From Cristatella mucedo (lineage: Eukaryota; Bryozoa; Phylactolaemata; Cristatellidae): a stretch of 64,000 nt of DNA. Positions within the stretch are counted from its first letter, which is position 1; each line of letters begins with the position of its first letter. A model generated the notes under the pieces. That model ran no database searches. It was not told where the DNA came from and saw only the letters and a program-made list of their open reading frames with translations. The stretch covers positions 2,992,001-3,056,000 of the forward strand of contig WPIO01000016.1 in the NCBI GenBank assembly GCA_009760855.2, read 5' to 3'. Positions 1-64,000 of the stretch are shown in pieces. Made by a program: the position numbers and the translations under genes.

Positions 1-250
1 AGCCGACCAGTCACTGGGGTTCAAGCCCCCATACCACTATTAACTTTACAGGCTGCACGATAGCCCGTATCTAACTGCAGAGGACAGCTGATGCTTAAGT
101 AAACGGGAATATAAGCTCTGAGAAGGCCAACGTCAAGACGGTTTAGTGGTCAATGCGCTCGCCTATGAAGACCAAAATCGTTGAGTCAAGCCCAGCGGCG
201 AACGTGAAGTGTCTGGATAGCGATTCAGCTCTTAGGGCGTTTTACGAATC
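1..250 (+). repeat. tRNA-derived SINE-like fragments
   Basis: GGGGTTCAAGCCCC near position 18 resembles a pol III B box. A second unit from about 130 has a TAGTGGTCAATGCGCTCGCC A-box-like head, a weak B-box-like GAGTCAAGCCC and a tail (about 225-240) with CTCTTAGGGCG. That tail resembles those of the better SINE copies at 33765-33899 and 40391-40515. Both pieces are degenerate and no cloverleaf can be drawn. Confidence 0.4.
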
Positions 251-794
251 AATTGTATCATATCTTTGAACCACTAGCAGCTAATAATCTCCTCTCTGTG
301 GCCGACTCATTTGCTCGGATGTACCTCGAGGCTCCTAAAGAATGATTGCATCAAACTTCTTAATCCAAGGCCCCGTATCATCGACCACTTGTCCCAAGTG
401 AGATCCAAGCCACGTCGGCAACAGTGTCAGCGACCGCTTGCAGATTGACCCGCCCCCTCTACACCTACTTCGTGTCTCGCACTCAGCATCTCCCACTCAG
501 AGCAGCTGAGCAAAGAGGCAGTCCACATCAACGGTCGCCTAATTAGCTCTTACTTTGCGATATAGGCAGCAAGAAAAAGGTGCCAATACACTGCCCAGAA
601 ATTTCGGCGATTATAATGCTTCATCGACCGGAAGAATCGACATGGAACGTCCGGCAACAGCTGCCGCTGAAGCCGTCGCGGAAAGTGCGGGCCGCTGCGC
701 CGAGGCGAGACCATCCGGGACCAATGAAAATTGATTTCGCCTCTTTCCCTCGTGCCGACCGTCTCGCCATTCGCTCATCACGAGCAAGAGTGTG
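251..794. other. No recognised feature upstream of candidate exon 1
   Basis: I see no repeat or convincing exon here. If the exon at 795-1029 is the first coding exon, the promoter and 5' untranslated region would lie here or further left. No TATA box or initiator stands out enough to annotate. Confidence 0.3.
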
Positions 795-1029
795 ATGGCA
801 CGAGCGAGCGATCGCTCCATGGCTTTGGCCCCAGATTTGCTGGGTCTGTGCTGGGCGCTCGTCCAGCTACTGCAACCATCGTCCTCGTCCTCGAGCTTTG
901 TGATTTCTTCTTCGGCAGCGGCAACGATGACGAAGATGACGATCGCAGCGGTGGCGATGACGATTCCTGCTGTGGTGGCGAATCTGACGACGGTGGCCAC
1001 GACGACGAAAAGTATAGCCAGCTGTGCCG
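795..1029 (+). CDS. Candidate first coding exon: signal peptide and Ser/Thr-rich stretch
   Basis: From ATG 795 the frame gives a short basic start (MARASDRS), then a hydrophobic run (LLGLCWALVQLL) like a signal peptide, then a Ser run and an Ala/Thr/Val-rich stretch ending SIASCA. The exon ends at a strong donor, G|GTGAGT, in phase 1. That is the phase required by the CUB1 exon at 3408, and joining gives G|CC (Ala) just before the first CUB cysteine. A second in-frame ATG lies at 819. Doubts: GATGAC-like triplet repeats keep all frames open, an acidic frame overlaps on the same strand, and D and P interrupt the hydrophobic core. The phase match is the main support. Confidence 0.4.
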
Positions 1030-1614
1030 GTGAGTGCTCAAAATCTGGCGCCTAAGGCTAACAAAGAATTTATTTCGACTGTGAGGCAATTTTCAGGCGC
1101 ACCCTAAGCCCTCGAAAAGGTCGGCTGCAGAAGCGGAGTGCCATAGCACTAGCTCGCAGGTGACGATGCCCACGTGGCGCGTCGTAGCAGGCGACGCGGC
1201 ATCATCACCAGCGACGATAAAAAGCTCGAGCGAGTGGGCTGCAAACCTTTGAGCGTCGTTTGGAAAGTGACCATGCTCGGTGTGCAAGGCTTGGGCCGCG
1301 CACTCAGGACGACGCCCCGAAATCGATGAGCTGAGAAAAACTACCACGAATGGTTGCCTTCTTTGTCCAGCATTAATTTTCACAGGCGCTAGAACTGCAC
1401 CGGCGGTGCCCGTGTCATTTGCAGCAGCTTCGTCCCTAGCAATGCACAAAAGTTTAGGCCGCCTCCGAGCACGATCTGCGGGTACATGAGCTTATGGCAA
1501 AGATCTTAATTTGCCACCTGTCGGATAGTGCTACGGCATGTGCTGTGAGAGCATCACCAATGACTAGAAAACATGGGACATGCACTAGGTCAACATGTAG
1601 ATACGGTTGGTTGG

Positions 1615-1830
1615 GACTGGTGCAGTGTCAGCACGAGAAAGCATGCACAGAACGAATTGCAAGGACCTATTAAAGACTGTTGTAAATAGATGCGTTTTTT
1701 GTTTCTTTTTAATGTGGTCACGTCGGGAGATGTCGTAACGTCAGTCTGGAGTGAGTTCCAAGCTTTGAAAGCATACGAACTAAAGGCACAGGGTCTCCAA
1801 AGGATTTGAGGTCTTTAAGAGGTACTACGT
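1615..1830 (-). repeat. LINE-A fragment, C-terminal coding end
   Basis: Degenerate copy of the LINE-A stretch that on the minus strand encodes the RTNLKSFGDRAFSSYAPKAW-type C-terminus and the adjoining 3' region. Visible landmarks are GCATACGAACTAAAGGCAC and GTCTCCAAAGGATTTGAGGT, shared with copies at 26625, 43470 and 54075. Confidence 0.7.
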
Positions 1831-2584
1831 TTATACGTTAAACAGTTCTATTGATTAACATAGGTAGTAGGCTGCATAGCCTGGTGAGTGGACTAGTGTC
1901 GATCGGTAAAAGCATTCCGATAGACTCCAGAGGAATAATCTACACTCTAGACTCTCGACTCTATCGGAATAATCACCTTAGAGTATTTTATCTGCATACA
2001 TCTGCGTCCTGCACAGAGCTGAGACACTCGCAGTTAATGACCGAGCATTACTGAAGTATACCAAAGGTTTGCTTATCGAACTACCCCATTTACGTAGCGG
2101 AAGAAGAGCCTTTCAGTGGCTATCACTCCGCGGGCAAATCACTGCCGTGGACAAAGGAACGATTACAGAAGGACTCGGACACACGACCGGCTTGTCGCGT
2201 GAGACCACTATAAGGTTTGGTCACATCCAAGGACGGTCGTGAGCTTACGTCGTGCAGCTGGCAATCCTTAATCGTTGACCGAAAGCCTTTATGGTGACCG
2301 ACTATCGAGGCTCGTTCTGCCTACGTCTAAACGAAGCTTCTATATCATCTTTTCCGTTATTTTTCTCTATGCAATTACATGAAGTCAAGAGGTCTGTTCT
2401 TGTAGCCCAATGTCAGCTCCATAGAATGGTAAGAGCTAGACTAGCCTTCAGCTCGACGCTTACTGATGCATGTTTGTATTATCGGGCTACGCACCAATAC
2501 GTGCCTGCCATGGTTGGTTGATTGCCACTTCCAGATAAATAAATTGTAAATTATATTGTATACACTTAGTATAGCAACCTCAGA

Positions 2585-2840
2585 GAAATTAATGTCCTTC
2601 TAGGCACTTTAAGAATGCTGTTTAGAAAGCATTACTCACGATTGTTGGCGACATCCTCCAGCGGCAGGCACAATATTGCTGGTACATGCACACGAAAAAT
2701 GAATCGCAAAGACTCGTCAAATTCTGTTATAAACCAGTGCGTTCTAGGCTTTCTTGTAAATTTAGTTGCGTAAGGGACGATGCTACGCACGTCGGCAGTG
2801 AGCTCCGGGCTTTCGGTGCATGGAAACTAAAGACGCAATC
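2585..2840 (-). repeat. LINE-A 3' fragment, degenerate
   Basis: Contains a decayed tail (CTTCTAGGCACTTTAAGAATGCTG), then the non-coding region and the start of the C-terminal coding part on the minus strand. Similarity to cleaner LINE-A copies is patchy but in the right order. Confidence 0.5.
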
Positions 2841-3407
2841 TGTAATGGTTTTTTGGTTCTCAGAAGTGCTCGGCAGTTTGTACGGACAGAGAGTGGACGG
2901 ACGCACGAGTGAGTGCTTTCTCGACGCTGCGCTCTCTCGCTTAGGCGGAGCCCTAACCCGCAATTTGCCACAAGCTAAAGCGAGTGCAAAAAAGGACGGG
3001 CGCCGACCGTCGGCGAAGCGCCACTCAGCAGCGGCTGCTGCTCAACGCTCGAGTGGCGCTTCGCTGCCGTCGATGCGGCGTTACGGCAGGACCTCTAAAG
3101 AAGCCGTCATCCTCTCGTCGGAGCCAGGAAAGCGTGAAAGCGAAAGTGGAAGTGGCGTGCGCGTCAGGAAAGCGCGTGCGAGTCAGCAAAGCGCGTGCGA
3201 AGCGCCAGAATAGAGATCAAGTTCTTGTAAGGCGCTTGCACAAGTGAAGTACATAGTTTTTTTTTGCATTTACATCTTTTATTCGAATAAAGGAACCTGA
3301 AAATGCGCGATAGCTAAGCTTTAATAACCCTTTATATTAGTCTTCAGTTTTACGTCTGTGCAGCAGCGCTCCGGTCGCAGCGGCATCGAGTTCAGTTGCA
3401 TTTGCAG

Positions 3408-3636
3408 CCTGCTCCGCCACGCTGACCGGCGCGGGAAACTTCAGCTCGCCGCGCTACGCCGACGTCTGCCCGGCGCAGCAGACGAACTGCACTTGGACGC
3501 TGCTGAGCGCCGCCAGCGGCCAGTACGTCTGGATCAACGTCAGCTGGTCGTCGCCGTCGGCGGTGGCGACGTCAACGACCCAGTTCAACGTCTACTCGGG
3601 GCAGTCGCCGGCGGCCAGCGCCGCCCTTATTGTCGG
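3408..3636 (+). CDS. CUB domain 1, first-half exon
   Basis: After TTTGCAG the exon gives 75 whole codons flanked by two-base pieces (phase 1 start, phase 2 end) and stops at GG|GTAAGC. The translation starts with CSATL, has FSSPRYADVC, then NCTW, the aromatic VWINVSW strand and FNVYSGQ. That is the CUB order Cys1, SP.Y, Cys2-x-Trp, then the Y-S-G strand. The third canonical cysteine before the FNVYSG strand is missing. An extra Cys sits in DVC. Several Asn-X-Ser/Thr sites are present. It is strongly GC-rich, unlike the later exons. It joins the 4185 exon through a Gly codon. Confidence 0.82.
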
Positions 3637-4184
3637 GTAAGCCCCACCAGCGCCTCTTCAGCACCGCCCCTGCGGCCGCGGCAGCGCTCGCCGAGAGGCG
3701 GCGGCGCGCCGACAAGCTGCCGGCCTCGCGGCACTGGAGAGGCCGACTGCGGACTCATGTTTTAGAGGAGGACGTGGAGCGAGGCTGCGGAGGGAGAGCG
3801 CACGTCAAGCGGTGCCGCGCTCAGTGCCCGGTTCTTACAAGGGTGGTGCGCGGCTTCACCGTGCGGTCGCCACTACGCCGCAAGCACGGCTTTCGTAACG
3901 GCGCCAGAAACAGGCGACACGCGACGAATAAGACGTTGAAGCTAGAATCTAATAGCATGGCTAGTTAATTTTGGGTGCTGCGGGAAACCACTAAAATCAG
4001 CTCCAATGCCAATGGCTTGAGTCTCGAATCCTGACTGGCCGCCTATCTCGGGGCCCCGGCTTCGTATGCTGCCTCGGCGATACAGTATCGCACGGTCGCA
4101 TGATCACGAACTACAATTACCACCAGAATCGAGCTGGTTCATCTGGCGCCGCCGTTTCACTGTTCGCTCGCTTGTACGTTGCAG
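3637..4184 (+). other. Intron within CUB1
   Basis: GC-rich intron of 548 bp between GTAAGC and a TGTACGTTGCAG acceptor. I see no repeat or RNA gene in it. Confidence 0.75.
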
Positions 4185-4306
4185 GACGCCTGGCTCGTAC
4201 GACAAATCCAACGTGACGCTGATCGCCGGAGCTTCGGCCCTCGTCCAGTTCGCGACGCTCGGCGCTTCGAATGTTTCCGGTTTCACGGCTGATTTCTGGT
4301 CGGCAG
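4185..4306 (+). CDS. CUB domain 1, second-half exon
   Basis: 122 bp: one base completing Gly from the previous exon, 40 codons, and one final G before GTAACT. The translation has TPGSYDKSNVT, then LVQFATL and SGFTADFWSA. This matches the closing half of a CUB (beta strand, then GF-x-A/V-x-F/Y). The usual CG at its start is replaced by TP, so Cys4 is absent, matching the missing Cys3 in the first half. The phase 1 end fits the CUB2 exon 15 kb downstream. Confidence 0.8.
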
Positions 4307-4959
4307 GTAACTCGTCGCCTCGCCTCGGCTTTAGCCGCCGGGCGATAATGGTGTTCGGGATGTCACCAGAGGCACAGCGCCCAGCCGTGTGTGAGGGGAA
4401 GGCTAGCGTCGCTTTCCCTCCTCCGATTAACCGAGGGGTTCGCCAATCCAACAGCGGGTCCCTGCCGCTGGGTTACGCGCTCGCCGGAGTGAGATTTCTC
4501 CGAGGTTAAGTCGTAACCGTGGCGGCGGCCGGGCGGTCGGCAGTGCCCGGATGCGGCGGCATGTTTGGCACATTTGGCCGTATGCCAGGATGTTGCAGAG
4601 GTCCGTATAAACGCCCCATACAAAAAATGTAAATAATTAATATTAGCAATAACAATACATTTGATATTGTGCCCTCAGGGGACTTAATTTCTTTGTAACG
4701 CCGAAGGCTCGGCGGAGTAAGCTTGACCTGCCGCTTACCTAGCGGCGTAGCCTATCGCCTAATGCCGTTCGGTGCGCGCCTACGCGCAATAAGCTGGCCG
4801 CCACGAAACGAGCGTTTCTGGCGTGACCTGCTTACCGTTACTAAAGGGGGTCGTGAGTCCGCGGCGTGAATTGGAAAGCGAGACACACAAATTGGGGATT
4901 TTACTGAACTGTATTCGCAAGCGCACAAAGTCGCTGCGCGTCTAGTTCAGCTTTATCTC

Positions 4960-5330
4960 CACACTCCTCGCACGTTCTCAGCTACACTAACACTCTTGCG
5001 GAGGGAATACTCCTCCACACTAAGCGCGACCCGGACCCTAAACCCTAACCGGTGAACTAGGAATCCGTTCCTGCCTGTGCCCAGGGAATACCCCAAACAC
5101 GCCAACTTAAACATTCTAGCGGAGGGAATACTTCTCCACACTGAAGTGCGAACCGGAGTCTAAACCCTACCCGGAGAACTAGAACTCGGTTTCCAACAGT
5201 GCGACCGGAATACTCCACACACGCCAACTCAAGCACTCCTGCGGAGGAAATACTTCTCCACACTGAAGCGCGACCCGGAGCCTAAACCCTACCCGGTGAA
5301 CTAGAGCTCCACACACGCCAACTACGCCTA
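4960..5330. repeat. Minisatellite with about 122-bp unit
   Basis: At least three units repeat the blocks GCCAACT, GCGGAGG(G/A)AATACT, CTCCACACT and CCCTA(A/C)CCGG. The GCCAACT landmark falls at 5101, 5223 and 5317, giving a 122-bp period and then a shorter 94-bp unit. The first unit (4965-5100) is the most diverged. Each full unit contains a short CCTAAACCCTA-like motif. Confidence 0.8.
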
Positions 5331-6060
5331 GCTCGCGCCGGCAAATCCCTATGCCGAGACCACGTGCTAGCGCGCACACACACGACACAAAAGAAACACA
5401 AAACACGAAAGAACACACAAAATGCCAGCTCTGCGCGATACGACCGTATTCGGTGGGGTTCCGCCGAATCCTCCTAGCGCTGTCTCGTCTTGTTCCGTCA
5501 ATCGCCGGCGAACAGCCCGCCCTCCTCCCTCGCTTTCAGAGAAACGAGTGCGATGGCGTCGAAGCCGGACCAAAGACTAAAGACACGAGGCAAAAGACCC
5601 AGAGCGAGCGTCGCTCGACTCTTAAATACCTAGCTGGAACAATGGGCAAGAGCTTAGTGGTATTGGGCCCGGACACCATGGCTCATTACGGAAAGGAATG
5701 ACTACCGTCCCCAGGCCACTGGAGGGGCACCTCCGTCCAGCTTGAATGGCGAATGGGTTCCAGAAGATTCTTTCTTGGAAAGAAGGAAGGCGGGGGTTGA
5801 CAGGCCAGCCAACATCTATCAGCAGCTTCCGCGAGTATCGGACCAATTCTAAAGGCCGAATCGCCGCCGCTCGTCTCAGAGCTTCCTGGCCTGCTCCTAA
5901 GCGCTTGCTCTCTAACCGCACTGACGCTCCTCTCTGGCTCACTGCTCCAGGACAAAGGAGTTCTAGCCCGCCGCCGAACAGCTCTTGTTCGCGCTAAAAT
6001 TCAGCCAAAGCCAGCAGGGCGCTACATCTTTCTAGGCACTTTCAATTTGTAAAATTCATT

Positions 6061-6205
6061 CGTATAGCGCCCTAGGAGAACTCAAATGTCTATTTAGGCC
6101 CTCCACATATCCCACGGGGTTCTAGCCGACGACCCCGGTCGTCATTTAAATTCACCCTGACCTCGGTCGTGGCGAGAACCGTAATCACCAGACCAAAACA
6201 GCTTT
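6061..6205 (-). repeat. tRNA-derived SINE, degenerate
   Basis: Read on the minus strand it has a GCTGTTTTGGTCTGGTG head, a CTCGCC block, a decayed B-box region and a tail with CTAGGGCGC. The order matches the SINE copies at 33765-33899 (minus) and 40391-40515 (plus). Confidence 0.5.
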
Positions 6206-8204
6206 ACACCTCGAAAGTGCGAAGTTAGTCGTTTGCTCGCGAATGCGAACGACACGTATCGTTTCCCGGTTTCCTGCAGACGGGTGCTCCACAATTCGCC
6301 CGGCTAGTGGTTTTTGACTGTCGGGCTCATTGTGAATGGACACACTTGGTCTGCACGCCACTTTGCTGTAAGCAGGCACAGCGTTCGCAGGGCCGGTGCG
6401 GAGCGAGCTCACCAGAGCTGACGCACTCACACCCGCATCGTGGGGGGGGGGCAGGGGCCGGGGCGGTCACACTGTGGAGCGTTACTTTCCCGATCGCGTT
6501 CCACCGGCATGCGAGCATCCGCCCTGTATTTTGACACTGTCTAAGCGGCAGGTAGGTGATACCACCCGTTTATTCAAGCGCACGCTGCAGTGGACCAGTA
6601 TGCGACTGTCACGCCCGGCGTCCTCGACGTACCACCCATGCCTTTGCCGCCCCTCATTTATATATCGCAACCATAAATCAGCCCAAGAACCAAATAAAGC
6701 GTCAACATCTAAAAATAGCCACACGCCCTGCCGCCCGTGCTCTCATGGGCCGCGAGAGCTTCCGCTCTGTGCTCAGAGCGAGAGGGGCACTCAGGGGCGG
6801 CCTTCAGCGGCGCTTACAAGCAGTAAGCAGAGGTCAACTGCGGCCAGCAGTGGTCAACCGGTTTAGCTGCGATCGGCGGCAATCGGCGGTCAATATCGGT
6901 GGCAATCGGCGGTCCGTCGTCAGTGGCACTTGCACGGCTCACATCATAGATCCACTAGTGTCCCGCGACGGGAGACAATTCCTAGGTCTAATTTGCTTAG
7001 CGGCGGAAGAGCCTTTACAGAAGTCCCCGCTGCCTGCAGTAGGTGATGTAGAATTGCCAGCCATCAGCACGACTCGAACCAAGATCTGGGACGTGAGGAG
7101 CGAGCACCTCATTCCTAGACTAACATCCAGACGAACAAAATCCTGAAGCGGCAACAGCTTGCTGGGGTTTTAGTGACGTTTCGCGACTCTCGAGCGTTGG
7201 TTTGGGGGAAGCCGGGCTCCTCAATGTCAAGCGAAATGCCAGCTCGCTTTCTGCACGCGACAAACGCTCGCCGATTCCCTTGGAAAGCAGCGTGCCGTAA
7301 GATTTGCGGCAGAGGCTGGAAAAGAGAGCGCGCTTCCTCCTCGGTTGCTGTCGTGCCGACGCCCTAGAAAAAGCGTGCAGGAAGCTCTCTGAGGTTCAGC
7401 ACGTGAGGCGGCCATACATCGGCCGCTTCTGAATCTAGCCGCCACGCTGCTGCGGCGCGGCTAGCGATGCTAATCGGCAAGCGAAGAGAAGTAAACTTTG
7501 GCTCGCCACATTTTATTGCCCGCGCGCATCGATCTTCTTCCTTTTATGCTTTCCCGTTCGCCTCGACGTTTAAACAGCTTCGCCGAAAGTCGTTCACTCT
7601 CGCGCGATAATCGATTACAGCGGCTCGCATCAAATCAAGGGCGTGTCGCCTTCTTAAGCAGCCAGCGGGCGAACAAACTCGGACCAGCGCCCGAGTTTGC
7701 TCGTCCGTCGCACAATGCTCTTTCGCGCTTTTGCTTGGGCGCTGGGTACTATTAGGAGCTGTAGCCACGGCCGGCGGCTACCGCGGGCTGGACGACCGAG
7801 GGTGCCGTTGACGCCGGCAGATATGAGCAGCAGGCTCTGCACGCTATAGTCGCACAGCTGCCTCACCCTTGACCGGCTTTGGCGAGCGGCCACGCTGTGG
7901 CGGGTGGAGGGGCCGCCAAGAGCATGCTCGAGCCGCGGCCTATCGAGCTGCAGCCGAGGGCGGCTGGAAGCCAGGCAAGAAGACCGAGGACGGCCAAGCA
8001 CAGCACGAAGGGCGCGGCCCTCGGCGGCGGCGAGCTTCGTGCTTCGCGCTTGGCCAAAAGCGAGCGCACCCGGCTCCACGACCTTCGCTCTCGGCTGGCA
8101 AAGGCGCCTGGAGGCGCTCCTCCGGAAGTGCTAGCAGCGTTTGCAACTCCTAACCTCAGCAAGCACCCCTGACGTCAGTGAGCTGCTGCGGCCCTCCACA
8201 TCAT

Positions 8205-8652
8205 CAGAGACATAATGATGATGATGATGTATCTCCGTCAGTAACTCCACAAAGTCATAAAGACCATGTGGGTGTTACGCAGGAGAGTTTTGTATAGCGC
8301 ACTCACAGCCTAAGCGGCTTTCGGTACGCATTCGGTAGCCAACAGACTTCGTCTCACGCAACAAAGAGAAAGTGGGAAGCATAGCAGAGTCAGGAGAGCA
8401 GTTGAGGTAGTGAGTAGCATAGAAGTAGCAGTTCAGGACAGCTGAAAAAGATGTGCCATAGTTGGCAGTTGGAGAGTAGATGTCGTTGCGTAAGAATTGT
8501 GGAAGCGAGTTCCACAGCCTAGGACCTGCAGAGCTAAAGCTTCTGTCACCAACTGTCTTTAAGCGGAGGAATGGGACAGCTAATTTATTGTCCACACAGG
8601 ACCTGAGGGGCGAACAGGCTGAAACTGATGCAGCAGTTCAGCTAGGTACGAA

Positions 8653-8655
<3 letters not shown>
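8205..8655 (-). repeat. LINE-B 3' fragment (B1)
   Basis: The minus strand encodes the C-terminus of a LINE: MDNKLAVPFLRLKTVGD, then SSAGPRLWNSLPQF and LLRETKSVGYRMR. It is followed by the non-coding end at 8229-8290. A (GAT)n run replaces the usual TAATG-type tail. It is 5'-truncated within the C-terminal region. Confidence 0.85.
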
Positions 8656-8689
<34 letters not shown>

Positions 8690-8757
8690 TTAATAGATGG
8701 ATAGATAGATAAATAGACAGATAGTAGATAGATAGAAAGATAGATAGATAGGTAGAT

Positions 8758-8798
<41 letters not shown>

Positions 8799-8799
8799 G

Positions 8800-8855
<56 letters not shown>
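8655..8855. repeat. GA/ATAG microsatellite
   Basis: Two GA tracts (about 8657-8686 and 8757-8853) surround a GATA-type tract (8695-8755). It abuts LINE-B fragment B1. The long Leu/Ser-repeat frames on the minus strand here are only translations of the repeat. Confidence 0.95.
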
Positions 8856-9249
8856 AAGTAGAGCCGGAGGCGGAGCTGGCCGACCTCGCAGCGGTCCAAT
8901 GCGAACGTGGAAGACACACTTCAGCGAACAAGAGCAAAAAAGTGAATTACTTAAGGGCTATAGCTTTACTGTGTGAATTCAACCTAATGCAGCATGCTGA
9001 CCGTCGTATACGTCAAACTGTAAGAGACAAGTTCACGCTCTTCAGCTTCAAGCTCTTCACCATTGCCTACCGACGGAGGGCACTCGAAGAGGCCGACGAC
9101 AAAGTTACGTCCGTCCACTCGAGCTTCCGCCGATTTCACGTCAAAAAACGCTACGATTGCGCGCTATAGTATATTACTCATAACCTCGCGGTCTTGTCTC
9201 CTACATAAAAATTGGGTCGCTAGGTTTTTCTCCTACTATTCCTGTCTTT

Positions 9250-9705
9250 GTAATGTAATGCATCCCCGTCTGTAACTTCACAAAGTCATAAAGACCATGT
9301 GGGTGTTACACAGGTGAGTTTTGCATAGCACACTCACAGCCTAAGCGGCTTGCGGTACGCATTCGGTAGCGAATAGACTTCGTCTCACGCAACAAAGAGA
9401 AATTGGGAAGTACAGCAGAGTTAGGAGAGCAGTTGAGGTAGTGAGAAGCATGGAAGTTGCAGCTCAGGTACGCTGAAAAGGATGAGCCGTAGTCGGCAGC
9501 AGGAGAGTAGTTGTCGTTGCGTAAGAATTGTGGAAGCAAGTTTCACAGTCTAGGACCTGCAGAGCTATAGCTTTTGTTGCCAACGGTCTGTTAGGGGGGA
9601 TGGAACTGCTAATTTATTGTCCATGCAGGACCTGAGGGCGTGAAGAGGCTGAAACTGGTGCAGCAGTTCAGCTAGGTAGGAAGGATTCCAGGAGCCAAGC
9701 TTATC
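9250..9705 (-). repeat. LINE-B 3' fragment (B2)
   Basis: Near-duplicate of the fragment at 8205-8655: same orientation and same C-terminal coding block (LPQFLRNDNYSPAADYG, LLRETKSIRYRMR). It starts from TAATGTAATGCATCCCCGTC and reaches slightly further 5' in the element. Confidence 0.85.
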
Positions 9706-12274
9706 AGTATCCCTATTACTAAAAGTAGAGTAGCCGTCACAATTTTTGCCAGCAGTCAGAAAAGAAAATATTCCCGATTACCGGGCTTAGCTATGCCGCG
9801 TCTGAAGCCTTTTTCAGCCAGCCTTGCCGCACGCCTTTAGCGGCCTCTGCAAAGAGACCTAAGCGGGCAAGGTTGACAAGGTTGACTCTTAGATTTATCT
9901 GGCTAAGGCTCAGTTCTATCGGTACAGCAACTCTTTGATGAGTAAGGAGCCGTTTCCTTTAACTGCTCTGATCGCTGAGCGAAATGTTGACGGCTATGAT
10001 CGGGTGGGGGGTTGATGATCGCGTGGGGGGGCGTTAGGCCGGCTCACGAACACTCAGGAGTGGCCTCGGCGGCCGCAACGGTCCAATTGACTTGTCTCGT
10101 CATACTTTGAAAAATTCAAGCAAAACTGATCGGTGGCAGAAGCAAGAATACTTTGGTATGCGTTGTGGTTTCCAACAGCAATCAGCTGCGACCATTCCTT
10201 TAAGGCCGGAAACACTTGTTCAGCCCAAAATCCGATGCCCGCCCACATCCACAAAGACTCAGAAACTAACAGAAAACAGTTTTCAACTTGAAAGCGCCAT
10301 GACCCGGAAAACGCATGGGAACTGAGGATGTTTCGCTACTTTGAAGAGCAGTAGTAGTGCGGGCGGTTTAGTAGCCCCTGCAGTAGTCCAGGGTGTTCTG
10401 CCTGACTCGCTCATTCTTACGGGGGGGTTAATTCACATAGTGTTTGTGACCATGGTGATTTACTATCATGCTATTGTGGTTGATGCACGTGTGTATGATT
10501 TTGAATTCGACATAACGTGAAAGCGTATTTTTGTGGCTGTAAGTGTTTAATTTGACTCAGCGTGTTTGTAATGTTTGTGAGTGCACGTGAGGGTTCACAT
10601 GTGCATTAGAGCTAGAGTGTGTGCATGATTTTATATACTGTCAATCATCTTCAAAAGCGATATATATATATATATATATATATAAAGATTTATTTTGTAA
10701 TAATTTTCTTTTCCTTGGGATATGGATCATCCGTCAAACGCAGATGAAGCCTGTCCGTGTCTTTAATGTAGGCACATCGAACTGTTCCCGTCCTAAGATT
10801 TATTTGACAAACGAAGCATTTCAAGCGCATGCACAGCAACATGCACAGCAATGCGCCCGAAATTAAAGTGGTTCTCACCAGTTGATCAGGCACCATAAAG
10901 TGCATATGGCATGACCATTAAACTTTGAGCATATAGCAGTGTGCTTTTTCGTAATGAACGTGCACTTTTTGATCAAAGGTAGAAAGACAGTAGACAATAA
11001 AAAAAATGCGATGTGCACCTCCATGTGAGAGTATCGGACGGAAATGGGCACACTTTTTGCGTTCGAGCATATCTTATCAAGGTTACAGCATGCAATATAA
11101 AAGATAATTGTTTGTTTGTGTAGGGGATGGGAGCATACATTTCTCTCGGGGCTCCTAAATGCTCCTGAATGCAATGCATTCAAAAGCGAATAAGTACAGT
11201 GTAGATTTGCTAAGGCAATCGTGCATACATACAATCAGTCCCAAAACCATACAGAATGGCTACAGTTCATGTGGCTGCTACTTGATTTGGGTAGCATTAT
11301 GATTTTTAAGCCATGCGAATAAAATTGATAGACCCCTTTTGAAAATACTAATGGCAACCCAAAAACAGAAATATCTGACGCGTCGAGCGTTAAATGTGAT
11401 TTTGACCAAACATTATTCGGTATGAACTCCAGTAGTTAAGCTTGTTTCACAGAGCGTGAATTTAAAACTAAATGGTCGGCAAGTGATGTAGGCTGAACAC
11501 CCTTCCTCTGGCAACTGTCGATATAGTTTCGTCTTAGTGCTATGGGGTTAAGATAGCGTGGCTTTTTTGTCCAGCCGCATAATCGCAGCGGGTTACGATA
11601 AGTGCAGCCCACCCAGCCACATTTAGACACTGGCATCCGTGCAGGCAATCCTGCTGAAGGGTTTACTTTATATGCAAGCGGTCGAAAACGGCATAATAAT
11701 CCGGGCCCTGAAAGCCTGATATGCTGAAGATAGGAGAGTATCTACTATCATTTTCATCACAACAAATCTCGTCCCGGACGAGCAAGTTGGCTATGGCCCA
11801 GCCTAGAACTAATGATGCTGTCAATGAGAGGGACTGCCTTGAACCATGTTATAATTATGCAACACAATTGGCGTACCGAGCAGATTCTGGTGCTGGCTTG
11901 AACAGCCACAACGGCAGACACACTTAAACACAGACACTCAAACGCAAACACACACACAGACACAACAAAACACGAAGAGCTTCAGGTTCATGCGACGCGG
12001 CCGATGGATAGCGTAGCCTGTTAGAGCAGCCGATCTCGGTTGCTAAACACAGTAGTTTGCAGTGACTCTAGAAGTATTAAGCACCGCTGACTGTTGTACT
12101 ATGGACCTGTTTCTTTGGCAAATGAGGTGGAAACTTATATGGGCTGGTAACGTTCGCTGGTAAAGTCGGCAGACGCTATTTTTGTTGAATTCGGTCTCAT
12201 CTCTATGCCTAAGCTTGAAGGACCGTTGGCATCAAACGCTTTGGTTCTGCAGGTTCTTAGATTAGGAAATTACT

Positions 12275-13920
12275 TCCAGAAATCTTACCCTACGTAGATT
12301 TACGTGGCCCTACTCACATCATGAATCGCAGACTCAACCAGAGCTTCTCATACAACAGCACTTTGTCATCACCAATTATTACCGAATCCTGCTTATCTGA
12401 CCACATGCAGATCTTATTCATACTACAGTGTGTGCCCACCTCTTTCTTTGAAATAACCTGTGAATCGCGAAAACCTCAAGACCCTTGACGATGATGCTCT
12501 CCGTGCGAGAATATCTGCTTTGCTTCTGCAGCTAAGTCGTCCCTCCGATCTGTCATCATTAGTAGCTACAACACGAAACTAGCTGACACGAATGACGAGT
12601 TTTCACCTCTGACTAAGCGCACTGCGTGTCCTCGCCCAGAACGGTCTACAGTTTAATAAAGACATTAAACTAGCCAGGTGTACTAAGCGAAAGCTTGAAA
12701 AACATGCAAAAATCAGGACTGGCTATCCGTCGGCAGGCATATGCAAACTACTGTAGGTCGTACCAATCGATCCTAGCAAAGACCGAGTCTAGCTTCTATA
12801 GAAACATTGTTGAATCACAGATGCACAATTCATCAAATCAAAAAACGCTGATGTCGACGATCAACCTTCTCCTCAACCGCTTCCAGATTATCTCCTTACC
12901 AGATGATCCTTGTGATTATCTAGCCGATCGCCCCTCTCGATTCTTTGTGCAGAAGAGAGAAAACATCAGGAAGTCCCTGCGACGACAGCAACCCCTTAGA
13001 ATGCTGTTCCCCGATTCCTGGCTGCTCCTCAATGTCTACATTTAAGCAGGTCACTAGTGATCTCGTCCCAACGTTCATATCCCAATCAAAGAAGACCACC
13101 AGTCCTCTGGACCCTATTCCCACTGTTCTGCTCCTACGTTGCATTGATCTGCTGCTGCCATGCATAACTAACATCATTACGATTTCATTAGCCTCAGGTC
13201 ATGTCCTAGCGACTTTCAAAAAGCCTTTAGTCAGACCACTTCTCAAGAAAGTGACACTAGACCGAGAGAACTTGAGAAACTACCCCCAAGTCTCCCTTCT
13301 ACCTTTCCTATCAAAGATACTGGGACAAGTCGTGGTGGACCAGCTTACCTCTTATATTGAAACTTCAAACCTTGCTGTAAGTCTCTGTCTGGCTTTAGAG
13401 CTAATGACTGCTCAGAGTCAGCATTGCTTAGGGTGTACGACGAACTACTCAGGAATTCAGGCATAGGTAGAGTATCTCTGCTTGTTTTGCTAGATCTTTC
13501 GGCAGCTTGTGATGCTATTTATCACAAAGTTCTTCTAGAGCGCTTCTCATCTTGCCTGGGTATCACTGGCACTGCTCTGCAATGGTTCAGGTCCTATCTC
13601 AGTAGCAGACTCCCGTGTATTGACGTGAAAGTACAAAGATCATCCGAGGTACCTCTTAAATATGGGGTACCTCATGGCTCAGTGCTAGGTCCGGTTCTTT
13701 TCACGGTTTGTACTCTCCCTCTCACCGATGTGATTACAAAGCACAGTCTAGGCTTTCACTGCTTTGCAAATGACACTCAGTTGTATTTTTGCTTTTATCC
13801 CTCCCAGCCTTCGAGCACATCGAATTCTCTCAACTCACTTGCTGCATGTATTGATGACATCCGCACATGGATGGCATCAAATTTTCTAAAACTAAATGAT
13901 GATAAAATTAACTTGCTATT
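12275..13920 (+). repeat. LINE-A copy: endonuclease end through reverse transcriptase
   Basis: Frameshifted relic. In order on the plus strand: linker coding (SFYRNIVESQMHNSSNQKT), the RT N-terminal part (SPLDPIPTVLL, LVRPLLKKVTL, VSLLPFLSKIL), then LLDLSAACDAIYHKVLLERF, ALQWFRSYLSSRL, GVPHGSVLGPVLF and the active-site region FANDTQLYF. The usual catalytic Asp-Asp is Asn-Asp here and stops break the frame, so it cannot be active. It ends where the tail of LINE-B copy B3 begins. It resembles the CR1/L2 group. Confidence 0.88.
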
Positions 13921-13924
13921 TAAT

Positions 13925-16900
13925 GTAATTTAATATAATTTAATATAATGTAATGCAATGTAATATCATGTAATATAATGTATCTCCGTCTGTAACCCCA
14001 CAAAGTCATAAAGACTATGTGGGTGTTAAGCAGGAGAGTTTTTTATAGTGCACTCACAGCCTAGCGGCTTTCGGTACGCATTCGGTAGCCAACAGACTTT
14101 GTCTCACGCAAAGAGAAAGTGGGAAGCATAGCAGAGTCAGGAGATCGGTTGAGGTTGTGAGTAGCATAGAATTAGCAGCTCAGGACTGCTGAAAAGGATG
14201 TGCCGTAGTCGGCAGTAGGAGAGTAGTTGTCGTTGCGTAAGAATTGTGGAAGCAAGTTCCATAGTCTAGGAACTGCAGAGCTAAAGCTTATGTCGCCAAC
14301 TGCCTTTAAGCGGAGAAATGGGACAGCTAATTTATTATTCACTCAGGACCTGAGGGCGCAAACGGACTGAAACGGATGCAGCAGTTCAGCTAGGTACGAA
14401 GGAGCCAAGCCGTGGCCGGCCTTGTGGGTCAGCTTACGAACTTTGCTCTGTACCCTTAGCTCAACCGGCAACCATCCTAGCTCTTTCAGCAAAGAAGACA
14501 CGTGCTAAAACCGCTGGGCTTGAAGACTAGACTTGCAGCCATATTCATAGTCCGCTGCAGTGGCATAATAGCTTTCATTGGCAGCCAAGCCAAAAGGGAA
14601 TTACAATTATCAAGCCGAGACAGAACTAAAGAGCTAGTTAAATTTTTTACAAGCCACTGTGGGAGACAGCTTCTAATCTTGGATAGGGATCGGACGTGAC
14701 GGTTAGCTGTAGAAGCAGTCTTCTGAATGAAGCTTTTGAAATTGAGGCAGCTGTCGAACACGACACCTAGATTACGAGCACGTGGTGAAAGTCGCACAAT
14801 AGCATCACCTATTAGAACAGCAAAGCCTTTTAATCCAGCCACACGCTTAGGGTGTCCTATGAGCAGCAGTTCGGTTTTATCATCATTTAATGTCAGGAAG
14901 TTTTCCGACATCCAAGATCGAACATCGGCGAGGCAAGTATTCAGTTTCTCAGTTGCTGCATTAGATTCCAACGGTTTGAATGACAAATACAACTGAGTAT
15001 CATCAGCATAGAAGTGATATCCCATTCCATGGGCCTTAATGACTTTTCCCACAGGTTTTGTATAAATGAAGAACAGCAAGGGGCCGAGTATGGACCCTTG
15101 AGTGACTCCATAGATGACCCTTCTCGTGTCTGAGACCAGACCCCCACACGGCACGGATTGAACACGACTAGACAAGTACGATTTAAATAACGCAAGTGCT
15201 TCGTCTGTTAGGCCGATCGTTGTTCTCAATCGTTCAAGCAGAACTTCGTGATCAATGGTGTCGAAGGTAGCAGAGAGATCTGGCAGAGCTAGGGCAGTGA
15301 CACTCCCGTCGTCGTTGCCACGTAGAATGTCATTGTTAACACGGATGAAAGCAGTTTCGGTAGAGTGCTGCCTCTTGAACCCTGATTGAAATGTTTCTGA
15401 AATTCTATTATTCTTTCAATATGTTCAACCAACTACTTAGCAACAATTTTTTCAAGAATATTTGATAAGAACGGAAGAAGGGAAACTGGACGATATTTTG
15501 CTAGGACCTCTGTGTCTAATCCAGGCTTTTAAAGAATAGGTCTAATGATTGCCGATTTAAAGGACTTGGGGGCAACCCCTCTTCCCAAAGAAGCGATAGA
15601 AATCTTGGTTATGGCAGGGCCAAGTTGGCCTGGTAGTGAAGACCACAGAGATGGTGGTATAGGGTCTTTAGGAGACGAGCTATTTTTGCTAGACCTTATT
15701 AAGGCAGCCACATCGCCTGCAGAAACATCGGAGAACCTTTTAAGGAAGGTCACAGGTTGAGTAACGGCGATTGATTTAGTCGGAGGAGGCTTAATGGAGG
15801 CACGAATGTGCACAATTTTTTTCAGTAAAGAAGGTTGAAAACCTTTCGACTGAGCCCTTAATATCTAGGGAGTCAGACCTCTCAGCATTTACCGGTAAAT
15901 GCTTTACTGTCTTATAAATTTGTTTAGGGTCCGACTGGGAGGAATTCAGATTTCTAATGAACATAGAAGCCCTGGTTTTATTAAGCTTTCGGGTGTAAAC
16001 TTAAAGGATGTCTTTAAAATTGACTAGATCTGCCTCAGACCTCAATTTCTTGAAACGACGTTCTAGCCTGCGCTTAACCCGGCCCATCTTGAGGAGTTTT
16101 TTTTTAAATTGAAAGGAATCTTCACGACTTTGAACATGGATAGAGCGAACAGGAGCATGCTTGTCAAGAGCACTCCTGGGTGTCATGTTCATCGCATCAG
16201 TGAGGGTATAGAGGCTGCCGGTCAAGTCTGAATGTAGATCAAGAAGATCTGCATCACAAACAGATTTCAAAAACTTGTCCATGTCAATGCTGTGTAAGTT
16301 ACGTCGTTTGGCAAATTCGACATTGCCCTGTACGTACGAGGAAGCAGGAACAGTAAACGAGACCGAAAAATGATCTGAGAGGGTCAGTGGGCACACCACA
16401 AGGTCAGTGGGGAGGACATCCTTAGGTATCACGAGATCTAGTATATGGCAAACGACGTGGTTATTATCATTAACCTGTTGGGCCAAACCAAAATTCTCCA
16501 GACAGTCAAGAAATGAGCCGACATAGCTGTTGCTAGGGTTGTCAACGTGAATATTGAAGTCTCCTACAATCAGTAACGGCATGTCACACACACAAATATT
16601 TTAGTGAAGAACTCTGAAGACTCCTCTATAAACAAGTTTAGACAGCCAGAAGGAGGCCGGTATATCACAACAGTGAGAGGCATTGTCTTTGATGAAGACC
16701 TGATAGCAACCGATTCAAACGATGGCCCATGCGAGAAACTGCCCATTCTATAGCCAAACGATTCGTGACCAACAATTGAAACCCAGCCACCAACCTTTTC
16801 AGAACGCATGGACTGATTTTCTAACTATCCAACTAAGATTCGGTTTCATTCTGGTGCTCACGTGTTCAGTATATCTATTTTGAAACTGCAGTGCGATGGT

Positions 16901-16965
16901 CGGCATGCAGCGAGTCAAAGATAGAAATGAACCTAAGAGTTTCAAGGCATTTTCAGTGTAAACGC
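13925..16965 (-). mobile_element. Long LINE-B copy (B3), non-LTR retrotransposon relic
   Basis: Read on the minus strand. An endonuclease region (16809-16001) has IYRPPSGC, LLIVGDFNIHVDNP and LTLSDHFSVSFTV. A linker follows, then RT (15813-14486) with SPKDPIPPSLW, GVTQGSILGPLLFF and an intact FYADDTQLYLSF active site, then thumb and C-terminal blocks (VPRLWNLLPQF), and the 3' tail at about 13980 followed by (TAATG)n-type repeats to 13925. Frameshifts and stops split the endonuclease, linker and RT, so it is dead. The 5' end is uncertain; no ORF1 is seen. It lies directly against LINE-A sequence on both sides. Confidence 0.85.
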
Positions 16966-16989
16966 GTACGAAATATCAAAACCAACTTT

Positions 16990-19065
16990 CCATCGATAGG
17001 CACAGGAGGAATTCTGTAGATCGTACCAATCGATCATCGAAAAGACCGAGTCTAGCTTCTAGGAATAGCATTGTTGAATCGCAAATACGAATCCAACAAT
17101 GGTTATATCTACGATATGCCAACTCCTTAACCTCTCTTGGATTAGCCCCTTACCTATTCATCATTTTTATTGTCTAGATGATTGCTTCTCTAGCTTCTCT
17201 GTCATACATGCTGACAATATCTAGGAGTCAATCTTTAGGGTGGCAGCTTTTCTCGTGGAATGTCGTCCCTCTACTACATGCAGCACTTAATGCATCCATT
17301 TGAGGTGGCCGCTATTGACCTTGTCTTGGAGTTCTATCCAAATCAGTGAAGATAACTAGTCCTCTTGACCTTATTTCCACTGTCCTGCTTCTACGGTGCA
17401 TAGATCTGCGGCTGCATGCATATTTAACATCACTAATATGTCATTAGCCTTAAGTCACGCCCCAGCACCTTTCAAAAGGCTCTAGTCAGGCCTTTACTCA
17501 AGAATGCAATACAATACCAAGAGAACTTAAGCAACTTCCGCCGGGTTTCCCTTCTACCGTTCCTATCAAAGGCACTGGAAAGAATCGTGTCAGATAAGCT
17601 GAACTCATCTATTGAAACTTTGAACCTTGCTAGTAAGTTCCAGTCTGGTTTGACAGCTAATCCCCACAGAGTCAGCATTGCTTCGGTTTCATACCAATCA
17701 AATTGGGAATACAGACTTAGTTTGAGTCTCTCTGCTTTTTTGCTCGATGTTTCGGCAGCTTTTGACACTTTGGATCACCGAGCCTTTTTTAGCGCCTCCC
17801 GTAGCACCTGCGCATCACCAGTATTAAGTTGCAGTACTTCAGGTCCAATTTCAACGGGAGAGTCCAGATTATCGATGCGGATGACGAAGATCTTCTCAGA
17901 AATCACTGAAGTATGAGTAGGATAGCACGGAGTTCTGTGCTTGGTCTCCTTTTTTCACGGTTAATATTCTTCCACTTGCCGATATGATTTCTAATCACAA
18001 ATCTAGGCTTACACTTCCATGCAGATAGCACTCAGCTCTTTGTTTTCTTGATCGCTACCAGCCCTACACAAAGTCAATTCCTGCGCTGCATGTATTGGTA
18101 TCATCCACACATGGACGGCGGTAAACTTTCCTAAATTGAATAAAAACCATCGTACTAGTTGAAAAAAACATCTTAGTAGTTAGGAGCAAACTAACGATTA
18201 TTCTGAATACAAAACCAATCACTCAGTATTAATACTCTGTCAGCATATATGCTGTTGAATCTAGGCAAAGTATTGGTGTCATGTTTAAAAGTTACATTTG
18301 TGATATCCCGTTTAAAATTTGGGTTTTTCTAGACAGGGATAGTATATCTAAATTGGTCCATGAGTTATGAGATCCCGTATCGACTTCTGCGACTAACTGC
18401 TTGCTGGCCCAACGGACTATGCAGTCAGAAGCATACAGCTAGTATAAAACTCAGTAGCTAGGCTTGTCTAAGCTAGGCGCAGCAAATGGAACATCACACT
18501 ACCTGTCGCCGACCTGAACTGGCGATGCAGAAACTTCAAGGTTTTGTCACTCACTGTCCATTTTGTCACTCACTGTCCCTTTCATGTCCCTTAATTCTTT
18601 TTCTCCAGCCTTCCTATCAAATCTACTCCCCACAAGGCTAGGCATCGTACCACCAGGTTTTTAGAATATAAAAGTTTCCGATACCCTGTTCTCAGTTCAA
18701 ATACTTTGGAGACCGTGCCTTTACTTCGTATGCTCCCAAAGCCACTCACTTCTGACTAACGTCACGACATCTCCTGACTTAACCGCATTAAAAAATTAAA
18801 CAAAAGACGTATCTATTGGTCACGGCTATCACTGGATCCATGTGATTTGTTCTTTATGTGCTTATGCATGCTGTCACTGAGCATATTGCCAATAATTATT
18901 TTCGCATGCTGACCCTGTCATGTCGCCACTAACCATGTTATGCTCACAGTCACTGAGCATGCTATTACCAACAATTCAGTCATGCCTTCTTTGCATCAGA
19001 TGCGAATTTCCTATAAATAGACTGTCTTCACTCAGGGCGCTATAACAAACGTTCTATTATTATTA
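16990..19065 (+). repeat. LINE-A copy, degenerate, with 3' end
   Basis: It starts at TGTAGATCGTACCAATCGATC, also present in the 12275 copy at about 12750, and runs through decayed RT (LLDVSAAFDTLDH) and C-terminal coding to a tail near 19035 (CTCAGGGCGC) followed by (ATT)n. There are many frame breaks. Confidence 0.75.
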
Positions 19066-19107
19066 TTACTATTAATGTTATATTTAGCGGAGGCAGAAAT
19101 GCGAGAG

Positions 19108-19415
19108 CTAGCAGAGTGTTGTAAATTAACGTTGAGCCCATTCTTACGATTAGCCATTGAACCAGGATCACGTGATGGCAAAGCTAGTTTTATAGGATAT
19201 TTTTATCCTTCCTTTGCGTTAAATGCGAAGTTCCTAGATTCATATTGCTCTCTCTCAAGGCTCCAAACCAAATGATCTAGTATTGCTATTATTGTATCTA
19301 GCAGGGAAATAAATTTAAGTATTAGCAAAGTGGCGTAAACTAACGTTGAGTCAATTCTTGTGATTAGATGTTGAACCAGGATCACGTTATGGCATAGCTA
19401 GTTTTATAGGATATT
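19108..19415 (+). repeat. Two copies of a 94-bp segment
   Basis: 19108-19201 and 19321-19415 are alike along their length, sharing TAACGTTGAG, TTGAACCAGGATCACGT and AGCTAGTTTTATAGGATATT. They lie about 213 bp apart and end 46 bp before the CUB2 exon. I do not recognise the family. Confidence 0.8.
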
Positions 19416-19460
19416 GGTAAGTTATTGAGAAGTGAATGCAAATGTTACGTCGTTATTTAG

Positions 19461-19677
19461 GTTGTAGCTCGTCGATGATCGTGACAGCTGTCAGTGCAAC
19501 GACCTTCGTGTCACCGAATTATAAGGGATCGACGCCGCCGGGACTGTATTGCCTATGGAATCTGAGCTCTCCGACTACACAAATGATGAATGTATATATT
19601 GATTACAGTATCTCAACAGGGTTGCTCCTAGGAGTCTATTCAGGAAGCACAGTGGATTTTAGAAACCTTTTGATCCG
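19461..19677 (+). CDS. CUB domain 2, first-half exon
   Basis: After GTTATTTAG the exon has a two-base start, 71 codons and a CG end before GTAATC. The translation begins (G)CSSSMIV, then FVSPNYKGST and YCLWNLSS, then the MMNVYIDYS strand and LLGVYSGSTVDF before LLIR. SPNY, Cys-x-Trp and YSG are all classic CUB marks. Cys1 and Cys2 are kept and Cys3 is absent. The acceptor has only a short pyrimidine tract, but the phase fits both neighbours. It joins the next exon across a 77-bp intron. Confidence 0.85.
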
Positions 19678-19754
19678 GTAATCAGAGAATCGTTCCGCAT
19701 GGATGCATGCGATTCTTTAGTAAATGTCGAAAAAGCATATTTTTATCCCCACAG

Positions 19755-19873
19755 AATCAACTCTTCGCAGGTCGGCAATTTCAACGTTCGCGTAGGACCA
19801 GGAGCAATTATTTTGTTTACGACGTCGTCTGTCAATACCAATTCATGGTTCTCGGCAACGGTCAACACGATCG
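19755..19873 (+). CDS. CUB domain 2, second-half exon
   Basis: After TTATCCCCACAG, one base completes Arg (CG|A), then 39 codons and a final G before GTAAAT. The translation has INSSQVGNFNVRVG, AIILFTTSSVN and WFSATVNTI, the closing CUB strands. Cys4 is missing, replaced in the INSS stretch, in step with the missing Cys3. The next exon follows after a 99-bp intron, so CUB2 and CUB3 are tightly linked. Confidence 0.85.
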
Positions 19874-19972
19874 GTAAATTTCGGTTTTTAGAGACGGAGA
19901 CGAGCTTTTGCGGCGGCTTTCAGCTTATGAGGTGTCGCGAATGCTACCTTATTATACTTGATGCATCTCTAG

Positions 19973-20204
19973 GGTGCAGCTATACACTCATCGGAAATGG
20001 CACGATATACCCTTATGTGGGAGGAGGCAGACCTCAGGCAGCCGGTCTGAATTGCCGATGGAGGTTACAAGTTTCATCGAGCTTGCTCTACCTGAAGCTC
20101 GTTGGGCTATTCAAGTCGCCCCAATACGGCGCCTGTGTGAACGGCACGGGGGAGAGTGTGACGGTGTATGACAGCGACAGTGCGACTGCGAATACCCTTT
20201 GGTC
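19973..20204 (+). CDS. CUB domain 3, first-half exon
   Basis: It begins after GCATCTCTAG with GG TGC, has 76 codons and ends TGG TC|GTAAGT. The translation runs (G)CSYTLIGNGT, then LNCRWRLQV, SSLLYLKLVGL and GACVNGTGESVTVYDSDS. Cys1, Cys2 and Cys3 are present. The usual SP.YP segment is weak (IYPYVGGGRPQ). Its 3' end and the start of the following intron are partly duplicated at 20545-20685. Confidence 0.82.
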
Positions 20205-20424
20205 GTAAGTTTTTTTGTCTTTCGACTGATGAGGTTCAGTTTTAGAAAGTGTTTCGACGAATTGATTGTTTTGCATTGATATTGGTGGTCAGCACGTATA
20301 CTCCCACTTTGTTTAGCGTGAAAAGAAGTACATTCACGGGAAAGCTCAGTCTGTATACGCCTTAAATATGCAATTTTCAGGACTAACATGCTTCTTTGAA
20401 CATTTATTGGTTGAATTCTTGGGC

Positions 20425-20515
20425 GGCGTATTCAGGATATAGATAAGGAAATGTAAAGCACCTAGAAAGAGATTGAGTTCTCTGGGGGCGCTTTATCAAG
20501 TGTGTTATTATTATA
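20425..20515 (+). repeat. LINE-A 3' tail
   Basis: AAATGTAAAGCACCTAGAAA, then GATTGAGTTCTCTGGGGGCG and CTTTATCAAGTGTG followed by (TTA)n. It is a heavily 5'-truncated LINE-A insertion and sits between the two copies of the CUB3 exon end. Confidence 0.9.
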
Positions 20516-20544
20516 AAAAAGTGAGTAGCACTTGATCTTGTGGA

Positions 20545-20685
20545 GGGCACTGGGGAGAGTGTGACTGCGTATGACAGTGACAGTACGACTACGAATAGCC
20601 TGTGGTCGTAAGTTATTCGTCTTTCGACCGACGAAGATTAGTTTGAGAAATTGTTTCGACGAACTAATTGTTTTGTATGTGTAAT
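20545..20685 (+). pseudogene. Partial duplicate of the CUB3 exon end and donor
   Basis: It repeats the last 60 or so bases of the exon ending at 20204 and about 70 bases of the following intron, including TGTGGTC|GTAAGT. The coding frame is still open (ESVTAYDSDSTTTNSLW), differing from the original at a few sites. No convincing acceptor precedes it, so it is read as a relic rather than an exon. Confidence 0.85.
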
Positions 20686-21415
20686 CGGTAGGCTGGAGCC
20701 AAAGAATTAAGAGACCTAAAAGTGAGCAACAAAAGCATGAAGGCGATCCGTTGCTGGACTGGTTGCCAGTGCAGGTCCGCAAGAATTGGTGTGGCATCTG
20801 AGATGCTTACGACTGACAAGCCGCTGCAGAGTTTTGCACCAGCTGTGAACGTCTGATTGCACCGCCGATAGGCCAGATAGCAGTGAGTTACAGACGTCAC
20901 GACCGGATGTCTCAAAGGGGTGAACCAACCTAGATTTGGTATCCTTATCTAAGCAAGCCCAAATTTTAGCAGTGTTGTGTAGCTGAAAGTAGGCAGAATT
21001 GATTTTGGCTCTGATGAGGTCGTCTAACGAGAGGTCACTTCAGAACAAAACACCTTGATTTCGTGCAGATTCATCAGAAGATATGCTGGCTCAGCGAGTT
21101 TTGAGCGATAGCCTTTTTAATTTCTGAATTGCACTTGCTTTGCCCATAGCTAATTAGTTGGTTTTTATCATCATTCAATTACGAAAGTCTGCAGCCCTCC
21201 ATGTGCAGATGTCATCAATACATGCAGCAAGGGAGTTGATAGAATTCGACGTGCTCGAGGGCTGGGAGGGATCGAAGCAAAGGTACAACTGAGAATCATC
21301 TGCATAAAAGTGAAAGCCTGTATTTTGCTTGGCAACCGCATCTGCAAGTAAGAAATTAAAGACTCGATAATGCTTGCGTGTGCAGTTTTCTGAAAAATAA
21401 GCAAAATTAAAATTT
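20685..21415 (-). repeat. LINE-A copy, RT to C-terminal region
   Basis: The minus strand carries TGFHFYADDSQLYLCFDPSQ (RT active site intact), SINSLAACIDDI, then the thumb region and an LHWQPVQQRIAFM block near 20740. Internal stops and deletions make it inactive. Both ends are truncated and no 3' tail is present. Confidence 0.85.
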
Positions 21416-21444
21416 AATTCATGGAAAACAAGTAAAGCGTTCCA

Positions 21445-22430
21445 GTTCACTAAAGCAGATTTGGAGGTTATTTCATCTCTTCTCATGGGTAAACCCAGTG
21501 TGATTCAGAGATTGAAAAGGCGGACTCTCAAAATTGGCTTTGCAAGCACATCTCCTATCGAATCAGCTCGAAATCTAGGTGTCATATTCCAAAGCGACCT
21601 CTCGTTACACGACCATATCAGCTTCACAGTCAAATCTGCCTATTTTCAGCTTCATAACATTGTTAAAATTCGGGCTTGTTTAAATAAGGATACAACGTCC
21701 AAGTTGGTCCATGCATTTGTGACATGTCTCGACTTCTGCAAGTTGCTGCATACTGGCCTACCAGCATGTGCGATCAGGCGACTGCAGCTGGTGCAAAACT
21801 CGGCAGCTAGGCTTGTATTTCGTGAGCGTGGTAGTTGTTACATTACTTCTCTTCTCGCCGACCTGCACTGGCTACCATTCAAGCAACGGATTGACTTCAA
21901 GGTTTTTTCGCTCACCTTTAGGTCCCTTTATTCTATGGCTCCAGCCTATGTGTCAGATATACTACCCCATCAGGCCAAGCATCGTACCACCCGCTTTTCG
22001 GAATCCAACAGTCTGGAAATACCTCGTACAAACCTTAAATCCTCTGGAGACCGTGCATTTAGTTCGTATGCTCCCAAAGCCTGGAACTCCCTCCCGACCT
22101 TCGTCAGAACATCCCCTGACCTGACCACATTTAAAAAGAGCTTATAGACAGACCTATTTAGGACAGCATTTCGTGGGTCCTTGTGATTCGTCCTTCATGT
22201 GCTTATGCGTGCTGACACTGTGCATGCTGCCACTAACCACATTTGCATGCTGACGCTGTGCATGTCACCCCTAACCATGTTATTCATTTTTTTTGTTTTT
22301 CATGCATGGTTTCACTTACCATTCAATTGCATTTCCCTTTGCAGCAAATGTAAAGCGCCTAGAAAGACATTGAGTTTTCTGAGGGCGCTTTATTAAGTGC
22401 ATTATTATAGTTATCACTATTATTATGTAG
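21445..22430 (+). repeat. LINE-A copy with long C-terminal frame and 3' end
   Basis: A 228-codon frame (21461-22147) contains RNLGVIFQSDLSLHDHI, ITSLLADLHWLPFKQRIDF, MAPAYVSDILPHQ and APKAWNSLPTFVR, the conserved C-terminal region of CR1/L2-type LINE proteins. A non-coding tail follows, ending AAGCGCCTAGAAAG, GAGGGCGCTTTATTAAGTGC and (ATTAT)n. It is 5'-truncated just after the RT active site and is one of the best-preserved LINE-A 3' regions. Confidence 0.92.
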
Positions 22431-22546
22431 CTTGGGGCAGTACTACGTAGGAAATTGTATTGATTATTGAAAACAAAATTTAGCGAGACCTTTTTCAAGT
22501 ATTTTTTCACTAAAAATAATGAATACCCAAATTCATAAGCTTCAAA

Positions 22547-22578
22547 CCACACGCAATGATTTCTATCATTGCGTGTGG
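22547..22578. other. Perfect 14-bp inverted repeat, 4-nt loop
   Basis: Left arm CCACACGCAATGAT (22547-22560), loop TTCT, right arm ATCATTGCGTGTGG (22565-22578). No T-run follows and no mobile element boundary is obvious. Confidence 0.95.
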
Positions 22579-22964
22579 CCCCACTCGTGGCCGACTGGCT
22601 ATTACTAGTTCGGATAACGGCAATAAACGTGCTCGGCACTTAATCCTTACCTTGCAATTGCGGCCAATAAATGAGACGTATTGTTTCGCATGATTTTAAC
22701 AGGCCCTTCCTGTATTACAGAACTTAGAAATGTCTGTCGAATCTCACACATAATGGGGATTACCTTCTTGAGGAACAAAGCGTCTGATCGATAAAATCAA
22801 TTTATCTTTTGCCATGTTCTCCAGAGGTTTTCATCACCAGGTTAGCGAAATTCTTAGGTGCCGATGGTTTTTTGATTGTCTAAGAGAATATACCACCTTA
22901 AATAATTGAATTTATTACACTGGTCAACAAATATTTACAAAAGTAACTTTACAGAAACAAACTA

Positions 22965-24935
22965 GTCAATTCTTGTTAATTGTTTTGTGGTCAACACGAG
23001 TATGACCATTAAATTTCAAAATTGGCTTTACTTGTTTAAATCTACAATAAATCGATGTTTAAATCACGAAACGCATGCCAATAGTAAAAGCCTTACGGTT
23101 AATACCTGCAAAACAATAAGTCACACAGTACTTTCTAGAACTATTTTCCTGTCTCTTGTACAGCTATTCGGTAGCATCTCTGTGGAGTGTCCACCAGTAA
23201 TCAGACAGCATTGTGATAGACCATTTCCCTGGTAACTTTATTCTTCTTTTGAGATATATTTATGAAAAATTTGCCATGTCTTTCACAAATCATACTACAG
23301 TTTTCATAGAAGATATCTAAATGGTAATGAAGAAAGTGAATCTTTAGAGACATATTGCAACCAAACTTCCGACACTACATCAGCATCAGTCTTTTACAAG
23401 TTCGTAGTAGTTGTCTGCCCTAACGTTCATGAAAAGATATGAAGAATCTAGGCCAAGAGCATTCCATGCTTATTTCGCATCACTCTGGAACAAGTTTTTC
23501 ACTCCGGTATCAAAAATGCAGCGAAGTCCGGTCTATGGCATTCGCGAAGTTCTTTGTCGAATCTAGTTTCATGTGATTGGGTGGTAGCCGGATTATGCGA
23601 GCCTCGAGCTGGGTGCTGGATGCTGGATAATCTTGTCTGAATTTGCTATACTTTGTCTGCGAGTCTATTCCTTCTGCGACTAGTGCAGTTCACGTGCTCG
23701 GCTATCCCGCTTACGTAAGAAGCACATATATTTTGCATATCCCTGCTGCAGCTCAAATAAAGCAATTACCTTCAAATAACCACAGAAGTGCTAGCTTTTA
23801 CTCGTTATACTCAATGGAATGTAGTAGATGCTTTAAGTTACCTTATGTCTCTTTTACGTGGACAACATGCGCTGCTGAAATAGATGGAAGACGGTTTTGA
23901 TTGTACAAAAGCACAGCCTTAAGACTCAGCTTTGAAGAGTCTATAAGTAGTCTCCTTTCTTGTGGCTCACGAGTCATTTGCAAGACGTTAATAAGGCCGT
24001 TAGCATTGGAACTGAATATCGTTTCCTTTAATTGCTGAAGAAAGGCTTCAAGTGCAGGTGGAACTTGCGATTTAGAGTAGTTGCGCCATGTTTTTTGTGA
24101 AAATTCCATAGTTGGAGTCTTTATCCTAGATACTCTGCCTTGCTCTGGGGTAAGTACAAATCATGAACTAGGTCATTTATTCTTTCGGTGTTATTCTATG
24201 TTGACTTGGTGATGCCCCACAGTGGAAATCGGGATCACTGCACGCTGATGCAACCAGGATAAGAACATTTCGGTTAACCCCTGTCCTCATCAGATGAATC
24301 AAGAGAACATTCTGCTAGAGTATCTTGAAGGGGAAGTCCGTCGCCATGTGGAACTGGTTTCAATCCAGATGAAATGTTTGGGCAGATTAGTCTCAACTTC
24401 TTTCGCTTTGTTATTTGGCCGAAAAGAGAAGGAACTAGGCAGAAGTAATAGTCGTGTATGTGGTTGCTTGGCTCTCTCCTCACCATGGGGACTGCAAATG
24501 GCACTGACGGCCTAATGCAATTCAACCACTGTGAAGGCGGTGCTCATGTAGCACACCTTATATGCCAGAACAAGGCTGCTGTTTGTTACCAACCTTGCAT
24601 CCGAAGTAAAGATACTATGCTTTCTTCACTTGAGAAGTGATACCTCTTTTCTGGACGGCAAACGTCACTTCCCACAAATATAGCAAAACCTGTAAACATT
24701 ATTAACACACTTTCGAGGCATTTCGTTTTTTTGTACATCAATAGATAAAATAATTACAGTTTCACGTTACAGCAGGTTAAATTCTCTTGCAAAAAGTCTG
24801 AAATATTTTAACTACTCATCCTTTCCGACTGGGATTTATGACGTTGGTTAACTCCAGCACAGCAGCAGCCGCCTGGCCCTAGCCTAGACAAAATTTATTG
24901 CATTGCATCAGGGAATAATGCAATCAACTGTGGAT
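22965..24935 (-). mobile_element. Element C copy 1: relic of an uncharacterised repeat-encoded protein
   Basis: It aligns over about 1.9 kb with 49995-51977 on the same strand. On the minus strand, from its 5' side, it encodes REPSNHIHDYYFC and a PNISSGLKPVPHGDGLPL block with acidic residues (24525-24274). Next comes LINVLQMTREPQE and DSSKLSLKAVLLYNQN (24109-23843), then a decayed C-terminal region. I recognise these blocks as resembling a widespread, unnamed protein of invertebrate genomes that behaves like a repeat. That assignment is from memory of its motifs. Frames are broken. Confidence 0.6.
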
Positions 24936-25502
24936 GATTCGTGCTTAGCAGCAGTATGCATCACGATGTTATATTCCAGCAGTCTAGACTTATTTAGGAT
25001 GCTGCTGCACTTTACACGGTGAAACACAGGAAAAAACTAAATGAAATATTTTCTTAAGGATAGCCAATAAATAGTTTTATGGTTTTATTCGTGTCCAGCA
25101 CCTAGATGCTACTGATCATGAATTTTAAGTCAGTAAAGATATTAATGCTGACAGGTCATATAAATGAAGTAATAACTTAGAGTCGGATTTTCATAGTAAA
25201 AGCTAGCCTTCATTTTGTCCACATCGAAAGAATTAATTGCTTTGACAGTAAATGTGATTTAATCAACTATTCTAGCTGAATGCTTTATGTTGATGTGTTG
25301 ATTTTGACGTAGAAATAGAGAATTAATTCTAACCTTGAATAGGTCGACCAATTATTTGTCTTTCTTCATCCCGATTAAAAATTGCTCGAATCAAAAAGAA
25401 TGCTAGCAAATTTAGACTCATTAGTTACAACGAAAAAGTTTTGCTAATCGCTTCCACCGACCACCAAAGTAAGCGTCATATTTTAATCTATTTAAAATTT
25501 AG

Positions 25503-25627
25503 ATGGGATGGTGTTAGTCAAAATTTCACAGTCATCGCATCAACTCTTGCCGTCGTGGTGTGGCAGACAACCTGCGTCGTTGAAAGCAACGGATTTTCAA
25601 TTGAGTACCAGGAAATACAAAATCCAG
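25503..25627 (+). CDS. CUB domain 3, second-half exon
   Basis: After ATTTAAAATTTAG, one base completes Ser (TC|A), then 41 codons and a final G before GTTAGT. The translation runs WDGVSQNFTVIA, LAVVVWQTTCVVES and NGFSIEYQEIQNP, matching CUB closing strands with the NGF motif. The usual Cys4 near the start is absent and a cysteine appears mid-exon instead (TTC). Length and phase fit the first-half exon at 19973, 5.3 kb upstream. The donor and acceptor are weaker than most in this gene. Confidence 0.72.
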
Positions 25628-26198
25628 GTTAGTAGAGATTCGGAAAAGCAAGCAGCTATTTTACTGTTGTCCTCGCATCGCAAATTTATGACAGAATATA
25701 ATATGATAATTACGCTGTAGATTCCCTTAGCAAATTTTAAAAAATCGATCTAAACTCAGGCGATAATGCTGCCTTTATGACCGAAGAATAACGGCCATTG
25801 ACTTTTGCTTTTCACTTAGAATATATTTAAGTAAACTATCTTACGCTATCAGTTATTTTGTATTTCGTCAGTTCTGGCTCGAAGATAATTGGGGCACCGA
25901 AATGCCGCTTGTCACACTGATTGCAGTGATGCATCAACTGATTTGGCATCGAGATGGCATTCCGGTTAGTCAGCCTAAAAGCACCCGACGCCAATGTGTC
26001 GCTCGCACGTTTTTGGTTGCTTGACCGAGATTTATTTCAGGCAAACATAGAGTCAATGCGACAGGCCGCATAAGTGACTTTTAGTTGTGTCTTGCCGTAG
26101 CTAGCGCGTATGTGCAAACGCATCAAACTCTTTCCTCGTGGCGTCCTGCGTTTGTGCAAGCGCCCAGCAGTAATGTGTCTACTTGCGCTCCTTTGTAG
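25628..26198 (+). other. Intron between CUB3 and CUB4
   Basis: 571 bp, AT-rich on the left. No repeat or RNA gene recognised. Confidence 0.7.
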
Positions 26199-26430
26199 GC
26201 GTCTATCGCAGCTCACTGAGCAGCCGTGGAAGCGTGACGCCGTTTAACTATCCGTTTGCCTGCGCGAGCGGAGAAATATATGAATGGTATTTCAAGGCTT
26301 CCGCAGAACACACAGCACTGCTGTCGTTTGTTGGCCTGACGTCTGGAAAATTGGAATGCGGCAGCGATAGCGTATCCATAGACGGAGTGTTGGAAGTAAA
26401 CGGACAGATCCACTTCCTGAGTCTAGAAAG
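26199..26430 (+). CDS. CUB domain 4, first-half exon
   Basis: After GCTCCTTTGTAG: two bases, 76 codons, AG end before GTGCGT. The translation is (G)VYRSSLSSRGSV, TPFNYPFACASGE, YEWYFKA, TALLSFVGL and LECGSDSVSIDG. The TPFNYP segment and the CGSDSVSI strand identify the fold. Val stands where Cys1 should be and Glu where Cys2 should be (YEW), so the first disulfide is gone, while Cys3 is present. An extra Cys lies in FACAS. It pairs with the exon at 30749. Confidence 0.83.
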
Positions 26431-26624
26431 GTGCGTACATGATTGAAAAATTCTAAGAAAACTTAGAGAGCGTCGAAAGATTCGGTGCATAATTTCCAGC
26501 CCACGCAGCTTCCAATCGGCGTGAAATTCAACTGCAAGCGAGGAACCTTAAAGGTGGTGCACGATGAGTTCAGCACATGTGTGACGAAAATTCTTAGTGA
26601 AAAAACCTCCACAGAGTGAGCTCA

Positions 26625-27035
26625 CATAAAATAATAATAATAATGCACTTGATAAAGCGCCCTCAGAGAACCTAATCTCTTTCTAGGCGCTTTACATTTG
26701 CTGCAAAGTGAAATGCAATTGAATGGTAAGGAAAATCATGCTTGAAAAACAAACAACACGAATAACATGGTTAGAGGTGACATGCACAGGGTCAGCATGC
26801 AAATGTGGTTAGTGTCAGCATGCATAGTGTCAGCACGAATAAGCACACGAAGGATGAATCACAGGGACCCACTAAATGTTGTCCTAAATAGGTGTGTTTT
26901 AAAGTTCTTTTTAAATGCGGTCAATGCAGGGGATGTTCTGACGCAGGTCGGGAGGGAGTTCCAGGTTTTGGGAGCATACGAAATAAATGCAATCTCCAAA
27001 GGATTTGAGGTTTGTGCGACTTATTTGTAATTGAA
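26625..27035 (-). repeat. LINE-A 3' fragment
   Basis: (AAT)n, then GCACTTGATAAAGCGCCCTC, the complete non-coding end and the RTNLKSFG to KAW coding block on the minus strand. Cut off near 27035, after the GTCTCCAAAGGATTTGAGGTTTG-like landmark. Confidence 0.9.
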
Positions 27036-27509
27036 GGTAATCAATCGCCGACAGATTTCAAGTTGGAGCGAGGAATGGTTGTGGGACTGGTCGCCACTGA
27101 GCGGGTCACCTGATATCACATTGGACAAGCGAGGCGATAGGACACGTATGCCGGCACATATGTGAGCCAAGCGAGCCATAGATAGCCGTCGGTGGTGCTG
27201 TCTGACGCTGGAGCTCCGGCAGGTGGCTCCATCGGATCGCGTCGGCAACAGAAAGTAGAATAGTGCCTTCCGGAATTAGTTTGGACTTCTCGCCGGCCGC
27301 TGCACGGGCTTCTTAAGAGCTTTCTGCTCTGTGCTCGGCTGCTGCCCGGCTACAGGATACCATTGAGCATGCAGGCAAGTTGATTGGTTCCGTGCAATCG
27401 TTGTATCTGCGATACTTAGAAAGCATGGGACCTTGCTGTGAGTGCACCGTCTACCTGGGCCCACAGCCGCAGTCGGCCAACCAGAATTTTGGTTGGATCA
27501 CGTTAGTCC

Positions 27510-27690
27510 GCAATTGAAGACCAAAGACGGGATGTAGTGGGATCTTCTGCTGGAGAGTTCTTTTAATTCGATGTAGCAGCAGCATCCACTTCGTAGAAGA
27601 CGACTCGATGCTTGCTTTAGTCGAAGGCGGCTTATGGAGGTATGAATATGTGCAACCGTTTCCAGCGAAGATGTCGGCGAACCTATCAGC
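27510..27690 (-). repeat. LINE-B-like fragment, degenerate
   Basis: TTTAGTCGAAGGCGGCTTA and the following bases parallel 15770-15830 in the long LINE-B copy, in the same orientation, with a poorer match to the left. Confidence 0.45.
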
Positions 27691-28049
27691 ACACAAGCAG
27701 TTAACATCCGGGTTGTTGAACCACACATACTGTAAAAAATACTTGCCAAAACCTCAATCTGTCCAATCGTCCTCCTCAAGGTTTGGAGCAGCTTCCTAAA
27801 TCTGCTTGTTAAAATCTAATAAGTAACTGAAAGATATATGGTTTCTTCTTCGTTATCAGATGTTACTCCGTGAGGAGAGCATTCAGCAGGTCAGGACCCA
27901 GCCTAGCCGGTGAGCCTTACCGCGTTACAGCCATTGTGTCACAGCCAACCGAACCTAGCCTGGGAAAAAGCTTGAATTAAGCTTGATAACTCTGGGAACA
28001 GTTCAGTCCGCTCATGTTTTCACTTCGAGAAGCGCTGCAGCAAAATTGC

Positions 28050-28400
28050 TTCGACTACTAACGATGGTCACATTCTCCATCGTGTGACCACAAAGAATGT
28101 CCGCTCTACAGACCTTGTGCTACAAAGAATGTCCGCTCTACAGACCTTGTGCTGACCCTCTCTGATCATTGCCGAGCGTCGTTTGCGTTTTTTGTACGTC
28201 ACATGGGTACGGGAAGCATCGAGAGTGTACAGCAACGTAACTGATAAAGCATTGACTCTTGAGACATTTTTTAAGGCGTTTGCTATGCAGGTCTTTTTGG
28301 CGTACATCCAGACTCAACTGACAGCCTCAATATTCTCAACGACGCAGTAAAATCGCCTTTAAGGATTACCCTCAACAGGGCAGGCTCTGCTAAAGATTTC
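28050..28400 (+). repeat. LINE-B-like endonuclease fragment with internal duplication
   Basis: The plus strand reads STDLVLTLSDHCRASFAFF and then ESVQQRN, comparable to the LTLSDHFSVSFTV to EFAKRRN part of the long LINE-B copy. A 32-bp exact tandem duplication (28090-28121, 28122-28153) disrupts the frame. Confidence 0.6.
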
Positions 28401-29169
28401 TGTGTACGTAATCTTTGTAATACCAAAGATCCATCCACCAAAAACTCGTAGAAAATCTTAATGCAAAATGCAGGCGTGAATGCCTCTTTTAAAAAAATGG
28501 TCCGATGCTCATGTAACCAGGTTCAAAGATTGCGCGGTTGTAAAATCCCCAAAGCTTAGAAAAGCCAGAGCTTCCTTAGTGGTTTCATAAAATACAGTCG
28601 TCCCAACCTCGCCACTGTCAAATTTAAAAGATGGCGAAAAGGTGCTTGTAAATTCGCGGTTGTCACCTACTCACAGGATCTTGACTGTAGGGCTTGTAAG
28701 TTTTCCATACGTCTTTTTTAACAAACGTAATTGCTTGTGCCTCCATTAACCAAGCTTTAGCTAATGCAAGCTTTGAGTCTTAACACGCGAACTCCATTGA
28801 GAGATTGTAAGAGTTTTTCAGAAAGAGGCGTATGACTATTATGCTCAGTAAAACAAGCTCGGCTTCTGAAGACCTATAACTGTACATGCCTTTTTGAGGT
28901 ATTCTTCAGCCAACGTTTGAGCTTGAAAAATCACGATTGATTAAGTCACGATTGATTACCCGCCACATCTAGAACATATACTTCGGAAGCAAAGCTTCGA
29001 AGATGGGAGTGCAGCTTCCGGTTTCCGGACAACGACTCCATCTACCGCAATACCAGCCGGTGCAGAGGACTTTATGTTTTTTGATTGACTTCCTGAAAAT
29101 TTTGAGCCAGCATATTCGATTATATCACTAGCATACTCAACTTTCTTTGAACCCGCAAGATTATTTATA

Positions 29170-30240
29170 CTCACCTAAAACCTCTCTCAAAATTGGCTCT
29201 TCCAGCATATCTCCTGTTGAATCTGCATGAAATCTAGGTGCCGTGTTCCAACGTGACCTTTCAACTGACGACCACGTCAGCTCCACAGTCAAGTCTGCTT
29301 ACTTTCGGCTACATAACCTTACTCAAACTCTGGCTTGTTTAGATAGGGATACCACATCTAAGTTTGTCCGTGCATTTGTGACATTCCCTCTTGACTTCTG
29401 CTATTTATTTCTTGCTGGCCTACCGGCATGTGTAATCAGGCGCTGACAGCTGGTGCAGAACCCTGGTGCTAGGCTTGTCCGTGATGGTACACTAGGTAAC
29501 GCGGTGGCTTTCACGACCTCGGTCCTGAGGTAGCGGGTTTGATTCCTGCGGTGGATGATCCTTTATCGATACTGCAAGCGGAGGTGATAGCCGTAAAGGC
29601 TCTCCTGTTGCTATGCAAAAAGAGTCTGTTTAATCAGCTAGGATTTATTTTTATTTTTAGTCTGTTGTGAGCGTCGCCGTTGCCACATCGCACCGTTTCT
29701 CACTGTCCTGCGAATACTACCAGTCCAGCCACGCATTGACTTCAAGGTTTTGTCACTCATTTGTAGGTCCCTTCATTATTTGGCTCCAGCCTACCTATCA
29801 GATCTACTCCCCCACCGGGCCGAGCATCGTACCACCACAATTTCGGAAACTAACTGTCTACCTATATCTCGTACAAACCTTAAATCCTTTGGAGACAGTG
29901 CCTTTAGTTCGTATTCTCCAAAAGCCTGGACTCACTTGCGAATTGCTTCACGATATCCCCTGACTTGACCACACGTAAAAAGAAACAACAAAACGAACCA
30001 TTTATCGCAGCATTTATTCAGTGCCTGTTATCTGTCCGTGACGTGATCGTGCGTTCTGACACTGTGCATGCTGACTCTGCATGACACCCTTAACCGGGTT
30101 ACTTTCCTGTTGTTTATTGAGCATGCTACAACTCACCATTCAATAGTGATTCCTTTGCAGCAGACTTAAAGTGCCTAGAAAGAGATTGAGCTATCTGTGG
30201 GTGCTACATCAAATGTAATATTACTGTTATTATTATAAAT
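29170..30240 (+). repeat. LINE-A 3' copy split by a SINE
   Basis: LSTDDHVSSTVKSAYFRLHN and a decayed LPACVIRR block, then a foreign segment at 29487-29673, then MAPAYLSD-like and KAW coding, the non-coding end and a tail to about 30240. Several in-frame stops. Confidence 0.82.
29487..29673 (+). mobile_element. tRNA-like SINE inserted in LINE-A
   Basis: Foreign to LINE-A. The head TAGGTAACGCGGTGGC resembles an A box and GCGGGTTTGATTCCTGC a B box, about 40 bp apart. The segment ends in a (TTTTTA)n-like run. Flanks CGTGA and TGTGAG look like a short target duplication. It differs from the LINE-A-tailed SINE type. Boundaries are accurate to a few bases only. Confidence 0.55.
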
Positions 30241-30748
30241 AATTAATACGCAAGGATCGACTGAAAAATCGTCTAGAGTATTCATCGGGTGTTTTTTTAT
30301 TTAGTTGATGCCTAAACCTAACTTTAGTCAGTCTGTCAGAATATAGTAGCGGCAGGTGCTTAATTCTACACATCAGAAAAGTATGAATACGGTACGTTTG
30401 GATGCTACTTCGATGTTCCATTATGGATACCCACAACTGGACATCGTGAATTTTCTGTTACTCAAATGTAATTTGGAATTGGGCAACTGTATGTAGAATC
30501 ATTAGTATTACAAGTCGCTTGGTGCTGACTATATGAGCCGTTATTTTGTCGTCGAGCATAGAGGAAGAAGGCTTGTAAATTGGCTAGCGAGAAATTCCTC
30601 TAAAGACACCGTAGTTTCGTCGGAATCGAGTTTCGTTTACAATCCGCCGCAGCCAAACCGGGGCAACGTGATCAGGAGCGAAGCTATTGATTTGAAATCA
30701 TGACAAGAGACACTCTGTCCTTATTATCGAGCAAATTGTGTTTTTCAG

Positions 30749-30867
30749 CCCCTGCTGGAACGATGCACCAGCAATTATTTTAGCGAGTCAAAGTGTCAGG
30801 GTGACCTTCGCGAGCAACATGGGGACGCGAGAACGGCAGCCTTTTCGTCTAGACTTCGATTCGACAG
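30749..30867 (+). CDS. CUB domain 4, second-half exon
   Basis: After GTGTTTTTCAG: one base completes Ser (AG|C), 39 codons, and a final G before GTAAGA. The translation is PCWNDAPAIILAS, SVRVTFASNMG and FRLDFDST. PCW supplies Cys4 in the normal place and VRVTFASN is a typical CUB strand. With the first half it gives a domain with only the second disulfide. Strong splice sites at both ends. Confidence 0.87.
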
Positions 30868-31185
30868 GTAAGATAACTGTTATTGATATGAGAGAACAAC
30901 GGTGATCATGCAAATGTGATTCTGCTGGTGGCTTTTAATCATCTTGCACTAGCGTAATACCTAGGTCAATGAAGAATTTTGGCTAATTCAAGCTTTTCAC
31001 CGCCTTTGACGTCCTCTGATCAGTCATGCAAGACTATCATTTGTTCATTTGTACTAATAAAATACGCCAGTGACTCTGGAGCCCTATTTTAGTGTCCCGT
31101 TGAATCCACGACTACCACAAGTTTTAAATTTGAAAATAGTTATTTACGAATGTAATTTATTCGCGCGCCCTAGATTTTCTTAACT

Positions 31186-31455
31186 ATGAAATGTAATGTA
31201 TCTCCGTCTGTAACTCCACAAAGTCATACAGACCACGTGGGCGTTACGCAGGAGTTTTGTATAGCGCCTAAGCGGCTTTCGGTACGCATTTGGTAGCCAA
31301 AAGGCTTCGTCTCACGCAAAAAAGATAAAGTGGGAAGCATAGCAGAGTCAGGAGAGCAGTTGAGGTAGTGAGGAGCATGGAAGTAGCAGCTCAGGACCGC
31401 TGAAAAGGATGAGCCATAGTCGGCAGTAGGAGAGTAGTTGTCGTTGCGTAAGAAT
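31186..31455 (-). repeat. LINE-B 3' fragment (B4)
   Basis: AATGTAATGTATCTCCGTC tail, then the C-terminal coding block on the minus strand. 5'-truncated at about 31455. Confidence 0.85.
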
Positions 31456-31659
31456 AGCGTGAGCAGTGCAACATATCGTGACTTTATTGGGTCGGTAAAA
31501 ATTCAAAAGAACTTTTCAAAATAAAATATTGCTTTGCATCTCTAGGTAATAAACTGATCCCGCAAACAGAGATACTGAAAATTGAGTCATTCCGGCCTCA
31601 ACATACAGGAGCAGCGGCTGCTCATAACGATAGGTTTTATAGTTTAATTATTGGCATAT

Positions 31660-31945
31660 AATAATTTTGTTACATTTAATGTAGCACTCTCAAAGAACTC
31701 AATCTCTCTCGAGGAAATTTACCCTTGCTGCAAAGGAAGCACGACAAAAAACGCTTGTAGCACTTGGCGTCGGAGAAATATGAATTTAAGTTTACGCCTA
31801 GGAAAGATATTTGTCCTGTACACAATGAGGAGGTAGGTAGCTCGATAACTTTTTGACATAAGCCCTTCCTTTACAGCAAATGTACAGCACCAGCAACGAG
31901 ATTGAGTTCTCTGTAGGCACTTTATTAAATGTATTGTTATTATGC
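31660..31945. repeat. Inverted pair of LINE-A tails
   Basis: The left piece (31660-31760) is minus: GTAGCACTCTCAAAGAACTC. The right piece (31855-31945) is plus: TTTACAGCAAATGTACAGCA and GTAGGCACTTTATTAAATG. Both are short and diverged, with about 95 bp of unassigned sequence between them. Confidence 0.7.
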
Positions 31946-31959
31946 ATCAGGTTATAGCC

Positions 31960-32160
31960 GTCCAAAGTATTTTGCGATTCTGGCCGGGTCCAGCGGCGAA
32001 GCCGGCGGGGCAGAAAACATGTCCCCCCTCTTATCTTGGGACAGCGATCTGGGACTCCTCCTATTCCTACGTCCCCGTGTCTGTCACCAACGGAGAACTT
32101 GCGTTTTTGTTCTGTTCAGCGATTAACCGCCGAGTTCGTGTCAACTTGTCAATGGAATTT
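31960..32160 (+). other. GC-rich open stretch, possible exon or CUB relic
   Basis: One frame reads CPPSYLGTAIWDSS, VPVSVTNGELAFLF and NRRVRVNLSMEF before a stop. Its end vaguely resembles a CUB second half, but I find no acceptor/donor pair giving phase 2 in and phase 1 out, and the neighbouring CUBs are complete without it. No firm call. Confidence 0.2.
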
Positions 32161-32819
32161 TAAGGCATTATTTATCATTAATTGTGGGTAGGGACCCGCT
32201 TAATTCCCTTTATACAGTTCCCTTTCTACAGTCTCTTTATACTATTTCCTTTAACAGCTTTTATTGACACCGAATATTTGACCGCCAGTCTTACGAAGGC
32301 TGAGTACCTCTCAAGGTCCAAGCTTGTTTGACATAAGAGAGACGATGAAGCCAAAAAATGTAGAGTTTTGATGCTGAGAATTCACAATTTAATCTTTTAC
32401 GAAATCGCTTAAAATAAAGCTAAGTATAAAATTCCATTACTAAGAAAATCTACTCGATATGAAATTAGTCCAGGTAAATCATTTTGCGTATCACTAAGTT
32501 CCGCGGACATCGATTCTCTTGCAGTGAGTTGCAAAGCACACAGCAAGAGATTTATTTTTCTTAAGAGTGCTACATCAAAGGCGCATCTTTAATTATTGTT
32601 GTTATAAGTTCCGCGAAGCTTTCTCTCGGCCACGGGGTAAATTTTATTTTGATTCCTAAAAGTAGTTTTCGTGCTCACATTTGCATGATTCCGCGCATGT
32701 TATGCAAAGGTTTTCTTACTTATCGGTTGCCCTGGGATTCTTATTGAGTGCTTTTGTGATTTTACGTGGGACGTGTTGGTGCATGCTTTTCTAACCGTTT
32801 AATTTACTTGCATTTAATT

Positions 32820-32890
32820 AAGCCTTAGTTTTTGCAGCAAGTTTTAAAGTGTCTGCTTAGAGATTCAGTTGCTTTTAATAATGTACAAAT
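32820..32890 (+). repeat. Decayed LINE-A tail beside the CUB5 exon
   Basis: TTTTTGCAGCAAGTTTTAAAG and TTAGAGATTCAGTTG correspond to the TTTGCAGCAAATGTAAAGCG and AGAAAGAGATTGAGTTC parts of the LINE-A tail. It ends about 17 bp before the CUB5 exon. The attractive TTTTTGCAG here is part of the repeat and gives the wrong phase for CUB5. Confidence 0.7.
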
Positions 32891-32907
32891 GAATTTCAAA
32901 ATTGAAG

Positions 32908-33121
32908 ACTGTGGAGGCATCATAACTCCTGGACAATACTTCACATCTCCTGCCCACGCTGGCGTCGACCAAGCCATCAACTGCACATGGGAGCTACTGC
33001 CGCTGTCAAATATCGCCGAACTTGTCTTTACGTCACTGTCTTTCCACTCCAGGAGCTGTGAGGACGGCTACCTAGCGGTGTACAGCGGTAACAGCATAGA
33101 TCCTCGAGCTCTGCTCATGAG
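32908..33121 (+). CDS. CUB domain 5, first-half exon
   Basis: It starts after AAAATTGAAG with AC TGT, has 70 codons and ends ATG AG|GTAAGG. The translation is (D)CGGIITPGQYFTSP, INCTWELLP, IAELVFTSLSF and RSCEDGYLAVYSGN. This is a canonical CUB first half: CGG, Cys-x-Trp, and Cys-x-x-Gly-Tyr before the YSG strand. All three expected cysteines are present. The acceptor has a poor pyrimidine tract. I chose it because it alone gives the phase 1 start and the Cys1 position seen in the other domains. Confidence 0.85.
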
Positions 33122-33289
33122 GTAAGGTCAAGGACGACAGGCACCCCGCTGCATTGTGGGCAAAATGCTGCAACCAATCGAGTCATCGAGCTGTCGCACA
33201 GCGGCGGAGGGGGTTCGAGCTAACCTTTGCACCGGAAGCCTTACTAGCATCCTCGATGCCTGAAAGGCCGCTTTTTTCGCAATCCGCAG

Positions 33290-33414
33290 GTACTGCTCCT
33301 CGGACTCTTCAGCCCCTGTAGAGCCAACTTGGATTGGAAAAGAGGCCGTCCTCTATCTCTACAGCCGTGGTGTTGGAGTGTCGCCGACATTCAAGGCCTC
33401 CCTGTCACACCTTG
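33290..33414 (+). CDS. CUB domain 5, second-half exon
   Basis: After TTTCGCAATCCGCAG: one base completes Arg (AG|G), 41 codons, and a final G before GTGAGT. The translation is YCSSDSSAPVEPT, EAVLYLYSRGVGV and PTFKASLSHL. YC provides Cys4, so CUB5 keeps both disulfides. The intron separating it from the first half is 168 bp. Confidence 0.85.
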
Positions 33415-33764
33415 GTGAGTTGACATATCAGCACTGATAGACTTGCACTTTTAAATTCAACCTCCCTCACCATCGGAGCTATCAATGACCACTGCATTCA
33501 TAGGATGCTACAAATGCTGAGACGAATCAACGTGGGCATGACCACTTCAAAAGTTCATGTCACATTAGACCTACTTTCTATTCATTCAGCATTCAACTTG
33601 GTTCAAATGGTGGGCTGTGAGAACTAGCAGGTTTCAGTTTTGGGAAGTTATAGATTTAAAATTACAGATTTAAGAAAGAAAATTACTATTCTTTGAGAAT
33701 CTACTTGTACCCAAACATACGTATCTAATGATTGTACTGCGTACTGAGGAGATTATATATAATT

Positions 33765-33899
33765 CATTTGCACGGTGCCCTAAGAGAACTTAATTCTCAA
33801 TTCAGGGGCTTCACATATGCCTCGGGGCTCGAGCCCACGACCTCAGCCAGACCTTGGTCGGGGCGAGCACTTTAACCACTTGACCAAACTAGCTCGGCG
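33765..33899 (-). mobile_element. tRNA-derived SINE with LINE-A-like tail
   Basis: The minus strand reads a tRNA-like head (GGTCAAGTGGTTAAAGTGC, A-box position), CTCGCCCCGACC, a B box GGGCTCGAGCCCC, then GAATTAAGTTCTCTTAGGGC. That last part matches the GATTGAGTTCTCTGAGGGCGC end of LINE-A. This is the clearest copy of the family in the window. Confidence 0.75.
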
Positions 33900-34009
33900 T
33901 AGCCTATCTAAATCCTTTCTTAAAGATGCAGGGACATAACCGGAGGCCAAGGACATATTGATTACGTTAGTAAGTTAGTTAGTTAGTTGGTTAGACAGGG
34001 CAGCTGCAT

Positions 34010-34165
34010 ATCCAAACCAAAAAACTAAAGGCACGGTTCCTAAAGGATTTGAGGTTCGGACAAGGTTAAAAAAAAGCGGGCGGTGCCTAGCCGGTCGGAT
34101 GAGCAGTTGCGATAGGTAGACTGTAGCCAGAGAATGAAGGGACCTAAAAGTGAGAGGAGCCGCCG
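34010..34165 (-). repeat. LINE-A internal fragment
   Basis: AACTAAAGGCACGGTTCCTA, GGATTTGAGGTT and AATGAAGGGACCTAAAAGTG match the C-terminal coding block of other minus copies. No tail. Confidence 0.8.
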
Positions 34166-34242
34166 GAGCTCCTGCAGTCAGTGCTTGACTGCTTGCACTG
34201 ACAGCCAGTGTACTTCGGAAAAGAGTTGTTGTTTCTTCGTGG

Positions 34243-34414
34243 TACTCGACGCTTTGTAAATACTGCTAACGGGTCAGCTGCGCATTTCTTTTGTTTTGGG
34301 CCTATCTCTCAGTGAGCAAGAAATGGAATACTCGACGCTTTGTAAATACTGCTAACGGGTCAGCTGCGCGTTTCTTTTGTTTTGGGCCTATCTCTCAGTG
34401 AGCAAGAACTGGAA
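34243..34414. repeat. 86-bp tandem duplication
   Basis: 34243-34328 and 34329-34414 are nearly identical, starting TACTCGACGCTTTGTAAATA and ending GTGAGCAAGAA(A/C)TGGAA, with only a couple of differences (for example CGCATTTC versus CGCGTTTC). A young duplication of unrecognised sequence. Confidence 0.95.
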
Positions 34415-35385
34415 AAAGCGGCTGCTCACCCCAACCTTTTAAAGTCCTACTTGGCAAAAACAGAAAGCATCTGGACACTTTAACCATCCGAAATCGAGAT
34501 ACCTATGCAATTTTGACCATCGCTTGTAGTACTGTCTTTTGTTGAAAAATGCACAATTTCCTGTGCGTTTTTGTAAAATACTATTTTTACTGTAAGAGCA
34601 ACAGAGAGGTAATTAGTTTTGCAACTTGCATATCGTAGAATTGGTACTGTGCGTAATTAAGGTGTCCTACATGTCGACTACTTGAACTTTAAATGTTACA
34701 CTCAAAAGACTGCTTCTATAGCTACTCATCGTAGTCGCTCCTTCGCGAGTATGCTCGGGTATTCTCAAATATTCTCGAGAATTCTCAAGTATTCTTACAT
34801 ACTAACAAGCATTAGAGGTCGCTATCACCAGTGAATGACTAAACGTCGCACAAACTTTGTCGTTCTCCCAAGACCAGACGGCTTCGACCAATCAACGGCA
34901 GGGTAACCGAATGAAGTAAATAAAGTTTCACAGCCTGACCAATGGGGCTTCGCTTGTTTTCGTAATCCAAGATTTCTAGTCGCTCGCTTTCTTTGCCACG
35001 ACGCTGCAAGGAATTCACGATTGATCAGTCCATGCCGGGAAAAAATTGTAATCCGACCCTTAAGGCTTAGCGTGCTTTGCCCTTATTCACTCACTGCTTC
35101 GCTAGTTTCACCCTCTAATTTTTCTCAGACCTTCTATTAAAAATACGTCAAGAGTCTCTGTCATGAACTTCTCAAGGACTGCTTGCATTAGGTGAGCGGT
35201 ACGTGACTCGAATAGACAAATTGACAGAGCACACAGTCGTTCGAGTTATTGGCCAAGATATGTATGCATATATTATGTCCATATTGCACAACGAGTTACA
35301 TAAAAAGCTTTTAAATGCTAATCTTACCATATGATCTGTCGCACAAAAATCCTTTCACGCAAACGTTATCATCTCTACTGATTAT

Positions 35386-35655
35386 TATGTAATGTAACAC
35401 ATCTCCGTCTGTAGCTCCACAAAGCCATAAAGACTATGTTGGTGTTACGCTGGAGTGTAATGTAGAGGGCGCTCACAGCCTAAGCGGTTTTCGGTATGCA
35501 TCCGGCAGCCAACAGACTTCGTCTCACTGAACAAAGAGAAAGTGGGAAGCATGGCAGAGTCAGGAGAGCAGATGAGGTAGTGAGTAGCATGGAAGTAGCA
35601 GCTCTGGACCTCTGAAGAGGATGAGCCACAGTCGGCAGCAGGAGAGTAGTTGTCG
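35386..35655 (-). repeat. LINE-B 3' fragment (B5)
   Basis: TAATGTAACACATCTCCGTC tail, then the C-terminal coding block on the minus strand. It stops at TAGTTGTCG, close to where fragment B4 is truncated. Confidence 0.85.
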
Positions 35656-35989
35656 CGTCCCCCAATTATCTTACTATTGCCCTATAGTGCAACTGCTTTG
35701 CTAAAAACTATACGGCTGTCATACTGACTCAGCTGTGCCACTTCGAATTGCACTCATCGCTAGACTATATGCGTTCGCTTTCTTTAGAGAAAAGCATGCC
35801 GCTGAGGCTAGTAGATGGCTGGAGTTTCTAACTGGAGTTTCGTCAAGCCATCCGAACTCACTCGCCTTGCTAAATAACTATTTCCCCGCACTTGTATAAT
35901 CTCTACGCCCAGGTATCGTCATTGAGTCGTGGCCATGCAAAGAATGCAACGTAATTCATATAATTATAATCAATCGTGCTTTCACTTAG

Positions 35990-36185
35990 GCTACCAGCCC
36001 ACTGTGTTTGCCCCGAATCTGCTGACGTCGTACAACTATCCTCGCAACTATCCTGGAGGTACGAGTGTCAGCTGGCTTGTCGCAGCGTACGCAGGAAGAG
36101 TAATTCAGCTCAATTTCATTGACTTCAATTTGACGGACACTCAAGACTGCGTAAGGCTGGTGTCGCCCATATTTGGCATAAATGC
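35990..36185 (+). CDS. CUB domain 6, first-half exon
   Basis: After GCTTTCACTTAG: two bases, 64 codons, and GC before GTAAGT. The translation is (G)YQPTVFAPNLLTSYNYP, RNYPGGTSVSWLV, RVIQLNFIDF and TDTQDCVRLVSP. SYNYP, VSW and the DCVRL strand mark a CUB. Tyr replaces Cys1 and Ser replaces Cys2 (VSW). Cys3 (DC) is kept. It is the shortest first half, balanced by a longer second half. Confidence 0.85.
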
Positions 36186-36244
36186 GTAAGTATTCTGCAA
36201 TTAATGTCTTACCTGCTGGGCTGTGCCTTTGAACCCTTGTGCAG

Positions 36245-36390
36245 ACCGCAACTTTTATGTAGAGCAAAATACTGCGGACGCGAAATTCCGCAGCTATACG
36301 AATCAATATCGTCCTCCATAACGGTATATATGGACACGCTAAACCATTGGAATCTATCATCTGGATTCAACGCATCCATCGTTTCTCCAG
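36245..36390 (+). CDS. CUB domain 6, second-half exon
   Basis: After CCCTTGTGCAG, across an intron of only 59 bp, the smallest in the gene. One base completes Ala, then 48 codons and a final G before GTAAGA. The translation is PQLLCRAKYCGREIP, ISSSITVYMDTLN and SSGFNASIVSP. KYCG is the normal CG start of a CUB second half (Cys4). The extra LLC cysteine upstream is unpaired in the usual scheme. SGFNA is the typical GF motif. Confidence 0.88.
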
Positions 36391-36727
36391 GTAAGACATG
36401 CAGTCTCACTTTTGGTGGAATAAATCTGTGCCTCCGACAGCCTCCAACTGACGTCACCGTACGAGGCACCTGACTGTAGCCATCGGGCGATACGATCGCC
36501 CCGTTGCCTGCGAGCTTACTGCTAGAGGGACTCGCATCAACAGATTACCATTGTGTAAGAAGCAGTTTAGTAGCAATGCTTTTGCGCCTCATCCACGTTA
36601 TGAATGCTGTGAAACAGCACTCTCCACGCCCGCTCCTCAGGAGAGATACCAACAGCCTTCCGAAGTGAGGAGTAAGTCGGAGAGAGAGAGAGAGAGAGAG
36701 GAGAGAGTGAGAAACAGAGAGACAGAG

Positions 36728-36792
<65 letters not shown>

Positions 36793-39207
36793 TGGGGAAG
36801 TTTTTGCTGACCCAATGCCAAACCTTTGACGTTAATGTTGAACAACTTGACCGTGTGGGAATAAAGTGTACACGCTGTAGATAGGAGGAAGCTTATTCGA
36901 GCATTCTCCAAATTGTTCACTTGTGAAGACTAACTCTGCTTCGGGGACAGTGAGACCAGTCTGTTCAAGGTAAAATGAATTACCTGCAACCACGTGTAAA
37001 GGCGGCTGTTACTTGTTGACAGCTCAACGACGAGCTTCAAAGCCACGCAATTCGGTGAAGGAATAAAGCACCCGTCCGTCGCCTGGCATCTGTCGGTGTA
37101 ATGCTCAAGGGGGATTAAAGCAGCGTCGAGCTCTTGCTGATTTCTAGAAGTGTGCTGCGTTTTTCTGGATTTTTCCGAGACTACGCGTGGGTGATTTCGT
37201 GATTTCGCCGCAATGATGTTTATTGCCATATCAACTGCCCCATTTTTTGCCTTTATGACTACGGGGGACTGCTGTGCGCGGAGCCACTGGCGAACCTGGT
37301 AGCATTCCACTTGCTCGTTTTCTTCCCCTCCCTAGACACTTTGTCGCTACCCCCCTTCCACCCAATTTGGAGAAGCAATAGCGTAAAGGAGAGTGCCGCT
37401 ATGAGAGCTTCCACGCCCCCTCCAAATGTGCTATTACCGCGCTTCAATTGAGACTTGTGAAACAGTTTGCTGACGCTCATGTCGCTAGCCTCCGAATACC
37501 TTCGAGGCTGCTGCTACATCCCTCACTTTTTTGAGGCAAAACGCCGGCATCTTTGTGGAACTGCAAATGACGACGACGGCCATTTAGAGCCGGGCACTCT
37601 CTGAGTAGCTTTCTAGAAGCTCTAGTTCTCTGACAGAAAGCGGGCTTGGAAAGTGTCGTCGAAGTAGCACCGGACATCCCGGACTTCCCGGACTGCCAAA
37701 GTCGGTAGCTATGCCGTGCTGGTTGAGAAAGTAGTACAGAAACACAACGCATTTCGACAGAGCATGTAGCCCAACTTAAGGGAGAACTCTTTCAAGTGTA
37801 GCGATTTAGGCATGGCGTCGTGTGCGGTTGTACTATTTACATTTCTCAATCTAGCCAATGTAACGCCATGGTCTTAGAGCACCGGCACTTCAACCGATTT
37901 ATTTCGACCGGCAGCATGCCATGTTTGTAAAATCGGCGTTTCGGTAAGGCGGTGGACTAAAATTCCTGCTCTGGTTTTGTCGTAATTTCATAATTAACTG
38001 CATTTCAAAAGCCTCCCAGCGGCACTTGTTCAACTCAGGAATTTGCTAGCTGGCTGTTATCCAGCTCATACCCCACAAACTAGCTAAATGTAAAGCAGAG
38101 GAGAACCGATTGGGGTGAGGCGAGGCCAGAGACGAACCGGTCTGAAGTCGCCAGTAATAGGTCGTAATAAAAATAGCTTGAGGTTCGTCTCTCTTTGTGC
38201 TTCGAGTGCTAATCTCGGCCTAGTGGATTGAGGTCTTTTCTTGGCCACCACCCAAACGGAGTGCTGGGATTGGAACCTCTTAAAGTAACCCTGGATTCGG
38301 GAGACGCATTGATTGTTGCGACAGTAAAGATGGCGGCAACGGCGAAAAGACTTTCGAAATCCTGGAAAATAGTTTGCATTAAAGTCTAACTATGTAGCAA
38401 AATAGCCAAACGTTGACGCCCACATCCACAGCATACATAGTGTCTGTAAAAATATTTCATCTGCAGTAGGCGCTATGTACACGCCTCATTAGTGTTACCG
38501 TAGCTGGTTGTGCTAGGTCTGCTTTATTGCCTCTGCCCAGGATGACATTAATTTGAGGAGTGATAAGTAAAACAATCGCATGTGATATCAGCCAGATTAG
38601 GGATCCGTGGACACTAGTCCCATTTCCTAAAACAATGTATTTCATAAGCTTTTAGTAGGCAGCATACAAGTCCAACTCATATAACAGCGAGTCAGATGTA
38701 GGGCTTCCCGTTGAGCTCATGCTATAGCTGGACACCTGCCACGCTCACCTGTCGCCCTCACTTGGCTATTAACGGGCTGTTCTGGGTCGCGGGCGTGGAC
38801 TTAGTGCACTAATGCGTACGTGCACCCTTCAGCTACCGAAATCTACTGATGTCCTCAGCTTTTGCTACCACACATACAGCTCGCGAGACATTGTTCGTGG
38901 CGCCAGCTTTGCCGCTAGGCTTCGGGCGTCAAAAAGAAACGATTGAATCCCAAAAACGTTAGGGCAGAAGCCGCTCAACGTGCATGCAGCAGCACGGTGT
39001 AATAGTGCAAACAATGTCTCTGCAATTGAACCATTTTCATCGCAGCGAATTCCATTGCTGGCGCCAGCAGTAGCCGACGCTAGAACGAGGCTACTACGAG
39101 ACTTCCGGGAAGACGCCGGACGCGCTTTTCACTGCTTTCCGTAACAAGCCGAGCACCGTAGAATAGCATCGAGCACAGCACTGCCGAATTCGAGTATTCA
39201 ATTGCAG
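36391..39207 (+). other. Intron between CUB6 and CUB7
   Basis: Contains an AG microsatellite (36680-36793). Otherwise I recognise nothing from 36391 to 36679 or 36794 to 39207. A weak tRNA-like patch near 38215-38285 (CCTAGTGGATTGAGG, GGGATTGGAACC) could be a SINE remnant. Confidence 0.65.
36680..36793. repeat. AG microsatellite
   Basis: Interrupted (AG)n of about 110 bp. The charged Arg/Glu frames across it are repeat translations. Confidence 0.95.
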
Positions 39208-39436
39208 AATGCCACGAGACTTTGTACGGAAGTGGCAGCTTTGCATTCTACACCCACGGAATAGATAGCACTGCTAAGATGTATATGCGCTGCTGGAAAG
39301 TGGTGCCAGACCCTGGAAAATACCTCACGCTCTACGTGAGCAACTATTCGGTCGGGATTCAAAGCAACTTTACCTACGCTTATGGATTCCTGAGTGTCTA
39401 TGGACCGGAAGTATACGACCAAGACATCCTCGGAAG
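39208..39436 (+). CDS. CUB domain 7, first-half exon
   Basis: After TTCAATTGCAG: two bases, 75 codons, AG before GTATGC. The translation is (E)CHETLYGSGSFAF, MYMRCWKVVPD, KYLTLYVSNYSV and YGFLSVYGPEV. Cys1 and Cys2 (RCW) are present. The third cysteine is absent before the LSVYGP strand. The usual SP.YP segment has diverged (FYTHGI). It joins the exon at 47068 across a 7.6-kb intron. Confidence 0.83.
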
Positions 39437-40390
39437 GTATGCTTGGATGCGGATGGCTCTGCTAGCAGCAGCAGCAGTAGCTAGGCGTTGTGAGCACTGT
39501 GAGCGTTGGTAGCATCGCTGGCGTCTAATAATGCTACATGTGTCTCAACAGAGAAAGGAGTGCTCACGAGTAAGGCTTCCAGCCTCTGCGCTCGATCAGT
39601 AGGTGATTTGGTTACTTTCTTGTTTTGCATAAACCATTGCTGCTGGCGCTCACCTTAGCTCTTCTGCACTTGCGCTGTCTGCAAACAGGTCCAGGCAGCG
39701 TAGCCTTAGGCAGAGCTGGAGGCTGTGGAGTCTTGCTATAAGTGCACTACGTCGTTTAGTGGACGAATCTCAAATGCCACCGTCAAATGACGGCTAAGAC
39801 TTCTCTGACTTGCAAGTGTCGCAGACAATAGCAGGAAAACCCAAGCTGTTACCCTAGTACTTGGCCCATAAACATTATGGGGAACGATCCAGTGAAAATC
39901 AAGACGCACCGGACTATCGTGTCAAAATTAGCCAATCCTACGTGTCACAAAAAATGAACTAGTTGCTCTGCCAGGAAGTCTCTCATTTTGAGCTGTATGT
40001 CGACGAAATAGGGCAAAAGTTCACCGCTGCTGCTACTCGCGGCTCACGAGAGGAACGTGAGGAGACAAGCTCTGGCACAGCATCCACCGCATCACGTGCT
40101 GTATGCACCTGCGTACCACGTGACGTAAGACCGATTAGTAGCTCTATAGTGCTGAGTTACCCTACGACACCTACCAAGTTAAATCAATTTTCAATTTTCT
40201 AAAAAAGTGCGCCGTTTACAGAGACCGAGCGGTGAAAGGTGGGAATGCTGTGCTGTAGTTTGCTAAGTGTATGAGAGATGGAAGTACGGCCGAAGCTAAT
40301 AACCGAGTCTTCCACGCTCTTATTTGCCTGGTGTCCGGCGATAAACGTTATGTAAAGTCCCTTTAACTGAATATGCTGCTTGTTTTGAGT

Positions 40391-40515
40391 TAAGCTGGTT
40401 TGTTCCCGGGATTAACGTGGTCGCCCCAACCGAGGTCTGGCTGAGGTAGTGGGCTCGAGCCCCACAGCACATGTGATGTTCGTGAATAGAGATTAAGTTC
40501 TCTTAGGGCACTACA
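40391..40515 (+). mobile_element. tRNA-derived SINE with LINE-A-like tail
   Basis: TAAGCTGGTTTGTT head, GTGGTCGCCCCAACCGAGG, B box GGGCTCGAGCCCC, then GATTAAGTTCTCTTAGGGCA. Opposite orientation to, and closely similar with, 33765-33899. The A box is damaged (CCCGGG inserted). Confidence 0.7.
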
Positions 40516-41001
40516 GAAAGTAGTAGAGTAGCATTTTTATATTTGTACTGGAATTTTTATATTTGTAGTCCTTTTAGAGATTTCTTTCTTGATTTCACTT
40601 AAATTCTAGATGAAAAGAACGTCGACGTCTCGGCGCTATCTCGGCCAAGAGTGTGAAACTAAGTAGACGTGCTTGGGTACCTGCACTGCTGCAGAACACA
40701 CAGCAGTCATCCAGGGAGCCCGGTGAGGTGGGCTACAACGGAGCGTATTGTGGGAACGCACGGTAGAGCGCAAAAGGAAGACACATTTTTCATTTTCGAA
40801 TTTTTCGACTTTTTCATTCAATTGCGGACCAGGAGCCGGAGCATCGAGAGGGCACGATTAGGGCACGCTAGTGCAGCACGTTGTAATTGAGCGAGTGCTG
40901 AGAAGGCGAAGAGAGGCAAGCCGTGTTCAGCCTATAGCGCTAGAGGTGTGGATAGACCAGTTACGTGGGCAATAGCGGTCAGCTGACTCGACGACCTAGT
41001 T

Positions 41002-41189
41002 CAGCGGTTCTCAACTTGTGGCTCTCGACCTCTTTGAGGGTCAAGCGACCCTTTCACAGGGGTCGCCATTCACGATCGGCAAGCAGGGCGTCTCCAGATA
41101 TTGCACACAATAGTTTATGTTTGGACGTCGCCGCAGCATGAGGAACTGTATTAAAGGGTAGAGGCATTAGGAAGGTTGAGAAACACTTG
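41002..41189. mobile_element. SPIN-like hAT miniature transposon
   Basis: Left end CAGCGGTTCTCAACTTGTGG, then GCGACCCTTTCACAGGGGTC. Right half CATGAGGAACTGTATTAAAG and GCATTAGGAAGGTTGAGAAA, then CACTTG. The ends form imperfect inverted repeats (CAGCGGTTCTCAAC / GTTGAGAAACACTTG). I recognise this layout as that of the SPIN/URR1-type hAT non-autonomous elements best known from vertebrates. It is shortened in the middle and diverged. No transposase is encoded. No clear 8-bp target duplication is visible. Confidence 0.75.
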
Positions 41190-41489
41190 CCTTGATTATA
41201 TAGCAGCAGAAGAACCCTATTTGCAACGACTTCCACTTGTGTTGGGCAATTCAGAAGCGCTCGCTGCTACCTGTATCGTCAAGTAGGAGCACCTTACCCC
41301 TTATGCAGAGACAAAGGGGCATTGCTACCCAGGATGCGTAAATGTGGCAGCACTTACGTGGGCCGAAGTGGAAGATTTAGCTCTAATCCAATGAATTCCT
41401 GCGATTAAGTTTAAGTTAAATTAAAATTGTAATTAAATTAAAAATAAATAAATAAAAATAGCACGCGATTAAATAACAATTACATTTGA

Positions 41490-42157
41490 CCCTCGCTTAT
41501 CGTGATTAATCCGTTCCCTTCTTTGCCGTGGCATGTGAATTTCGAGAAGTGGGATTCTTTATTTATAAATCAAATATTTTCATAATTAGAGCATAGAAGA
41601 CCTGTTTATGACCCTCTAAATACGTTTTTCACATTTTTAGAGCTCTCCGGACAAGACATAACACCGCTTCAGTCACCATTACACTCGTATTACCAAATAT
41701 ATTAGACGAAAAAAGAGAAAATAAGACACACTGGACTTTAAAAACATCGTATCGTTATTACTGTACATTTAGTTGCCCAAGCACACAATTTTTACGCACA
41801 AACATCAAGCTATGAAAATAGTGCGTTGGTTGATGAAGCGATTAGGATGAGGAGATGTACAGCACAGCATAGTGGAGCAAGCTTACTGCTCCTCTGAAGG
41901 CGCGACTTCAGTAGGAGAGTCTTCATGCGGTGCAGTCTCTTCAAAGGTGAGTCGTGGTCTTCTTCCGTGTTCCATACATACATTAACTTTAATTTTAATT
42001 TAGGAATGTTTAATCGACCCAGACAAACGAGGGCGCTGCATCATTCTCAATACTTCGTTCAAATTTTAGTTGAATATACAGGTCATTCAAAAAACCACGA
42101 TAGAGTGAAGCCACAAAATTCGAACCGCGAAGTAGCGAGGACGACTTTATTTATGGC
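41490..42157. mobile_element. pogo/Tigger-like miniature transposon
   Basis: The left end has ACCCTCGCTTATCGTGATTA. The right end, read on the minus strand, has GTCCTCGCTACTTCGCGGTT and then GTGGCTTCACTCTATCGTGG. These resemble the CCTCGCTATATCGCGGTT-type ends of pogo/Tigger elements. The interior (ATTCTTTATTTATAAATCAA, CATAGAAGACCTGTTTATGA) has no transposase frame. Boundaries are approximate. Confidence 0.5.
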
Positions 42158-43054
42158 AAATAGGGGAGCAATTTAATAAAAGCGTTAATACAACGCAACT
42201 AAGAATAAAAGTCTAGATTAGTGAACAGTGCATGGACAAGACGTAATGGTTTCAATCGGTGTTCTTTCAGCTGAGACAGTCCCAGAGCATTTATTTTCAG
42301 AGGCTCTGGTCGAGATCCAGATTGTCTTTAAGAAAGTGACGGCAGATATTGCTGGTCACAACTTGCTTAATGCGACCGGTTACATCTCAAACTTTTTATG
42401 TATACAATTATGACTTAAGTAAAATCTAGAAAACTAACAGCGATATTATATATAAGTCAGAACTGTCGAGACGGTCTTCATACACTGAAAGCAAAACTGA
42501 CTTAACGGCATCCAATTTTTAACCAAAGCTTATTGGCACCTACTTGCAAGGTTTTACCTTTTGATGTCAGAATTTAGTTGTCGGTCTGCACCGCTTGTTC
42601 AATCGTCTTTATTAGACCAAAAATAGGGAAACTGGGTGGAAGTTGCAGAACTTATTCAGGTCTTGTGTCTGCTTCTTAATTAGTCATTTAAATAGAGCCT
42701 CTTTAAGTTATGACCCGGGCTCAGGATAGGTTTCCAACGCTAGTTATTTAGATCAGAAGTAAATCTAGGCATCCCAAAATGAGAACGATAGGCACAGGGT
42801 CTAATGGAGATGTATTGTCTACAGGGCTGGCAATCTTGTGTCGGTGGAAGATTAACTTTTTTGAAGAGGCCAGCAGGGCTAGGCTTGAAGACAGGTGTGA
42901 AGGCATCGCGAGGAAGAGGGAGAAGTGTAGAAACGTCCGATTTCTGATAAAATCTATGACCGAAAGTCGATACGGCAGACCGAAAACTAGGCAAACGATC
43001 TGCTGAAATACTACCAGGATCGTTGGAAATAGTTCTGACCTGTAAGAAATATAT

Positions 43055-43110
43055 GGTTCATTTTACAGCGCCTAAAGAATACTTAGCATAGGCCACAGGG
43101 CTCGAGCATG
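43055..43110 (-). repeat. SINE/LINE-A tail scrap
   Basis: ACAGCGCCTAAAGAATACTT and ACAGGGCTCGAGC match the tail and B-box side of the tRNA-derived SINE on the minus strand. Very short. Confidence 0.4.
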
Positions 43111-43469
43111 AGACATCGGCCATTAAATGTATTTTTCCAGGACATCAGTCATTAAAGGCGATCTTTTTTAAGCCTCTATGCAATACTAGGGCTTGCTTGA
43201 GCCCATTAAAAGATTAGCTAGTGTTGTAATCTAAATTTTCCGATTGATCAGCTTTGACTTTAGTGTTAAGAGCTAACAGCTAAGCTATAAGAGCTAGGCT
43301 TGCAATTAGCCATGGTGCATTGATACAAACTACCGTTGTTCTCGTATGGAAGTAAGCTTACAGCCATTAGCGATCTACTGAATAATTCTTAAGGCTTGAA
43401 AGAAAGAGTCCTTGTGAACTGGCTTAGCAAACTTCTGCAGTAACCCTTCAGCTGCAGACTGTATGGCAG

Positions 43470-46060
43470 TAATATAAATACACTTGACAAAGCGCTCTCA
43501 AAAAACTCGATCTCTTTCGAGGCAATTTACAATTGCTGCAGAGGAGACACGATCGCATGGTGAGTGGTATCATGCTTGATAAGCAGCATGACTAGCATGG
43601 TTAGGCATGGCACGCGCAGGGTCTGCATGCAAGTGTGGTTAGTGGCAGCTTACAACAGTGTCCGCACAAATAAGCACATAGAGGACGAATCGCTGGGACC
43701 CACAGAATACTGTCGTAAATAGCTGCGTTTTTAATTTCTTTTAAATTTGGTCGAGTCATGGGATGTCATAAAGGAATTCGGGACAGAGTTCCAGTCTTTG
43801 GGAGCATACGAACTAAAGGCACGGTCTCCAAAGGATTTGAGGTTTGCAAGAGATGTAAGTCAACAGTTAGATAACGAAAAGCTGGCGGCACGATGCTTAG
43901 CCTGGTGGGTGTTAGATCTGGTAGTTAGGCTGGAGCCGAAGAATCAAGGGATCAAAAAGTGAGCGACGAAAACTTGAAGTCGATCCGTTGCATGACTTGC
44001 AGCCAGTGCAGGTCGGCGAAAAGTGGTTTGATGTGGCGTTTGCGACTCTCACGACAGACAAGAATAGCTGGAGAGTTGTGCGCCAGCTGTGGGCACCTGA
44101 TTGCACGTGCCATTAGACCAGCAAGCAGTGAGTTAAAGACATCAAGACGGGATGTCAACAATGCACGGACTAACATGGGTTTTGTTTCACGATCTAAACA
44201 AGCCCCGAATTTCAGCACTATTATCTAGCTGAAAGTAGGCAGAACTGATTGCAAAGCTGACGTGGTGGTCTAAAGAAAGGAACATTCTGGAACATGGCAC
44301 CTAGATGATTTTGTCCAGAATCAACGCGAGATTTGCTGGCAGAGCTCATTTCGAGCGTCAGCCTTTCCAATTTCGGAATCACACTGATGCCCATGAGTTG
44401 GTTGTGTCGTCATACAATTTTATGAAATTAGCAGCCATCCATGCGCGGATGTCATCGATACACGCAGCAAGTGAGTTGAGAGAATTCAACATGCTCGCGA
44501 TCTGGGAGGAATCAAAGCAAAGGTACAACTGAGTATCATCCCCCATAAAGAGAAAGCCTAGAATGGGCTTGGCAATCACATCAACAAGAGATAGAGAGAG
44601 TATAAACCGTGAAAAGAGCGAAACCAAGCACGGAGCTCTGAGGTACTCCAAATTTCAGAGGTACCCTGGATGATCTGTGTCCATTACAATCAATACTCTG
44701 GAGTCTACCACTGAGATAGGACCTGAACCATTGCAGAGCGGTGCCCGTGATGCCCAGGCGAGATGAGAGGCGCTCAAGAAGGACTTGACGATTGATAGTA
44801 TCAAAAGCTGCAGAACGATCGTGCAAAACAAGCAGAGAAACTCTACCTATGTCTGCATTCCTAAGTAGGTCGTTGTATACCTGAAGCTATGCTGACTCGG
44901 AGTGATTAGCTCTAAAGCCAGACTGGAACTTACTAGCAGGTTTTGAAGTTTCAATATTTGAGTTCAGCTGGTCTGCAACAACTCGTTCCAATGTCTATGA
45001 TAGGAATGGTAGAATGGAGACTGGGCGGTAGTTGCTCAAGTTTTCTTGGTCTAGTGTTGCTTTCTTGAGTAGTGGCCTGACTACAGCTTTTTTTACTAAC
45101 CTTGAATCCTTTGGAGACAGTGCAGTTAGTTCGCATGCTCCCAAAGCCTGGAACTCCCTTCCGACTGGCGTCAGAACATTCCCTGACTTGACAACATTTA
45201 AAAAGAACTTAAAAACGCACCTATTTAGGACAGCATTTAGTGGGTTCCTGCGATTCGTCCTTCACGTGCTTATGCGTGCTGACACTGTGCATGCTGCCAC
45301 TAACCACATTTTTCCTTTTGCATGCTGACCCTGTGCATGTCATTCCTAACCATGTTATTCATGTTGTTTGGTTATCAAGCATGACATTACTCACCATTCA
45401 ATTGCATTTTCCTTTGCAGCAAAAATGTAAAGCGCCTAGAAATTTGTCGATTTCTCTGAGGGCGCTTTATCGAGTGAATTATCATTATTATTTTCGAAAT
45501 GAGCAAGGACATGTCCAGAGGCTAATGACATATGAATTATGTTAGTTATGCGTGGTAGCAGCAGATCAATGCAATGAACGAGCAGGGCAGGGGGAATAGG
45601 GTCCAGAGGACTTGTTGTCTTCTTTGATTCGGATATGAACTTCAGGACGATGTCACTAGTCGCTTGCTTGAATTTTGACATTGAGGTGCTGCCAGGAGTC
45701 GAGGGTAAGCATTCTAGGGGGGTCGCTGCCCTCGCTGGGTACTACTTCCTGATTCTGTCTATCGTCAAGACCAAGAAGCTAGAGAAGCGATCAGCCAGAT
45801 CATCACAGGGATCATCCAGTGAGGAGTTAACCTGGGAGCGGTTGAGGAGATGGTTGACCGTCGAACTCCTTTTTTTTGGATTGCGCATCTGTGATTCATA
45901 TTGCTATTTAGCTAGGGGCACATTTTGCTTAATCTGAGAAGCAAATCCATCAAGCGAATCATTTAGGGTCGTGCTGCAGAAGTCCACCAGTAAGAATTGG
46001 CGGCTCCGACTAAGGACATGAAAAGCAAGATGCTTCCTTGGCATCAGATGCAAAGGTCTT
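43470..46060 (-). mobile_element. Long LINE-A copy with an internal LINE-A insertion
   Basis: Minus strand: linker and RT N-terminal part (SPLDPIPPALL, ASGHVLAHF; about 46060-45498), interruption at 45098-45497, then RRPLLKKATL-type coding, DRSAAFDTINRQVLLERL, ALQWFRSYLSGRL, GDDTQLYLCFD and SLAACIDDIRAW, the C-terminal region, and a 3' tail at about 43475. The active site reads M-G-D-D. Frame breaks throughout make it inactive. The sequence rejoins cleanly on either side of the insertion. Confidence 0.85.
45098..45497 (+). mobile_element. LINE-A 3' copy inserted in another LINE-A
   Basis: Plus-strand C-terminal coding (DSAVSSHAPKAWNSLP, TTFKKNLKTHLFRTAF), the non-coding end with GCATGCTGACCCTGTGCATG, and the GAGGGCGCTTTATCGAGTG tail with (ATT)n. 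It interrupts the minus-strand copy between its HVLAHF and KAVVRPLL parts. 5'-truncated and relatively well preserved. Confidence 0.88.
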
Positions 46061-47067
46061 CGCATTCAGCCATTAACATGCGCTTTCTTAAACCAAGACG
46101 ACGGATACAGCAGATTTAATAAGATCCGACTCTTTGGGGTCAGACGCTCAGAATTCGGAGGAAGAGGTTGTCTTAGCCACAGTCGACGGTTTGAAGTTGC
46201 GTACGATCATTTGATCGAACGAGTTGAGTTTTTGCGTGCTGGAATGTGCAAAATCAGCCAGTTTGTGAATATCTTCATACGTGGGATCAGCTGAGTTTTT
46301 AGATTGAAGAGTGAAATGTTCAATGCAGAAAAGGAATTAGCGCCACCGGATGATTTATGGAGCACAGAATCGAAAAGAGTATGCACAATCTGAAATAAAG
46401 TAGATCCGACGTGTAATGGAGAGATAAAACTACAAAAAATGGGCTGCCCGCTATTGGATTATAACTGCACACAAGTAAATCCTCTGGTGAAGAATGCTTC
46501 GAGGGGAACTGTGGGGGGGGGGCTTTTACTTTGACGACTAGCCAGCTGTAGCAGCTGTTTCACTGCAATGGCTGCTCCACTGCAGTCGCTGCTCGAAGTT
46601 TGATACTTTTAAATTACTTTCGACTAGGGAAAAAGGAAGCTTTCATACCGGCATCGCTTATGGTGAAGGATTTTAGTGAGCTCAGCCAGGACTGTCTCGC
46701 GGAAAACTATTCAATTATTCAACTTAATACTTCGGTGACATATGATTAGGGTTCAGTGGCACGTTCAATGTCTTTACCACTAGGAAACGTACAGACTGGC
46801 CGCCGGGTTATAACTAGCTCTATAGTTAATAATTTAGTTATATATTTACTGCGGTGGTTTGTGGTGTAGAATGTTTTGAAGAATCAAAAAATCTTGAATT
46901 GCAGATCAATGCACGAGTTTGTCTGAGCTGGGGCATGAAGCGGCCTGAAAGGCAAATAATGGAAGGAGTAATTGCACTGATGAAGAGTCCATGCATCCGC
47001 ATTATTTGAGCATATTTAAATGTATACGCGTATACACATGTACATGTACCTGAGATGTTTTTTTCAG

Positions 47068-47189
47068 GTTTTTCAATCAAACAGTGCCTCTACCATTCCC
47101 ATTCATTGGTACATTGGCAGTGACTGTCGCGGTCCAACTAACCTACCCAGGCATTCCTTTAAGTGTGAACATCGATTTTGAATCAAAAG
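47068..47189 (+). CDS. CUB domain 7, second-half exon
   Basis: After GTTTTTTTCAG: one base completes Arg (AG|G), 40 codons, and a final G before GTAAGG. The translation is FFNQTVPLPFPF, TLAVTVAVQL and LSVNIDFESK. The strand pattern, length and 2-to-1 phase fit a CUB second half. FN replaces the CG that usually follows Arg-Phe, so Cys4 is missing, matching the missing Cys3 at 39208-39436. Strong acceptor and donor. Confidence 0.82.
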
Positions 47190-47349
47190 GTAAGGCTGGC
47201 TCTGGGAGTGCTCGTCACATTGTTTTTTGTGAGTAACTCAGCAAAATAAATTTAGCCTGTTAACTAATCGATTGTCACTCATTTAATTCTTTATCATATT
47301 TAATGATAAGCTATCTATTTACTAAGAATATAATGCTGCATGGATAGTG

Positions 47350-47531
47350 TAAAACTACTCTGCTATGCTTTCCACTTTCTCTTTGTTGCGTGAGACGAAG
47401 TCTGTTGGCTACCGAATGCATACCAAACGCTGCTTAGGCTGTGAGTGGGCTATTCAAAACTCTCCTGCGTAACACCCACACGGTCTTTATGACTTTGTGG
47501 AGTTACAGACGGAAATACATTACATTACATC
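47350..47531 (+). repeat. LINE-B 3' tail (B6)
   Basis: CGTGAGACGAAGTCTGTTGG, then ACACCCACACGGTCTTTATG and GAGTTACAGACGGAAATACA with (TTACA)n. A 5'-truncated copy ending in a clean tail. Confidence 0.9.
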
Positions 47532-47784
47532 ACATGTATGCGATTTCGTTTTTTGCCGCATTGTATGTTTTACTTCATACAAATCCTTATTGATACTCAT
47601 CAATCATACACTCTAGCATGCAAATTGAGACAGGGTCTTTTGAATACCGTCGTCTACTCATGCAAACGTCTGCATGAGCATTTGTCCTAATTTATGTAAA
47701 ATGGTGGAACTAAGAGTCGATTTAACTACAGTGAACCGTTGTTTTGCGATCGATTCAGTGCATTGAAATGTATTAAATAAATAA

Positions 47785-48300
47785 TGTAGTTAATAATAAT
47801 AAGTTGCTTGTATAGCCTTCAGATATCCCCTCAATCTCTTTACTTTCTCGGTGCAAACAAAGGAGCCATGAACGAATAGTTAATGGTAGCATGCTCAATG
47901 GCAACTACCCCAGCATGGTTAGGAGTGACATGCAAAGAGTCAGCATGCAAATACGGTTAGCGGCAGCATGACACTGTCAGCACGCATTATAAGACAAACG
48001 AAGAAATACACGAACCCACTTAATGCTGTGTTAAAATAATGCGTTTCTAGCTTCATTCAAATGTCGTCCAATCGGGGGATGTCGTGCCACCAGTCGGAAG
48101 TGAATTCCATGCTTTGAGAGTTTGCAAAACTAAATGCCCAGTCTCCAAAAGATTCAAGATTCATACGAAGTGAAGGTACGACACCCACGATAGACAAGCG
48201 TAGCTGCAGAGTTTTGACCTCTTTTAAACGCCTGAATGCACATGCCGGTGAACAAGCAAGTTGGGATTTCCAGAAGACGAGATTGGACGTCACAAAAGCA
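47785..48300 (-). repeat. LINE-A 3' copy, degenerate
   Basis: Decayed tail near 47790, non-coding landmarks (AGCATGGTTAGGAGTGACAT), then the NLESFGDWAFSF block and C-terminal coding on the minus strand. Confidence 0.8.
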
Positions 48301-48451
48301 TAGACTCATACAGATGCGTTACCAAGACGCTGCTGCTAGAGGGAAAGTCATTGCATTAACAGGCATTGTGGAGGGAAATGTAAGGAAGGCGATGAAGATG
48401 AAGATGATGATGAAGATGATGATGAAAGCGAAGGTTAAAATTATGATATTA

Positions 48452-48670
48452 ATAATAATAATAATGCACTTGATATAGCCCCTAGAGAACTCAATCTCTT
48501 CCTAGACGCTTTACATTTTCTGCAAAGGGAATCGCGATTGAATCGAGAGTAATATCATGCTTGATTAACAAAATGAATAACGTGGTTAGGGGTGAATGCA
48601 CAGGGTCAACATGCAAATGTGGCTAGTGGCAGCATGCACAGTGTCAGCACGCATAAGCACATGAAGGACG
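48452..48670 (-). repeat. LINE-A 3' tail copy
   Basis: (AAT)n, GCACTTGATATAGCCCC and the non-coding end up to GCACATGAAGGACGA. 5'-truncated there. Two neighbouring minus LINE-A copies (47785 and 48452) are separate insertions because each has its own tail. Confidence 0.88.
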
Positions 48671-49799
48671 ATGATGAAGATGAATATGAAGAGAATGTCC
48701 CCTGCTTCGCCATCGAGCCACAAGTTGCAATGGTCACATTCTCTCGAACGAGCGCTTCTCGTGGACGAACGAAGCGTTGCGTCTGGGCGATATCGGTTAT
48801 CTTCGTACACTCTAGCGGTTCCGCTAACGCTATATCAGTTGCCACCACAGCAGACCCAAATATCCCTGGCGAACGTCCACTGCATCCACGCAAGTTCCAG
48901 CTTCGTCCTGAAAGTTAGGACTCTCTGAGCACAAGATGTAAACGTGCCAATCGCGTGGGCCTGGAGGCTGTGCTTATAAAGAGCACCATCCTAGATGATC
49001 AAATATCTATCGCCGTTAATTGCAAATATGAAAGCGAAAATTGACAGATAGCATACGTCCAGTCGTTTTAGCTGCCTTGGCAGAGGCACAGGTAACCATG
49101 CAAAGCCAGTGGGAACAAATTAGGACGGGAGTTCAGTGAAGCACGTGATATGGAAGTGAAAGGATCATTGAAGGATCAGTGAAGCACGAGAACGTCAACT
49201 AAGTGGAACAAATGCCCATTAAGCTGAGACTTAAATGGTGAAAATCCATGGCAACTAATTGTAAGGCAGAGAGTAGACGTCAAAGTTAATTCAAGCTTGA
49301 TATGTAGTCAGTAATACTCTGACAGAAAACTGCACAGTGGCAGCTATGCCGTTGACGACAGACCACAGAGCTGCCGAGTGTTGCGCCAGTTCGATTCGAA
49401 TAAGCACCTATATTGGAAGTCGCCGCAAAAGAGAGTGACAGTAATCTTGACGTATTGACACACAGTCGTAAACTAGTGTGGCTGTCGTAATTTTATGTGA
49501 ACGTGCCCCAATTTGATCGTGATCCTCCGTCGAGTATAGCTTAGCATGATGACAAACGAGATTTGCTCATCCGATGATGAGTCATTTTGGATTGAAGCAG
49601 TACGCCCAGATTTAGGTAGTCGTCACTGAAGTGCTTGTAGATTAAATGCATCATTAGTCTCAGGTCTTCTTGTTAATGGTTGGCGGCAGGACTGTGCATA
49701 ACTATTAAAAAACTACGCTCCCAGCAGCGAAAAGGATCGTCCATTGCAGGATTCTAGCACACGACCTTGGCAATGAATTCGTAAAAAGCATCCGCCTTT

Positions 49800-49826
49800 C
49801 CTAGTGAGCCATCACGGCTCACTAGG
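49800..49826. other. Perfect 11-bp inverted repeat, 5-nt loop
   Basis: CCTAGTGAGCC (49800-49810), ATCAC, GGCTCACTAGG (49816-49826). Isolated; no element boundary recognised. Confidence 0.95.
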
Positions 49827-49994
49827 TATGCATCGTCACGGTTGATTTTCGTCGAGATGGTGGCGATCGAAGTGGGAATTTCGTTGCGGCGCGTGCTGCA
49901 AGGGAGGGAAGCAAATGAGTCGTTGACAGAGCAAGGCTGAGAGCGAGTAAGAGAAATGTAATTTAAAAATGTAAATTAAGTAAGAGAAAGTAAG

Positions 49995-51977
49995 CCTGAA
50001 CAGCAGACATTTCTTATCGACTTGTTATGTACCTAACACGAATATGACAGTCAAGCGGCAATAATGGCCCCAATTTTTTTTTAATCTGAAATAAATTAAT
50101 GTGTACATCACGAAATACGGAATGCACGCCAATAGTAATGGGCATGCGGTTGATTGATGCCTGTAAAAAATAATCATAGACTTCTACTTCTTCGATTGCT
50201 TCACCAGTCTGTTCGAAAGCATCTCGGGGGAGTGTCCAGCAGTTGTCAGCCAGCATTGTAGTGGACCATTGTCCCAGGTTTCTTCGTTCCTTTGTGGAGA
50301 TAATAATAGTAATAATAATAATAATGATAATAATGCACTTGATAAAGAGCCCTCAGAGAACTCAATCTCTCTCTAGGCGCTTTACATTAACTGCAAAGGG
50401 AAATGCAATTGAATGATGAGTAATATCATGCTCGATAAACAAAACAAGATGAATAACATTGGGGTGTCTTTATTGAAACGTTCGCCATGTTTCATGACGA
50501 TAATACAGTTGTCAGGAATGAATCCCAACGGAAATGAAGGAGGTGGATCTTTAACCACATATTGGAGCTACGTTTTTACGTGTCTTTTGCGTTTACTAGC
50601 TCCCTGTATTTTTCCCCCTAACATTCCCGAGAATATTTGCAGACACTAGGCTATAAACAATCCATTCTTATTTCGCACCACCAAGCAAATATTTACTGAA
50701 CCTGTCATCTTTGGCGTGCCTTCGAAACTGAGGGCACACAAAACGCCCTCTTTAACCTTTGCTTGCTGAGACGAACTGATATTTCATGCAGGTATTGGAA
50801 AACAGGCGAAGTCGGGTCCATAGCTTTCACGAAGTTCTTCGTCAAACCTAGTTTGACTAGAAGAGTTCGTAGCAGGATTTTGAGAGCCTCGACCAGAGCT
50901 GGGTGCTGGATATTCTTCTCTCTATTTGCTATAGTTTGTCCGCTAGTCTATTCCTTCTGCGATTAGTGCAGTCTTCTTGCTCGGCTATCCCTCTTAAGTA
51001 AGAAACACATTTTGCACATCCCTGCTGCAGTTCCGATAAAGCAAATACCTTCAAATCACCACAGAAGTGCTATTTTTACTCGTTATACTCAATTGAATTT
51101 ACTGGATGCCTTAAGTTATCGCATGTCTCTTTTATGTGGACAGCATGAGGTACTGAAATAGATAATGAAATAGATAAATAGAAGATGGTTTCGATTGTAC
51201 AAAAGCACAGCCTTATGACTCAGCTTTGAAGAGTCTACAGATAGTCTCCATTCTTGCGGGTCATGCGTGACTTGTCGGACGTTGATGAGGCCTTCAGTAT
51301 CGGAAAAGAATATCGTTTAGTTTAACTACTAAAGATAGGCTTCAAGTTCTGGTGGCACCAATGATCTTGAGTAGCTGCGGGTTCTTGAAGGGGAAGTCCG
51401 TCGCCGTGTGGAACTGGTTTCAATGCAGACGGAATGTTTGGATGGATTATTGTCGACATCTTTCGCTTCGTTATTCCGCCGGAAAAGAGGAGGAACCAGG
51501 CAGAATTAATAGTCGTGCATGTGGTTGCTTGGCTCTCTCCGATACACCACGGGGACTGCCAACGGCATTGAAGGTCTTTTGCAATTCAACCACGGTGAAG
51601 GCATTGTTGTACATGAAGTAGCACAGCATATACATGGGACCCAAGGCTGCTCTTGGTTACCAACCCTGTATCCGAAGTGACGATGATGTGCTTGCTTTTT
51701 TTCACTTGAGAAGTGATACTTTTCTTCGGGGCGGCAAACGTCACTTCCCAAAAGTATAGAAAAATCTGTCGACGGTATTAGCACACTTTCGAGGCATTGC
51801 TGTTTTGTATTGTACATCAATAGATAAAATAAATACAGTTTCGTGTAACAGTAGCTTGTACTCTCTCGCACAATAATTGAAATACTTTAAATGCTCAACT
51901 TTTTCGACTGGGGACGATAACTTCAGCGTGCTGATGCAGCCGCCTGACAGTAGCATTGAATTGCATCAGAAAATGAC
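49995..51977 (-). mobile_element. Element C copy 2, interrupted by LINE-A
   Basis: Aligned with 22965-24935 along its length. The minus strand encodes REPSNHMHDY (about 51510), a middle region, and a C-terminal frame (50256-50014) starting MLADNCWTLPRDAFEQ, then VYDYFLQASINRMP. The MLAD-x-CWTL-x-RD pattern is what I associate with the C-terminus of a conserved uncharacterised repeat protein in invertebrates. A LINE-A tail copy at 50300-50458 splits it. Frames are broken, so it is a relic. Confidence 0.6.
50300..50458 (-). mobile_element. LINE-A tail inserted in Element C copy 2
   Basis: (AAT)n, TGCACTTGATAAAGAGCCCTC, then GGCGCTTTACATT and non-coding sequence up to AATAACATT. Copy 1 of Element C lacks it at the equivalent place (about 23250). 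Confidence 0.9.
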
Positions 51978-51989
51978 GAAGTCTTAATC

Positions 51990-52085
51990 CAGCCTAATCT
52001 GTGAGTGGGCTATACAAAACACTCCTGCCTAACACCCACATAGTCGTCGTGGCTTTTTAGAGTTGCAGAAGGCAATACATGCACA
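51990..52085 (+). repeat. LINE-B 3' tail (B7)
   Basis: TGTGAGTGGGCTATACAAAA, CACCCACATAGTCG and AGTTGCAGAAGGCAATACAT, directly followed by a LINE-A copy. Confidence 0.85.
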
Positions 52086-52485
52086 GCCTATCCTTTGGAG
52101 ACCATGCATTTAGCTCGTATGCTCCCACAGCCTGGAACTCCCTCCCGACCTGCATCAGAACATCCCCTGACCTGACCACATTTAAAAGAAACTTAAAAAC
52201 ATACCTATTTAGGACAGCATTTAGTGGGTCCTTGTGATTCGTCCTCGATGTGCTTATGCGTGCTGACACTGTTCCTGCTGCCAATAACCACATTTGCATG
52301 CTGACCCAGTGCATGTAACCCCTAACCATGTTATTCATTTTGTTTGTTTTTCAAGCATGATTTTACTTACTATTCTATTGCGTATCACTTTGCAGCAAAT
52401 GTAAAGCGCCTAGAAAGAGATTAAGTTCTCTGAGGGCGCTTTATCAAGTGCAATATTATTATTATTATTATTATTATTAAAGTCG
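52085..52485 (+). repeat. LINE-A 3' copy
   Basis: SFGDHAFSSYAPTAWNSLP-type coding, LKTYLFRTAFSGSL, the non-coding end, a GAGGGCGCTTTATCAAGTGC tail and (ATT)n. It ends about 170 bp before the CUB8 exon. Confidence 0.92.
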
Positions 52486-52657
52486 TAAATCGTAGCTTCA
52501 GTAGGGGCTCATGCTGGTGGCACCTGCTGGCCTTCTGTACGCATTTCTCGTGCTTGCAGCCCGGGCCATCAAAGCCGGCCATCTTTAACAGTAGCTCCGT
52601 TGCGGTGTCTACGACAGCCTGTCACTATCTAGGTGGCTCTCACTGCTATCGCTGCAG

Positions 52658-52892
52658 ACACGAATACGACTGAATTGTTCGGAAAGGGCAGCATAGTGAC
52701 ACCAAACTTTCCGTACAACTACCCAAGCTTGTTCGGATACACGTGGAAGCTGACGGCAGTACCCGGCCAATACGTCTACATCGAGTTCTACAGCTTCGAG
52801 ACGGAGACTCACGAGGGCGACGAAGAGTGCTCGTATGACAGTCTCGTCATCTACAGCTCTCTACAGCCATCCGATTTCTCACTGCTGGCCCG
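52658..52892 (+). CDS. CUB domain 8, first-half exon
   Basis: After TATCGCTGCAG: AC start, 77 codons, CG before GTAGGA. The translation is (D)TNTTELFGKGSIVTPNFPYNYP, FGYTWKLTAVP, QYVYIEFYSFETE, EECSYDSLVIYS and FSLLAR. The TPNFPYNYP segment, the E..D pair (FETE, C-x-YDSL) and VIYSS are textbook CUB. Thr replaces Cys1 and Tyr replaces Cys2 (YTW). Cys3 is kept. An earlier AG at 52632 gives a stop in the joined frame, so the 52658 start is preferred. The acidic residues fit a calcium-binding type of CUB. Confidence 0.88.
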
Positions 52893-53041
52893 GTAGGACT
52901 TCCAGTACAGGCCGGCTCTGAATTCCAAGTAGAATCCACGCCGGTTTATAATTCACATGAAAATTCAAATCCGGCTCACGCCACCGTAGAATTCGCGCTT
53001 CTGTTTCCATCCCAGCTAAGAAGTGTCTGCTGACATTTCAG

Positions 53042-53157
53042 ATTCTGTGGACCGTCAATTCCGCCGGGACTATTCGTTGGCTCTGAGGCATCCGTCGTCT
53101 TCACTAGCAACAGCCTTCACGTGGCAACTGGAGTCAATGCGACCTTCACATCTGCAG
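53042..53157 (+). CDS. CUB domain 8, second-half exon
   Basis: After GCTGACATTTCAG: one base completes Arg (CG|A), 38 codons, then a final G. The translation is FCGPSIPPGLFVG, ASVVFTSNSLHV and GVNATFTSA. RFCG is the classic start of a CUB second half (Cys4). The position that should be a GT donor reads GCTAGT, so the exon would need a GC-AG intron. Reading on gives an in-frame stop (GGC TAG) immediately. Length and phase match the other second halves if spliced there. Confidence 0.85.
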
Positions 53158-53254
53158 GCTAGTTCAACGCTGCGCACATTGCCGAAAAACCAAGGAGACA
53201 GCCAGCACACGCTTGCGCTTAGCATTTACGTCACACCACGGCTCCTTCATCCAC

Positions 53255-53690
53255 AGCTGAAATATTGCTCCAGTTTCAGCCTTTTTCGGTTCCTCATGTC
53301 CTGTATGGACAGCAAATTAGCTGTTCCATTCCTCCGCCTAAAGACCGTTGCCGATACATGCTTTTGCTCTGCAGGTCCTAGACTGTGGAACTTGCTTTCA
53401 CAATTCTTATGCGACGGCAAATACTCTCCTGCTGCCGACTGTGGCGCATCTTTTCGAGCGATCCTGAACTACTACTTCCGTGCTACTCACTACCTCAAGT
53501 GCTCTCATGACTCTGCTGTGCTTCCCGCTTTCTCTTTTTTCTGCGTAAGTAAAGTCTGTTGGCTACCGCATGCGCACGGAAAGCCGCTTAGGCTGTTAGT
53601 GGGCTATACAAAACTCTATGCGTCACATCAACGCTGTCTTTTTTGGCGAAGTTACAGACAGAGATGCATACATAAAATATGTGCACATGA
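53255..53690 (+). repeat. LINE-B 3' copy (B8)
   Basis: MDSKLAVPFLRLKTVAD, SAGPRLWNLLSQFL and HYLKCSHDSAVLP, then the 3' end to about 53685. It starts about 100 bp after the CUB8 exon and its frame happens to be open through that exon. Confidence 0.9.
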
Positions 53691-54074
53691 AGACTAGGTA
53701 CGGCTAGTTTACAACGTCCATAGCCACTCTGGCTGGTCCTAACCGTGCAAAAGGAAAAATATCACTCACTCGGTGAAAATGCAAATATCATTTCTAAGGA
53801 GCAACTTGTCGACAATTTCAAAAACTATATAGCAAATAACTTTCATGCAGCGCCATTCTGAAGTGTCTCAAGCGCGGTTGAGCTGATAACAGCGGATAGC
53901 AGCACATTTTGGTGTCATCTTTCAGAGCGATGCATTCAAAGGATGTTTTCTGGTTACAAAATTTACGTGCACTGAATGTTGCTTTAAATGAGCTTCGGAC
54001 ACCACTAAACCGTAAATGACTGGAAGGCTACCATAGGATTGCCGAAAGCCTATTATGTCCTGAGTGCACTATTT

Positions 54075-54680
54075 CATAATAATAATAACAATGTACGTGA
54101 TAAAGCGCCCTCAGAGAACTTAATCTCTTTCTAGGCGCTTTACATTTGCTGCAAAGGGAAATGCAATTGAATGGTAAGTAAAATCATGCTTGAAAAACAA
54201 GCAAAATGAATAATATGGTTAAGGGTGACATGCACAGGGTCAGCATGCAAATGTGGTTAGTGGCAGCATGCACAGTGTCAGCACGCATAAGCACGTGAAG
54301 GACGAATCACAGGAACCCACTAAATGCTGTCCTAAATAGGTGTGTTTTTAAGTTCCTTTTAAATGTAGTCAGGTCAGGGGATGTTCTGACGCAGGTTGGG
54401 AGGCAGTTCCAGGCTTTGGGAGCATACGAACTAAATGCACGGTGTCCAAAGGATTTAAGGTTTGTACGAGGTATTTCTAGACTGTTGGATTCCGAAAAGC
54501 GGGTGGTACGATGCTTGGCCTGATGGGGGAGTATGTCGGAGAGATAGGCTGGAGCCATAGAATGAAGGGACCTAAAAGTGAGCGACAAAACCTTGAAGTC
54601 AATCCGTTGCTTGACTGGTAGCCAGTGCAGGTCGGCGAGAAGTGGAGTAATGTGGCGATTTAAGCGTCTCCTACGTAGCA
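54075..54680 (-). repeat. LINE-A 3' copy, well preserved
   Basis: (AAT)n and the GTGATAAAGCGCCCTCAGAG tail. A 124-codon minus frame has HITPLLADLHWLPVKQRIDF, MAPAYLSDILPHQAKH and APKAWNCLPTCVR. Truncated at about 54680. One of the youngest-looking copies. Confidence 0.92.
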
Positions 54681-54794
54681 TCCCCGTAGTCCTAGCAGCT
54701 TACTAAACTTTCAGACTGAGATGCGTCACATTATACTTATATGCAAGTGTATATGATTTTATACATTTGAATTCTGGTAAATATTAAAAATAAC

Positions 54795-55050
54795 AATATA
54801 TTTGTATAGCGGCCTTAAATAACTAAATCTCTTTTTAGGCACTCTAGGCTTGCTGCAGAGGAAGCATAACCAAATGGTCGGTTGTTGCACGCTCAATGAC
54901 AGCAAGCGTAACATGGTTAGAGATGACACGCTCAGGGTCAGCATGCCAATGTGGTTAGTGGCAGCACGCACAGTGTCAGGACGCATGAGCACATTGAGGA
55001 TGAATCACGTGGACCCACTTAATGCTGCGATAAATAGATACGTTTAGATT
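54795..55050 (-). repeat. LINE-A tail copy, degenerate
   Basis: TTTGTATAGCGGCCTTAAAT, then the non-coding end up to GCACATTGAGGATGAATCAC and a little coding sequence. Confidence 0.8.
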
Positions 55051-55839
55051 GGCTTGCTCAAGGAAATGCCTGCCTGACTGACCTCCTGACCTCCGACGAC
55101 CAACTTCGCGGTGATTCGCTCGCGTAGATTGTGCCGAGTTTTTAAGCGAGCCTGTAATGTTTCGAGCTTATTAGCAGCCACGTACGTAGCAGACACCAAA
55201 ATCTCCGCGACTTGCACGGGCTTCTCATCGGGTATCGATTGTCGATTATCGATTATCGACTTCTTCAGTCGCTTTTCGCCCCATCAGTCATTCCCTAACT
55301 TCGACTTATTTACCCGAAATGCTTTCCCTTCTTGAGGCCTCCACTTGCAGCTCCTCGCTTCCGTTATCTGCCAGTTTCCCTCACTACGGTCGGATTCCCA
55401 TCTGACTCTGGTCAAATATACGCTGGCTGTGTCTATGAATGAACTCAAAGAATTTCTATGAAGGCCCTACTTTCAGCTACAACGCATCCTAAGCCCGGCA
55501 CTCGGCGATGCTAGATATCACGACGTTCTCTGAATTTGTAGTCATTAGAGCTGAGGTATAAAACTGAGTTTCTCAAATTACAAGCTCCATGTGATTATAC
55601 TGTATTTCTTGCGAGTGAGCGACAATTCGAATGATATTAATATTAGCCCCCCTGTCCTGATAAGCTCAGTAATTATCGGAGCCGATTGGTGGTATACTGG
55701 CAGACAAACCTAGTAAAGCCATAATTGAGTTTTGAGATCTCAAATGGTTCTCTGGATATTAGATTGAACCCGAGTTCTCCAAATCGACCATAGTTCGACT
55801 GCTATTTGTAGAGTCTAGATTATATTCGGAGATCCTAGC

Positions 55840-56850
55840 AAACTACTGCCCAATTTCGTTTCTTATTTGCATCAAAGATTCTTGAAAATATTATTGCTAG
55901 GCAGCTGGTACTATACATTGAAACTAATAAATTGTCATAAAAATTTCAGTTGATTCAAACGACATCATTCCACAGAAACTTCTCTTCTCCGTGTAACCAA
56001 TGGCATCCGATGCAGCAGCGATTACGGAAATATCAATGCCCTAGAGCTGCTACATCTATCAGATGCCTTAGACACCATTGATTGCGATATCCTACTTGAA
56101 CAATTGAGAACAACAATCAATCCTGCAGAACAGGTGTCGGCCTTTTTTAAATCTTGCTCGTCCTGTCGCCTTCAATCCTTGTTGTTTGGGGAGTAAGGTT
56201 GCATCCACCAGGCCAGTCACCCACGTATTCCCGCAAGGTTCTGTCCTCTGTCCTTTGCTGTTCTCCATTTATACTGATCCTCTTGTCAAAATGATTCTGC
56301 CTCATAGAATTGGTTATAGCTTTTTTGTTGGCAATATTTACCTGTATTTTTATTTAAAATGTTAGAATCCGCTCAGGGCCTGATAAACTCAATGCTCGCC
56401 TTGCAGACATTTTGCTTTGGATGTCGCTAAATTTACTTAAACATAACGAGAATATAGCGGAACTGCTAATCGCAGGACACCTCAAGCGTGTGGCTTTACT
56501 AGAACACTTTATCTTCTAATATTCGTTATGCGGCAATAAACGCATGCTCAAAATTTAGGTGGCATCTTTGACGGCTGCCTGAATTTTTAAAGCTTCACTA
56601 AGAAGACTGCCTCCATAGCTGGCCGTCAGTCCGGAGCAGCTAATTCCACGCTATTCACTACCTCCTCGACTGTTCTCCTGACTCAGTTATGCTTCTCTTT
56701 TTTCTTGTTTGGGTGAGATTAAGTTGACGGGTTACCACATGAGTACCGAAAGGCGCTTAGGCTTTCAAGAACCGTTAGAAACAGCTCTTTTTCTGAACAG
56801 CCATACAATCGTTGTGGCTCTGCTGAGTTACGGAAGAAAAGCGTGCATGT
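55840..56850 (+). repeat. LINE-B-like copy, degenerate
   Basis: Plus-strand frames broken by stops: ARQLVLYIETNKLS, SVLCCSPFILI-type RT remnants, DKLNARLADILLWMSLNLLK, LLIAGHLKRVALL, then C-terminal remnants (CTCCTGACTCAGTTATGCTT) and CGCTTAGGCTTTCAAG near the end. Order and spacing match the long LINE-B copy. Confidence 0.65.
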
Positions 56851-56969
56851 GTCATGCACTTGCGTCGATTTAAGAGCTCCTTTCTCCCTAGTATGTTTCT
56901 GATGGGCTTGCTGAACGACGGCATGTGTGTGCATTTTCATTAGTGGAGAAATTATCAAACAATGCTGCT

Positions 56970-57185
56970 TTAATAATAGAAATAACAAATTTGATAAAGC
57001 GCTCTCAGAGAACTTAATCTCTTGCTGGGTGCTTTACAATTTCTGCAATGGACGTACGATCGAATATTTAGTGGTAGCCAACTCAATAAATAGCAAGAAT
57101 GAATCAGTTAAAGGTGGCATACACAGGGTCAGCATGCAAGCGAAGCTAGGATTCGGCAGTTTCATCGCGCATAAGCACATGTGGC
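56970..57185 (-). repeat. LINE-A tail copy
   Basis: TTTGATAAAGCGCTCTCAGA and the non-coding end to CGCATAAGCACATG on the minus strand. 5'-truncated. Confidence 0.85.
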
Positions 57186-57660
57186 ATTTGTATTCTCTGA
57201 TGCCGGTACACCAAAACGCAATCAATAGCTGTGAGCTTTCGTACTTTGCCTGTCAAAGACAGCGCCTGTTGTGCGTTTCTGCCTCTAAAGAGAGAGTCCG
57301 CACCAAGTGATTTCCATTCACCGATTTGCTTAATTTGGTTTACTAAATATGAAATTATGTATCCATTATATCAAAGATTAACCAACCATATTTCTTCACT
57401 CCGCGATACTATTAGCATTTAACTTCTGCAATAAGCTAATAAAAAAGTATTGCAATTACACCTTGGAGGTGGTCAAAAGGCAATCTTCGGAGATCATAAG
57501 GCTGTGAAATAAGTATTCTGTCACCTACAGAAAGCTCATAGCAGACAGAGCATATATCACCAATCTTCATAAGCATATCACGTGACCATTGGTGTCGTCC
57601 TCACCGTAATAGTTGCACTGTAAAAGCACCTACGAAATTTTGATTTGCAAGCCTCTTAAG

Positions 57661-57707
57661 TAGCACGTAAGAAATTACGTTGACCGTAGCACGTAAGAAA
57701 TTACGTG
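57661..57707. repeat. 20-bp direct repeats that are also palindromic
   Basis: TAGCACGTAAGAAATTACGT occurs at 57661-57680 and 57687-57706. Within the second copy CACGTAA and TTACGTG form a perfect 7-bp stem around GAAA. Confidence 0.95.
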
Positions 57708-59454
57708 CCTAAACACCTATAAAGGCTTAATGCTTCGGGCTGTTGAGTCTAGCACACCAGCTGCTGCACTAGAGACGACGGTGGCAAGTGACCAGCATTT
57801 TAGTTAGCATCGCCCGTACCTATTATCACTTTGTTATCGAAGTTCGAATGCATTCTTGGATTATGTTGCTGCTGCTAAAATACGTGAATGGTGCATTGAA
57901 AAAGAGCGAACCGTAGCTGCCAGAGGGGCCGGGGTCGCTAGCTAAGACACAGCTAATTTGGTGAGGTCTGCAAGCTGAGTAGCCGCTCGTTCTGTATTCC
58001 TAGCATTGCCTTGAACCGCTTAAAGCGTTTTCCCTCAAGCTTTACTGTGAATCTCTCTAACGTAGTGGTCTTCAGGCCTGCTATAACTCCGACAGCCCAA
58101 CTTAATACATGTCTTTAGAATACTCGAAAAATGAGCAATAAACCCTAGTAATACCCGGCCTTATTTCTAAAAAGGGGCCGACCTGCTCGCCTTGAATGAA
58201 ATTTGGCTGAAATCAGTAAACTGTGCAGTAATTAAAGACGCTACTCCGGCTGGTTTCTCCTTCTTTCACGCCGCTAGATCAATCAAAACTGGAGGTAGAG
58301 ATGCGATTATCAAGCGCTCGAAATTAGACTTCGAGCCATTTGCAGTACCCTCGAAGCAGTCTGTCGAATCGATTGTCCTGATGTAACCCTACAGCAAGCC
58401 ATCGATGATGGCAGTAATCTGTGGCCCACCAGGTATCAAGCCCACCTTTATCTGGGATTTCTACCATCTCGTTTCGATTTTGTGTGCAAGAAATCGATCG
58501 TTCCTTATCGACGGTGAATTCAAGATCCATTTTCATACCTTATCTGACGCCTTCATCTTCGAATTTCGTCCGCTGACCAGCTCACTGTCTCTTGTGGCTT
58601 ACATTCACCCTACAATGTGTGCCCTTCTCCTCCTCGTCATCTAAAGTCACCTGTGAATCACGAAACCTCAAGACCCTCAACCTCGATACTGCTTGTGCGG
58701 GAATGTGTGCTTCGCCGCAGGAGCTCAATCCCTCATTGACCTGTCATCATTGGTAGATTGCTACAACATGACACTTTCTGACATACTCGACAAATTAGCG
58801 CCTCTAACTGAGCGCACTGACGGCCATTGCTCAAGAGGCTTGTGGTTTGCCACAGACATTAATCTAGCTAGGTCAACTAAGGGCTAGCTTGAAAAAGCGT
58901 ACAAAAGAGATCAGGACCGACTTTCAATTGACAGGCATACGAGGACTACTGTAGATCGTACAAATCGATCACAGCCAAGGCCAAGTCTAGCTTCCATAAT
59001 AACATTGCTGAATTGATAATGCAAAATTCAAAAATGCTGATGTCTACTAACGACCGTCTCCTCAACCGCTTCCGGGCTAGCTCCTTACCTGATGATCACT
59101 GAGACGATCTAGCTCATTGGTTCTCTGGCTTCTTTGTCAAGAAGATAGACAAGGTTTGGGAGTCCATCAATAAGGCTGTCCCTCAATTCCAAGCAGCAGC
59201 ACCTCAATTCCTACATTCAAAGAGGTCGTTATTGACCTTATTGACGTTATTGTCCTGAAGTTAGAATCCCAATAAAGAAAGTAACGTGTTCCAGATCCTA
59301 CTCCCACTGTCCTGCTTCTAAGATGCATTTATCTGCAGCTGCCATGCATAACCAACATCATAACTATGCCATCGGCGTCAGGTCATGTCCCAGCGCCTTT
59401 CAAAAAGGCTGCAGTAAGGTTTTTACACAAAAGAGCAACACGAGACCACCTAAC

Positions 59455-59584
59455 CACGTTGTTCATTTTGTTTATCATGCATAATACCACTCGCCATTCG
59501 ACCACGTTTCTTTCGCAGCGAATGCAAAGTACCTAGAATGAGATTGAGTTCTCTGAGGGTGCTTTATCAAGTGCATTATTTATT
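59455..59584 (+). mobile_element. LINE-A tail inserted in LINE-A
   Basis: ACCACGTTGTTCATTTTGTT, the non-coding end, then GAGGGTGCTTTATCAAGTGC and ATT. It interrupts the RT coding of the host copy. Confidence 0.85.
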
Positions 59585-59837
59585 ACCAAGAGAAATTAAA
59601 CAGCTTTGATTTCACTTGCCTTTCTACCATTCTAATCCTAGAAACTAGAACAAGTCGTGGCAGACCGGCTGAACTCAAATATTGAAACTTCAAACATTGC
59701 TAGTAACTTCCAGTCTGATTTAAGAGATAACTACTCTACAGAGTAAGCATTGCTTTGGGTGTACATTAAGCTAATTATGAATGAAGACAAAGGTAGAGTA
59801 TCTTTGTTTGCTTAGCTCGATTTTTCAGCAGCTTTTA

Positions 59838-60508
59838 ATAGTAATAACCCACCTGATGTAGTACCCTCAGATAACTCGATCTCTTTCTTAGCGATTTACA
59901 GATGCTGCAAATGAAACACGATTGGATGGCTAGTGGTAGCATGTTTGGTAAACAAAGAGGATATCACAGTTAAAGGTGACATGCCTAGATTCAGCATGCA
60001 AGTGTAGTCAGTGGCAGCATGCTCAGTGTAATCAACCTAAAACACATAAAGAATGAATCACAGGGACCCATAAATGCTGTCATAAATAGCTGATTTTTTA
60101 ATTTTCTTTTAAATGTGGTCAAGTCAGAGATGTCGTGACGCAAATCGCGATCGAGTATCAGGCTCTGGGAGCAGACGAACTAAAGGCACCGTCTCCATAG
60201 GGTTTCAAGTTTTCTGCGTTGTGTAGGTGAACAGTTAGATTCGGAAAAGTTGGTGATACGATGCTTACCCTAGTGGAGGATTAGATCTAATAGGTAGGCT
60301 GAAGCCAAAGAATGAAGCAACCTAAAAGTGAGCAACAAAACCTTGAATGTAATGCTTTGTTTGACTTATAGCAAGCTAAGGTCGGTGAGAGGCGGTGTGA
60401 CGTGGTAACTGAGAAGCTTTTGATAGACAAACCAAGCTGCAGAGTTTTGCACCAGCTATAAGCTTCTGGTTGATCATGCCGGTAGACCAGCAAGCAGTGA
60501 GCTACAGA
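59838..60508 (-). mobile_element. LINE-A 3' copy inserted antisense in LINE-A
   Basis: The minus strand has a tail at about 59850, non-coding end, C-terminal coding and the thumb region to CAGTGAGCTACAG. It splits the host sequence exactly between the SAAF and DTIDHQ codons of the RT motif. Confidence 0.88.
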
Positions 60509-60855
60509 AGCTATTGATACTATCGATCACCAATTCCTTCTGTAGCGCCTCACATGTCGCCTGAGCATTACTGGCACTTCATTGCAATGGTTCAGGTCCT
60601 ACCCAGTGGCTGACACCAGACTATTGATGTGAATGGAGAAACATAATCCAAGGACCTCTGAAATATGCCGTACCTCAGGGAATCGTACTTAGTCCGTTCT
60701 TTTAACGATTTTTATTCTCCTTCCTGCCGTTGTGATTGCCAAGCACAATCTGTTTTTCTACTTCCGTATGGATAAAAATTAGTGGCTCTTTCGCTTTGAT
60801 AGCTCCCAGCCTTCCAGCATGTTGAACTCTCCGAACTGCCTTTCTGCATGTGTAG

Positions 60856-61612
60856 CCGGGTTCACGGGTGCTGGCCTACTCCTGCTATGGCCTCCAACTA
60901 TCTACTATCTATGCTCTAGGTCGTGGCATGGACCCTCCAGCAACAGTGGTTAAATGGTGATTGACCGGTTACACAAGACTTTACATACTGCACAAACATG
61001 CGCTAAACAAATGGGGAATACCCAAGTCTACAGGGATGATACTGAACAAAATTAACGATAGCGACGATAGACGACGCCACAAGCGATAACAAGCGTGTTG
61101 GCCGTTCAGTCGGCTTCCACAGTCCTGCCTTTGTACCGACTCTGTTCCAACAGTACGAGGGTACGCCTTCAAAGATCTGGCTAGCCGAATAACTGTTTGG
61201 ATTGTTGGAGTCGACGTCTACCACAGTCGAGAGCTTCCGCCGAAAGATACCAGCTCAGGGGGGCGACAAACACGCCACAGGGGGAACGAGGAATACACGA
61301 GCCAAAATAGTGAGCTAGCTATCCGGCTCCGCTCGGGCCTTTGCCACTCGTCGCCTTGCATACGTGGCCGCATCGCCGGAGCACGCCTGCACCCATCGAG
61401 GCACAAAACTTGGCTAGACCGGGAGCCTCCACCACCACCATTACGACCTCCACCACCACGACCAACTGCCGTTCCCCAATAGCCCCAGTGACCTACGTCA
61501 CCTCACACCTAGCCATAAGTAAAGGTCAGACCCTGGCCCCGCCAGCGACCCTCATCACACTACAACCGTCCTGCCACAGCCAGCCGAACCCAGCCCGGGT
61601 GCATATTTATTA
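60856..61612. mobile_element. GC-rich insertion of unknown family in LINE-A
   Basis: About 757 bp of GC-rich sequence, from GCCGGGTTCACGGGTGCTGG to AACCCAGCCCGGGTGC and a short AT stretch. It separates the LINE-A codons SLSACV from the following NDIHTLMAA block. Ends contain partly complementary GC-rich motifs but not clean inverted repeats. The last 75 bp or so resemble 27890-27970. No convincing protein. Confidence 0.6.
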
Positions 61613-62394
61613 ACGACATCCACACACTGATGGCAGCAGACTTTCATAAATTGATTTGTGATGAATCTGACTTACAAATAATAAGCAAACCAAGTGTGTT
61701 TCAGAAATTTGAAAGGCTAAAGCTCAGCCCTGTCAGCATATCTCCTATTAAACCTGCACTAAATCTATGTGGCATGTTTCAAAGTGACCTTTCATTAGGC
61801 AACCACATCAGTTCTACTGCCAAGTCTTCCTGCTTTCAGTTTCATAAAATAAATAAAAGTGTTTACTTACACTTCGTACAAACCTCAAATCCTTTTGAGA
61901 CCATGCCTTTAATTTGCGTGCTCCCAACGCCTGGGATTCACTCCGACTTGGGTCACGACATAACCTGACTTGTTTAAATTTTAAAAGAAACTAAAAACGC
62001 ACCTATTTATCATAGCATTCAGTGGTTCCTGTGATTCGTACTTTATATGCCTAGGCGTGCTCTGACCATGCATGCTCCCGCTAACCACACTTGCATGCTG
62101 ACCCTGTGCATGTCACTCCTAACCATGCTACTCTTGTTTTTTATTGAGTGAACTACCACTTACCATTTCAATTTGTTTGCAGAAAATGTAAAGCACCTGA
62201 AAACAGATCGAGATAACTGAGGGCGATATATCAAGTGTGCTATTGTCATTATTATCTCATTATACTATATGATGCCACACAAACGAAAGACTTATTTGAT
62301 CGCTCAGCAAATGAAAAGCTCATCAGTTACCTGAAAACCCTAATCTAAACTTATATCTCATGCATATCAATCAGAGCTTGGAGTGTTATATTTC

Positions 62395-62500
62395 CTTTGC
62401 AATATTAACAATAATATTAATGATTAAAAATTTGATATAGCGGCCTCGGAGAACTCAATCTGCTTTCAGGCACTTTACATTTTGAGCGGAAACAGCTATC
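62395..62500 (-). repeat. LINE-A tail, degenerate
   Basis: TTTGATATAGCGGCCTCGGA and TTTCAGGCACTTTACATTTT. Very short 5'-truncated piece. Confidence 0.8.
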
Positions 62501-62950
62501 ATCTGCCTTCACTGGTCACTCCTTGTATACACCATCACAAAACCATTTTAAACCATCGCAATTAAGGCCGACCGGAGCTCGCCATCCTAAGAAGCTTAAC
62601 GATGTACTGGGCTTGGCGCTTCTATGCACGCCTTATTTAGAAGTACATGCCTCGCAACAGAGGTCCACCGGATTGTACGTTACTTTTGGAAATAATTTAA
62701 ATATGGTTCTAATTTATAATACTTTGCTTTCAAAGAAATTTTAGAACTTTGACTCCTGACAGGCTGTTGTATCGTGGCGGATGAAAGGCTGCGGCTAGAA
62801 GATCGCTGCTTCTATGTTGCCATCGAGGTGCTGAACCCTGTAGTCCGTATTGTTCAGTTCGTTGCGGTGCCTACCACTTTAGTCCATGTCCTTCCCTTTA
62901 CTGTTCCTTTTTTGAAGCTCTAATTTGCTGCCTTATCTTTGGTGTTGCAG

Positions 62951-63179
62951 GCTGTGGCTGGGTGGTAAACGGCACTGGCTACGTTTCGAGTCCCAATTAT
63001 CCTAAATCTTACGTGGGCCTCATGAATTGCTCATGGGAGATTACGGCAGACGTTTCCGGCTACTTAATGCTCAACTTCAGCTCCATCGACATCGAAAACT
63101 CCACCAACTGCACCCATGACAGTCTCACTATTTGGACGAGGCCTTCGTACAATAATGACGTCGAAGTGCTTTTAGAGAG
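62951..63179 (+). CDS. CUB domain 9, first-half exon
   Basis: After TTGGTGTTGCAG: two bases, 75 codons, AG before GTAAGA. The translation is (G)CGWVVNGTGYVSSPNYP, MNCSWEITADV, YLMLNFSSIDIE, TNCTHDSLTIW and EVLLER. This is the most canonical CUB in the window: CG, SPNYP, C-x-W-x-I, C-x-x-D-SL-x-I. All three first-half cysteines are present and the ENS/HDSL acidic positions fit a calcium-binding CUB. Several N-glycosylation sequons. Confidence 0.93.
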
Positions 63180-63270
63180 GTAAGAACATGATAGTAGGGG
63201 TCAATGAGTTACGAAGCTAGCTCGATGTGCTATCAGTATCACTGCTTCTATGCGTACTTTTATTTTTCAG

Positions 63271-63386
63271 AATCTGTGGAAAAATGTCTCCGTTCATATA
63301 TTTCGCCGGACCCAAGGTGACAATGAAGTTTATCAGCAACAACGGCACGTTTGGTAATGGTTTCAATGTAACGGTGACTACCGTGG
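63271..63386 (+). CDS. CUB domain 9, second-half exon
   Basis: After ATTTTTCAG across a 91-bp intron: one base completes Arg (AG|A), 38 codons, and a final G before GTAAGA. The translation is ICGKMSPFIYFAG, KVTMKFISNNG and NGFNVTVTTV. RICG gives Cys4, KVTMKFIS is the usual strand, and GNGF the conserved turn. The phase 1 donor predicts another phase 1 exon beyond the window. Confidence 0.92.
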
Positions 63387-64000
63387 GTAAGAGGCTACGG
63401 TACACACATATGCATATTCATAAATTTATATGAGACACTCTTAATACCTTATATAATCTTATTAACTAATTAGAAACTAAAGGTGATTCTAGCACCACTA
63501 GGTATAAAGCAGGCTCTACTGTGCATGTAAGATTTTATATCAGATGCCTCTCGTGGAAAATAGGTTACCTGCAATATTGACAACTTCTACACCAGCAAAC
63601 TATCCGGTTCAGTACGATCACGTTAAAGGAATCCACGACTCATCTTTAAATACTCTATCCCTACATGATAGGAAAGCTCTGAGTAGCTATATTCTATGGC
63701 ATATGTGCTAACCTGCAGCTCAGGTCATGCATTTGCCACTCTGGCGCTGTCAACATGATTGCAGATCCTTCATTGGCACCTGGGTTATCACGTCGGAAGT
63801 TGAGCCTGACTAAAGCACAGCTGCTTTGATATCGCAGCTACTCTGTTTTAAAAAAATGAATAAAAAAGTATGATTGCTTGGCACTTAAAAAAATGAGCCG
63901 AGCAGTGATCAAACAATACACTGCGCTACAATTCTTGCTCTTCGAAGCCTCCGTTTCTCCAGCTGCCGTCAAAGGCTATTAATCGACAGTTATGTTTCCG
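63387..64000 (+). other. Start of the next intron
   Basis: Follows a GTAAGA donor. I see no further CUB exon, LINE or SINE in these 614 bases. The gene's remaining exons, a stop codon and polyadenylation site must lie to the right. Confidence 0.65.

Follow-up and report, generated by a model that had tools for sequence, protein, structure and literature searches.

SPIN (SPACE INVADERS) elements, best known for moving between vertebrates, are a textbook case of transposon transfer across phyla. Their target-site duplications are 8 bp long, with the consensus nTCTAGAn, and we take their terminal inverted repeats to be CAGCGGTTCTCAACC.../...GGTTGAGAACCACTG; interiors of the URR1 type are otherwise known from rodents. 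To our knowledge the invertebrate hosts are few, namely a blood-feeding bug and freshwater snails, Lymnaea among them. In the literature, vertebrates and Rhodnius are reported as SPIN hosts (PMC11614815), and the snail Biomphalaria glabrata is reported to have about 1,000 copies of a hAT element whose identity to SPIN is significant (PMC5440852). Since SPIN or SPIN-like hAT elements have already been reported in two invertebrates, the family described here adds one more host to those of an already known travelling transposon, and is not a new kind of element.

The window copy and its resemblance to SPIN

We identified a 187-bp non-autonomous hAT element in the window (the whole stretch of 64,000 nucleotides that was analysed, G000:C77:2992001-3056000 of a host assembly of 572 Mb in 688 contigs; Table 1). 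The original prediction placed a SPIN-like element at 41002-41189; the element is present, but its right end is most likely one base earlier, with the terminal G of CCACTG changed to T. A motif search of the window recovered exactly, and where predicted, all four motifs on which that reading was based. Each of the two 20-base motifs has a single match in the window at up to three mismatches and none in 100 shuffles, so both are far beyond chance; for the 14-base motif alone, with two mismatches allowed, 0.48 chance matches are expected. BLAST with the family consensus found no second copy within the window at E 0.05.

Table 1. Features of the window, with their supporting evidence
Feature	Position	Strand	Evidence
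Motif CAGCGGTTCTCAAC	41002-41015		exact match
Motif GACCCTTTCACAGGGGTCGC	41047-41066		exact match
Motif CATGAGGAACTGTATTAAAG	41137-41156		exact match
Motif GCATTAGGAAGGTTGAGAA	41164-41182		exact match
SPIN-type hAT element, worn copy, 187 bp	41002..41188	+	motifs, genome family, consensus divergence
Left terminal inverted repeat CAGCGGTTCTCAACTT (family consensus CAGCGGTTCTCAACCT)	41002..41017	+	
Right terminal inverted repeat AGGTTGAGAAACACTT (family consensus AGGTTGAGAACCACTG)	41173..41188	+	also in inverted-repeat search
Putative left target-site duplication ACCTAGTT	40994..41001	+	5/8 match with right side
Putative right target-site duplication GCCTTGAT	41189..41196	+	5/8 match with left side
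CUB-type exon frame upstream of element (frame limits)	35926..36186	+	phmmer E 2.4e-5; jackhmmer 1.5e-21
CUB-type exon frame downstream of element (frame limits)	52633..52893	+	phmmer E 1.4e-8; jackhmmer 2.8e-26
CUB exon frame	62785..63180	+	Pfam PF00431 E 1e-11; PDB 3kq4 (cubilin) E 6e-22, best solved relative

The SPIN and URR1-type consensus sequences used for comparison are provisional ones, and not database records or sequences drawn from a vertebrate copy; the SPIN consensus was fixed before any other copy of the family had been seen. The score of the local alignment between the window stretch and this SPIN consensus was 97, and none of 500 dinucleotide shuffles scored above 20.5; aligned end to end, the two have 152 identical and 33 different positions and 26 gap columns (140, 46, and 19, respectively, for the URR1-type consensus). 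The terminal inverted repeats of the window copy are imperfect, differing from those of SPIN at one of 16 positions on the left and two of 16 on the right. The resemblance is much closer for the consensus of 28 family copies (see below): its terminal repeats are identical to the SPIN repeats given above, and 85 of 85 bases on the left and 77 of 78 on the right are identical to the provisional SPIN consensus (over the whole length, 176 columns are identical, 11 differ, and 22 are gaps), while 24 central bases of the 187-bp form are unlike it and are the family's own. This match at both ends bears out the predicted SPIN identity, and the sequence comparisons support placing the window element in the SPIN family of hAT DNA transposons. 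Chance is not a credible explanation for the resemblance, being ruled out by the shuffles, by the alignment score, and by the 162 exact genomic occurrences of a family 25-mer against none for its control. Exact SPIN motifs had no matches in viral contigs or in prokaryote genomes; when the letters of the SPIN ends were looked for in literature text, 14-base strings were found and longer strings were not.

Copies, target sites, and deletion forms in the host assembly

The further copies that the original prediction suggested looking for in the assembly are abundant. The window stretch recurs, besides itself, as 39 copies at 80-82% identity (40 places scored of 1895 first-look candidates), and the right-side 25-mer has its exact occurrences on both strands (67 forward and 95 reverse; the control was the reversed 25-mer), spread over many contigs (among the 100 places listed of the 162). 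A copy is counted in this way only if all 25 bases are intact, so the true copy number is probably well above 162, and probably many hundreds. A majority consensus of 28 copies (the window copy and 27 of the 39, L002-L028) is exactly 187 bases long, from CAGCGG to CCACTG; a second sample, consisting of 20 of the 100 listed 25-mer places in an alignment anchored on the first, gave a majority consensus with no difference from it.

The flanks of the family copies have a consensus of the nTCTAGAn type, with 8-bp duplications. In the first sample, 16 of 27 copies have a duplication matching at 7 or more of the 8 positions, as compared to 16 of 702 mismatched flank pairs; in the second sample the counts are 5 of 16 copies and 1 of 240 mismatched pairs, with L095, L096, L106, and L110 omitted for having another interior or left side. 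Thus 11 of 27 and 11 of 16 copies fall short of 7/8; the counts of duplications are low estimates, however, because a few rows have visibly misaligned ends. The putative duplication of the window copy itself is plausible but weak by itself, since its 5/8 match is equalled by 8 of 43 right flanks of other copies when set against the window copy's left flank.

The family is not restricted to the 187-bp form. Three of the 20 places in the second sample have a different interior, and a fourth has the right part only. We traced four places (L113-L116) 3.5 kb upstream for an autonomous copy, and found three derivatives of ~315 bp and one right part only. The three derivatives (L113-L115) consist of the left end, further interior sequence, and a URR1-type block, in which 69, 74, and 68 of 84 bases agree with the provisional URR1-type consensus in L113, L114, and L115, respectively; L115 is flanked by a perfect CTCTAGTG duplication (by eye). 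The URR1 resemblance that had been predicted is therefore supported in this genome, in its longer derivatives: the rodent-type URR1 interior between SPIN-type ends is absent from the window copy and the 187-bp form, and is partly present in the longer forms.

A genome search with L115 returned at least 47 matches (40 scored of 1809 candidates), several of them to the right half only; at four places there is a partner left end at a distance of 318 to 620 bp. We traced three right-half places (L117-L119) 1.2 kb upstream, and each has a left end, then another interior, and then the same 3′ subterminal block, with ~180 to 260 bp between the left end and that block; by coordinate arithmetic these forms are ~415 to 505 bp long, which is too short for a transposase. 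The family thus comprises deletion forms of 187 bp, ~315 bp, and ~415 to 620 bp, and such nested deletions sharing both ends are the expected remains of a full-length element that was once active.

Age of the family and the source of its transposase

The window copy differs from the family consensus at 24 of 164 non-CpG sites (K2P 0.163). Mean non-CpG divergence is 0.052 for the 27 best-match copies, a value biased low because they were chosen as best matches; over all 20 places of the 25-mer sample the median is 0.120 and the mean 0.207, the four places whose interior or left side differs having inflated the latter. In that sample the average for the 16 copies of the short form is ~0.108 (range 0.051-0.192), which is still biased low. 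At assumed, unmeasured neutral rates of 2 to 5 per 10^9 sites per year, a divergence of 0.108 would correspond to ~22-54 million years; according to PMC5857283, SPIN entered several mammals 15-46 million years ago. The divergence, which had been proposed as a means of dating the insertion, thus yielded a measure of relative wear and no more than relative dating.

The divergence of the window copy is about three times the mean of the 27 best matches, and none of the 40 scored places holds a copy closer to it than 82%, as might be expected if it came from an older, separate wave of the same family and not from the main burst. We consider this unlikely: the 27 copies that make the contrast so large were picked for their similarity, and the 16 short-form copies span a range that fits one burst, the window copy being more diverged than 14 of them and less diverged than two.

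A profile search of the assembly with PF05699 found 138 hAT places (150 scored of 766 candidates). A full hAT transposase with matching ends, which the original prediction hoped to find, was not recovered: none of 60 examined places had SPIN ends flanking the hAT transposase within the flanks searched. These places comprised 20 from a young family, searched with flanks of 1.5 kb; 20 older ones, with flanks of 3.1 kb unless the contig ended sooner; and 20 more with ~0.2 kb upstream and 1.2 kb downstream, in which the only match was one of 12 bases (E 0.66). The autonomous SPIN element has either been lost, or decayed beyond Pfam recognition, or is among the other 78 listed places.

The young family is the youngest hAT family, and was rejected as the SPIN source, since none of its 20 fetched copies has SPIN ends. 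It accounts for 62 PF05699 places at 73.5-78 bits (for example L034, L035, L040, L043, and L048), and across the fetched copies most 150-bp segments within the element share 98-100% identity with L034; L034 appears by eye to end near ...GGTACAGCCCTA. Open frames reach ~640 aa (one place reads 1947), and the family looks recently or currently active. We also observed a second hAT lineage (L053, L061, L064, L068, L076, and L084) with the motif TFPNLRRMAQKMLTLFGSTYVCEQTFSVM or close variants, which presumably resembles the hAT part of GTF2IRD2.

The missing transposase also bears on whether the family is SPIN at all. With SPIN transposase at 0 of 60 hAT places, and with ends of the form CAGNGGTTCTCAAC common to several hAT families, the elements could belong to a related but distinct Buster/Charlie-type hAT, inherited vertically in invertebrates and SPIN-like only at its ends. 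This is very unlikely in our view, because the match to the provisional consensus extends well past the ends, through 85 contiguous bases on the left and nearly all of the 78 on the right; the interior blocks of the longer forms match too; and non-coding DNA should have been saturated with changes since the protostome-vertebrate split. By the same reasoning, the best inference from these sequences is that the SPIN-type element entered the host lineage by horizontal transfer, since non-coding ends equal to the vertebrate consensus (here a provisional one) would not survive vertical descent across phyla.

Host, surrounding gene, and comparison with known systems

The COX1 encoded on the mitochondrial contig of the assembly (C688) can be matched to mammalian COX1 along almost all of its length. 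In the alignment to the best PDB chain, with codons counted by eye, 9 of 11 aligned ATA codons were at methionine (the others at leucine and isoleucine), both aligned AAA codons were at lysine, and the 10 aligned AGA/AGG codons were at three serines, four alanines, and one each of threonine, glycine, and lysine, with none at arginine. COX1 therefore uses the general invertebrate mitochondrial code, and the host is not a vertebrate. Such a code excludes vertebrates, echinoderms, flatworms, cnidarians, and sponges, and fits most protostomes. The gene order of C688 (L069) looks strongly rearranged: by eye it runs cox3, two tRNAs, atp6, cox1, atp8, nad3, and then a long non-coding stretch that contains palindromes. 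Further COX1-like stretches are found at G000:C166:4375626-4376390, C83:2826-3735, C549:2641741-2642010, and C299:634220-634540, and are probably nuclear copies or the mitochondrion of another organism.

Mammal DNA is a common laboratory contaminant, and SPIN entered several mammal lineages (PMC5857283), so vertebrate DNA in the assembly or contig could in principle have supplied the element. The chance of this is vanishingly small: the copies lie on many contigs of one assembly, one of them 24.8 Mb long, and the window's own contig measures 6.75 Mb; many copies have site duplications in their flanks, and they share a common 187-bp form of their own.

The element was predicted to lie in an intron, and its place between the CUB-type frames at 35926 and 52633 agrees with a putative intron. 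Using the CUB exon at 62785 as the query against the 1679 open frames of the window, phmmer or jackhmmer identified plus-strand CUB-type exons at 26174, 35926, 52633, and 62785, and in a Pfam scan of 132 window frames three matched CUB. Two weaker phmmer matches, at 32829 (E 0.0023) and at 3341 (E 0.0044), may be due to chance, and a frame at 19663, first taken as CUB-like, has no Pfam match. Given CUB-type exons at four plus-strand places, with Pfam and PDB support at 62785, a multi-CUB gene around the element is likely; we infer a single gene rather than neighbours. Elsewhere in the window (12674-22147, 43466-45741, and 50307-62275) there are many LINE fragments, with reverse transcriptase and a 3′ tail ending TTATTATTAT, which we take to be one or a few CR1/L2-like LINEs. 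Comparison of a LINE reverse transcriptase with viral and prokaryote contigs yielded no confirmed relative. Tandem repeats are present at 4989-5310 (122 bp, 2.6 copies) and 34243-34414 (86 bp, two copies, 97% alike), and G+C content is 52-57% in positions 1-8000 versus 42-49% in the rest of the window.

We have high confidence that the window copy is an inactive miniature SPIN hAT element, presumably moved in trans, which belongs to a family of several forms and has decayed in the putative intron of a CUB gene. A full-length SPIN element would have entered the host's ancestor, and its transposase, once active in the germ line, would have recognised the ends of the miniature and moved it in trans, with insertion at nTCTAGAn-like sites producing the 8-bp duplications. 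Internally deleted forms would have been spread by the SPIN transposase until the family reached at least 162 copies, one of which landed in the apparent intron of the multi-CUB gene; the transposase would then have been lost and the copies left to neutral decay. What this scenario would connect was observed directly: the anatomy of the element, the multi-copy family, the duplications, the deletion forms, the wear, the non-vertebrate host, and the place between CUB exons. On a broader reading our judgement is evenly balanced: a protostome outside the known SPIN invertebrates may have been invaded tens of millions of years ago, and its deletion series, including URR1-type interiors, may have been kept as a fossil record of a phylum-crossing element. 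With its several deletion forms and at least 162 copies, one more invertebrate host would provide a datable record with which to ask what ecological links spread SPIN, and the many insertion sites could be used to time the invasion in the host's relatives.

Compared with the SPIN_NA series of tetrapods and Rhodnius, the family shares the terminal 85 and 78 bp (judged against the provisional consensus), 8-bp duplications of the nTCTAGAn type, the lack of coding capacity, and many copies; it differs in its invertebrate host and in the ~24 interior bp of the short form, which are its own. With rodent URR1, the longer forms share the interior block (68-74 of 84 bases, again against a provisional consensus) and the right end, but unlike URR1 they keep SPIN-type 5′ sequence and further interior blocks, and the window copy has no URR1 interior. 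The hAT element of Biomphalaria glabrata, likened here by description and not by sequence, is similar in being SPIN-related and present in many copies in an invertebrate.
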